From positions 1-42,152 of IMG/VR virus record IMGVR_UViG_3300025168_017083: a DNA stretch of 42,152 nt. One strand, given 5' to 3'. A program made the position numbers and the translations under genes. The stretch comes from a virus. Shown piece after piece: positions 1 through 42,152 of the stretch. The notes under the pieces are model-generated. The model worked only from the letters and a program-made list of their open reading frames with translations. It was not told where the DNA came from and made no database searches. Within the stretch, counting starts at the first letter, position 1. Every line of letters begins with the position of its first letter.

Positions 1-2
1 GT

Positions 3-518
3 GACATCAAATTAGAAGGAGCTAGTCTAAATAAGTCTAAAGCTAGACTAGTCGTGGAGACAAACGACTACTCTCTTATGTTCGATGGAAGCATTAACTC
101 ATCAGGTAAATGCGAAATACCCATTAAAAAACTCAAGGGACTCATAGATGAATCGGCGTCAGGTAATATAAGACTCGAAGTAATAGCTGAAGATACATTC
201 TTTACTCCTTGGGAAAGCGACTTTGAAGTAGCAGCAAGTAAAAAAGTAACTGTTGAAGTAAAATCACAAACAGCAAAACCTCTTACCGAAACAAAAATTA
301 AAGTTGATGTTAAAGAAAAAGAAATTACATTAACTGAGCGAGACCACGTAATTAATTTATTTAAGCTTCTTATAAAAGAAGACATTAATATAAATAATAT
401 TTCAATCAAACGAAATAAACTCAATAATATAGTTGGAACCTATTTAAAAGACAAAGAAATCAACGATCCAAACAAAATTATTGGGGGTGTTATCACAGCT
501 CTTTCAAAGAAAAAATAA
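3..518 (+). CDS. Unknown phage protein, 5' end cut by the window edge
   Basis: The reading frame is open from the first bases, so the gene begins outside the window. A GTG at 54 could be read as a start, but the codons before it (DIKLEGASLNKSK) continue the same protein without a stop. The visible 171 residues hold a beta-rich N-terminal part (MFDGSINSSGKCEIPI, then VIAEDTFFTPWESDFEV). A lysine- and glutamate-rich linker follows, and then a C-terminal helical part from about KEKEITLTERDHVINLF. There are no cysteine motifs and no membrane segment. It is followed after 9 nt by the first fibre-like gene. I do not recognise the family. Its place upstream of tail genes suggests a virion or assembly protein, which is inference only. 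Confidence 0.6.
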   Translation, partial: DIKLEGASLNKSKARLVVETNDYSLMFDGSINSSGKCEIPIKKLKGLIDESASGNIRLEVIAEDTFFTPWESDFEVAASKKVTVEVKSQTAKPLTETKIKVDVKEKEITLTERDHVINLFKLLIKEDININNISIKRNKLNNIVGTYLKDKEINDPNKIIGGVITALSKKK

Positions 519-527
519 TGGTTATAA

Positions 528-2237
528 ATGGGATTACCAAATTTAAGCGGAAGTAATATTCAAGACACCTTTCAAAGGGTGTTACATACAGATGGAAATC
601 TTGTTCATGATGGAACAGGTAGTTTACTCCCAATTGCTTTTGAATCTGGGAATATAAGTGCAAGTGGAAATATAACAGCAAATTCATCAACACATCTTGA
701 AGGATCTACATCATTTCCAAACAAATCGGGTAATGGTTATAAATTTGGTGGAAGTACAACTAAAAGAGCGGATTCCGGGTTTATTAGTGATGGTGTTAAT
801 GCTAAAACACATATAACTCCGCAACTCACCCAAAGACCTATGTTCTTTTTGGGACACCATAAAGACGCTAATAATGATGTTAGTGCATATCCAAACAACT
901 ACATAACATTTAATAAGAAATTATTCTTTAGCCCTAATGAAGGTGGTGGGGGAGTTAAACCTGATAGTACTAAACCAACTTTTCAGGTAGATGGTAATCT
1001 ACAAGTAGTACAGCCATTAAACTCTAATAATACTAGCTCAACAGATCCTAAAAGCGGGGTTCTTATCACTCCAAATCCAAATATTTATTTCTTTAATGGA
1101 GACGCTTCAGGATCTATATCTGGATCCCATCAAATTGCTAGTGCATCTGCCCAAATTAGCTTCGATACAGGTAGTAGTGCTGTTAAAGTATTTGCTGGAT
1201 CTACTGATGAAGATTTAATAGAAGTAATGCATATATCTAGGTCAGGGGTTAATCCAAGAATAGGTATTGGTCTTGAAGACCCTTTAACAGCATTTGACTT
1301 TAAATCTATTAGTGATGATAACAGAGGTGGAGAATTATTAATTAGGGGTTCTAGGACTCTTAAGGGCGCTGATCCTAATGATGAAGTTGGAAGAATTAGT
1401 TTTGCTATTGATAGTGGAAGTTACTCTGACATAAAAACATCAGGATCAGCTGCAGAAATAGTCGCTATTGTTGATGCTGTTGATGAGGCTGGAATTCAAG
1501 GTAGCTTATCTATAAGAACAGCAGCTTTTAAGGAAGGACCCCCTAATGAAAGAATCCATATAGGTCAGCTAACTACAACAATATCTGGGTCACTTACAGT
1601 TCTAAATGATGTTACTATAAACGACGATTTGCATGTAAATGATTTTGCTAGAATAGACTCACTAAGAGTAGGTACTACTAACACGGATCCTGGCGATGGC
1701 GTACTATATGTCGAAGATTATGGAGTATTTGCAGGGGGATTGAGAGTTGGTAGTTCATTTGATCCTGGACCAAATAATTTAAGTGTTGCTGGAACAGCTA
1801 CAATAAGTAGCCTTACAACAACAAGTAACGTACAATTAAGTGGGTCACATTTTACCCTTCCTACCCTTGCTACACAAACCATGGTAGAATCATCTAATAC
1901 TGTATTAATACTTGATGAAGGTGTAGTAAAACAAACTGCTCAAACAGCACTACCATATGTTAGGATAGGCGATGGTACTGTCCCAACTAATTTCAAAATG
2001 CTTATGTTTAGTGGAAGCACTGGAACTAGAGAAATCACAACAGCTCCCGGATTTTCTTACCATGCGGCATTCGGTTACACATTTACGGGGGCGGGTTCAG
2101 CTTTAGACATCAATGCAGGAACTGTATTATTTACATCTACAACGTCAACAAATATAACAGCATCTGCAAACATAAGCGCAAGTGGAACAATAACAGCCAC
2201 ATCCTTTGTAGGAAATATGGATGGAGGGTCTTTTTAA
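528..2237 (+). CDS. Tail fibre-like structural protein with SASGNITA repeats
   Basis: This 569-residue protein is rich in Ser, Thr, Gly and Asn with almost no charged runs, as in beta-helical phage fibres. It carries copies of the ISASGNITA repeat near residue 42 and near the C-terminus (NITASANISASGTITATSF). The same repeat recurs in the two downstream fibre genes. The middle contains segments such as DPLTAFDF and GSLTVLNDVTINDDLHV, typical of fibre shaft proteins. The extreme C-terminus is DGGSF, also found at the end of the small protein at 5863-6219. No S74 chaperone domain is visible. The start at 528 lies 9 nt after the previous stop. An adhesion role in the virion is likely, but the receptor is unknown. 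Confidence 0.75.
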   Translation: MGLPNLSGSNIQDTFQRVLHTDGNLVHDGTGSLLPIAFESGNISASGNITANSSTHLEGSTSFPNKSGNGYKFGGSTTKRADSGFISDGVNAKTHITPQLTQRPMFFLGHHKDANNDVSAYPNNYITFNKKLFFSPNEGGGGVKPDSTKPTFQVDGNLQVVQPLNSNNTSSTDPKSGVLITPNPNIYFFNGDASGSISGSHQIASASAQISFDTGSSAVKVFAGSTDEDLIEVMHISRSGVNPRIGIGLEDPLTAFDFKSISDDNRGGELLIRGSRTLKGADPNDEVGRISFAIDSGSYSDIKTSGSAAEIVAIVDAVDEAGIQGSLSIRTAAFKEGPPNERIHIGQLTTTISGSLTVLNDVTINDDLHVNDFARIDSLRVGTTNTDPGDGVLYVEDYGVFAGGLRVGSSFDPGPNNLSVAGTATISSLTTTSNVQLSGSHFTLPTLATQTMVESSNTVLILDEGVVKQTAQTALPYVRIGDGTVPTNFKMLMFSGSTGTREITTAPGFSYHAAFGYTFTGAGSALDINAGTVLFTSTTSTNITASANISASGTITATSFVGNMDGGSF

Positions 2238-4891
2238 ATATTTATAAAAAATGGCAAGCACAATACAAATAAAAAGAGGAACAGGATCAGCAGTCCCATC
2301 AGGATTAGCTGATGGAGAATTGGCAATCAACCTCGACAGTGGTAAATTATATTTTGGCTCTGGCTCTACTAGCGTAGATAATTTTACTTTTGGGGAACTT
2401 ACAGCCGAAAAATACATAGTTTCTTCTTCGGTTTTATACGTTACAACTTCATTTAGTTCAGGATCAACAGAATTTGGAGACACAGCTGATGACACTCACA
2501 CTTTTACAGGTCATATAACAGCCTCAGGTGATATAAGTGCAAGTGGTGAAATTTATGGAAAGGGATTTCATTCACCTATTAGTGTAAATGATGGGTATTA
2601 TATTGGAGATGGAAAGCCTATACTTGCTATAAATGGTCAGGGTGGAAATCTAAATTTAGGAGCACCCCATTCTTCTTACAATGCCGCAGGAGTTAATATA
2701 TACACAACCGGTTCAGATCAAACAAAAGGTTTATTTTTAGATAGTGTTGGAAATATAACAGCCTCAGGAAATATAAGTGCAAGTGGTACTATAATAGGAG
2801 GTGCACTACAAATTTCATCAACTGATACATCAGAAGATGCTACTCACTATGTAACATTTCAAAAACCTGGAAATAATTTAACTAATATAACAAATGGACT
2901 TACATTTAATCCAAGTACAGATAAACTTACTCTAGGTGGTGGAACAACATTTATAGAAGGTAGTACGGGTAACATTAATGCAGGTGGAAGGATACATACT
3001 ACAAATATAACAGCATCAGGTAATATAAGTGCAAGTGGAACTATTATAAGTCATAATTTAGAAGTAAGTAATAATATAACAGCAGTATCAGCATCAATTC
3101 CAGGTGTTATAGTAGGAAATCCTAATTTATTATCTTTAGGAGATCCAGATGGTAATGTAGGAGCAGTAAGAGCAGAAATAAATCAAAATGGAACTACACA
3201 ATTTTTAGGTAATGCTACTTTAAATTTAAAAGGTACTACTATTAATATTGATAGTGATTCAGGTGGTACTGCAAAAATAAATTTATTAGGTAATGTAACA
3301 GCTTCAGGTAATATAAGTTCAAGTGGTAAAATATATGCTGATGAATATTATTCAGAGGGGGTTTTAGGACTTAGATATATCCAAGGAGCAACCCACATTG
3401 GGGACGGTAATAATATTAAACTTTCAGGAATAGTAACAGCATCAGGTAATATAAGTTCAAGTGGAACAATCGTTGGTTCTAATTTAAGTGGAACAAATAC
3501 TGGTGATCAAAATATATCTAACCTAGCAGTAACTTCAAGTAATGTATTGTTTGGAGATATAACAGCCTCAGGTGAAGTAACATTCGGAGGGGGATATGGT
3601 GATACTGGAGCTACAATTTCTACAGCAGGTGTAGGCCAATTTAATGGGGCTTTAACCACAGACTCATCACTTACATGCACCGGAACAGTTCTGATTAATG
3701 GTAATAGTACTACAACTGGAGCTAGAATATTATTTAGAGAAGGCACAGACAATGGGGTTAATGCTATAGGATTTCAATCTCCAGCAGCTGTAACGACTAC
3801 CACTACCTTTATACTGCCAGATGGAGATGGGTCAAACGGACAAGTACTAGCTACAAATGGTAGTGCTGTTTTAAGTTGGGCCACAGCAGGAGGCGATCCG
3901 TCAGGAGCTCAAACAGGCATAACTACTATATTCAATACAGGAACCAAAATTGGATATGCAGATAATGGAGCCAACATTGATTTTACCACTGACAATAATA
4001 TTATTTTTGACATTGATGGTACCCAACAAATACAGCTAGCAGATGGTGTTTTAAAACCTGTCACAGACAGCGATGTTGATTTAGGAACAGATGCCCTGCG
4101 CTTTAAAGATGCTTATGTAGATTCTGTAACTTCAGCAGGAATAGTCACAGCTAAAACATACGACTATATATCCTGTGGTTTTTTTGATAACCTAAGCACT
4201 ACTCTTCACTATCTCCCCCTAAATGGAAAACCCACTGAGCAGACTTCTGAAGGTAATTCATACACCGACTGGGTAGCTCCTTGTCATACTACTGTATTAA
4301 GTATTCAAGTAAGGTTTTCTAGTATAATTGGTTCTGGTGGAGATATAACTATGACTGTTTGGAAAGATCCTGTTGGTAGTGGTACAAAGGCTTCAGTAGA
4401 AGCTGAAACCGTTAGTGTAGGTGGTTCAAATGATAATGATGTTATTCATTTTCTATTTGATGGGGCTGTTATAGATAAAGGTGAGACCATGAAAATATCA
4501 ATACAATCTACCGGAGGAATGACTTCCGCAAATACCTTTGTAACCGTAGTTTTACTTCAAGATTGGAATGATCGTTACACAGCATCAAGTCAAGTATTTA
4601 CATCTTAATAACATATAAGTAGTAGATGGCTAATATAAAAAATAAATTCTCACAACCTCTATCAACGGAGTTTTCTCCTAAGGATCTCGTTGTAGACATT
4701 AAGAATGGTCATTTATATTATAAGTCAAATTTAGGAGTACATAAATTAGTAGGAGATAACTTAAGCACAGACACAGAAGACGAAAGGGGGCACTTTACAG
4801 CGGGTATAGAAGTAGTAGGTAGTATAAGTGCAAGCGGATTTCTTTCAGTTGAAACAAACATAACAGCCTCAGGTAATGTAAGTTCAAGTGG
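651..4891 (+). repeat. Dispersed 34-nt ITASGNIS(A/S)SG repeat in three fibre genes
   Basis: Near-identical units of 34 nt, coding for ITASGNISASG or ITASGNISSSG, occur at 2152-2185, 2513-2546, 2753-2786, 3005-3038, 3293-3326, 3431-3464 and 4858-4891. A partial copy is near 651-679, with other fragments near 3072 and 3558. The variable sequence between copies is what changes. They lie within three consecutive fibre genes and could drive recombination. Confidence 0.85.
2251..4608 (+). CDS. Long tail fibre protein with repeated ITASGNISASG shaft
   Basis: The 785-residue protein opens with MASTIQIKRGTGSAVPS and ADGELAINLDSGKLYFG. This is the N-terminal module common to phage tail fibres and tropism determinants, probably the virion attachment part. 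Five nearly identical ITASGNISASG or ITASGNISSSG units follow, at about residues 88-99, 168-179, 252-263, 348-359 and 394-405, spaced by variable stretches. The C-terminal region (about 640-785) is non-repetitive and beta-rich (TTVLSIQVRFSS, DVIHFLFDGAVI) and is the likely receptor-binding head. The gene follows the first fibre gene after 13 nt. No catalytic motif was seen. The repeated DNA could support recombination between fibre genes. Confidence 0.8.
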   Translation: MASTIQIKRGTGSAVPSGLADGELAINLDSGKLYFGSGSTSVDNFTFGELTAEKYIVSSSVLYVTTSFSSGSTEFGDTADDTHTFTGHITASGDISASGEIYGKGFHSPISVNDGYYIGDGKPILAINGQGGNLNLGAPHSSYNAAGVNIYTTGSDQTKGLFLDSVGNITASGNISASGTIIGGALQISSTDTSEDATHYVTFQKPGNNLTNITNGLTFNPSTDKLTLGGGTTFIEGSTGNINAGGRIHTTNITASGNISASGTIISHNLEVSNNITAVSASIPGVIVGNPNLLSLGDPDGNVGAVRAEINQNGTTQFLGNATLNLKGTTINIDSDSGGTAKINLLGNVTASGNISSSGKIYADEYYSEGVLGLRYIQGATHIGDGNNIKLSGIVTASGNISSSGTIVGSNLSGTNTGDQNISNLAVTSSNVLFGDITASGEVTFGGGYGDTGATISTAGVGQFNGALTTDSSLTCTGTVLINGNSTTTGARILFREGTDNGVNAIGFQSPAAVTTTTTFILPDGDGSNGQVLATNGSAVLSWATAGGDPSGAQTGITTIFNTGTKIGYADNGANIDFTTDNNIIFDIDGTQQIQLADGVLKPVTDSDVDLGTDALRFKDAYVDSVTSAGIVTAKTYDYISCGFFDNLSTTLHYLPLNGKPTEQTSEGNSYTDWVAPCHTTVLSIQVRFSSIIGSGGDITMTVWKDPVGSGTKASVEAETVSVGGSNDNDVIHFLFDGAVIDKGETMKISIQSTGGMTSANTFVTVVLLQDWNDRYTASSQVFTS

Positions 4892-5870
4892 AACCATATT
4901 TACAAACACTATATCATCCCCCTCTAATAACCTTGCAGTATCTTCATCAACAGTTATAATTACAACTTCAGGATCAGATGCAAATTTAATTTTACAAGCA
5001 GACACCGGTAATAACGACGATGCTAATAACCCCTATATGACTCTTGAACAAGATGGTGGGGGCATAAGATCTATTATAGGTCTCACAGGCGCTGATAGCG
5101 AATGGCCTGATGGTGGTCCTTTATTAAATGGAAAAAATAATTTTCTAACTATAGGAACTTCAGGCTCAGCCGGCTCAGCTAGAGGAATACAACTAGTAAC
5201 CCTTAACACTGCTTCTTTAATTATATCATCCTCAGGTAATATGGGTATTGGAACTAATACCCCTTTATCTAAACTTCATGTTGTAGGAACCGCAAGTGAA
5301 ACATCTGATGCTTCAGCTAGTCTTTATGTTGTAGGTAATAATTATGGAGCAAAAGGGTATATAGCAAGATTTGAAAATATAAATTCATCCGTTCCTGCTT
5401 CCGCGGATGGTATTGTAATACAATTACCCCAGGAAGAACCAGGAGCAGTTAATAAATTCATAGAGTTTCGCAATAATGCAGATAATTCTGTAGGTGCCGT
5501 TAAAGGTGATGCTGGTGGTGGTGTAAGCTTTGATGAAGGTTCCGATATCCGACTAAAAAAAGAAATCTCCCCTACAAAATATGGTATAGAGGATTTAATG
5601 GGAATAGAAATAGTAGAATATAAATATAAAAACAGCAACAACTTTAGAACAGGAATCATAGCTCAACAAGCAATAGATTATTACCCCCCAGCAGTTAAAG
5701 ATTATGAGGAATATAATATAGAACAGGAATTAACACCGGAAGATAAAGAATATGAGTATATGACGGTAGCTTATCAAAAATACATTCCTCTACTAATGAA
5801 ATCTTTACAAGACTCATACACCCAAATAACAGAATTAGAAAAAAGGATCAAAAAATTAGAAAATGGCTAA
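4626..5870 (+). CDS. Tail fibre/spike with C-terminal S74 intramolecular chaperone
   Basis: This 414-residue fibre protein has an N-terminal attachment-like part (KNKFSQPLSTEFSPKDLVVD, then HLYYKSN) and one ITASGNVSSSG shaft repeat near residue 80. Its central domain includes SSGNMGIGTNTPLSKLHVVG, a motif usual in trimeric fibres. The C-terminus is a peptidase S74 domain, with GSDIRLKKEI at 305-314, followed by YKYKNSNNFRTGIIAQQ and a final helix (LLMKSLQDSYTQITELEKRI). In this family the chaperone promotes trimerisation and then cleaves itself off between Ser and Asp, here Ser306-Asp307, releasing about 108 residues. The stop codon overlaps the next gene by 8 nt. Confidence 0.88.
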   Translation: MANIKNKFSQPLSTEFSPKDLVVDIKNGHLYYKSNLGVHKLVGDNLSTDTEDERGHFTAGIEVVGSISASGFLSVETNITASGNVSSSGTIFTNTISSPSNNLAVSSSTVIITTSGSDANLILQADTGNNDDANNPYMTLEQDGGGIRSIIGLTGADSEWPDGGPLLNGKNNFLTIGTSGSAGSARGIQLVTLNTASLIISSSGNMGIGTNTPLSKLHVVGTASETSDASASLYVVGNNYGAKGYIARFENINSSVPASADGIVIQLPQEEPGAVNKFIEFRNNADNSVGAVKGDAGGGVSFDEGSDIRLKKEISPTKYGIEDLMGIEIVEYKYKNSNNFRTGIIAQQAIDYYPPAVKDYEEYNIEQELTPEDKEYEYMTVAYQKYIPLLMKSLQDSYTQITELEKRIKKLENG

Positions 5871-6219
5871 TTTAAAAAACATTAATATAATAAGTGGTTC
5901 AAACTTTATCACAGGATCAGATGGAGCAGTCACCTCATCTATAATAATGGCTAGATGGGAATTAGACCCCACTGATGGAAAAAGCGTTCAATTTAGAATA
6001 CCATCGGAATCCTTTGGAGGAGAAGAAGACCGCATACCATTTTATGTATCTGCATCGGGAAAAATAGGAATAGGCACTAAGGATCCAGAAACTGAAATAG
6101 AATTAAAAACATTAACCTCAGCTTTAAATTCTCAAAAATTTGGACCCACAAAAATATCAGGATCCTTAAATGTTGTAGGAGATATTATCTCCGGAGATAT
6201 AAACGGCGGTTCTTTTTAA
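5863..6219 (+). CDS. Small fibre-associated protein ending in GGSF
   Basis: The product is 118 residues and beta-rich, with fibre-like composition. ASGKIGIGTKDPETEIELKT resembles the ...GIGT..P...L... motif of the preceding S74 fibre, and KISGSLNVVGDIISGDING resembles fibre shaft sequence. Its start lies inside the end of the S74 fibre gene (8 nt overlap), which suggests translational coupling. The last residues, INGGSF, match the DGGSF end of the 528-2237 product. It may be a short fibre segment, an accessory adhesin subunit, or the leftover of a larger fibre gene after recombination. No catalytic motif is present. Confidence 0.65.
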   Translation: MANLKNINIISGSNFITGSDGAVTSSIIMARWELDPTDGKSVQFRIPSESFGGEEDRIPFYVSASGKIGIGTKDPETEIELKTLTSALNSQKFGPTKISGSLNVVGDIISGDINGGSF

Positions 6220-6255
6220 TATTATATATGTATATCCAATACCTAAATTAAAGTT
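6220..6255 (+). promoter_or_regulatory. TATATGTATAT element and AAAGTTATG leader
   Basis: The short gap holds TATATATGTATATCC at about 6223-6237, followed by ATTAAAGTTATG running into the start at 6256. The same pair (TATATATGTATATC, then AAAGTTATG) occurs before the gene at 10198, and TATATGTATAT alone occurs before 21955. The match suggests a phage promoter followed by a standard translation start, but no transcription data exist here. Confidence 0.35.
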
Positions 6256-6549
6256 ATGGCAATAGAAAAGAAAATACCTTCACCCTCTGAAATCACAGGC
6301 GAAGCAAAAAAATTCACCCCTGAAGAAGTTCAAGAGTTACAAGACCTCCAATCCCAAATTACCCAACTGACCCTTTCATTTGGTCAATTAACCCTAAGTA
6401 GAATTAAATTAGAAGAACAGGATGCTTTTTTAAAATCCCAATTAAATATATTGGAGGAAAAAGAAACCAACCTAGCAAAATCACTGTCTGACAAATATGG
6501 TAAAGGTAGCTTAAATATTGAAACAGGTGAATTTACTCCTGTAGAGTAA
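6256..6549 (+). CDS. Small coiled-coil protein of the tail module
   Basis: The 97-residue protein is mostly helical. After a short N-terminus (MAIEKKIPSPSEI) it has heptad-like leucine and isoleucine spacing from about residue 25 to 78 (VQELQDLQSQITQLTL, then RIKLEEQDAFLKSQLNILEEKE), which predicts a coiled coil. It ends with a short beta-like tail (GSLNIETGEFTPVE). It sits between the fibre genes and the tail sheath gene. I do not know a named family for it. A small assembly or scaffolding helper, or a virion connector, is possible. The start is supported by the AAAGTTATG leader shared with several other genes here. Confidence 0.6.
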   Translation: MAIEKKIPSPSEITGEAKKFTPEEVQELQDLQSQITQLTLSFGQLTLSRIKLEEQDAFLKSQLNILEEKETNLAKSLSDKYGKGSLNIETGEFTPVE

Positions 6550-6576
6550 TATATTAGCATTTCTACCCCCATCTCT

Positions 6577-6592
6577 AGCGACTATAGTCGCT
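6577..6592. terminator. Short hairpin AGCGAC-TATA-GTCGCT upstream of sheath gene
   Basis: A perfect 6-bp stem with a TATA loop lies 27 nt after the preceding stop. The sequence after it is TCCTCTGGTTTGG rather than a run of T, so a classical intrinsic terminator is not certain. It could instead be an RNA processing site or a protein-binding palindrome in front of the sheath promoter. Confidence 0.35.
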
Positions 6593-6621
6593 TCCTCTGG
6601 TTTGGTTTGGAATCTTCTTCT

Positions 6622-6630
6622 ATATTTATA
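6622..6630 (+). promoter_or_regulatory. Candidate late promoter element ATATTTATA before sheath gene
   Basis: ATATTTATA lies 43 nt upstream of the sheath start. The same nonamer is found upstream of the tube (9576), tape measure (11214) and repeat-protein (13244) genes. TATTTATA is the reverse complement of the T4 late promoter core TATAAATA. The recurrence in front of virion genes supports a late-promoter role, though AT-rich gaps raise the chance of coincidence. Confidence 0.4.
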
Positions 6631-6673
6631 TGGGAACAACCAAGAAATAAAACTACCCTAATAATCATATAAA

Positions 6674-9559
6674 ATGGCAGAACAAATAATATCACCAGGT
6701 GTATTTACTAGAGAAAATGACCAATCATTCTTACCACAAGGAGTTGGCGCAATTGGTGCAGCAGTAGTTGGACCTACAGTAAAAGGACCAGCATTCGTAC
6801 CAACAGTAGTAAAAAGCTTCGCTGAATATGAGAGAAAATTCGGAACACTTAGCTCAGACACATTTGTACCACAAACAGTTAGAGAATATCTTAAAAATGC
6901 AGGATCAGTAACAGTATGTAGAGTATTAGCTGGTGGTGGTTATACATTTAAAGATGGAGAAAATGAGTATATATCAATAGTAGCTTCAGGAAGTGAAAAC
7001 GTATTATTAGGAGTAATATTTCCCTCTAAAGCAACAGGAACTCCTAATTTAGGAGATTCAACTTTTTCAGGAACAGATTTTGATACTGACTTTAATTTAA
7101 CTTTAAGTGGAGCCGGAGTTACTACCACTCATTTCACAGCTTCAGTAAATCCAGCTAATTCTAACTACTTATTTAAACAATTAGGAGACTCACCTGATAA
7201 TAGTAAAGATGGAGTAGTATCATATGGAGGTACTCCTGGATACACATACATTAACTTTAAAAATCTACAAACAAGCATAGCATCAACAGTATCAGAAACA
7301 TCAACAATTGCATTTGCTGATAGTAATTTTAATAGTTCAAGTATTGATAGTATAGCAGGTTATGGAAACGCAGTAGTATTATCAGATAGTGATGGAGCAC
7401 AATACACAGTAGTATTTAGTGGTTCGTCTTATGTAGCTGCTGCAACAGTAGGCTTAACAGGATCATTAGTAAATGCATCACTTATAGGTTTAGATACTTT
7501 GGGAACTGTTTCAGGATCTGTTTTAGCTACAGCAATGAATACAGCTATTAATACTATAGGTTCATTTACCTCAACACTAAGCGGAAATTCATTAACAGTA
7601 ACAGTAACAGAAGGAGGATCAACAACAGATATTTTAAATCAATTCACTACTTCAACAACAGCATCAGTAGCAGTCACAACACAAGGAACAGACCTTTCAG
7701 GATATGATGGAATATCATCAGGCAAACCAATATTACTTGTCACACAATCAGTGAATGCAACATTTAACGGAACTAATCTTTCCCAAACTGAAGGATATGA
7801 TTTCGCTTCTACACCTTTTATTACCTCACAATTCTTAGATGTTAATAAAACAACAAAAGAATTATTTAAATTCCACAGTTTAGGACATGGTATAGCATGT
7901 AATACTGATTATAAAATATCTATTGCTAACTTAAAAGAACCTTCAGACATTGATAATGAGGAACAATATTCATCATTTTCAGTAATTATTAGAAGCTATG
8001 GAGACAAAGATAAATCTCCTTCAATTGTAGAACAATTTAATGGTTGTAATTTAGATCCAGACTCACCAAATTATATTTCAAGAGTAATTGGTGATAGATA
8101 TCCTCAATATAATGATACATTGGGTAAAGTAGAATTACTAGGTAACTTCTCAAACATTTCAGATTATGTTAGAGTAGAAGTAACAGACGCCGTTGGTTCA
8201 AAAGCAACTTCTCCTAAATTATCACCAAAAGGATTTGGAGCAGTAAGCAATCCAATTTCAACAGCTTCATTATCTGTTGATTGTGTATTCCCATCAGCTT
8301 CATATGAAGGAACACAAACAATTGGTGGAAATTATAGTACTAAAGCATATTTAGGTTGGAAATTTGATGATAAAGCATTAGATAATGCAAACTTTATTAA
8401 GCCTTTACCTTTTTCAACAGAAGGAAACGTGTCAGGCAAATTTAATGTTGAAAATTACTCAGGACATGCAAGTTCATCATTATGGGTAGGCTCATTAAGT
8501 GCCTCAATAGACACAACAGGAGCAACAGGACCAACAGCTGATCAACTTAAATTTACAGTCCCCTTCCAAGGAGGTGAGGATGGTGTTGCACCTTACATAG
8601 TTAAGTTTACAGGAAATGAAAGCACATTAGGTGGTACTTATACAGGAGGAACTAACCTATATGGTTTTAATTTATCAAACGGAGAAGCAGGCCACACAGG
8701 GTATAAAAAAGCATTAGATATCCTTTCAAATCAAGATGAGTATGATATTAACATGCTAGCTCTACCTGGAGTAATAAAACAACTTCACTCAGCAGTAACT
8801 ACTGCAGCAACGGACATGGTAGAAACACGTGGTGATGCCTTCTATGTAATGGATTTAGCTAAATACGACCAATCAGTTAATCAAGCAGTTAATGCAGCAG
8901 ATGGTTTAGATACCAACTACGCAGCTGTTTACTACCCATGGGTTAAAGTACTTGACACAGCAGCTAATAAGCCAGTACTAGTACCACCTTCAGTAATTGT
9001 ACCTGGAGCTATTGCAGCATCAGATAGAATTGGAGCTGAATGGTTTGCACCAGCAGGTTTAAATAGAGGAGTGCTTGGAAATGTATTAGAAGCTAAAATG
9101 AGATTAAATCAATCTGAAAGAGATAGATTATATAATGCGAAAGTAAATCCAATTGCAACCTTCCCACAAACAGGAGTTTGTATTTGGGGTCAAAAGACAC
9201 TACAAGAAAGATCAACAGCTCTCGATAGAATTAACGTTAGAAGATTATTAATTGCAGTTAAAAAATACATTGCAAGTTCTTCAAGATACTTAGTATTTGA
9301 ACAAAATACTCAAGCAACAAGAAATCGATTCTTAAACATTGTTAACCCATACTTAGAGTCAGTACAACAAAGACAAGGTTTATACGCCTTTAGAGTACAA
9401 ATGGATGAAAGTAACAATACTCCAGATGTAATTGATAGAAACCAACTAGTAGGTGCGATTTTCCTCCAACCAACTAAGACAGCCGAGTTTATTGTTCTTG
9501 ATTTTAATGTATTACCAACTGGAGCAACGTTTGACGGAGGAGGTTCAGGAGGATATTAA
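6674..9559 (+). CDS. gp18: Tail sheath protein (T4 gp18-like), enlarged
   Basis: This is the contractile sheath subunit. The N-terminus, ISPGVFTRENDQSFLPQG followed by AAVVGPTVKGPAFVPT, is the usual sheath opening. The C-terminal domain at about 855-955 has the conserved RRLLIAVKKYI, VNPYLESVQQRQGLY and DVIDRNQLVGAIFLQP stretches. At 961 residues it is about 300 longer than T4 gp18 (659). The extra material lies in the Ser/Thr/Gly-rich middle (roughly 100-360), likely surface domains. It ends GGGSGGY. A 114-nt gap precedes the start. The next gene is the tail tube, the standard pairing. Together they form the contractile tail that drives DNA injection. Confidence 0.95.
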   Translation: MAEQIISPGVFTRENDQSFLPQGVGAIGAAVVGPTVKGPAFVPTVVKSFAEYERKFGTLSSDTFVPQTVREYLKNAGSVTVCRVLAGGGYTFKDGENEYISIVASGSENVLLGVIFPSKATGTPNLGDSTFSGTDFDTDFNLTLSGAGVTTTHFTASVNPANSNYLFKQLGDSPDNSKDGVVSYGGTPGYTYINFKNLQTSIASTVSETSTIAFADSNFNSSSIDSIAGYGNAVVLSDSDGAQYTVVFSGSSYVAAATVGLTGSLVNASLIGLDTLGTVSGSVLATAMNTAINTIGSFTSTLSGNSLTVTVTEGGSTTDILNQFTTSTTASVAVTTQGTDLSGYDGISSGKPILLVTQSVNATFNGTNLSQTEGYDFASTPFITSQFLDVNKTTKELFKFHSLGHGIACNTDYKISIANLKEPSDIDNEEQYSSFSVIIRSYGDKDKSPSIVEQFNGCNLDPDSPNYISRVIGDRYPQYNDTLGKVELLGNFSNISDYVRVEVTDAVGSKATSPKLSPKGFGAVSNPISTASLSVDCVFPSASYEGTQTIGGNYSTKAYLGWKFDDKALDNANFIKPLPFSTEGNVSGKFNVENYSGHASSSLWVGSLSASIDTTGATGPTADQLKFTVPFQGGEDGVAPYIVKFTGNESTLGGTYTGGTNLYGFNLSNGEAGHTGYKKALDILSNQDEYDINMLALPGVIKQLHSAVTTAATDMVETRGDAFYVMDLAKYDQSVNQAVNAADGLDTNYAAVYYPWVKVLDTAANKPVLVPPSVIVPGAIAASDRIGAEWFAPAGLNRGVLGNVLEAKMRLNQSERDRLYNAKVNPIATFPQTGVCIWGQKTLQERSTALDRINVRRLLIAVKKYIASSSRYLVFEQNTQATRNRFLNIVNPYLESVQQRQGLYAFRVQMDESNNTPDVIDRNQLVGAIFLQPTKTAEFIVLDFNVLPTGATFDGGGSGGY

Positions 9560-9575
9560 AAAAAATAATACTCTT

Positions 9576-9584
9576 ATATTTATA
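9576..9584 (+). promoter_or_regulatory. Candidate late promoter element ATATTTATA before tube gene
   Basis: CTTATATTTATAATAG sits in the 56-nt gap between sheath and tube genes, 31 nt upstream of the tube start. It shares the ATATTTATA nonamer with three other tail-gene gaps. Separate transcription of the abundant tube protein would make sense, but this is inferred. Confidence 0.4.
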
Positions 9585-9615
9585 ATAGAATAACAAGAAA
9601 AATACCAATAAAAAG

Positions 9616-10101
9616 ATGGCAATATTAAATACAAACGAAATGATGTTCACAGCATTCGAACCTAAGTTGCAAAACAGGTTTGTAATGTATATCGACGGTA
9701 TTCCGGCTTACTTAGTTAAAAAAGTATCCAGACCAAACGTTACATTTGGCGATGTAACTCTCGATCACATCAACGTGAAAAGAAAACTTAAAGGAAAAGC
9801 AGATTGGGGTAATATTACAGCAGACCTTTATGATCCCGTAACACCTTCAGGAGCACAAGCAGTAATGGAGTGGGTTCGTTTGTCACACGAGTCAGTAACG
9901 GGTAGAGATGGTTACTCTGATTTCTATAAAAAAGATATTAGATTTAATGCACTTGGTCCTGTTGGAGATGTTGTTGAAGAGTGGATTTGTAAAGGAGCAT
10001 ATGTTCAATCAGCTAACTTTGGAGATGCTGATTGGACTTCAGACACACCAATGAATATTAACTTAACTATTAGAATGGATTACGCCATCTTAAATTACTA
10101 A
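9616..10101 (+). CDS. gp19: Tail tube protein (T4 gp19-like)
   Basis: The 161-residue product matches the tail tube family in size (T4 gp19 is 163) and pattern: FEPKLQNRFVMYIDGIPAYLV, VTFGDVTLDHINVKRKLKGK, then WGNITADLYDPV and AVMEWVRLSHES. It ends INLTIRMDYAILNY. It forms the rigid inner tube inside the sheath. It lies directly after the sheath gene, as in other myoviruses. A terminator-like hairpin follows its stop, as expected for a highly expressed monocistronic message. Confidence 0.94.
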   Translation: MAILNTNEMMFTAFEPKLQNRFVMYIDGIPAYLVKKVSRPNVTFGDVTLDHINVKRKLKGKADWGNITADLYDPVTPSGAQAVMEWVRLSHESVTGRDGYSDFYKKDIRFNALGPVGDVVEEWICKGAYVQSANFGDADWTSDTPMNINLTIRMDYAILNY

Positions 10102-10123
10102 TAGTAATAATTTATATAAAAGA

Positions 10124-10147
10124 AAAGCGCCTATTGGCGCTTTCTTT
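10124..10147 (+). terminator. Intrinsic terminator after the tail tube gene
   Basis: An 8-bp stem AAAGCGCC/GGCGCTTT with a TATT loop (10124-10143) lies 22 nt after the tube stop, followed by CTTTATTT. It is one of the few GC-rich stems in an AT-rich genome, and its position fits rho-independent termination. Confidence 0.75.
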
Positions 10148-10152
10148 ATTTA

Positions 10153-10197
10153 CTATATATGTATATCTGAAACCAGTTTTAAACATTAAATAAAGTT
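10153..10197 (+). promoter_or_regulatory. TATATATGTATATC element and AAAGTTATG leader
   Basis: Just after the terminator, TATATATGTATATC repeats the sequence at about 6223. It is followed 28 nt later by AAATAAAGTTATG, which starts the next gene. A promoter here would restart transcription after the tube terminator. Confidence 0.4.
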
Positions 10198-10947
10198 ATG
10201 GAACAAACAAAACCAACCTTCCCAACAGAGGAAGTAACATTACCTTCAAAAGGCCTCCTATATCCTGAAGATTCCCCCTTATCTAAGGGGACTGTTGAAA
10301 TGAAATATATGACTGCTAAAGAAGAAGACATTCTTACAAACCAAAATTATATTGAAAATGGAACAGTAATAGATAAATTACTTCAATCATTAATAGTAAC
10401 AAAAATAGATTATGATGATTTATTAGTTGGGGATAAAAATGCAATTTTAATAGCTGCTCGTATTTTAGGGTATGGAAGTGAATATTCATTCCAATATAAA
10501 GAAGAAAATATTGAAATAGATTTAACAAATGTAGAAGATAAACCATTAAATGAAAAATTAATCACTAAAGGTAAAAATACATTTCACTACACCCTTCCTA
10601 CATCTAAAACTGAAATAACTTTTAAACTTTTAACACATAGGGATGAGAAAGCAATCACTAATGAAATAAAAGGTCTTAAAAAAATAGATAAAAAATCATC
10701 ATTCGAAATTACAACTAGGATGAAATATCTAATAACATCTATAAATGGTGACAGTGATAAAAAAACCATCCGAGAATTTGTTGACACACAGCTATTAGCA
10801 CGCGATTCAAGATCATTAAGAAACTATGCCTCTAATATTCAACCCGATATTGATTTAACATTCGAGTATGAAGATACTAAAGGCGACACATCGAGAGTAA
10901 ATATCCCTATCGATGTTAACTTTTTTTGGCCTGACGCTGAAGTATAG
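10198..10947 (+). CDS. gp26: Baseplate hub/assembly protein, T4 gp26-like
   Basis: The 249-residue protein has the pattern of the T4 baseplate gp26 family. It begins with EVTLPSKGLLYPEDSPLSKG, then EMKYMTAKEEDILTNQNYI and NAILIAARILGYGSEYSF, and ends FFWPDAEV. T4 gp26 acts in assembly of the central baseplate hub. The final part overlaps a second open frame (10913-11185). Just before the stop there is a run of seven T's (10921-10927) read as TTT TTT TGG. A -2 slip there keeps TTT pairing and continues into the second frame, giving a fused longer form. The start follows the AAAGTTATG leader. Confidence 0.8.
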   Translation: MEQTKPTFPTEEVTLPSKGLLYPEDSPLSKGTVEMKYMTAKEEDILTNQNYIENGTVIDKLLQSLIVTKIDYDDLLVGDKNAILIAARILGYGSEYSFQYKEENIEIDLTNVEDKPLNEKLITKGKNTFHYTLPTSKTEITFKLLTHRDEKAITNEIKGLKKIDKKSSFEITTRMKYLITSINGDSDKKTIREFVDTQLLARDSRSLRNYASNIQPDIDLTFEYEDTKGDTSRVNIPIDVNFFWPDAEV

Positions 10948-11185
10948 GAATCTCCTATTTACCCAATTGCATGATCTAGTGTACCATGGCGGTGGTGGAT
11001 TTATACACTCAGAAGTTTATAACATGCCCGTTTGGATGAGAATGTTTCATATTGGAAAAATTAATGAATTCAATAAGAAACAAAAAGCAGAGATGGACAA
11101 ACAGAAAGGTCAATCTAATGTGGGGGATGGGCAATTATCAAGACCCAATATAAATCCCTCATCAACATATAATATCAGTAAATAG
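10913..11185 (+). CDS. Downstream partner of gp26-like gene, probably reached by frameshift
   Basis: The frame carries YRNLLFTQLHDLVYHGGGGF and EVYNMPVWMRMFHIGKINEF, resembling a short conserved protein that follows gp26-like genes in marine T4-like phages (recalled, not searched). The ATG at 10913 is inside the upstream gene with no leader like those of its neighbours. The first ten or so residues (MLTFFGLTLK) mirror the upstream coding sequence in another frame. Either it starts there, or it is made as a C-terminal extension of the gp26-like protein through slippage on T7 at 10921. The C-terminal 35 residues are hydrophilic and lysine- and glutamine-rich. The conserved, clearly coding part runs from about 10943. 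Confidence 0.65.
   Translation: MLTFFGLTLKYRNLLFTQLHDLVYHGGGGFIHSEVYNMPVWMRMFHIGKINEFNKKQKAEMDKQKGQSNVGDGQLSRPNINPSSTYNISK
10921..10927 (+). other. Candidate slippery site (T7) for programmed frameshift
   Basis: Seven consecutive T's are read AAC TTT TTT TGG in the gp26-like frame. Moving back two bases leaves TTT codons in place and enters the frame of the 10913-11185 product. A -1 slip would hit TGA within three codons. No strong downstream stem was seen by eye. Confidence 0.45.
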
Positions 11186-11186
11186 G

Positions 11187-11211
11187 AGACGCGCAAGCGT
11201 CTTTTATTTTT
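11187..11211 (+). terminator. Intrinsic terminator after the gp26-like region
   Basis: AGACGC and GCGTCT form a 6-bp stem with a GCAA tetraloop (11187-11202), followed by TTTATTTTTT. It begins 2 nt after the stop at 11185. This is a classic rho-independent layout. Confidence 0.8.
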
Positions 11212-11213
11212 TC

Positions 11214-11222
11214 ATATTTATA
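11214..11222 (+). promoter_or_regulatory. Candidate late promoter element ATATTTATA before tape measure gene
   Basis: The nonamer lies directly after the terminator and 18 nt upstream of the tape-measure start. It is identical to those at 6622, 9576 and 13244. The terminator-promoter-gene order supports a regulatory role. Confidence 0.45.
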
Positions 11223-11240
11223 TAAGAATAATAATATACT

Positions 11241-13241
11241 ATGGGAGCTAACGACGACTTAGAAAAAGGTAATAAACTACTAAAAGACCAAGCAGTAGAA
11301 GCAGGATATGTAGATAATGCATATAAATCTATTGCCGCTACATTATCAAATATGTTTGAAGACGTAATTGATAATCTTAATGGTGTTGATGCTGTAGGGG
11401 GTAAAATAGCTAAATCTTACGAAAGAGATATTGTAGGTTCTATTAAAAAAATGTCTAGTGGATTAGAAAAAACTATAGAAATCCAGGATAAAATAAATAA
11501 AGGTCACAATGTTTCGAAAGAAATAGAATCAAAATTAGCCACATTAAAAACAAGAGCTCTATTAACTAGTCAAAAAATATCTCAAGCTGAAGGCTTATCA
11601 TCAGAAGCCAAAGTAAAACTGAGAACTGCTTTAAAAGAGCAGTACATACTTGAAACAAAGAACCTTAACTCTCTTAAAGCACAAAATGAAGAGACACAAA
11701 AGAATAAAAGCTTTACACAATCTATAGGGGAAAACTTACAAGGATGGGCAAATAATCTAGATGAAACAGGAGCATTAGCTTCTATATTAAAAGGAGATTT
11801 TAACTCTATAGCGGGTACTACAAAAGCATTAGAATTAGTCTTTGGTTTATTAGCAAAAGCAACTTTACAAGCAAATAAATCAACAGCTAATATACAAAAA
11901 GAACTAGGAGTAGGAACCTTAACAGCAACACAATTTAGACTCCAAATAGCAGGAGCTGCTTTTTCAGCTAACGATTTAAGAATCACCACTGAGGGTTTAA
12001 TTAAAGCAAACTCTACACTCAATTCCAGCTACCAAACAGCAGCTATTTTTAATAAAGATATATTAAAAGGAGCAACATCCATATTAGACGCACAAGTTAT
12101 GTCTGAGGAAGCTACCTCACAATTAGCAGGGGATGCTGCACGTTTAGGTATGACTTTTGATCAATCACTCAAGACACAAGAAAACGCAGTAAATGCTGTT
12201 AATTCACAAACAGGAGCCCAAATAAGTCTAAAAGCAGTATTAGAAGCCTCAAATAAGGTATCGGGTCAAATAAGAGCCCAATTAGGAGCTAACCCTGAAG
12301 CTATAGCTAGAGCAGTAACACACGCAAAAGCATTAGGTTTTGAATTAGATCAAATAGCATCAGCAGGTAAATCAATGTTAGATTTTGAGTCTTCTATAAG
12401 TGCTGAACTAGAGGCTGAACTATTAACAGGAAAACAACTTAATCTTGAAAAAGCTAGATTAGCAGCATTAACAGGAGACTATGAAACTCTAACCTCTGAA
12501 ATAGTAAACAATGTGGGAGATTGGAATTCTTTCCAAGATATGAATGTCCTTCAACAAGACGCTATAGCTAAATCTGTAGGAATGACAGCTGATCAATTAG
12601 CAAATTCATTAATTACAGAAGAAAATAGATCACAATTATTAGCAGATGCTATAGCTTCCGGGGATAAACAAAGAGTATCGGAATTAAAAGCACTAGATAC
12701 ACAAGAAAAATTTGCTAAAGTAATGCTTCAAATTAAAGGCCTATTTGTAGATATAGCAACAATATTTTCACCTATAGCAGATCTTGTAGGACTAATAGCT
12801 GATGGTTTGGGAACATGGGTAGGTAAATTAGGGGCGGTTATAGCGGCTTTTATAATTATGAGAAAATTAAGTATAGGAACAGCTATCACTAAATTATTTT
12901 CCGCAGCTTCGTGGGCGGGTCCTGCTGCCCCTATTGTAGGATTAGCGTCAGTATTAGCAATGATGGGTGCTGTAAGTCAGTATTCGAAAAAAATGGATGA
13001 TGGTACAATTAGTCCAGAAGGTTTAGTTGTAAACTCCCCAAAAGGATCAATTAATCTTAATAAAGATGATTCTATAATCGCAGGAACTAATTTAGGAGGA
13101 GGAGAAGGAAACACTCAACAAGCACCCGCACCCGTTATAGTAAAAAGCACAATACAATATGATTCATTTTCTAGAAATAGCTCAGCAGCATATGGAGGAA
13201 AATTTTCAGAAGAAGCAAGACACACACACTCATTTGTTTAA
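11241..13241 (+). CDS. Tail tape measure protein
   Basis: The 666-residue protein is largely alpha-helical with long Ala/Lys/Glu/Leu-rich stretches (about 1-180 and 330-480). Near the C-terminus it has a hydrophobic segment, LVGLIADGLGTWVGKLGAVI followed by AAFIIMRKL (about 510-550), then a Gly/Ala-rich segment (PIVGLASVLAMMGAV). The motif TISPEGLVVNSPKGSINLNK near 590 resembles the C-terminal region of other myophage tape measures. It sets tail length and occupies the tube lumen before injection. The order sheath, tube, gp26-like, tape measure fits tail modules, where tape measures follow the assembly chaperones. The length is close to T4 gp29 (590), so a T4-like tail length is expected. Confidence 0.82.
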   Translation: MGANDDLEKGNKLLKDQAVEAGYVDNAYKSIAATLSNMFEDVIDNLNGVDAVGGKIAKSYERDIVGSIKKMSSGLEKTIEIQDKINKGHNVSKEIESKLATLKTRALLTSQKISQAEGLSSEAKVKLRTALKEQYILETKNLNSLKAQNEETQKNKSFTQSIGENLQGWANNLDETGALASILKGDFNSIAGTTKALELVFGLLAKATLQANKSTANIQKELGVGTLTATQFRLQIAGAAFSANDLRITTEGLIKANSTLNSSYQTAAIFNKDILKGATSILDAQVMSEEATSQLAGDAARLGMTFDQSLKTQENAVNAVNSQTGAQISLKAVLEASNKVSGQIRAQLGANPEAIARAVTHAKALGFELDQIASAGKSMLDFESSISAELEAELLTGKQLNLEKARLAALTGDYETLTSEIVNNVGDWNSFQDMNVLQQDAIAKSVGMTADQLANSLITEENRSQLLADAIASGDKQRVSELKALDTQEKFAKVMLQIKGLFVDIATIFSPIADLVGLIADGLGTWVGKLGAVIAAFIIMRKLSIGTAITKLFSAASWAGPAAPIVGLASVLAMMGAVSQYSKKMDDGTISPEGLVVNSPKGSINLNKDDSIIAGTNLGGGEGNTQQAPAPVIVKSTIQYDSFSRNSSAAYGGKFSEEARHTHSFV

Positions 13242-13243
13242 AT

Positions 13244-13252
13244 ATATTTATA
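13244..13252 (+). promoter_or_regulatory. Candidate late promoter element ATATTTATA before 13270 gene
   Basis: ATATTTATA begins 3 nt after the tape-measure stop and ends 17 nt before the next start, nearly the same spacing as at 11214. It is the fourth copy in the tail module. Confidence 0.4.
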
Positions 13253-13269
13253 ACAAACAATAAAATATT

Positions 13270-14007
13270 ATGGGATTAAAAGACTTAAAATCACAATTCG
13301 ACTTAGTACCAGGACCAACAGCTCCTGTAGGAAACATGGATTCAATGCAGGGTCCTCAATTTGACAATGGGGTTGAACCCCAGGGAAATTCAGTAGATAC
13401 TATCCATGAAAGATCATTAACACAACCATACAATTATCAACACGGTAATTCCCCAGAAGTATTAACCCCAACATCCTTAGATTTAAATGGCGAACAGGGC
13501 CCTCAATTCGACAGTGGTATCGAACCTACAGGGGATTTAATAGATACTATCCATGAAAGATCACTCACTCAAAACCATTCTTACAACCACGGTGGTACTC
13601 CTGGATTAGCAAATGCATCAACATTAGATTTAGATGGTTTGCCTGATTCACAATATAATACATTAGACGGAACCAGTGATTCCCCTTTCACTAGTAGAAA
13701 TGGAACAGGAGACCATATGGTGGATTTATTGACATCCCATGGAGGTTCATCAAACTCAGGATTATCTTATAAACCAGGCATTCATGATTTAAATGGAAAC
13801 GAAGGCCCTTCATTTAACATGGGGGATTCAACATTAAAACAAGATTTATTAGCAAATATATATCAAAGTGCAATAAATCCAGGAGCAAGTTATGGTGCTG
13901 GTCAACCAGGAGCAACATGGCCTAATATTAACCCTGCATCTACTGATTTAGACGGTACTACCCCCACAGGATATGCAAATCCCGATACGGGAGATCTAGT
14001 AGGTTAA
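13270..14007 (+). CDS. Repeat protein of the tail module, function unknown
   Basis: The 245-residue protein is built from imperfect units of about 50 residues. The unit core is GPQFD(N/S)G(V/I)EP, then DTIHERSLTQ, NYQHG or SYNHG, and LDL(N/D)G. Clear units start near residues 28 and 77, with degenerate ones near 126 and 179. It is rich in Gly, Pro, Asn, Asp and Ser, and I predict little regular secondary structure. The N-terminus MGLKDLKSQF resembles MGLKQLLSNL of the next gene, 9 nt downstream. The family is not recognised. A flexible virion or baseplate-associated protein is a reasonable guess from location alone. Confidence 0.65.
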   Translation: MGLKDLKSQFDLVPGPTAPVGNMDSMQGPQFDNGVEPQGNSVDTIHERSLTQPYNYQHGNSPEVLTPTSLDLNGEQGPQFDSGIEPTGDLIDTIHERSLTQNHSYNHGGTPGLANASTLDLDGLPDSQYNTLDGTSDSPFTSRNGTGDHMVDLLTSHGGSSNSGLSYKPGIHDLNGNEGPSFNMGDSTLKQDLLANIYQSAINPGASYGAGQPGATWPNINPASTDLDGTTPTGYANPDTGDLVG

Positions 14008-14016
14008 AAATTAACT

Positions 14017-16113
14017 ATGGGATTAAAACAACTCTTAAGCAACCTCGAAGAGGGATTAACTGCATACCCTAACCACAATACACCTTCGAATGTAGGTGGT
14101 GGTTTTAATTATAGTAATTCTACTACTAGGATATTTGATAATCTACCTTTTAGACAAAAATCATTTAAATTTGGTAAAGACCATGCTTATGATAGACCGC
14201 TGATGGGGTTTAGTAAGGAACCTTTTGTAACAAACCCCACAGTAGATTTATTTGCAAACAACCCAGATATTCAAATCTTAGGCGACACTCTCACAGATGG
14301 TTTTATAAGGGGAGGAGCAGTAACTCATGCTGAACGTTTAATTACAGATGCTGAGAGAATAGGTAGATTTCTTCTTACACCCAAAGGTATAGCCTTCAAT
14401 ATTAAACAAGTAGGTCTTCAAAAAACTAATCCTAAAATAGATGCAGGGGGTAAGGGATTTTTTAATATATCAAAAGCAAACCAAAGAACCTATAATTTTG
14501 GTTTAAACACATTAGCATCCGTAGCATCTGCTGGAACAGGGTTACGTGTTAAAAGAGAAGGCCTACTTCCTACTAAAGATGAAGGATATGTAGATGCAAA
14601 GAAATTACAAAGGGATGACAATAAAAATAGATTAATAAACTTATTTGAAAAAAACATTACTGGATTTACAGTTGGAGAATTATATTCTTACAATGGGGGA
14701 CCTGGCTCAACTTATGGATTAGGTAAAACAACTATTCGTAAATTTGGGCCGGATACTACAACTGCAAGTTATGAGCCTGGCAACATCCTTAGAAATCTGA
14801 AGGATAAACCTTTTTTACAAATAAAAAGGGATAAAATAGAAAAAGGAGTAATTCCATATTCTAAATACTCATCCAACAATATTATATTAAAAAATTTAGA
14901 TTTAAAAAGAATACTTATAGGAGGAAGCACACTTGATGGTAAAGTTATTGATGAACCAACATCTAAATTAGGGGATCCACGTCCTCATACTCAGTTTCTC
15001 CCCACACCAAGCACTAAAAATAAAGCAAAAAATTATCTTCGTATTTTAAATAAACCAGGAACTGATTATTTTGCAGAAGTTACGGGTAAAACTGCTACCT
15101 ATCATCGAGAAGAAAGAATCAATATGGGTAATCCTGGAGCAAAATCCTCAAGAGATGGAACTAGAGACCCTCATATAACAACTAAAACTAAAGATGGATT
15201 TCTAGATTATAGCATATTCGATTCATCACGTATAGATAAACTAAATGCCTTAGATGTTTTTCATTCAAATAATGGACTATATACAGACCACGCCGTTAGA
15301 GATTTAATTAGATTTAGGTTCGAAATGGTAGACAATGATAACCCAGGTGAGTATGATGCTATTGTTTTTAGAGCATTTATGGATGATATAGGAGATAGTT
15401 ATAGTGCAAATTACAATACATTTAAATATAATGGTAGAGGCGAAGAATTCTACACTTATAATTCATTCAAACGCAGTATAAACTTTAGCTTCAAAATAGC
15501 AGCCTCATCACGTCATGAAATGAGACCTTTATATAGAAAACTAAATTATCTAGTATCAAATACAGCACCAGATTATGGCCCAACAGGTAGAATGAGAACT
15601 CCATTTACTCGTTTAACTATAGGATCATGGTGTGATAGAATACCTGGAGTTATAAATTCTGTGAACCTAAAATGGCAAAAAGATTACCCTTGGGAGATTG
15701 CAATATCAGGTCCCGAAGGCAATATAGATAAAAATATGGTTGTATTACCCCACGTAATGGATGTTAGTGTTCAGTTTACACCAGTACATAACTTCCTACC
15801 AGAAAAATCAATCCACTCACCCTTTATTATCCCTCACGATATCAATAATACTATATTTAATGAGGAACAAAAATGGTATAAAGATGACATAGCAACTACC
15901 TTAGAAGGGGCAAGAATAGATAGAGACCAATCTGAAACAATAGATACGATTGTGCACAAAGCAACACTAATAGATAATGTCCAAGAAGAAAGAGGCCTAA
16001 TGACTAAACCCCGTACAATAATAAAACCTACTCAAACGGAACAACTAGATGATTTAATTAATAGGGGAGCATCTGAGGAGGAAATAGAAAATTTTATATT
16101 AAATGGAGGTTAA
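14017..16113 (+). CDS. Large baseplate/tail structural protein
   Basis: The 698-residue protein starts MGLKQLLSNLEEG. Its C-terminal half looks like a conserved tail fold: DLIRFRFEMVDNDNPGEYDA, FSFKIAASSRHEMRPLYRKL, RMRTPFTRLTIGSWCDRIPG and PHVMDVSVQFTPVHNFLP. These strand-rich segments resemble tube-like or tube-initiator baseplate domains, but I cannot assign a T4 equivalent with certainty. The N-terminal half is less structured and may connect to neighbours. It lies between the repeat protein and the LysM-like wedge gene, inside the baseplate cluster. gp48/gp54-type or hub-associated roles are alternatives. Confidence 0.65.
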   Translation: MGLKQLLSNLEEGLTAYPNHNTPSNVGGGFNYSNSTTRIFDNLPFRQKSFKFGKDHAYDRPLMGFSKEPFVTNPTVDLFANNPDIQILGDTLTDGFIRGGAVTHAERLITDAERIGRFLLTPKGIAFNIKQVGLQKTNPKIDAGGKGFFNISKANQRTYNFGLNTLASVASAGTGLRVKREGLLPTKDEGYVDAKKLQRDDNKNRLINLFEKNITGFTVGELYSYNGGPGSTYGLGKTTIRKFGPDTTTASYEPGNILRNLKDKPFLQIKRDKIEKGVIPYSKYSSNNIILKNLDLKRILIGGSTLDGKVIDEPTSKLGDPRPHTQFLPTPSTKNKAKNYLRILNKPGTDYFAEVTGKTATYHREERINMGNPGAKSSRDGTRDPHITTKTKDGFLDYSIFDSSRIDKLNALDVFHSNNGLYTDHAVRDLIRFRFEMVDNDNPGEYDAIVFRAFMDDIGDSYSANYNTFKYNGRGEEFYTYNSFKRSINFSFKIAASSRHEMRPLYRKLNYLVSNTAPDYGPTGRMRTPFTRLTIGSWCDRIPGVINSVNLKWQKDYPWEIAISGPEGNIDKNMVVLPHVMDVSVQFTPVHNFLPEKSIHSPFIIPHDINNTIFNEEQKWYKDDIATTLEGARIDRDQSETIDTIVHKATLIDNVQEERGLMTKPRTIIKPTQTEQLDDLINRGASEEEIENFILNGG

Positions 16114-16125
16114 AATTCATAAGCA

Positions 16126-16428
16126 ATGCCAAGTAGAATAAATTTTTTAAAACAAAGAATCACAGAGGGTAAACGCCACTATAAATCAGTGAATTATCCA
16201 GAAATCCCTCTGTCTATTAGTGATGTTTATGTTGTAACAACAATTGGCGATAGACTTGATACTCTAGCTAATCATTTTTACAATGATGTAGATTTATGGT
16301 GGATTATAGCTATTTCAAACCCAGATATTGTAAGAAGAGATAGTTTTAGATTAAAATCAGGAGTAGAATTAAGAATACCAAGAGATTATTTTAGTATAAT
16401 AGCAGAATTTGAAGAAATAAATAAATAA
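16126..16428 (+). CDS. gp53: LysM-like baseplate wedge protein (T4 gp53-type)
   Basis: The 100-residue product contains a LysM-like segment at about 35-90. DVYVVTTIGDRLDTLANHFY is followed by DVDLWWIIAISNPD, then a turn and GVELRIPRDY. The same arrangement is known in T4 gp53 and small tail proteins such as gpX. In T4, gp53 joins the wedges of the baseplate. The gene sits 12 nt after the previous stop and 4 nt before the hub-like gene, so all are probably co-translated. Confidence 0.75.
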   Translation: MPSRINFLKQRITEGKRHYKSVNYPEIPLSISDVYVVTTIGDRLDTLANHFYNDVDLWWIIAISNPDIVRRDSFRLKSGVELRIPRDYFSIIAEFEEINK

Positions 16429-16432
16429 AGTT

Positions 16433-19400
16433 ATGTCAATTTTTCAGGAAACATTTCGACCTTTTGTTTTTAAACAACTAAAAATTCGAGAGGATATAGT
16501 TAAACAAGGAAATAACCAAGGAGAATCCCGCTTTGGTAGTCCCCGTACGGAATTAATGGTATCTCCAACTTCAAAAGAAAAAATTACATTTCCCGCTGGG
16601 GCTTTTTACACCAATACAGTTGAAAAGCAATGTACTATTAGAATGTCCTCTGGTGTTGATTTAAGGGAAGATAATAAAATTTTAGAAGAAGGTAAATATG
16701 AAAAGGAGCGATACAAAGATTTAATAAATGAAGGTTTAGCTATAAGATATATTTTAGAAGGAGGTACTCCTGCTAAATCATGGGACTTTAAATCAAAAAG
16801 AAATTTACAAGAAGGAGGAAAATATGCTTCTGTCCCTAGGGGTGATTTAAGGAAAGGAGGAGCAGATAATCCAAATTTTGGAAACCATTATGGAGCATCC
16901 TATGGTGATCCTTTTATTAGATCAGACGCTAAAGATGGTTTTGGTATAGTACCAATGCCCGGAATTATAGATGCTAATGTTAGAACAAAAACAGCCTATG
17001 GCTCACTTAGAGAAGCTAAAGTAAACTTTGTATGTCATAATAGACGCCAACTTGAAGTATTAGAATTACTTTATATGCGTCCAGGTTATCCTGTTTTATT
17101 AGAGTGGGGTTGGACACCTTACATTAGTAATGAAGGTAAAAAAGAAGAATACTTCCCTTACATAACTGAATTTTTTAAACAAAGTAGTAAAATTTCTACT
17201 ATTCAACGAATTATACTAAATAGAAAAAAACAATCAGGGGGAAATTATGATGGATTTGTTGGCTATTGTAAGAATTTCGATATAAAATCAAGACCTGATG
17301 GGGGATATGATTGCACTACAGAAATTATAGCAATGGGTGAGGTGTTAGAAGGATTAAAAGGTAAAAGAGAAGGTAATACACTTGTTAAAGAGGGAGAAGA
17401 ATATGAAGTAGATGAATTAGAATACTTTTTAAATGCTTTACACAGTTTTACAGGAGCATATTATTTAGACCCTAATTTAGATTTTGGTGAAGACTATTAT
17501 ATTGAGGGGGATAGGTATTGGAAAGAAAAATTAAGACCAATACTACGTGAAAGACACCAATTATTCTTTTCCTTTATAAAATTAGCAAAATTTGTAGACA
17601 ATAACCTTATAATAAAGGAATTTACTGAAGAGGAAATAGAGATTATAGTGAGAGCAGAAGTAATAATACAAAGTAAATTATCAGGCTACTCCACAGATAA
17701 CAACTGGAGAGATAATAGTATGAGACGATGGGTTGAAGAGGGCTCTCCACATTTATCAGATAAAGAAGAAAGTCTAACACTCCAATATTATAACAATATT
17801 GATAAAATTAAAGCAATTTTAGATTCTAATATAATATATAAGAATGAAGAAACGGGCATAGATGGTTTTGGACGAATAGAAGGATCTAAAGCTCTTTATT
17901 CTTATATAAGTTGGGATTTTTTAACTGCACTATTAAATAATTTTATTTTTCCTGAAATTAAAGATGAAGGAGAACCCATAATTAAAATAACAACTACATA
18001 TGAGGCATTAGGCAAATCTGCCCCTAAACCCCTTTTATACACAGGCAATAGCATACCCCAAAAATTTAAAAAGTTTATAATAAATCATAAGGAACCAGAC
18101 ACAGATACAAGCTGGTGGAGAGCCCATCCAGATATTAATATAGAAACAAGTCTAAATGATATAGCAGATATAAGTGTAGATCCAGAAGTATGCTTATTTC
18201 CCCATCAAATAGCTACATATAAAACAGGAGTAAGACAAATAGGATTAATACATTTTAATATCAATTTTTTATTAGAAAAATTTAAAGAATTAAGATATAA
18301 AGAAGAAGTTCTAAATAATGATTTTAGTATGTTTAATTGGCTAAAATTAATATGGGAGGAGGTAAATAACGCATGCGTCAACACCCATGAATTTGTATTA
18401 CAAACAGAATTAGAAAGACCAGAGGTTATTAGAGTAATAGATATGATTTCTGATACTAAGCTTCAGCCTGATGATTTATTTGAAATAAAAATACAAAGCA
18501 ATGAATCTATAGTAAGAGATTTTAATTTTAATACAACAATCCCAAGTTCACTAGGAGCTACTGTAGCTATAGCGGCACAAGCACCTGCTTCTATATCTGA
18601 CTTAGAATCAGTTACATTTGCTGCCTTTCATAAAAATACTAGATTTAGATTTAATCAAGAAGATACAACACCTACAGGAATAACCCAAAAACAAATAGAT
18701 ACTCTAAAAAAGGCATATGAAAGAGATTATAAATTGTATTTGACTTCTCTCAAAAAACTAGCAGAATATAGTAGATCTATATTAGGTATAAAGACATCAG
18801 AATCTCCTATATCAAAAGGAGCAGCCTCTAATTATTTAGAATCTATTAATAGTAAAATATCATCACTAACCTCTAGATTTGGAGAGGATATTATAGAAAA
18901 TAAAAAAATTAAATATTATAAAGGCCAACAAAAACCTATTAAATCCCCACCCCCTAAATCAGCAATCATCCCCCTTAAATTCACTGCCCAATTAGATGGC
19001 ATTGGTGGTATTGTAATAGGTAATGTATTTAAAGTCCAAAAAGACAGACTTCCTAAAGGATATCAAGGAGATGACATAGCCTTTATAGTATTTGGAGAAA
19101 ACCAAAAAATAACAGCAGGTCAAGATTGGACTACAGACTTAACGGGTAAACTTATATTATTAGACATAAAAAAGAAAAAAGAAGAAACTAGTGGTTCTAC
19201 TGAAGAAACTAACACTTCTACAAATACAGAACCTACTAAGGATCCTATAGAGCCACCTCCGTTACCCCCTCCAACCCAACAGGAAATAGCAAAACAACAG
19301 GAAATATTTAAAGAATATGTAAAGTTAAATAAACAATTTGAGGTTGTATTTACTATGAGAAAGATACTAATAGAAGCAACTTTTGGGAGTGGTACAAATA

Positions 19401-19777
19401 ATTTTACTGATCAAATAGGGGATTTGACTAACACGTTACATGTTAAAGTTGATGAATGGGAGGCTTTTAGACCTCAATTTGAAGAGGTATTTGGGTCTAA
19501 TGCTTATTACGATGTGGGGACTGTGAACCCTGAGTGGGATGGCTCTCCGGAGACTAAGTTTTTAGTCGAACCAGGTATATTTTATAAAAAATTTATGGAT
19601 GAAGAAGGGAATACTAATACACCTCTACAATTTACTCTTAATGGACAAGAGCGAATCACTTACACAGAATTCCCTCGATTATATTCTGGAACAGTAAATA
19701 CTTATCTGAATACCATTTTCACTACAGGTGTAAACCTCCCGGGAGGTTTGGACGATAACCTGGTTGAAATAGAATAA
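16433..19777 (+). CDS. Large baseplate hub-like protein
   Basis: At 1114 residues this is the largest product here. The first 290 residues contain GFGIVPMPGIIDANVRTKTA and RPGYPVLLEWGWTPYI, which look like a hub domain. Late in the protein, IIPLKFTAQLDGIGGIVIGN, a segment ending in FIVFGENQKI, and TAGQDWTTDLTGKLILLD (about 840-910) recall the C-terminal part of gpD/gp27-type hub proteins. In those, a Gly-rich strand and a W-T-T strand close the domain. A Glu/Thr/Pro-rich linker (PIEPPPLPPPTQQ) precedes a C-terminal helical and beta region. The assignment as hub is moderate. The start is supported by AAATAAAGTTATG. Confidence 0.65.
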   Translation: MSIFQETFRPFVFKQLKIREDIVKQGNNQGESRFGSPRTELMVSPTSKEKITFPAGAFYTNTVEKQCTIRMSSGVDLREDNKILEEGKYEKERYKDLINEGLAIRYILEGGTPAKSWDFKSKRNLQEGGKYASVPRGDLRKGGADNPNFGNHYGASYGDPFIRSDAKDGFGIVPMPGIIDANVRTKTAYGSLREAKVNFVCHNRRQLEVLELLYMRPGYPVLLEWGWTPYISNEGKKEEYFPYITEFFKQSSKISTIQRIILNRKKQSGGNYDGFVGYCKNFDIKSRPDGGYDCTTEIIAMGEVLEGLKGKREGNTLVKEGEEYEVDELEYFLNALHSFTGAYYLDPNLDFGEDYYIEGDRYWKEKLRPILRERHQLFFSFIKLAKFVDNNLIIKEFTEEEIEIIVRAEVIIQSKLSGYSTDNNWRDNSMRRWVEEGSPHLSDKEESLTLQYYNNIDKIKAILDSNIIYKNEETGIDGFGRIEGSKALYSYISWDFLTALLNNFIFPEIKDEGEPIIKITTTYEALGKSAPKPLLYTGNSIPQKFKKFIINHKEPDTDTSWWRAHPDINIETSLNDIADISVDPEVCLFPHQIATYKTGVRQIGLIHFNINFLLEKFKELRYKEEVLNNDFSMFNWLKLIWEEVNNACVNTHEFVLQTELERPEVIRVIDMISDTKLQPDDLFEIKIQSNESIVRDFNFNTTIPSSLGATVAIAAQAPASISDLESVTFAAFHKNTRFRFNQEDTTPTGITQKQIDTLKKAYERDYKLYLTSLKKLAEYSRSILGIKTSESPISKGAASNYLESINSKISSLTSRFGEDIIENKKIKYYKGQQKPIKSPPPKSAIIPLKFTAQLDGIGGIVIGNVFKVQKDRLPKGYQGDDIAFIVFGENQKITAGQDWTTDLTGKLILLDIKKKKEETSGSTEETNTSTNTEPTKDPIEPPPLPPPTQQEIAKQQEIFKEYVKLNKQFEVVFTMRKILIEATFGSGTNNFTDQIGDLTNTLHVKVDEWEAFRPQFEEVFGSNAYYDVGTVNPEWDGSPETKFLVEPGIFYKKFMDEEGNTNTPLQFTLNGQERITYTEFPRLYSGTVNTYLNTIFTTGVNLPGGLDDNLVEIE
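19732..19749. repeat. 18-bp perfect palindrome near the hub gene end
   Basis: AAACCTCCC is followed directly by its reverse complement GGGAGGTTT. It lies inside the coding region, 28 nt before the hub stop, and can form a 7-bp stem with a CCGG loop. It is far more GC-rich than its surroundings. It might slow transcription or protect the 3' end of the transcript, or it may be a codon-level coincidence. Confidence 0.5.
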
Positions 19778-19780
19778 TTA

Positions 19781-20578
19781 ATGTCTTATACACCTAAATC
19801 AAAAATATTATTTAAATCTACTTCAGGAGATGAATTAATTAATAAACTAACTAAGAAAACCTATATAGGTGATTATATGGAGTTTAGTAATGGAAAATTA
19901 TACGCTGGCAAAAATTCTTCAAAATTAGGTGATGAATTAATTCCTCTTCTAGAAGAAATAAATAATAAAATAGGAGCATCATACGACTCCCTAAGATATA
20001 GTAATTTAAAACCTCCAACTAAAAAATCACTATCAAAATATAAGCAAGTACCTTCTTCTAAACCTTTTCCTACCGAAGAAGACTATAAAAAAGAATACTT
20101 TATAAGATATTTTTCAAAAAGAGTAAACCAACAATTTGGATTTATTGAAATAGATAAAAATACCTATGAGTCTCTAGTAAGTAAAAAGAAAAAATACGAT
20201 CCTAATTTATATAGAGTAGGTACATTAACGTGGTCTTTAAAGGAAAACCCAATCCAAACAAATCACCTACAAATTCAAAAACTAGAAAGGTTATTTCCCT
20301 TAATCTCTACTTTTTTTACTAATTTATCTGAATATAAAAGAAATAATCCACAAAATACTGAAATATCAGAAAATTTAATAGCAAATCAAGGAGAATTATT
20401 TTATTTAAATGGAAACCCCTATCCTGAGGGAGCCTTATATCACCTCCACCCAACTGAAGGACCTATGGAGGGAGCCACCCACACCCCAGAATCTCACCAA
20501 TCACTATCTTTTTCATCAACTCCTCCACCATCTTCCCCACCAGATAATTCAGGAGGAAGTAATGATTCAGGATATTAG
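19781..20578 (+). CDS. Tail-module protein with proline-rich C-terminus, unknown function
   Basis: The 265-residue protein follows the hub-like gene after 3 nt. It has a mixed N-terminal half (GDYMEFSNGKLYAGKNSSKL), then a segment with EEDYKKEYFIRYFSKRVNQQ and a region ending in YRVGTLTWSLKENPI, and a helical stretch (about 165-190). The last 35 residues are low complexity (STPPPSSPPDNSGGSNDSGY), ending GY like the sheath protein. I recall similar proteins next to baseplate genes in marine T4-like phages but cannot give a name. A virion component is likely. Confidence 0.6.
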   Translation: MSYTPKSKILFKSTSGDELINKLTKKTYIGDYMEFSNGKLYAGKNSSKLGDELIPLLEEINNKIGASYDSLRYSNLKPPTKKSLSKYKQVPSSKPFPTEEDYKKEYFIRYFSKRVNQQFGFIEIDKNTYESLVSKKKKYDPNLYRVGTLTWSLKENPIQTNHLQIQKLERLFPLISTFFTNLSEYKRNNPQNTEISENLIANQGELFYLNGNPYPEGALYHLHPTEGPMEGATHTPESHQSLSFSSTPPPSSPPDNSGGSNDSGY

Positions 20579-20581
20579 GCT

Positions 20582-20612
20582 TCTACATATTTTATTTATA
20601 TATTCATGTAGA
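20582..20612 (+). promoter_or_regulatory. Gap with TTATTTATA and flanking inverted repeat
   Basis: The 33-nt gap before the polymerase-like gene holds TTATTTATA (20592-20600), a one-base variant of the ATATTTATA element. It is flanked by inverted arms TCTACAT (20582-20588) and ATGTAGA (20606-20612), the latter touching the start codon. Together these could form a promoter plus an operator or a start-site hairpin. Confidence 0.35.
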
Positions 20613-21922
20613 TGCATTATCTTATTGAATTACAACCCCACCTAGATCAAATAGATTTAACACAGGGTAAAACATACCTAGAATTTATTTATGGTAATGA
20701 TAACATTCATCCCTTACTTGGTGAAGTAATTGCAGTTTATGTCAAACCACAAGATGATAAAGGATATATAATTCCAATTAATCATCCTGAGGCAATGAAT
20801 TGGGATAAAAATGTAGTTTTTAAATGGTTATTGCAGGGTAATTTTTGGGTAAAGGATAAAAAAGCGGCTTTACACACCCATCCTACACTCCACTATACGG
20901 ATATACAATCTATTCATTACTTCCACACAAATCAACCACTATCTGACACTTACGATACGCCAGCTCACGCATTTTTCTACCGCAAATTCCCACAAACTAA
21001 AACGAATAAAATAATACCACTTGGAAAGCATTATGAGCGTTGTGAAGCACGTCAGCGCGCGTTATCTCAAGTTCTCTCCACCTACGGTGACGAACCTTAC
21101 AAATTATACAACGATAAGCTCCTGCCAACACTTTATAAATTAGAAAGAGAATCAATTAATACTAACGATAAATTCGACTCACATTTCAAACTAAAGTGTA
21201 AAAAACACTCAATAGAAGATAATCGTATATATGGACAATATAATCCCTACACAACAACGGGAAGACCTGTAAATAACTTCAATGGAATTAATTTAGTAGG
21301 ACTCCAACATGGAAATGGAGAAAGAAATTGCTTCGAACCAACGGGAGCTTTTTTTGTTGAAATGGATTATGATGGTTATCATCCACGACTCATAGGCGAG
21401 ATGGTGGGATTTTCCTTCGGCGAGAGAGGGGTTCATAATGAATTAGCAAGTATATATTTTGGAACTGATAAGCCAACACCTGAGCAGTATAAGGAGGGAA
21501 AGAAATTGACTTTCCAACAAATATATGGAGGAATAAAGGAGGAGTATTTACAGCATGAGTTTTTTGAAAAGACTCAAGAGTACATTGATTTAAATTGGGA
21601 GTTATTTAATGCCCAAGGATACATTGAAACTGAAGAAGGTAGAAGAATATGGAGAAAAAATCACCCAACTATTCACAAACAAAAGCTATTTAATTATCTA
21701 ATTCAGGCTTACGAAACAGAAACCAACATCAGTCGTATGATAAAGCTGCAGGAATTTTTGGAGGATAAGGGGACTAATTTTGTGCTTTATGTATATGATG
21801 CTTTTATTTTTGATTTAGATAAGAGTGATAAAAGAGAAATTATAGAAGGTATAAAGAAAATATTAGGTGATAAGTTTCCCGTGAAAATGAAGGCGGGACG
21901 CCATTATGGAGCTTTAGTTTAG
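20612..21922 (+). CDS. Divergent family A DNA polymerase-like protein
   Basis: The 436-residue protein shows the order of Pol I palm motifs: TTTGRPVNN (214-222), motif A DYDGYHPRL (252-260), motif B KKLTFQQIYGG (297-307), GYIETEEGRR (336-345), NYLIQAYETE (361-370) and motif C YVYDAFIF (393-400). Metal-binding aspartates D252 and D396 are kept. The usual motif A steric-gate Glu is His257, and motif C His-Asp-Glu is Tyr-Asp-Ala. The N-terminal 125 residues look like a shrunken 3'-5' exonuclease fold (LLGEVIAVYVKP, GYIIPINHPEA) without the DxE motif, so proofreading is unlikely. A family B polymerase also exists here (37591), so this one may serve repair, bypass or modified-base DNA synthesis, or be structural. 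Activity is uncertain. Confidence 0.8.
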   Translation: MHYLIELQPHLDQIDLTQGKTYLEFIYGNDNIHPLLGEVIAVYVKPQDDKGYIIPINHPEAMNWDKNVVFKWLLQGNFWVKDKKAALHTHPTLHYTDIQSIHYFHTNQPLSDTYDTPAHAFFYRKFPQTKTNKIIPLGKHYERCEARQRALSQVLSTYGDEPYKLYNDKLLPTLYKLERESINTNDKFDSHFKLKCKKHSIEDNRIYGQYNPYTTTGRPVNNFNGINLVGLQHGNGERNCFEPTGAFFVEMDYDGYHPRLIGEMVGFSFGERGVHNELASIYFGTDKPTPEQYKEGKKLTFQQIYGGIKEEYLQHEFFEKTQEYIDLNWELFNAQGYIETEEGRRIWRKNHPTIHKQKLFNYLIQAYETETNISRMIKLQEFLEDKGTNFVLYVYDAFIFDLDKSDKREIIEGIKKILGDKFPVKMKAGRHYGALV

Positions 21923-21926
21923 AAGT

Positions 21927-21938
21927 TATATGTATATG
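21927..21938 (+). promoter_or_regulatory. TATATGTATAT element before 21955 gene
   Basis: TTATATGTATATG lies between the polymerase-like stop and the next start, 17 nt from the ATG. It matches the core of the elements near 6223 and 10153. Confidence 0.3.
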
Positions 21939-21954
21939 TCGGAAATTAATACTA

Positions 21955-22347
21955 ATGAACAACCGACTATATTGTACTTTTACAGATGTGGAGTCTCTCA
22001 ATCATATTAGAGAGACTATTCAGAGGTCTTATGTAATTATGTTTGGTAAGATTTTTGTATTAGAGGATGTTGATAATGGAAAGATTATGATGACTTATAA
22101 TGTAGACACTGCTAATTCTGCTTATGATGGAATCATTGATGATACTATTTTAGTCCATAGAAAGAAGCAAACAAACACTCTTTATACTATTAATGCCTTA
22201 AATGAACTTATAAGGGATTTAAATAGGGGTGTTTTAGATAAGAGATTTCCAATTAATTGGAATGATTATAGAAATTGTATACTTTTAGTTCAGTCAGAAG
22301 GATTTAATAGAGTAAATACAAAGATTAGAGAAATAATTAGAGTATGA
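21955..22347 (+). CDS. Unknown 130-residue protein
   Basis: The product begins MNNRLYCTFTDVESLNHIRE, then has a strand-rich middle (SYVIMFGKIFVLEDVDNGKI) and a helical C-terminal part (TINALNELIRDLNRG, then RVNTKIREIIRV). No catalytic residues, signal peptide or membrane segment were seen. Its end overlaps the next gene by 4 nt (ATGA), so the two are probably translated together. It may be a regulator or a small replication or head accessory protein, but I do not recognise it. Confidence 0.55.
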   Translation: MNNRLYCTFTDVESLNHIRETIQRSYVIMFGKIFVLEDVDNGKIMMTYNVDTANSAYDGIIDDTILVHRKKQTNTLYTINALNELIRDLNRGVLDKRFPINWNDYRNCILLVQSEGFNRVNTKIREIIRV

Positions 22348-23279
22348 AACAACATCAATTAAGACAATTAATTAGAGAAATCCTTAAAGAGGAAAAACCT
22401 GGATTGTGGGCAAACATTAGAGCTAAAAGAGCAAGCGGAAAAACAATGGCTAAAAAAGGAAGCAAAGCATATAAATCAGCAAAAAAAGCAGGTGATAAAA
22501 TTAATAAAATGGAGGAACAAGAAGAAACACCCATATATGATTTAAAATTACCTGTAGATAAAAAAATAGTTTTACAAGCAGACACTGATGAACATAAAAG
22601 AGGCCTTGTTGTAACATGGTTAAGTGATGGGGGATATGATGTTGCTTATTGGTATGATAGTCCAGATAATATAGTTTCAGCTGAATTAAAAGGCGATGGT
22701 GAGTCTTTTGGTGATATAACAAATGTATATTTAGGATATCACCCTGAATTAGGGGATAAAGAAAAAGAACCTATAAAAGAAATTGAAGTTAAAGATAACA
22801 CAGAATTTAAAATTAAATTAAAACATCTATTACAAAAACATGCTGTTAATTTAAAAAAAGGATCTTCTGACACTGAATTTAATCTTACATTAAAACATTT
22901 ATTAGATAAACATGTAGATAAGGGGGGTGAAATAGAGGAAGATATGACTATTAATGAAGTATTAGCATTAGAAATTAATGAGGATATAACTGAAGCAAAA
23001 TATAAAGGCAAAACAGTCCAACTAAATAAACCTACGAGAGGTGATAGTAAAAAATTTAAGGTTTACGTTAATTCAGGTAAGAAAAATGCTGATGGATCAA
23101 TTAAAGTAAAAAAAGTTAATTTTGGACATGGTGGTACATCAGCTAAAAAACGAGGTGAAAAAACAATGAAAATTAGAAAGTCAAATCCTAAAGCTAGAGC
23201 CGCATTTAGAGCAAGACATCGTTGTGACACTCCGGGCCCTAAAACAATGGCTAGATATTGGTCTTGTAGGAAGTGGTAA
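22344..23279 (+). CDS. DUF5872-like protein, possible internal head protein
   Basis: The 311-residue protein has three parts. The N-terminus MKQHQLRQLIREILKEE is an amphipathic helix ending in L-K-E, which fits the (L/I)xE site cut by T4-type prohead proteases. A very basic segment follows (RAKRASGKTMAKKGSKAYKS), then an acidic middle. The C-terminal 85 residues (GKTVQLNKPTRGDSKKFKVY, KKVNFGHGG, RARHRCDTPGP, ARYWSCRKW) match the DUF5872 pattern recalled from large phages. Packaging of a DNA-binding protein into the capsid by the N-terminal tag is my inference. DUF5872 has no established enzyme activity that I know. It overlaps the upstream gene by 4 nt. Confidence 0.65.
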   Translation: MKQHQLRQLIREILKEEKPGLWANIRAKRASGKTMAKKGSKAYKSAKKAGDKINKMEEQEETPIYDLKLPVDKKIVLQADTDEHKRGLVVTWLSDGGYDVAYWYDSPDNIVSAELKGDGESFGDITNVYLGYHPELGDKEKEPIKEIEVKDNTEFKIKLKHLLQKHAVNLKKGSSDTEFNLTLKHLLDKHVDKGGEIEEDMTINEVLALEINEDITEAKYKGKTVQLNKPTRGDSKKFKVYVNSGKKNADGSIKVKKVNFGHGGTSAKKRGEKTMKIRKSNPKARAAFRARHRCDTPGPKTMARYWSCRKW

Positions 23280-23293
23280 ACTTCTCGTAAAAG

Positions 23294-23321
23294 ATTTGGT
23301 TTTCCAGAGATTTAGTCTTAT
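23294..23321 (+). promoter_or_regulatory. Candidate ATTTGG-type phage promoter before SSB gene
   Basis: ATTTGG and TCTTAT are separated by the same distance as ATTTGG and TCGTAT before the polymerase (37554) and before 41027 (40976), all within a 28-nt span. The gap leads into the gp32-like gene 37 nt later. It resembles the spacing of a -35/-10 promoter and may serve early or middle genes. Confidence 0.45.
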
Positions 23322-23357
23322 ATTTACCAAGTAAACATTTTAAACAAAATAAAAGTT

Positions 23358-24122
23358 ATGGATTTAAATGAAATCAAAAATCGTTTAGCTAAGCTAAACA
23401 ACAAGGGTGGTGGCAGTGCGTCATCAAGCGACTTTAAAGCGAACTTCTGGAAACCACCAGTAGGCGAAAAATCACAAATTCGAATTGTGCCATATAAGCA
23501 TAATAAAGATTTTCCATTCTCGGAATTATACTTTTACTTCGGTATTGGTAAACCAAGAATGATTGCTCTTTCTAACTTCGATGAATCAGATCCAATTTTG
23601 GAATTTGCTTCACAACTAAGAAAAACAGGTAATGATGAAAATAAAGAATTAGCTAAAAAGCTATTTCCTAAAATGCGAACATTTGCACCTGTTATCGTAA
23701 GGGGTGAAGAGGAAAAAGGAGTTAGATTCTATGAGTTTGGAAAAATGGTATATCAAGAATTACTTGGTGTAATGGCTGATGAAGATTATGGTGATATTAC
23801 TGACATTGAAAATGGTAGAGATATTACAGTTGAAGTAATCCCAGCAGCTGAAACTGGCAAGATGTTTAACACAACAACTGTTCGTGTTAAACCAAAGCAG
23901 ACACCACTTGTTGAAGATGCTACTAAAGCTGAGTCTCTTTTAGAAAATCAAAAGGAAGTTGTTTCTTTATTTAAAAAATATACATTTGATGAGATGAAAG
24001 ATACACTTCAAGGTTACTTAAAACCGTCTGAAGAAGATGGAGGAAAAGAAACTGAAGTTAAAGCAGCCCCCTCAAAAAGCAAGCCAAATATGGACAGTAA
24101 ACTTGATGAACTGTTTGATTAA
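23358..24122 (+). CDS. gp32: Single-stranded DNA-binding protein, gp32-like
   Basis: This 254-residue product has the gp32 layout. The N-terminal LAST-like region has basic residues (MDLNEIKNRLAKLNNKGGG). The core contains FKANFWKPPVGEKSQIRIVP and VRFYEFGKMVYQELLGVM, matching gp32's W-K-L and fKYRFGKKIWDKI segments. A linker is followed by an acidic tail (SKLDELFD), used in gp32 to recruit partners. There is no cysteine, so the zinc site of T4 gp32 is absent. It sits first in an SSB-UvsX-exonuclease-helicase operon with 1-nt overlaps. It binds ssDNA in replication and recombination. Confidence 0.88.
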   Translation: MDLNEIKNRLAKLNNKGGGSASSSDFKANFWKPPVGEKSQIRIVPYKHNKDFPFSELYFYFGIGKPRMIALSNFDESDPILEFASQLRKTGNDENKELAKKLFPKMRTFAPVIVRGEEEKGVRFYEFGKMVYQELLGVMADEDYGDITDIENGRDITVEVIPAAETGKMFNTTTVRVKPKQTPLVEDATKAESLLENQKEVVSLFKKYTFDEMKDTLQGYLKPSEEDGGKETEVKAAPSKSKPNMDSKLDELFD

Positions 24123-25267
24123 TGGCTCGTAAGAAAAAAGAAGAAGCAAATAACAGAGATGAGCTAACGGGATTAATCACTGACTCCCTAAATAAAAAAT
24201 TCTCAAAAACACACCATAGGGTAGCTTACTTTCTAGATGGAAGTGAGGACTCCCCTACGGATGTAAACGATTGGGTATCTACAGGATCCACAGTATTAGA
24301 TTTAGCAATTTCAAATCGCCCAAATGGTGGATTACCTGTTTCAAAAATCGTTGAAATAACTGGCTTAGAGCAAAGTGGAAAATCTCTGTTAGCATCTCAT
24401 GTTATTGCAAACACACAGAAAAAAGATGGTATTGCAGTTTATATTGACACTGAATCTTCCCTAAACGCTCAATTTTTACAAGCAATTGGAGTAGATACGG
24501 AAAAAATGGTTTATTTACCATTAGAAACAGTTGAGGATATTATGGACGCAATTACAGACGTAATTCTTAAAGTCCGAGAAAAAGATCCAAATAAACTTGT
24601 AACTATTGTAGTAGATTCAGTAGCCGCAGCTACTACTAAAATAGAATCAGCTGCTGATTTTGAAAAGGATGGATATGCTACCCAAAAAGCAATTATTCTT
24701 TCAAAAGCTATGCGTAAAATTACTAATTTAATTGGTAAAGAAAGAATACTCTTAGTATTTACTAATCAATTAAGACAAAAAATGGGAGCAATGCCATTTG
24801 CTGATCAATATACTACATCAGGTGGTAAAGCTTTACAATTTCACGCATCAGTAAGATTAAGATTAAAACAAGTTGGAAAACTTAAAGAAAAAATCAATGG
24901 TGTTGATGAAGTTGTAGGATCTGAAGTAGAGGCAATTGTTGTAAAAAACAGAATGGGTCCCCCAAATAGAAAAGTTAGATATAATGTATTTTATAGATTA
25001 GGTATTGATAACTTTGGGGGTTGGTTAAAATTAATGAAAAATTATAAAGTAGTTAAACAATCAGGCCCTATTTGCAAATACACAGACACTGAAACAGGTG
25101 AAATAATTTCATTTTCGGGTAAAGACTTAGAATCACTTTGTAAAGAAAGACCTGAAATAGAAGAAGCTATGTATAGAGATACTTGTAACACTTATATCAT
25201 GAAATACCAACATGAAGAAAAGCAAGAAATCGATCCAGACATTGAAATTGATGAAACTGGACTATAA
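24122..25267 (+). CDS. uvsX: UvsX/RecA-like recombinase
   Basis: The 381-residue protein has a RecA-type ATPase core. Walker A is GLEQSGKS at 81-88, and Walker B hydrophobics end at D165 (TIVVDSVAAA). The sensor-like stretch LVFTNQLRQKMG and YTTSGGKALQFHASVRLRL are standard in RecA/UvsX, with KNRMGPPNRKVRY near the end of the core. The C-terminus is acidic and ends DPDIEIDETGL. It would form filaments on SSB-coated ssDNA for repair and recombination-dependent replication. The start overlaps the SSB stop by 1 nt. RecA from a bacterial host is an alternative ancestry, but the context is clearly phage. Confidence 0.92.
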   Translation: MARKKKEEANNRDELTGLITDSLNKKFSKTHHRVAYFLDGSEDSPTDVNDWVSTGSTVLDLAISNRPNGGLPVSKIVEITGLEQSGKSLLASHVIANTQKKDGIAVYIDTESSLNAQFLQAIGVDTEKMVYLPLETVEDIMDAITDVILKVREKDPNKLVTIVVDSVAAATTKIESAADFEKDGYATQKAIILSKAMRKITNLIGKERILLVFTNQLRQKMGAMPFADQYTTSGGKALQFHASVRLRLKQVGKLKEKINGVDEVVGSEVEAIVVKNRMGPPNRKVRYNVFYRLGIDNFGGWLKLMKNYKVVKQSGPICKYTDTETGEIISFSGKDLESLCKERPEIEEAMYRDTCNTYIMKYQHEEKQEIDPDIEIDETGL

Positions 25268-26298
25268 TGAACAACACTGTATTCGATTTATTGGATAATG
25301 TCCAAAAACCGGACAATTTAAACGTTAATTCAAAAGTACTTATTGTAGATGGTTTAAACCTCTACTTAAGAACATTCGCAGTAAACGGGACCCTCAATGA
25401 TAATGGTGTGCCTGTAGGAGGAATGGTTGGATTTTTAAAATCACTAGCTTACTCAATTAGGGAGGTAAACCCCACAAGAGTAATCATCGTATATGATGGA
25501 GCAGGTGGTTCACAGAGAAGAAGAAAAATCCATCCTAACTATAAAGGAAATAGAAAACCAGGTAAAAGAATCACCCGGTGGGATGCCTTTAAAAACGCTA
25601 CAGAAGAAAAGGAAGCAATGAAAATCCAATTCTCCCGTTTACTCGAATACCTTGATGATTTACCTATTAACGTAATTTCAATAGATAGAATTGAAGCAGA
25701 TGATACAATCGCATATATAGCGAATAATTTGTTAGAAGAAGAAGTAACAATTATGTCTGCAGATCAGGATTTCCTTCAGTTAGTTAATGATAGAATAACT
25801 GTTTGGAGTCCAATTAAAAAGAAGTTTTATACTCCAGATCTAGTAATTGAAGATTATGGTGTGCCTTCTTACAATTTTTTAATGTATAAGGTTCTAATGG
25901 GCGATAAGTCTGATAACCTTGAGGGAGTAAAAGGATTAGGTCCTAAGAAACTCCCAAAAATTGTTCCCGATTTGTTTACGACAAATTCCCTTGATCTTGA
26001 TTTCATCGTGGAGCAAGCAAGAAAAGGTGAGGAACCAATGCATAAGAAAATTGTTGAGTCGGCACACCAACTTCAAATAAATGAAAAATTAATGGATTTA
26101 CATAATCCACCAGTTTCAGCAGAGTTAAAATCATTAATAAGAAGATTAGTAGAGGCACCAATAAATTTGCTTTCCCGAAATGAATTTACTATAAAGTATA
26201 CAAATGATCAAATGGGAAATGCTATTCAAACAATAGATGTATGGTTAAAAGAACATTTTACCCGTTTAAATAGTTTAGCAAAAACAACTCATGAGTAA
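25267..26298 (+). CDS. 5'-3' exonuclease (flap endonuclease/RNase H-like)
   Basis: The 343-residue product has the FEN/PIN fold motifs in order. These are VLIVDGLNLYLRTF (24-37, D28), IIVYDGAGG (73-81, D77), IEADDT (142-147), SADQDF (164-169) and GDKSDN (212-217), then the helix-hairpin GVKGLGPKK (220-228). These acidic residues bind two metals. In T4 the related RNase H removes RNA primers and flaps during lagging-strand synthesis. Family members of about 300 residues are usual, and the extra C-terminal 80 residues may bind SSB or the clamp. It sits between UvsX and the helicase with overlapping stop and start codons on both sides. Confidence 0.92.
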   Translation: MNNTVFDLLDNVQKPDNLNVNSKVLIVDGLNLYLRTFAVNGTLNDNGVPVGGMVGFLKSLAYSIREVNPTRVIIVYDGAGGSQRRRKIHPNYKGNRKPGKRITRWDAFKNATEEKEAMKIQFSRLLEYLDDLPINVISIDRIEADDTIAYIANNLLEEEVTIMSADQDFLQLVNDRITVWSPIKKKFYTPDLVIEDYGVPSYNFLMYKVLMGDKSDNLEGVKGLGPKKLPKIVPDLFTTNSLDLDFIVEQARKGEEPMHKKIVESAHQLQINEKLMDLHNPPVSAELKSLIRRLVEAPINLLSRNEFTIKYTNDQMGNAIQTIDVWLKEHFTRLNSLAKTTHE

Positions 26299-27640
26299 GT
26301 TAACACAATATGGACATTCATTTCAAATAAAGTCTTTAGGAATACTAATTACTGATAGAGATTTTCTCCAACAAATCTCTGATATTGTATCTCCTGATTA
26401 TTTTGATAATGATGCTGGAAAATGGGTTATCCAAAAAACACTCAAATATTTTGACAAATATAAAACTATCCCAACTATGGAGGTTTTTAAAGTTGAAATA
26501 GAAAAACTAGATAAAGAACTACAGAGTGTAGCTATTAAGGATATTCTTAAACAATCTTACAAAGCATCAAAATCTACAGACTTAGAATATGTAAAGGAAA
26601 CATTTCTTGATTTCTGTAAAAATCAAACGTTAAAAAACGCCCTTATGAATTCAGTTGACCTATTAGAAATGGGCGCCTATGACGACATAAGGGGTTTAAT
26701 CGACAAAGCCCTCAAAGCAGGCACGGAACGCGATATAGGCCATGAATATATCGCAGAACTCGAAGATAGATTCCGTGAGGAAGCAAGAAATACAATAGCT
26801 ACACCTTGGCCTTTAATTAATAACTTACTTGGAGGAGGATTAGGACAAGGCGATTTAGGGTTAATAGCAGGAGGACCTGGTGGGGGGAAAAGTTGGGCAT
26901 TAGTAGCATTAGGAGCACAAGCAGTCAAACTAGGATACACAGTAGTACACTACACTCTTGAACTATCTGAAAAATATGTTGGTAGAAGATATGATGCTTG
27001 CTTCACCGAAATTCCAGTTCAAGATATAGTAGAAAGTAAAGATAAAGTAAAAGACACAATTGAAAATCTGAGGGGAGGATTATATATTAGAGAATATCCT
27101 GCAGGACAAGCAACAGTAAATACTATACACGCTCATTTAGAAAAATGTATTCAACAAAATATAAAACCAGACCTAATCATCGTGGATTACGCCGACCTTC
27201 TAACTTCAAAGACAAGCAAAGAAAAAAGAGACAAACTAGACGATATTTACACAAGTCTAAGAGGATTAGCAACAGAACTAAAATTACCAATTTGGACAGC
27301 CTCCCAAGTGAATAGGTCGGGAGCTAGAGAAGAAATTATCCAGGGAGATAGAATGGCAGAAAGCTACTCTAAAATGATGATTACCGACTTTGCAATGTCT
27401 CTTTCACGAAGTGCTGAAGATAAAGAAAATGGAACGGGCAGATGGCACGTAATGAAAAATAGATATGGAGCTGATGGAATTACCTATGATGCGATTATGG
27501 ATACATCAATAGGAAAAATTGAAATAAATATAAGAGGAAACAACAGACCCGAAGGAAATCCACAAAATTTACAAGGAGGAATGTCGCCTGCCCAGCGAAG
27601 AAGACTTCGAGGAGAATCTGAAAGTTTTTTTAATGTTTAG
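26291..27640 (+). CDS. gp41: Replicative DNA helicase, DnaB/gp41-like
   Basis: This 449-residue protein has an N-terminal helical domain (about 1-165) and a RecA-like motor. Walker A is GGPGGGKS at 194-201, the E of LELSEKYVGRR follows, Walker B is LIIVDYADLL around D299, and WTASQVNR is the motif-3 equivalent. KNRYGADG (about residue 392) is probably the arginine-finger or loop region. Hexameric, it unwinds the fork 5'-3'. The size is near T4 gp41 (475). It overlaps the exonuclease gene by 8 nt and ends the operon. The following gap is AT-rich. Confidence 0.92.
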   Translation: MSKLTQYGHSFQIKSLGILITDRDFLQQISDIVSPDYFDNDAGKWVIQKTLKYFDKYKTIPTMEVFKVEIEKLDKELQSVAIKDILKQSYKASKSTDLEYVKETFLDFCKNQTLKNALMNSVDLLEMGAYDDIRGLIDKALKAGTERDIGHEYIAELEDRFREEARNTIATPWPLINNLLGGGLGQGDLGLIAGGPGGGKSWALVALGAQAVKLGYTVVHYTLELSEKYVGRRYDACFTEIPVQDIVESKDKVKDTIENLRGGLYIREYPAGQATVNTIHAHLEKCIQQNIKPDLIIVDYADLLTSKTSKEKRDKLDDIYTSLRGLATELKLPIWTASQVNRSGAREEIIQGDRMAESYSKMMITDFAMSLSRSAEDKENGTGRWHVMKNRYGADGITYDAIMDTSIGKIEINIRGNNRPEGNPQNLQGGMSPAQRRRLRGESESFFNV

Positions 27641-27713
27641 GTGGTTTTCCATTATATATACTATATATATCGCCCCCCAAAATATATATTTTAACAAATA
27701 ATTTTAATAACAA
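27641..27713 (+). promoter_or_regulatory. AT-rich intergenic region with possible promoter before RNR
   Basis: The gap holds GGTTTTCCA (27643-27651, identical to the SSB promoter gap at 23298-23306), a TATATATACTATATATAT run, a C6 tract and the 14-nt palindrome AAAATATATATTTT (27679-27692). A cobalamin riboswitch would need more length. The likely content is a promoter and a translation leader (AATAACAAATG). Confidence 0.4.
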
Positions 27714-29564
27714 ATGAACATAACACAAGAGATCTTATCTGATATTGTAGTTTACAACAAGTATGCAAAATATAATCAGGATAAACAAAGAAGAGAAACC
27801 TGGGAAGAGTTAGTTACCCGAAATAAAAATATGCATCAAACTAAATTTCCTCAATTAAAAGAAGAGATTGAAGAAGTTTATAAATTAGTATATGATAAGA
27901 AAATCTTGCCTTCAATGCGAAGTTTACAATTTGCAGGAAAACCTATTGAAATAAATAACTCAAGAATATTTAATTGTTCTTTTCTACCAATTGATGATTT
28001 TAGATCTTTTAGTGAAATAATGTTCCTTCTTTTATCAGGATGTGGAGTTGGTTTCTCTGTTCAACAGCATCACATTGAAAAATTACCTGAAATTCATAAA
28101 GCTACTAAAGAAAGAAGATTCTTAATTGGAGATTCAATTGAGGGATGGGCGGATGCTATAAGAGCACTTATGAGAGCTTATTTAGGCAAAAGTAAAACAC
28201 TCCCTCTATTTGATTATAGAGATATTAGACCCAAAGGAGCAGAATTAATTACGGTAGGAGGTAAAGCACCAGGTCCTGAACCCTTAAAAGAATGTTTGTT
28301 TCAAATCCAAAAAGTATTAGATAGAAAAAAAGATGGAGACTCTTTATCCTCTATAGAAGCACATGATATTATTTGTCACATTGCTGATGCAGTATTATCA
28401 GGGGGTATTAGAAGAGCAGCATTAATTTCTTTATTTGATTTAGATGATGAAGATATGTTGACATCTAAATTTGGCGCGTGGTGGGAGCATAATCCACAAA
28501 GAGGTAGAGCAAATAACTCAGCAGTAGTAATTAGATCTAAAGTTAAAAAGAAAGATTTCTTTGGTTTATGGGATAAGATTGTTGCAAGTAATTCAGGGGA
28601 ACCAGGAATTTATTTCTCAGATGATAAAGATTGGGGGACAAATCCATGCTGTGAAATTGCTTTAAGACCTTATCAATTTTGTAATTTATGTGAAATTAAT
28701 GCATCTAATATTGAATCACAGGAAGATTTAAATAAAAGAGTAAAAGCAGCATCATTTATTGGGACTTTACAAGCCTCTTACACAGATTTTCATTATTTAA
28801 GACCCATTTGGAATAAAAATACAGATAAAGACGCACTTGTAGGAGTAGGGATGACAGGAATTGGAAGTGGAATTATTTTAAAATATAATTTAGAGGAAGC
28901 AGCCAAAATTGCAATGAATTCTAATAAAGAAACAGCAAAACTTATAGGAATTAATAAAGCAGCTCGTGTAACTACTGTAAAACCTTCAGGAACTAGTTCA
29001 TTAGTGTTAGGTACATCATCAGGCATACATGCTTGGCATAATGATTTTTATATTCGTCGGATGAGAATTGGTAAAAATGAAGCACTTTATACTCACTTAT
29101 TAGAAAATCACCCAGAACTTATAGAGGATGATTTTTTTAAACCTGAAATTCAAGCTATTATCTCTGTTCCACAAAGCGCCCCTGAGGGAGCTATCTTAAG
29201 AACAGAATCAGCAATGGATTTACTTGAGAGAACTAAAAAATTCAATATGGAATGGGTAAAAACAGGACATAGAAAAGGATCAAATACAAATAATGTATCA
29301 GCTACTATTTCAGTAAAAGATAATGATTGGGAGCAAGTAGGAAAATGGATGTGGGAAAATAAACATACATTTAATGGATTATCTGTACTCCCTTATAGTG
29401 GTGGAAGTTATAAACAAGCTCCTTTTGAAGACATTACTAAAAATCAATATGAGGAAATGGTATCACATCTTCAATCTATTAATTTAAGACATGTTCATGA
29501 GGATACAGATAATACTACACAAAAAGAAAATCTCGCATGCGCAGGAGGAAACTGTGAAATATAA
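27714..29564 (+). CDS. nrdJ: Class II (B12-dependent) ribonucleoside-triphosphate reductase
   Basis: This 616-residue reductase makes dNTPs from NTPs using adenosylcobalamin. All five cysteines needed by the monomeric Lactobacillus-type enzyme appear in the right order. C88 (FNCSF) and C323 (QFCNL) are the redox pair, C312 (NPCCEI, thiyl radical) has E314 nearby, and the C-terminal pair C609/C614 (ACAGGNCEI) reloads the site. The C312-C323 and C609-C614 spacings equal those of the known enzyme. NPCC replaces the usual NPCG. It is about 120 residues shorter than the Lactobacillus reductase, suggesting reduced regulatory insertions. It depends on host B12. Confidence 0.93.
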   Translation: MNITQEILSDIVVYNKYAKYNQDKQRRETWEELVTRNKNMHQTKFPQLKEEIEEVYKLVYDKKILPSMRSLQFAGKPIEINNSRIFNCSFLPIDDFRSFSEIMFLLLSGCGVGFSVQQHHIEKLPEIHKATKERRFLIGDSIEGWADAIRALMRAYLGKSKTLPLFDYRDIRPKGAELITVGGKAPGPEPLKECLFQIQKVLDRKKDGDSLSSIEAHDIICHIADAVLSGGIRRAALISLFDLDDEDMLTSKFGAWWEHNPQRGRANNSAVVIRSKVKKKDFFGLWDKIVASNSGEPGIYFSDDKDWGTNPCCEIALRPYQFCNLCEINASNIESQEDLNKRVKAASFIGTLQASYTDFHYLRPIWNKNTDKDALVGVGMTGIGSGIILKYNLEEAAKIAMNSNKETAKLIGINKAARVTTVKPSGTSSLVLGTSSGIHAWHNDFYIRRMRIGKNEALYTHLLENHPELIEDDFFKPEIQAIISVPQSAPEGAILRTESAMDLLERTKKFNMEWVKTGHRKGSNTNNVSATISVKDNDWEQVGKWMWENKHTFNGLSVLPYSGGSYKQAPFEDITKNQYEEMVSHLQSINLRHVHEDTDNTTQKENLACAGGNCEI

Positions 29565-29650
29565 TGTGTTGGATAGAAAAATTATATTACGGAATTACTC
29601 CTAAATCACATTCTCAAAAATATGAACGATATAATAACAGTACAAGATAA
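29564..29650 (+). CDS. Possible 28-residue peptide downstream of RNR
   Basis: An ORF beginning in the TAATG of the RNR stop encodes MCWIEKLYYGITPKSHSQKY and then ERYNNSTR. Its end overlaps the next gene by 29 nt. The start-stop overlap is typical of real genes here, but the length is small and no family can be assigned. Confidence 0.3.
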   Translation: MCWIEKLYYGITPKSHSQKYERYNNSTR

Positions 29651-29870
29651 GCTATTTGTTGTAAAAAGAAAATTTAAGGAGTCAAATATTAACCTTGAAA
29701 AAGGAAAAGTAAGCACCCTTAAAAAATTATATAATTGTAATACTGTTTTTAAAGCCCAAGGTTATGTTTGGGTATGTAATGAAATACCAGAAATAGAATA
29801 TGAAGAAATCAAAGAAGCAACAGAAAACATCCTCCCCCAAAAAACAACTGAAGAACCATCCAAATCCTGA
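29622..29870 (+). CDS. Unknown 82-residue protein
   Basis: The protein begins MNDIITVQDKLFVVKRKFKE, with strand-rich sequence to about residue 60 (TVFKAQGYVWVCNEIPEIEY) and a charged, flexible C-terminal tail (ENILPQKTTEEPSKS). There are no recognisable motifs. It may be a small regulatory or accessory protein of the nucleotide block. Its start lies inside the possible 28-residue ORF. Confidence 0.5.
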   Translation: MNDIITVQDKLFVVKRKFKESNINLEKGKVSTLKKLYNCNTVFKAQGYVWVCNEIPEIEYEEIKEATENILPQKTTEEPSKS

Positions 29871-29877
29871 GGATTTA

Positions 29878-30027
29878 ATGGATGATATTAATAAAGTTAT
29901 AAAATTTATTGATAAGTTAGATGATATGGATCTTGAGAATATAGATATAGATAAATTAGAAAAAAATTCTATTCTTCTAAAAAAAGCAATAGAAGATAAA
30001 TATAATCATTTGGATACCAACAAATAA
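29878..30027 (+). CDS. Small acidic helical protein (49 residues)
   Basis: Reading from the ATG at 29878 gives MDDINKVIKFIDKLDDMDLE, ending IEDKYNHLDTNK, an acidic and helical product with Leu/Ile heptad-like spacing. A longer frame starting at 29800 exists, but its extra part lies entirely within the preceding gene, and the 7-nt gap to 29878 fits this genome's spacing. GAGG lies 7 nt upstream. Function unknown. Confidence 0.5.
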   Translation: MDDINKVIKFIDKLDDMDLENIDIDKLEKNSILLKKAIEDKYNHLDTNK

Positions 30028-30044
30028 TTTATTATAAAAACATT

Positions 30045-30533
30045 ATGGGAAAATATCAATCAACAAAATTATTCGACAATTATTCAATAGCAATTAGACA
30101 ATGGAGGGCTCAACACTCCCATTGTCAATTACTTCATGGATATGCATTAAAATTTAAAGTATGGTTTGAATCTAATACCCCTTTTGATAAAAATGAGGGT
30201 TTAGATGATATGAATTGGATTGTAGATTATGGGGGTTTTAAAGACGCACCTATAGGAAATGGTTTAAAATCATGGATGGACGATATGTGGGATCACACCC
30301 TTTTAATTGAAAAAGACGATCCTTATTTAGATTTTTTCGAATCAGCAGCTATGGAGGGACTTTGTAAGCTAACAGTAATGGATAAATTAGGAGCAGAAAG
30401 CTGCGCTAGAACAGTTTATAATCATTTTAATGATGTATTATCTAAAACAGATGGAGGAAGGTGTAAAGTAGTAAAGGTAGAATGTTTTGAAAATGATAAA
30501 AATTCATCAATTTACTACGAAACAAATGACTAA
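30045..30533 (+). CDS. queD: QueD-like 6-carboxytetrahydropterin synthase
   Basis: This 162-residue protein has the QueD/PTPS fold pattern. H24-S-H26-C27-QLL-H31-G-Y33 includes the catalytic Cys and zinc-binding His, and LDDMNWIVDYGGFK and WDHTLLIEKDDP are the second catalytic region. The classical CxxxHGH motif reads CQLLHGY, so the last zinc His is Tyr. I recall other QueD-like proteins with HGY, so this may be subfamily-specific. QueD converts dihydroneopterin triphosphate to 6-carboxytetrahydropterin in preQ0 biosynthesis. The FolE, QueE and QueC genes are all within 6 kb. It starts 17 nt after the preceding gene. Confidence 0.85.
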   Translation: MGKYQSTKLFDNYSIAIRQWRAQHSHCQLLHGYALKFKVWFESNTPFDKNEGLDDMNWIVDYGGFKDAPIGNGLKSWMDDMWDHTLLIEKDDPYLDFFESAAMEGLCKLTVMDKLGAESCARTVYNHFNDVLSKTDGGRCKVVKVECFENDKNSSIYYETND

Positions 30534-30654
30534 TAAAGAATTTATAGAGTGGTTAAGAGGATTTTTAGAAAAAACATACATGGATGAAGATCCTAATAAT
30601 CCTATAACCCTAAAAATAATATACAGTAAACTAAAAACAGTAGAAGATGAGTAG
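30526..30654 (+). CDS. Small 42-residue protein between queD and the next gene
   Basis: An ORF starting 8 nt inside the queD end encodes MTNKEFIEWLRGFLEKTYMD, ending LKTVEDE. It overlaps the next start by 8 nt. The double overlap and the helical, acidic character suggest a real small gene. The E-W-L-x-G-F opening recalls short phage proteins of unknown function. Confidence 0.55.
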   Translation: MTNKEFIEWLRGFLEKTYMDEDPNNPITLKIIYSKLKTVEDE

Positions 30655-30889
30655 AACTCGAAAAAATGGTACTAGAAGCCGAGAAGAAAGACATACAGAA
30701 GCAGTTAAAAGAAACACAAACTTTGCTTCTCTTTCCCTTACAGAACAACTTCAATATTTAGATCTTCGTTTGGGTGAAGGAGTAGGAGCGATTAAACAAC
30801 GAGCTAAAATTCAAAATAAAATTGATCGTCCTCAAATGACTGAACAAAAGAAAGCTAAGCAAAAGAAAAGAGCTAAAAAGAAAAAGTAA
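30647..30889 (+). CDS. Very basic 80-residue protein
   Basis: MSRTRKNGTRSREERHTEAV begins the product, and a lysine-rich run ends it (KKAKQKKRAKKKK). The middle (SLTEQLQYLDLRLGEGVGAI) could form two helices. The charge suggests nucleic-acid binding, but no domain is identified. It overlaps the preceding small gene by 8 nt and the DpdA-like gene by 1 nt, placing it in the preQ0/transglycosylase operon. Confidence 0.6.
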   Translation: MSRTRKNGTRSREERHTEAVKRNTNFASLSLTEQLQYLDLRLGEGVGAIKQRAKIQNKIDRPQMTEQKKAKQKKRAKKKK

Positions 30890-31695
30890 TGTTTAAAGTA
30901 TCCCACGAGTTACCAATCAATATGCTTGACAAAAGTTTTGAAATTAATGATTATGAGTATTGTTTACCACACTTATTAGACCAAAACGAAAAATATAAAG
31001 AACACTTTCTTTATGCTAAAGAAGCAGGTAGTTATATTATTATGGATAATTCACTTCATGAATTAGGTAAAGCATATGATACTAAAAGATTATTACATTG
31101 GATTAATGTTTTAGAGCCAGATGAATTTATTGTACCTGATGTATGGCAAAATAAAAACCAAACATTAGTTAATGCTAAACAATGGTCAAAAATAGAATTA
31201 CCAGAAGGAGTAACCAAAGTAGCAGTAGTACAAGCTCAAAATTATAATGAAGCACACGAATGTTATAATATTTTAAATTTCCATCATGAGTATAAAAAAA
31301 TAGCATTTAGTTATGGGGCAGATTGGTATGCTGATATGTTTCCTCATCCTAATCCTTTGGTAGGTAAAATGATGGGTCGTATAATGACTATATCAAAAAT
31401 GTATAAGTCGGGATTAATAAGGGACAATCATAGAGTACATTTATTAGGATGCGCATTACCCCAAGAATTTGGCTATTATACTGATTTTCCTTTTATTGAA
31501 TCTATTGATACTTCAAATCCTATAATTCATGGTTTAGAAGGAGTACAATATAATAGTTTGGGGTTATTAACAAAATCTTCTACTAAAATAGATCAAATAG
31601 ATAAAGAAATCAATAGAGAAACGCGTTACAATATTAACCATAACCTCATCCGTTTTAAACAATTTATACAGGATGGAAACACACAATTATACTAA
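30889..31695 (+). CDS. dpdA: DpdA-like DNA transglycosylase (7-deazaguanine insertion)
   Basis: The 268-residue protein resembles phage DpdA proteins, relatives of tRNA-guanine transglycosylase. Landmarks are IIMDNSLHELG (50-60, with the conserved Asp D53), DEFIVPDVWQ (78-87, D84), VQAQNYNEAHEC, YKKIAFSYGADW (135-146), HRVHLLGCALPQEF (181-194) and ESIDTSNPIIHGL (204-216). DpdA swaps guanine in DNA for a 7-deazaguanine such as preQ0. It is shorter than bacterial TGT (about 375), as for phage DpdA, and lacks the TGT zinc site. The neighbouring genes supply preQ0, which strongly supports this role. The substrate strand and target site are unknown. Confidence 0.8.
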   Translation: MFKVSHELPINMLDKSFEINDYEYCLPHLLDQNEKYKEHFLYAKEAGSYIIMDNSLHELGKAYDTKRLLHWINVLEPDEFIVPDVWQNKNQTLVNAKQWSKIELPEGVTKVAVVQAQNYNEAHECYNILNFHHEYKKIAFSYGADWYADMFPHPNPLVGKMMGRIMTISKMYKSGLIRDNHRVHLLGCALPQEFGYYTDFPFIESIDTSNPIIHGLEGVQYNSLGLLTKSSTKIDQIDKEINRETRYNINHNLIRFKQFIQDGNTQLY

Positions 31696-32163
31696 ATGAT
31701 ATTAATTACACTAACAATATGTTCATTAGCTTTTGCAGCATACATTTATTTTTCACACGATAAAATATCTCAACGAAAAGCAGAGTCTTATTTAGCAAAA
31801 TGGAAAATAAAAGAAGAAAAAGCTATTCGAGAAGATGCATATTCTCGTTCTAGAGCTGTAAGTTTTGGTAAAACTATTGAACATTATGTTCCTTTTATGG
31901 AAGATTTTCCTGTAGCCCCCGGTGATGTTCAATTTTTTGGAAAACCTATTGATTATATTGCTTTTACAAATAGAGGAAGTAAGAAAAATTGTTCAGTACA
32001 TTTTATTGAAGTAAAAAGTGGAAAATCAAACCTAAATAATCATCAAAAAAATATTAAAAACGCAATTACTGAGGGAAGAATCCATTGGCATGAATTTAAT
32101 GTAGATGGTGTTTGGGAACACGAGTCAAAAGAAGAACACATGGAAAACAGTCATAAAAAATGA
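31696..32163 (+). CDS. Membrane-anchored Holliday-junction-resolvase-like nuclease
   Basis: The 155-residue protein opens with a hydrophobic segment (MILITLTICSLAFAAYIYF), then a basic linker and a nuclease-like core: FPVAPGDVQFFGKPIDYIAF with D86, then HFIEVKSGKSNL with E105-V-K107. The pair D...EVK fits the PD-(D/E)XK pattern of predicted Holliday-junction-resolvase-related endonucleases, in which QxxIxxAI follows (HQKNIKNAI). It lies directly between the DpdA-like and queC genes with no gap, and the anchor would put it at the inner membrane. It could process phage recombination intermediates or degrade unmodified host DNA. Both are inferences. Confidence 0.75.
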   Translation: MILITLTICSLAFAAYIYFSHDKISQRKAESYLAKWKIKEEKAIREDAYSRSRAVSFGKTIEHYVPFMEDFPVAPGDVQFFGKPIDYIAFTNRGSKKNCSVHFIEVKSGKSNLNNHQKNIKNAITEGRIHWHEFNVDGVWEHESKEEHMENSHKK

Positions 32164-33008
32164 AACAAGCAGTATTATCACTAAGTGGAGGAATGGATAG
32201 CAGTACAGTCCTCCTGCGTCTATTAGCAGACGGATATAAAGTTACTGCCTTAAGTTTTGATTACGGTCAAAAACACAAAGTAGAATTAGAACGCGCTCAA
32301 TCATTAGTAAATTACCTTAATAATTCTAGAATTGGAACTCTTCCAACAGGAGATTTAACATCTTTTTTTCCAAACATCCACTATGGAGTAATTAAACTTG
32401 ATGGTTTAGCTCCTATGCTTAATAGTGCTTTAGTAGAAGGGGGAAATGAAGTACCTGAAGGTCACTATGAAGATAAAAATATGAAAGAAACAGTTGTTCC
32501 AAATAGGAATAAAATATTTAGTTCAATAATTCAAGCAGTAGCATTAAGTAAAGCAAATGAAAAAAATACAAAAGTACATATCGCGATGGGTATTCATGCA
32601 GGTGATCACGCAATTTACCCTGATTGTAGACAAGAATTCAGGGATGCTGATTATAAGGCTTTCACCGAAGGTAACTGGGACGCTAATCGCGTCAGCTATG
32701 TTACCCCTTATCTTAATGGGGATAAATATGATATTCTTCTCGATGGGGTTAAGTGCTGCAAACAGCTGGAATTGCAATTTAATAAAGTTTATAGAAATAC
32801 AAATACTTCTTATAAGCCCATTAATATTAATGGGAAGTGGTACAGTGATTATAAATCGGCTTCTTCGGTCGAGAGGGTCGAAGCGTTTATCAAGCTGGGC
32901 AGACCAGATCCTTGTGAATACGCTGATGAATCAGGCCCCGTTTCGTGGATTAAAGTAAAAAACTCAGTAGAAAAAGTATTAGGAAAAAATAGTAGACCTG
33001 TACTATGA
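32160..33008 (+). CDS. queC: QueC-like 7-cyano-7-deazaguanine (preQ0) synthase lacking zinc cysteines
   Basis: The 282-residue protein has an N-terminal PP-loop SGGMDS (9-14), SFDYGQKH, VVPNRNKIFSS and HAIYPDCRQEF, all standard in QueC, which converts carboxydeazaguanine to preQ0 with ATP and ammonia. The usual C-terminal zinc cluster, where CxxCxxC precedes VERxEAF, reads D230-Y-K-S233-A-S-S236 before VERVEAF, so no cysteine is in the zinc positions. The 3' half (about 32650-32960) uses GC-richer codons than its neighbours. It overlaps the nuclease gene by 4 nt and the queE gene by 4 nt. Confidence 0.88.
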   Translation: MKQAVLSLSGGMDSSTVLLRLLADGYKVTALSFDYGQKHKVELERAQSLVNYLNNSRIGTLPTGDLTSFFPNIHYGVIKLDGLAPMLNSALVEGGNEVPEGHYEDKNMKETVVPNRNKIFSSIIQAVALSKANEKNTKVHIAMGIHAGDHAIYPDCRQEFRDADYKAFTEGNWDANRVSYVTPYLNGDKYDILLDGVKCCKQLELQFNKVYRNTNTSYKPININGKWYSDYKSASSVERVEAFIKLGRPDPCEYADESGPVSWIKVKNSVEKVLGKNSRPVL

Positions 33009-33775
33009 AAAGAATAGAAGATTATAATAAAGTACTTCCAGTATTAGAAGTATATCGTTGTGTACAAAGTGAAGGTTCACGGTTTGGAAGACCTACTATA
33101 GCTGTAAGAACTACAGGTTGTACTCATAGATGTTGGTTTGGAGATGGAGGGTGGTGTGATAGCTGGTATACAAGTATTCATCCTCAAAAAGGTATTTTTA
33201 CTTTTAATGATATAATTAATATTTATGATGAGAACCCCCAAGTGAAAGAAATGATGCTCACAGGAGGATCTCCTACAATGCATGCTGCATTAGTAAATGA
33301 ACTTACTCACTTTGCCCATGAAAGAGAAATCATCATTACAATTGAAACAGAAGGATCACATTTTGTTGAGACCGATTATCCAATTGATCTCATATCTCTT
33401 AGTCCTAAGTTTTCTAATTCTATTCCTAGGGTGGGTATTACTACTCCCGGTGGTAAAGTTGTTGATGAAAGGTTTGTCAAGCAGCATAACAAGTTTAGAT
33501 TACATTACGAAAATATTCAAAAAACCTTAGAATATCATAGTGACTATCATTATAAACCAGTATGGGATGGTACAGATGAAGGTTTAAAAGAAATTGAAGA
33601 TTTTAGAGTAAAAATGAATATTCCTAAGGATAAAACATTTGTAATGCCTGCGGGAGACACACGAGAAACTTTAATAGAAATGTATCCTAAAGTATTTGAA
33701 ATGGTAGCAGAACATGGATATAATATGACAGGTAGAGATCATATAATTGCATATAATACAGAAAGAGGTGTTTAA
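33005..33775 (+). CDS. queE: QueE-like radical SAM 7-carboxy-7-deazaguanine synthase
   Basis: The 256-residue protein has QueE features. VYRCVQSEGSRFGRPTIAVR (17-36) is the substrate-binding opening. C39-THR-C43-(7 residues)-C51 is the cluster motif, and MMLTGGSPTM is the SAM motif. The cluster spacing is C-x3-C-x7-C, longer than the standard Cx3Cx2C, with FGDGGW inserted, and WCDSWYTSIHP follows. QueE uses SAM to contract 6-carboxytetrahydropterin to CDG, the QueC substrate. It directly follows queC with a 4-nt overlap, and its stop shares a base with the next start. Confidence 0.86.
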   Translation: MKRIEDYNKVLPVLEVYRCVQSEGSRFGRPTIAVRTTGCTHRCWFGDGGWCDSWYTSIHPQKGIFTFNDIINIYDENPQVKEMMLTGGSPTMHAALVNELTHFAHEREIIITIETEGSHFVETDYPIDLISLSPKFSNSIPRVGITTPGGKVVDERFVKQHNKFRLHYENIQKTLEYHSDYHYKPVWDGTDEGLKEIEDFRVKMNIPKDKTFVMPAGDTRETLIEMYPKVFEMVAEHGYNMTGRDHIIAYNTERGV

Positions 33776-33906
33776 TGAAGGAAAAAGCACTAGAATTATT
33801 AGAGGAAATAAGATCTAATATTAATATATGTTGTGCAGTAACTATGGAACCTGATGAAGTAGAAGATTTAATAGATAAATTAAAAGATATAATAAAAAAA
33901 ATATAA
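33775..33906 (+). CDS. Small 43-residue acidic helical protein
   Basis: The ORF starts in the TAATG of queE and ends in the TAATG that begins the next gene, both one-base overlaps, which is strong support for a real gene. MKEKALELLEEIRSNINICC begins a protein with Glu/Lys/Leu-rich helices and two adjacent cysteines, ending DLIDKLKDIIKKI. No known family. It may be a small regulator or adaptor. Confidence 0.6.
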   Translation: MKEKALELLEEIRSNINICCAVTMEPDEVEDLIDKLKDIIKKI

Positions 33907-34280
33907 TGAAAAAATTTATAACAAGCCTGATAGTATTGGTTACTCTATCTACATCGGCTCAGTGCAACCAACATGTTTTTAGCTCAGTAGGAGCTACCAA
34001 ATGGACTAATTTTGAATATATAGATTGTGATGGAAATATTCACAACTTTGGACTACCTGCTGGAGGATATACTATAATCTTCTGTGCAGACATAGGAACT
34101 GCATTTGCTTTAAATGGTGATGGATTTGTTTATCCATTACTAACAGAACATCCGGCATACGCATCTTGCCAAGAGCCAGAATTAGTTCCATGTCCATATG
34201 ATTTCGACGACGACGGAATTATAGGAGTTTCAGATCTACAATCATTTCTATCAAGTTATGGAACATCATGCGAAAATTAA
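33906..34280 (+). CDS. Secreted protein with dockerin-like EF-hand C-terminus
   Basis: The 124-residue product has a signal peptide (MKKFITSLIVLVTLSTSAQC, residues 1-20), then a domain with FEYIDCDGNIHNFGLPAGGY. The C-terminal segment is a near-perfect calcium-binding loop: D99-x-D101-x-D103-G104-x-I106-x3-D110, followed by LQSFLSSYG and a final Cys. Segments like CPYDFDDDG...SDLQSFLSSYGTSC are common at the ends of secreted Flavobacteriia proteins. It is probably a host-derived cargo gene. It overlaps the next gene by 13 nt, so both should be made together. A calcium-dependent surface or secreted partner is plausible. Confidence 0.75.
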   Translation: MKKFITSLIVLVTLSTSAQCNQHVFSSVGATKWTNFEYIDCDGNIHNFGLPAGGYTIIFCADIGTAFALNGDGFVYPLLTEHPAYASCQEPELVPCPYDFDDDGIIGVSDLQSFLSSYGTSCEN

Positions 34281-35365
34281 TTTACTTACTAGCCTTATGG
34301 GCACCAATGACATCAGCTCAATGTGATGTAGAATTAACAAATGTTAACTGGGAGACTGGAGATGTACAGATAGTTGTACACAACTCTGACAACTGTGGAA
34401 TATACTGGGGTGTGCCGTGGATAGATCATATCAACCTTGGAGTATCTAATGGAATAGATACTTTATGCATACCGTGTCAGAATTTTCCATTGCATTCTTT
34501 TTTAAATTTTGATGAGCAACATTTTGGTGATGGTATTGGTGATTATGGCTTTGCTGGAGATACACTTAATTTTAATCTAGCAGATGCACAAAACGCTAAC
34601 TTAAGCGACACTAGTAATCCATTAACTGTTTATGAAAGGTGGATGGAATGGTATAGTGATAGCACGTTTTGTCAAGGAGCGGAAATATTTGTGTGGCAGA
34701 TAAATCACTCAAATGCTCCACAAGTACTAAACCCCGATTGGTATAATCCATTTGGAACAGCTCCAGACTATCCAGATGTTAATCCATGGGACAATATATT
34801 ACCTATTTACGGGGTATGTCCATGTGATACTGTTTATATAGATATAGAGGTTATTGAATACCTCACAGATACTATAATTGAATATGTAGATGTTGAGTGG
34901 ATAACAACTGACACTATATACATAACAGAAACTATTATTGAATACGACACTATTACATTAATGGAGACAGAATATGTTGATGTTATAATAGACAACTATG
35001 TCTACGTAACAGACACTATAACAGAGTTCGTATCCATTACTACATACATTGATTGTGAAACTGGAGAAGAATGTGGAGAACTTTCACCTTGTGATGAAAC
35101 TTCTATATATGCACCCAATGTTGTTACTCCTAATGATGATGGTTGGAATGATACATGGCAAGTAATAGCCGATGGAGCATGCTGGGATCAGTGGGAAGTT
35201 AGAATATACAATAGATGGGGTGGACTTGTTTGGATCAGTGCTTTAAGTACAGATGAATGGGAAGCGGAGGTTGCCACTGGACTATATGTTTATACTATAA
35301 CAGCCCACAGCGCTAATAATGCTAGTGTCTTTCAGTTCAATGGTAATGTAACAGTATTATATTAA
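34268..35365 (+). CDS. Secreted protein with type IX (type B) C-terminal sorting domain
   Basis: The 365-residue product begins with a signal peptide (MRKLIYLLALWAPMTSAQC). The N-terminal domain (about 20-185) has several Cys and Trp residues. A Thr/Ile/Glu/Asp-rich stalk (about 190-262) repeats TDTI.IEY and YVDV. The C-terminal 85 residues (APNVVTPNDDGWNDTW at 282, WEVRIYNRWGGLVW, ATGLYVYTITA, NGNVTVLY) match the gliding-motility-associated/T9SS type B sorting domain. Bacteroidota use it to export and anchor large surface proteins. A phage protein with this signal would pass through the host's machinery to the cell surface. Alternatives are a recently captured host gene or an adhesin. Its frame is intact. 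Confidence 0.85.
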   Translation: MRKLIYLLALWAPMTSAQCDVELTNVNWETGDVQIVVHNSDNCGIYWGVPWIDHINLGVSNGIDTLCIPCQNFPLHSFLNFDEQHFGDGIGDYGFAGDTLNFNLADAQNANLSDTSNPLTVYERWMEWYSDSTFCQGAEIFVWQINHSNAPQVLNPDWYNPFGTAPDYPDVNPWDNILPIYGVCPCDTVYIDIEVIEYLTDTIIEYVDVEWITTDTIYITETIIEYDTITLMETEYVDVIIDNYVYVTDTITEFVSITTYIDCETGEECGELSPCDETSIYAPNVVTPNDDGWNDTWQVIADGACWDQWEVRIYNRWGGLVWISALSTDEWEAEVATGLYVYTITAHSANNASVFQFNGNVTVLY

Positions 35366-35376
35366 AAAAATAAAAT

Positions 35377-35886
35377 ATGAGTAAAGAAATAATTACAGAA
35401 AAAGAATTAACTAAAAGATTAGATGATTTAGGAGAATCCCTATCAACAAAATGTAAGGATATTGGGGGAGGTATAGTATTCATATGTGTTATGAAAGGAG
35501 GATTTATGTTTTTTAGTGATCTTATAAAACGTATTAAATATCCAATTGAAGTTGATTTTGTTAGATGTAGTTCTTATGAGGGACAAGAACAAAAGAAATT
35601 CACATTACATTATGATGTTGAAGCTGATGTAACAGATAAAACAGTGTATTTAGTAGATGATATCTTTGACTCAGGAAATACTATAAAAATGTTAACAAAT
35701 CATTTTAAAGCCAAAGGGGCAAAATCAGTTACTCCTGTTGTAGCAGTTTATAAAGAAAATGTGGATTTCCCAACAGTATATCATATATACAAACAACCAA
35801 AAGATGTTAACCCATGGTATATTGGATATGGTATGGATGGGCCAAAGGGATATAGTAGAAATTTAAAAACAATTAATATATTATAA
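35377..35886 (+). CDS. hpt: Hypoxanthine phosphoribosyltransferase-like
   Basis: The 169-residue protein has the phosphoribosyltransferase pattern. GGGIVFICVMKGGFMFFSDL (around residue 31) is the first loop, VDFVRCSSYEGQEQ the flexible loop region, and VYLVDDIFDSGNTI (around 90-103) the PRPP loop with the acidic pair. The end, VNPWYIGYGMDG, is conserved in the Hpt family and stacks on the purine. It would convert hypoxanthine or guanine to IMP or GMP. It starts 11 nt after the surface-protein gene and ends at the folE start (1-nt overlap), so it could feed GTP to preQ0 synthesis. Xanthine/guanine specificity cannot be settled from sequence. Confidence 0.85.
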   Translation: MSKEIITEKELTKRLDDLGESLSTKCKDIGGGIVFICVMKGGFMFFSDLIKRIKYPIEVDFVRCSSYEGQEQKKFTLHYDVEADVTDKTVYLVDDIFDSGNTIKMLTNHFKAKGAKSVTPVVAVYKENVDFPTVYHIYKQPKDVNPWYIGYGMDGPKGYSRNLKTINIL

Positions 35887-36581
35887 TGGAAAATAAAAGG
35901 AGAAAAATCCACGAAGAGCTAGAAGTTGTAAAAACAGGTTTTGCAAATGGTGTAGCAGAAGGTTTTCCACTTACAAATAAGCAAAAAGAAAAAATGATTA
36001 CTCAAGCTGAAAAAGCATATGGGAAATTTTTAGATGCTTTAAAATGTGACTGGAGAAATGATCCTAACTCAATGGAAACTCCAAGACGTGTAGCTAAAGC
36101 TTATGTGAATGATTTATGGGCTGGCAGATATACAGCAATGTCTCCAATTACTTCCTTTCCAAGTGATGGTTATGATGGTATTATTATTGAAAGAAATATT
36201 CCATTAACTTCAATGTGTTCTCATCATCACCAAACAATTGGAGGAGTAGTTCATATTGGTTATATAGCGGGGGAAGATGGTCAAGTAATTGGATTATCTA
36301 AACTTAATAGAATTGTAGAGCTATTTGGTCGTAGAGGTGCTATCCAAGAACAATTAACATCAGCTATTCATAATGCTGTAGGTAAAATTACTGAGGGTAA
36401 TAGAGGAGTTATTGTTACTATTGTAGGTACTCATAACTGTGTAAGTTGTAGAGGTGTTAAACACGAAGGAGCAGCTATGGTTACTACTAAAGCATCAGGA
36501 GTATTTAGAGATAATAATAATTTATCAAGGAAAGAATTTTTTGATAGTTTAAAAATTAATAATGGAGGACACAATATTTAA
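35886..36581 (+). CDS. folE: GTP cyclohydrolase I (FolE)
   Basis: The 231-residue enzyme converts GTP to dihydroneopterin triphosphate, the entry to preQ0 biosynthesis. NSMETPRRVAKAYVNDLWAG (61-80) is the N-terminal helix. Zinc ligands C111 (SMCSHHH), H114 and C185 (HNCVSCRGV) are present. GLSKLNRIVELFGRR (136-150) is the conserved core helix. It resembles bacterial FolE rather than FolE2. A pathway function together with QueD, QueE and QueC is well supported by the cluster. Supplying folate is an alternative but less likely here. Confidence 0.93.
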   Translation: MENKRRKIHEELEVVKTGFANGVAEGFPLTNKQKEKMITQAEKAYGKFLDALKCDWRNDPNSMETPRRVAKAYVNDLWAGRYTAMSPITSFPSDGYDGIIIERNIPLTSMCSHHHQTIGGVVHIGYIAGEDGQVIGLSKLNRIVELFGRRGAIQEQLTSAIHNAVGKITEGNRGVIVTIVGTHNCVSCRGVKHEGAAMVTTKASGVFRDNNNLSRKEFFDSLKINNGGHNI

Positions 36582-36596
36582 AAATAAATAAAAGTT

Positions 36597-36797
36597 ATGG
36601 CATATTATATTGCAAAAGTAAAAGTTCAAGATGAGAACGAAAGAGGAAGAGTTACCTCAACAAACGAAGAATACTGTGTAGAAGCAGAATCAGTAACAGA
36701 AGCTGAAGCAAAAGTTGTTAGTGAATTTGAAGGATACGCCTTTGAATATCAAGTAACATCAGTTAAAAAATCAAAAATTATTAAAATTTTAGAATAA
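36597..36797 (+). CDS. DUF4494-like small protein
   Basis: The 66-residue protein resembles the Bacteroidota DUF4494 family. YYIAKVKVQDENERGRVTST is a strand pair, AESVTEAEAKVVSEFEGYAF is the helix, and VTSVKKSKIIKILE closes with a strand. Its occurrence in a Bacteroidota-type family supports the host assignment. Function is unknown. The start has the AAATAAAAGTTATG leader, and its stop overlaps the next start. Confidence 0.65.
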   Translation: MAYYIAKVKVQDENERGRVTSTNEEYCVEAESVTEAEAKVVSEFEGYAFEYQVTSVKKSKIIKILE

Positions 36798-37345
36798 TGG
36801 ATAGTAAAAATACAAAAGAACAACCAGAATTAGGTCCTAAATATTGGGAAGTGCCCTTTGTTGATGAAGTACAAGAATTCAACGACATGATGGGAAAACC
36901 TAATAATTACGAGCCTATAATTGGGGAAAAAAAAGAATGGCAGTTTGTTTATGATTTTATTCTTGAAGAATTAGAAGAATATAAAGAAGCATGCGAAAAA
37001 GGTGATATTGTAGGTATTTTAGATGCATTATGTGATATTACTTATGTTTCATTAGGTAATGGTACTCTATTACATGGTTTAAAAGGTCAAATTTGGAAAG
37101 CATATCAAGAAGTACAAGCATCTAATATGTCTAAATCTTGCGCTACTGAGGAGGAAGCAAAAGAAACAGTAAGAGTCCGCTCTGAAGAAAAAGGCCACCC
37201 TTGCCATTGGGAGTTAATAGGAGATAGATACATTGTATATAGATCCTCAGATAAGAAAGTAATGAAATCAATCAATTATTTTGCACCTGATTTAACACAA
37301 TTCTTTACAGATGAAGAATTAAAAAACCATCAAAATGAGCGATAG
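36797..37345 (+). CDS. MazG-like nucleotide pyrophosphohydrolase
   Basis: The 182-residue protein has the all-alpha NTP-PPase signature. EVQEFNDMMG is an early helix, FILEELEEYKEA holds E57-E58-x-x-E61, and ILDALCDITYV holds D76-x3-D80, the metal-binding acidic residues. The C-terminal 80 residues (VRVRSEEKGHPCHWELIGDR, then YIVYRSSDKKV) are an added domain not found in basic MazG. Such enzymes hydrolyse (d)NTPs to monophosphates. A phage could use one to tune dGTP pools or alarmones. It is co-translated with the DUF4494-like gene. Confidence 0.72.
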   Translation: MDSKNTKEQPELGPKYWEVPFVDEVQEFNDMMGKPNNYEPIIGEKKEWQFVYDFILEELEEYKEACEKGDIVGILDALCDITYVSLGNGTLLHGLKGQIWKAYQEVQASNMSKSCATEEEAKETVRVRSEEKGHPCHWELIGDRYIVYRSSDKKVMKSINYFAPDLTQFFTDEELKNHQNER

Positions 37346-37553
37346 AGAAATTATGAATGCTAAAAGAGCAGGAAATAATACCCTACCCCCACGTATTATA
37401 AACCATCCAGATGCACGAAGCCATCAAATAGTAAGTTTTATTAAATCAGGAATTAGAATTATAGGATATGGTTTTATTCCTTTTAATCTAATGACAGCTA
37501 CTATTTTACTTATATTAAGTGAAGCAGTAGGTATCATAGAAGAGTTAGTATAA
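37335..37553 (+). CDS. Small membrane protein
   Basis: This 72-residue protein overlaps the MazG-like gene by 11 nt. It is basic at the N-terminus (MSDREIMNAKRAGNN) and carries one hydrophobic helix near the C-terminus (FIPFNLMTATILLILSEAVG), ending EELV. A single-pass inner membrane protein is likely. Holin, immunity or membrane-targeting roles are all possible, and none is supported specifically. Confidence 0.6.
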   Translation: MSDREIMNAKRAGNNTLPPRIINHPDARSHQIVSFIKSGIRIIGYGFIPFNLMTATILLILSEAVGIIEELV

Positions 37554-37581
37554 ATTTGGATAAGCAATCCTTATTTCGTAT
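37554..37581 (+). promoter_or_regulatory. Candidate ATTTGG-type phage promoter before DNA polymerase
   Basis: ATTTGGATA and TTCGTAT occur in a 28-nt span identical in length to that before the 41027 gene (40976-41003). Nineteen of the 28 positions match. The polymerase start is 9 nt downstream, so its leader would be very short. It may be a promoter or another conserved signal. Confidence 0.45.
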
Positions 37582-37590
37582 CTTCAGTGA

Positions 37591-40221
37591 ATGAGTTATA
37601 AAAACTGTTATGTAGTAAGAGAACCAGGAAATTGGGGATTTTGGAATGTTCATTTATGGACGGATGAAGGATATTCGGTAGAATCTTTCCAAAATTATGG
37701 GTATCAAGAATGTAGTGAATATCAATCTACACATAGAGGTTTAAAAGGAGAACCCTTAAAAAGGGTAACCAATTGGGATAAAAACACAACAGATTTACAT
37801 TATGCAGATCATACGCGTGGAAATATCCACACTAAATTTTTAATAGATAAATATGGAACAAATGATACTCCCTCTGTAACTCATAGGGAAGTATTTTTTG
37901 ATATTGAGATTGAAATGGGGGGAGCGCTTACACCCGAATATATTAAACAAGCCCCCAAACCTATCACTTCAATAGCTTGGTGGGATAAACAAGTAGATGA
38001 GTGGGCGATTGTTATCCTAGATAAAACAGGTGAAATTAAACCTGGTATTCAAGATGGTAGAGAAATTATTCCTGTTAAACGTGAAAACGATTTAATTGAG
38101 GTATTTCTTACTAGAATGGAAGCTATCTCTCCAGATATTCTGATAGGTTATAATAGTGATTATTTTGATATACCTTACATCTATTATAGGATAAAAAATC
38201 GCTTAGGTGAGCGCATAGCAAAGCGTTTATCCCCTATTCGTGTGGTTGAAGAAAGAGACCCTAGATGGTATCCAGATCAACCAATTAGAATAGCAGGGGT
38301 AGCTTCACTTGATTATATGCGATTACATAAAAAATATTCTTTCCAACAAGAACCTTCTTATAAATTAGATTCTCTTGGAGAAAAATATGTGGGGCAAGGT
38401 AAAATAGAATACGATGGTTCACTTGATAGATTATTTGCGGAGGATAAACAAAAGTTCATTGATTATAACTTTGTAGATGTTTTAATCCTTAAAAAGCTAG
38501 ATGAAAAATTTCAATACATTGATTTAACAAAAAACTTAGCACATAAAGGAAAAACATCATACGAAGAAGTATATCAATCATCTAGAATACATGATGGGGC
38601 TATTTCAAGCTATCTATTATCTGAGGATATAATTCCACCTAATAAAGACCATAATCCCTTTAGAAAAGACACTTACGCAGGAGGTTATTTATTTTGCCCT
38701 AAAACAGGCATTTATAACTATATGTTTGATGAGGATTTAACATCACTATATCCTTCAATTATTATGTCTCTTAATATTGGTAGAGAAACATTTCTTGGTA
38801 GAATTGTAACATTTAATGATAGAGATAATAGATTAGGATTAAATGATCTTAAAGAAATGGATCCTGATAAGGAATTCGAAATAGAAAATCTTAAACGTCA
38901 AACAAAAACAATGACTGCTAAGCAATTAATAGAATTAATTGAAGGTAATAAATTAGCAATCTCAGCAAATGGTGTAATGTTTAGAACAGATAAACCATCA
39001 ACACTTTCTATTGTGCTATCTAAATGGTTTGATGAAAGGGTTAGATATAAGAATGCAATGAAAAAGGCATTCCAATCAGGAAATAAAGAAGAGGGCCAAT
39101 TAAACCACCTACGTCAATATACAATGAAAATCTTGTTAAATTCATTGTATGGTGCTACTGCATTACCTACATTTAGATATGGTTCTGTTCTTTTAAGTGA
39201 AGGAATTACCCTCACAGGACAAAGAATCATCCAAGACTCAGGTACATTTATAAATCAAGAAGCCGAAAAACTACTTCAAACGGGTAAGGATGTTTATAAC
39301 ATCAAAACCACCCCTACACAACGTTATGAAGATTGTAGTGGAGTTGTAATGTATGAGGATACAGATTCATGTTATGTAAATGCTGAGCCTTTATTACGTA
39401 AAATGTATCCGAATTTTGATAGCTTAGAAGAAGTAGATAAGTCAAATAAGTTAGAAGCATTGTCTTTAGATTATCAAGATAGGATTAATGACTATTATGT
39501 AGGATTTGCTCAAGAGGCATTTAATGTCCCTAAAGATAAAAATCGCCTCGAAATGAAAACTGAATGTACAATTCGCTCCGCTTTCTTTTCAGGTAAACGT
39601 AGATATGCACAATATATAACAAAGAAAGAAGGTGTACCTTGTGATGAAATTGATGTAAAAGGACTTGATTTTAAGAAATCTAACTTCCCACCACTCTTTA
39701 GAACATTTTTTGAAGAAATCTTAAATAAAATACTATTTGGTGAGACAAGAGAAAAAATTGACCAACAAATTCTAGAATTTAAAGACTCATTAGATGATCG
39801 TGATTTTGTTGCAATTTCAAAACCAACAGGAGTAAGAGGAATAGACAAATATTTAGCTGCACCCGCAACTGCAGGATGTATATTTTCAACATTCGAAAAT
39901 AAAGCACCTGTGGGGGTTAAAGCAGCTGTTAGATATAATGATTTGCTTAAATTTAAAGGTCTAGATAAAAAACACACCCAAATTGTAGAGGGAGATAAAA
40001 TTAAATGGGTATATTTAAGAGATAACCCCTATAAAATAGATACTATGGGGTTTTTAGATTTTGATATGCCTCCTAAGATCAGAGAATTTATTGAAGAATA
40101 TGTAGATAAATCAAGAGCATTTGATACAATATTAAAAAATAAATTAGAGTCATTCTACCAAGATTTAGGTTGGGGGGATTTAACACTTAATACGTATGTT
40201 CAGCAGTTTTTTAAATTTTAA
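37591..40221 (+). CDS. gp43: Family B DNA polymerase (T4 gp43-like)
   Basis: The 876-residue replicative polymerase has an exonuclease domain with FFDIEIE (D104, E106) and YNSDYFDIPYIY. The palm has D382-LTSLYPSII (motif A), the fingers helix KILLNSLYGA (motif B) and YEDTDS with D590 and D592 (motif C). SGKRRYAQYITKKEG is the thumb-side KKRYA element. It is close in length to T4 gp43 (898). The C-terminus ends TYVQQFFKF, possibly a clamp-binding tail, and the sliding clamp gene begins 7 nt later. It would be the main replicase. The divergent family A protein at 20612 is a second polymerase. Confidence 0.95.
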   Translation: MSYKNCYVVREPGNWGFWNVHLWTDEGYSVESFQNYGYQECSEYQSTHRGLKGEPLKRVTNWDKNTTDLHYADHTRGNIHTKFLIDKYGTNDTPSVTHREVFFDIEIEMGGALTPEYIKQAPKPITSIAWWDKQVDEWAIVILDKTGEIKPGIQDGREIIPVKRENDLIEVFLTRMEAISPDILIGYNSDYFDIPYIYYRIKNRLGERIAKRLSPIRVVEERDPRWYPDQPIRIAGVASLDYMRLHKKYSFQQEPSYKLDSLGEKYVGQGKIEYDGSLDRLFAEDKQKFIDYNFVDVLILKKLDEKFQYIDLTKNLAHKGKTSYEEVYQSSRIHDGAISSYLLSEDIIPPNKDHNPFRKDTYAGGYLFCPKTGIYNYMFDEDLTSLYPSIIMSLNIGRETFLGRIVTFNDRDNRLGLNDLKEMDPDKEFEIENLKRQTKTMTAKQLIELIEGNKLAISANGVMFRTDKPSTLSIVLSKWFDERVRYKNAMKKAFQSGNKEEGQLNHLRQYTMKILLNSLYGATALPTFRYGSVLLSEGITLTGQRIIQDSGTFINQEAEKLLQTGKDVYNIKTTPTQRYEDCSGVVMYEDTDSCYVNAEPLLRKMYPNFDSLEEVDKSNKLEALSLDYQDRINDYYVGFAQEAFNVPKDKNRLEMKTECTIRSAFFSGKRRYAQYITKKEGVPCDEIDVKGLDFKKSNFPPLFRTFFEEILNKILFGETREKIDQQILEFKDSLDDRDFVAISKPTGVRGIDKYLAAPATAGCIFSTFENKAPVGVKAAVRYNDLLKFKGLDKKHTQIVEGDKIKWVYLRDNPYKIDTMGFLDFDMPPKIREFIEEYVDKSRAFDTILKNKLESFYQDLGWGDLTLNTYVQQFFKF

Positions 40222-40228
40222 ATAGGTT

Positions 40229-40972
40229 ATGGTAAATAAAAAGGTTATATCGGATATTATATCCCAATACTCCCTTGGTGGAGAAATAGAAAAAGTCAAG
40301 TGGCAAATCACTGATGATGATTTATATATTTCTTTTAAAAATGGCTCAAAAACAATAGCAGGTGAAATCAATCATCCTGGGAATTTAGGGCTAAAGAAGG
40401 GAACCTACGGAATTTACGATACATCTAAATTAATTAAGTGTTTAAATATCCTAGATGGTGAACTATTAATGGAAGCTAAAATAGTAAACGACACCCCTTC
40501 TATCCTCAATATAGCAGATACTAACTATGAAATTCGATTTAATTTAGCGAGTGCGGGAGCTATTGAAGACACAGACGTAAGTAAAATTAAAACACCTGAG
40601 GAAGAAAGCGCATCATTTGAAATAACAGATGAATTTATTACACGTTTTGTAAAGTCAAAGAATGCATTAAATGATATTGAAAAATTTACTATTGAAACTA
40701 GAGATGGTTTTAGTGGAGATGAATTAGTATTTACAATTGGAACTGAATTGAGAGGAAGCACAATTGAATTCACAACAGACGCCACAGTAACAAAACACTT
40801 TAAATCAATTCCCTTTTCAGCTGAGTCATTTAAAGAAATCCTAAAAGCAAATAGATCATATGAAAGTGGTAAACTCACAGTATATAGTGAAGGATTTATT
40901 ATATTAGATTTTAAATTTGAAGATGAAACTTCTACAAAATATTTCATAATTAGATTGCAAGATGCCAGTTAA
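40229..40972 (+). CDS. gp45: Sliding clamp (gp45-like)
   Basis: The 247-residue protein lies directly after the polymerase, as expected for its processivity clamp. It shows the gp45 pattern: ISDIISQYSLGGEIEKVKWQ, TIAGEINHPG, GTYGIYDTSKLIKCLNILDG and a C-terminal repeat ending DETSTKYFIIRLQDAS. T4 gp45 has 228 residues and forms a trimeric ring, which in T4 also activates late transcription. Similarity is weak outside these segments, so the call rests partly on position. Confidence 0.8.
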   Translation: MVNKKVISDIISQYSLGGEIEKVKWQITDDDLYISFKNGSKTIAGEINHPGNLGLKKGTYGIYDTSKLIKCLNILDGELLMEAKIVNDTPSILNIADTNYEIRFNLASAGAIEDTDVSKIKTPEEESASFEITDEFITRFVKSKNALNDIEKFTIETRDGFSGDELVFTIGTELRGSTIEFTTDATVTKHFKSIPFSAESFKEILKANRSYESGKLTVYSEGFIILDFKFEDETSTKYFIIRLQDAS

Positions 40973-40975
40973 AAT

Positions 40976-41003
40976 ATTTGGATATCTGAATAATTATTCG
41001 TAT
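40976..41003 (+). promoter_or_regulatory. Candidate ATTTGG-type phage promoter before 41027 gene
   Basis: ATTTGGATA and ATTCGTAT repeat the element before the polymerase at the same spacing. A start codon follows 24 nt later. This would separately transcribe the small gene and the chaperonin pair after it. Confidence 0.45.
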
Positions 41004-41026
41004 ATTGACGCAAAATAAATAAATTA

Positions 41027-41188
41027 ATGAGTGAAGATACTGCCCAACTAGTTAAAGAATATGTTTATAAAAATTATAAAACATATAAAGATAAACAATT
41101 AATTATCAATGAGTTTGATAAATGTTATCATGTGCTTACACATAAAGATGCTTCACCCCTAATATTAGGTAAAGGAATATTAAAATAA
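41027..41188 (+). CDS. Small 53-residue protein
   Basis: The ORF starts MSEDTAQLVKEYVYKNYKTY and ends in ILGKGILK. It is followed after 9 nt by the gene at 41198. It has a mixed helical and strand composition with lysine- and tyrosine-rich sections. No family is recognised. The promoter-like element upstream supports expression. Confidence 0.55.
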   Translation: MSEDTAQLVKEYVYKNYKTYKDKQLIINEFDKCYHVLTHKDASPLILGKGILK

Positions 41189-41197
41189 ATAAAAGTT

Positions 41198-41473
41198 ATG
41201 AGAGGAAGACAAAAAGGTCAAACAAAAAGAATGAGTATTATTAAGGATGAATCAATATCACCTTATGAAATCCATGTAGAGGAGGAACAGTATGTTCTAG
41301 TAGATGGTGAAAAACAAAAGCCTCTAGGGTATTTTACAGAATTAAATGGGTTAATAAATAAAGTATCACGTATGAGTCTAGCAAATAATAAAGAAACATA
41401 TACATTAGTTGGCTTTATAGAAAGTTTTAACAACATAAAAAACGAAATAACAAATAATTTTAAAAACATTTAA
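41198..41473 (+). CDS. Unknown 91-residue protein
   Basis: The product begins with a basic tail (MRGRQKGQTKRMSIIK), then a compact segment (YEIHVEEEQYVLVDGEKQKP, LGYFTELNGLINKVSRMSLA) and a helical C-terminus. The start is preceded by AAATAAAAGTTATG, and GroES begins one base after its stop. The strand-turn-strand pattern YEI...YVLVDG recalls small phage proteins of unknown function. Role unknown. Confidence 0.6.
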   Translation: MRGRQKGQTKRMSIIKDESISPYEIHVEEEQYVLVDGEKQKPLGYFTELNGLINKVSRMSLANNKETYTLVGFIESFNNIKNEITNNFKNI

Positions 41474-41474
41474 T

Positions 41475-42152
<678 letters not shown>

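Follow-up and report, generated by a model that had tools for sequence, protein, structure and literature searches.

Among the surface structures of Bacteroidota that could plausibly act as phage receptors are type IX secretion system (T9SS) and gliding proteins. In phage T5, receptor blocking is carried out by Llp, a superinfection-exclusion protein that is a periplasm-facing lipoprotein and protects the progeny from debris. Type B cargo crosses the outer membrane via the T9SS, for which it needs a PorP/SprF-family shuttle, and then stays at the surface, where it either keeps its place or is carried along by the gliding machinery (PMC9143113, PMC12618676). Secretion of this type requires five motifs, A to E, and Flavobacterium johnsoniae has orphan cargo that is served by a remote shuttle (PMC12618676). 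In phages, the closest described case is Cryophage, which carries three type A T9SS cargo genes and for which a hijack of host secretion and a link to superinfection were suggested (Bellas et al. 2020, PMC7468147).

We analyzed a viral stretch of 42,152 nucleotides (IMG/VR record IMGVR_UViG_3300025168_017083), hereafter the window, in which the gene at 34268-35365 is confirmed, at the level of its sequence, to encode a type B T9SS cargo protein. The locus resembles Cryophage in the apparent Bacteroidetes host of the phage, in the presence of T9SS sorting-domain proteins and in the variability of the cargo, but the type A domains of Cryophage sit on enzymes or on a PA14 protein, and it has no described two-gene module with a small half-dockerin partner (PMC7468147). 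Similarly, the crAss-BACON cluster 2 gut phages have ORFs with T9SS sorting domains, which lie near the head gene section and, unlike the protein of the window, are BACON-repeat proteins; in the accessible part of that article, we found no analysis of their sorting-domain type or export (PMC6949934). The Q-rule proteins of Porphyromonas gingivalis phages share the Bacteroidetes-style signal peptides and a proposed role in host envelope modification, but they belong to other gene families, and the T9SS is unmentioned in their description (PMC10367356). The layout of the window's protein, a signal peptide followed by an extracellular part and a type B C-terminal domain (TIGR04131), is that of type B cargo in F. 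johnsoniae (SprB and the orphan Fjoh_1123 class), whose orphan members are likewise known to lack a shuttle gene next to them (PMC12618676, PMC9143113). Unlike this chromosomal cargo, it is phage-borne, has an N-domain without known relatives and is paired with a small EF-hand protein. What is new here is that the cargo is of type B, encoded by a two-gene unit and mobile, phage-encoded type A cargo being already published. An earlier, sequence-only reading of the window knew of no well-described phage example, a statement overturned by the T9SS cargo of Cryophage (PMC7468147) and the T9SS-domain ORFs of crAss-related phages (PMC6949934). Our literature search, outside which most of the subscription literature lies, turned up no report of phages with type B cargo, nor of the gene pair described below.

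The type B gene lies on the plus strand, starts with ATG and is a real ORF of 365 amino acids. Its first 17 residues (34268..34318) form a predicted signal peptide, MRKLIYLLALWAPMTSA^QCDV (predicted cleavage at ^, judged by pattern), which is hydrophobic, with a small residue at position -1 and a conserved glutamine at position +1. The segment Gln18-Cys19-Asp20-Val21 is invariant in the alignment, and Gln18, the predicted first mature residue, has a counterpart at the same point, just past the inferred cleavage, in 58 of the 60 distinct large proteins. This is the Q-rule, a Bacteroidota-specific processing feature (PMC5837995). Residues 18-185 (34319..34822) make up a Cys/Trp-rich extracellular domain, which we call the type 1 variant and delimited by alignment. 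It has no relative in Pfam or the PDB: the four N-domain variants gave no credible Pfam match up to an E value of 5, adhesin and carbohydrate-binding families included, and a profile search of the large protein against the PDB gave no match. A cohesin-like reading of this domain was considered and found to be without support. The domain is followed, at residues 186 to 270 approximately (34823..35077), by a stalk of TDT/IEY repeats whose length varies among relatives in the alignment. The signal peptide, Cys/Trp domain and TDT-rich stalk that had been read from the sequence are thus all present.

The sorting domain itself (CHU_C/TIGR04131) occupies residues 271-365 (35078..35362). It was matched by PF13585 (CHU_C) with an E value of 3.6e-14 and 53.1 bits (cut-off, 27; profile positions 3-77 of 86) and, marginally, by TIGR04131 (E value of 7e-9; 35.7 bits, cut-off 35; profile positions 3-55 of 85), which was also matched by all 15 aligned relatives. 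The conserved blocks PN.VTPN.DG.ND and YNRWG are present, as is the terminal strand. This strand (...FNGNVTVLY) departs from the TIGR04131 model but lines up with relatives whose ending, NGMVTIFR, is the more usual one, so that "intact", the word used for this type B domain in the sequence-only reading, is a fair description, and both profiles scored above their cut-offs. A chance origin of the architecture is excluded, since it is kept on dozens of contigs with dN/dS values of about 0.06-0.10.

Directly upstream, a plus-strand gene (33906..34280) encodes a protein of 124 amino acids, which has relatives on 59 viral contigs. Its 3' end overlaps the start of the type B gene by 13 nt, in agreement with the start-stop overlap with a second secreted protein that had been pointed out before. 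It begins with a predicted signal peptide, MKKFITSLIVLVTLSTSA^Q, and a glutamine directly after the signal peptide, as the Bacteroidota Q-rule demands, was found in all 43 distinct small proteins. The body is beta-rich, with the motifs CNQHVF...NGDGFVYPLL and six invariant cysteines; invariant cysteines occur in both proteins of the pair, which fits an oxidising compartment. The C terminus carries a single EF-hand/half-dockerin segment, CPYDFDDDGIIGVSDLQSFLSSYGTSC. Similarity to dockerins was weak (PDB 2y3n_B, E value of 4e-4, a single matching stretch), EF-hand_6 stayed under its cut-off (E value of 0.0098), and Dockerin_1 matched one of the 18 family members (E value of 0.094). The protein has one EF-hand-like segment where a type I dockerin has two, and we therefore rejected a true dockerin and call it only half-dockerin-like. 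Neither protein of the pair falls in any PHROGs family.

Scanning 2.9 million viral contigs with a profile, we recovered the small protein at 59 loci on viral contigs other than the window. With one contig from a metagenome-assembled genome (MAG) and the window itself, this gives 61 loci, not all of them independent, as related samples contributed some contigs that are nearly identical to one another. A type B protein neighbors the small protein in 56 of them, downstream in 45 and upstream in 11. The remaining five are all cut by contig ends, and in four of these the N terminus of the partner is visible before the cut. That the pair is kept in either gene order is the best indication of a joint action of the two proteins. 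The main finding is a conserved, reorderable two-gene module, of which the overlap alone had been seen earlier. A physical pairing of the two proteins would be somewhat probable. AlphaFold models of both, built from alignments of 15 and 18 sequences, were too poor to use (mean pLDDT of 39 and 58), which leaves the pairing, a contact between half-dockerin and N-domain, and the N-domain fold without structural support. At some loci, one extra gene, coding for a DUF5675 or a leucine-rich-repeat protein, stands between the two module genes. The latter is BspA-like with DUF285 repeats (L017:5461-7947; L062, about 8300-10800; L063, about 10300-11700). Of 58 loci, 24 have a DUF5675 gene close to the pair or between its two members (e.g., L016:7525-8001, L207 and L012), which suggests a lysis- or envelope-related neighborhood.

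Median pairwise dN/dS was 0.063 for the sorting domain, 0.094 for the N-domain and 0.061 for the body of the small protein, with higher values for the leaders; these are rough counts, as dS is near saturation for many pairs, and they indicate that the module is under purifying selection. There were at least four variants of the N-domain and three types of ending for the sorting domain, and they are combined differently among the loci. In one case (L025), the small protein is 84% identical to that of the window and the large protein only 37%. The loci compared thus reveal a mobile module that exchanges its N-domains and sorting domains, and such an exchange on similar partners is as expected for a surface recognition module.

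In the window, the pair sits within a preQ0 operon, between QueE (33005..33775, plus strand; 68.5% identical to QueE of Flavobacterium phage immuto) and a phosphoribosyltransferase gene (35377..35886, plus strand), which is followed by FolE (35886-36581) in an order common to immuto. Upstream lie genes for QueD-like (30045), DpdA-like (30889) and QueC (32160) proteins. The region from 30045 to 36581 encodes a near-complete 7-deazaguanine DNA-modification set (QueD-like, DpdA-like, QueC, QueE and FolE), in which the gene for an Endonuc_Holl-type nuclease (31696-32163) separates DpdA from QueC. The same operon exists in immuto without the pair, as QueE, two small ORFs, phosphoribosyltransferase, FolE, DUF4494 and a PRA-PH-type hydrolase. 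At the other loci of the pair, no preQ0/7-deazaguanine genes were found near it, and its neighbors are terminase, portal, endolysin or fiber genes. The location inside the preQ0 cluster, as first described, is correct for the window, but this setting is incidental and local; on other viral contigs, the relatives often stand next to packaging, lysis and fiber genes instead. For these same two reasons, the other loci and the immuto operon, we rejected a functional link of the pair to 7-deazaguanine modification.

Packaging, lysis or fiber genes lie within 6 kb of the pair in 36 of 58 loci; the terminase gene TerL does so in 24 of 58 and an endolysin gene in a few. In one group of loci, the pair adjoins TerL, portal and DUF5675 genes, with a TerL resembling that of Flavobacterium, Cellulophaga and Bacteroides phages. 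Others have M15 or other endolysins or fiber-like genes next to it, and in the window and on one further contig (L191) it stands among metabolic and other non-structural genes. Together with the relatives of the window's QueE in Flavobacterium and Cellulophaga phages, those of TerL link the module to Bacteroidota, and we infer that the host of the window phage is a T9SS-bearing member of this phylum. The tail sheath, ribonucleotide reductase and PolB genes of the window (6674-9559, 27714-29564 and 37591-40221) have their best relative in Microcystis phage Mel-JY01 (PP395634), with up to 62% identity. This likeness is at odds with that of QueE to Bacteroidota phages, and the host assignment of one phage may deserve a check. 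Chaperonin genes were also seen, Cpn10 in the window (41475-41789) and GroEL next to the module on the MAG-derived phage contig (L165:77-1690).

We propose that, during infection, both proteins would be exported by the host Sec system and that signal peptidase I would remove their leaders, leaving an N-terminal glutamine that the host glutaminyl cyclase could cap. The host T9SS would then take the larger protein across the outer membrane, with the type B C-terminal domain as the signal and a PorP/SprF-like shuttle supplied by the host. There, the protein would be retained at the cell surface, its stalk and variable N-domain facing outwards. Its small half-dockerin partner would act jointly with it and may bind the N-domain. 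Once displayed, the complex would mask surface receptors or compete for them, gliding/T9SS surface proteins being one example, and neither the infected cell nor its debris would then adsorb further phage. Export of the pair by Sec and T9SS is well supported by the leaders and the sorting domain, and we consider it highly probable. The earlier statement that surface anchoring follows from the sorting domain stands insofar as the protein is type B cargo, but the domain alone is insufficient, because a shuttle, often encoded next to its cargo, is needed and none is adjacent. Indeed, we detected no PorP/SprF shuttle next to the type B gene or in 18 viral records, in a search run with no positive-control genome. 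We presume that the shuttle comes from the host, as with F. johnsoniae orphan cargo, and regard its use as likely. Given the leader, the Q-rule site and the type B domain, a surface location is expected if the host has a T9SS and a compatible shuttle.

The purpose of the display can be given only tentatively. By analogy with T5 Llp, the pair may block a receptor on the outer membrane of the infected cell, with the difference that the window's protein would be displayed outside, through the T9SS. A receptor-masking or superinfection-exclusion device fits the variable outward domain, the conserved partner and the frequent late-gene setting. Superinfection resistance or receptor masking, which the sequence-only reading had raised, is plausible, and masking as such is a possibility to which we give somewhat less than an even chance. 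The reading as a whole, that of a mobile two-gene module displayed on the infected cell through Sec and the host T9SS and most likely masking receptors, comes close to an even chance. The recurrence of the pair in dozens of otherwise different uncultivated phages suggests that such viruses redecorate the infected host cell. It is possible, if rather doubtful, that uncultivated Bacteroidota phages share a dedicated two-component module of this kind, mobile and with interchangeable outer domains, which would use host PorP/SprF shuttles and build a phage-made structure outside the infected cell. If this were true, infected Bacteroidota cells would carry virus-made surfaces, and the module would stand for a class of surface remodelling during infection, and probably of superinfection exclusion, that has so far gone undescribed. 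A phage module exploiting the type B branch would furthermore tie phage biology directly to T9SS sorting, and its type B protein would be a natural, minimal cargo for studying orphan type B recognition.

The same T9SS-exported pair could instead serve adhesion or aggregation, making infected cells stick to particles or to one another, or occupy the gliding machinery and so change motility and encounter rates. F. johnsoniae type B cargo has been described as putative adhesins, the SprB type B C-terminal domain directs proteins to the gliding machinery (PMC12618676), and the long variable stalk and variable N-domain are in line with such a role. However, the N-domain belongs to no adhesin or carbohydrate-binding family that a Pfam search could recognize, and the benefit of adhesion is unclear for a pair that often stands among late phage genes, which makes this explanation unlikely, though it is the most serious of the alternatives. 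The late-gene neighborhood could also point to virion or lysis components, namely, an Ig-like CHU_C domain on the particle or periplasmic or outer membrane lysis factors tied to the nearby endolysin genes, and DUF5675 (24 of 58 loci), TerL (24) and, in a few cases, endolysin genes indeed occur within 6 kb. Yet the Q-rule Sec signal peptides and invariant cysteines indicate an extracytoplasmic location rather than cytoplasmic virion assembly, lysis needs no sorting domain, and the pairs of the window and L191 lie among non-structural genes; we regard this reading as improbable. Finally, the sorting domain could be a bait, a shuttle-less cargo that at high expression saturates the host translocon or shuttles; this would shut off the display of T9SS and gliding proteins, some of them possibly phage receptors. 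The need of type B export for specific shuttles and motifs (PMC12618676), the lack of a detected phage shuttle in the search described above and the place of the sorting domain among the most constrained parts would agree with a bait, but a bait alone would need neither a conserved small partner nor a conserved N-domain (dN/dS of about 0.09) nor N-domain exchange, and both this saturation and its consequence for receptors seem quite improbable to us. An assembly chimera or host contamination, to which one might turn because T9SS cargo is a host-type function, is refuted: another 59 viral contigs have the same pair, in many cases close to TerL, portal or RNR genes; the genes on either side of it in the window make up one unbroken operon, syntenic with that of immuto; and the small protein was found in only 1 of 84,980 species genomes, on a phage contig.

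This single contig among the bacterial and archaeal species genomes belongs to a Pseudomonadales bin and carries a phage terminase and a tail-fiber gene. A bacterial origin was rejected, since the contig has a phage TerL and the only CHU_C match of that genome is on the same contig, which is a mis-binned phage contig. Across the collections covered, the module is restricted to phages. INPHARED, with 50,697 records, yielded neither the small protein nor the type 2 N-domain, and the only related type B domains in it came from two uncultured huge-phage records, so that isolate-based work may have missed the module.

A search of IMG/VR with the type B domain alignment gave 194 confirmed stretches. 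Among the 80 that were kept, at least 16 represent the present module, and many of the others also start with an SP-QCD leader, from which we conclude that type B cargo, as predicted from these domains, is a broader habit of uncultivated phages that extends beyond the module. Proteins with an SP-Q(T)C leader and a type B domain, and no small partner in the stretch covered, were seen at L106-L111, L113-L115, L119, L120, L123, L124, L126, L137, L152, L157, L160 and L162. The two INPHARED records, LR756502.1 (e.g., 519091-519384) and LR745206.1, are unannotated huge phages of about 0.64 Mb, and each has type B sorting domains in three places.
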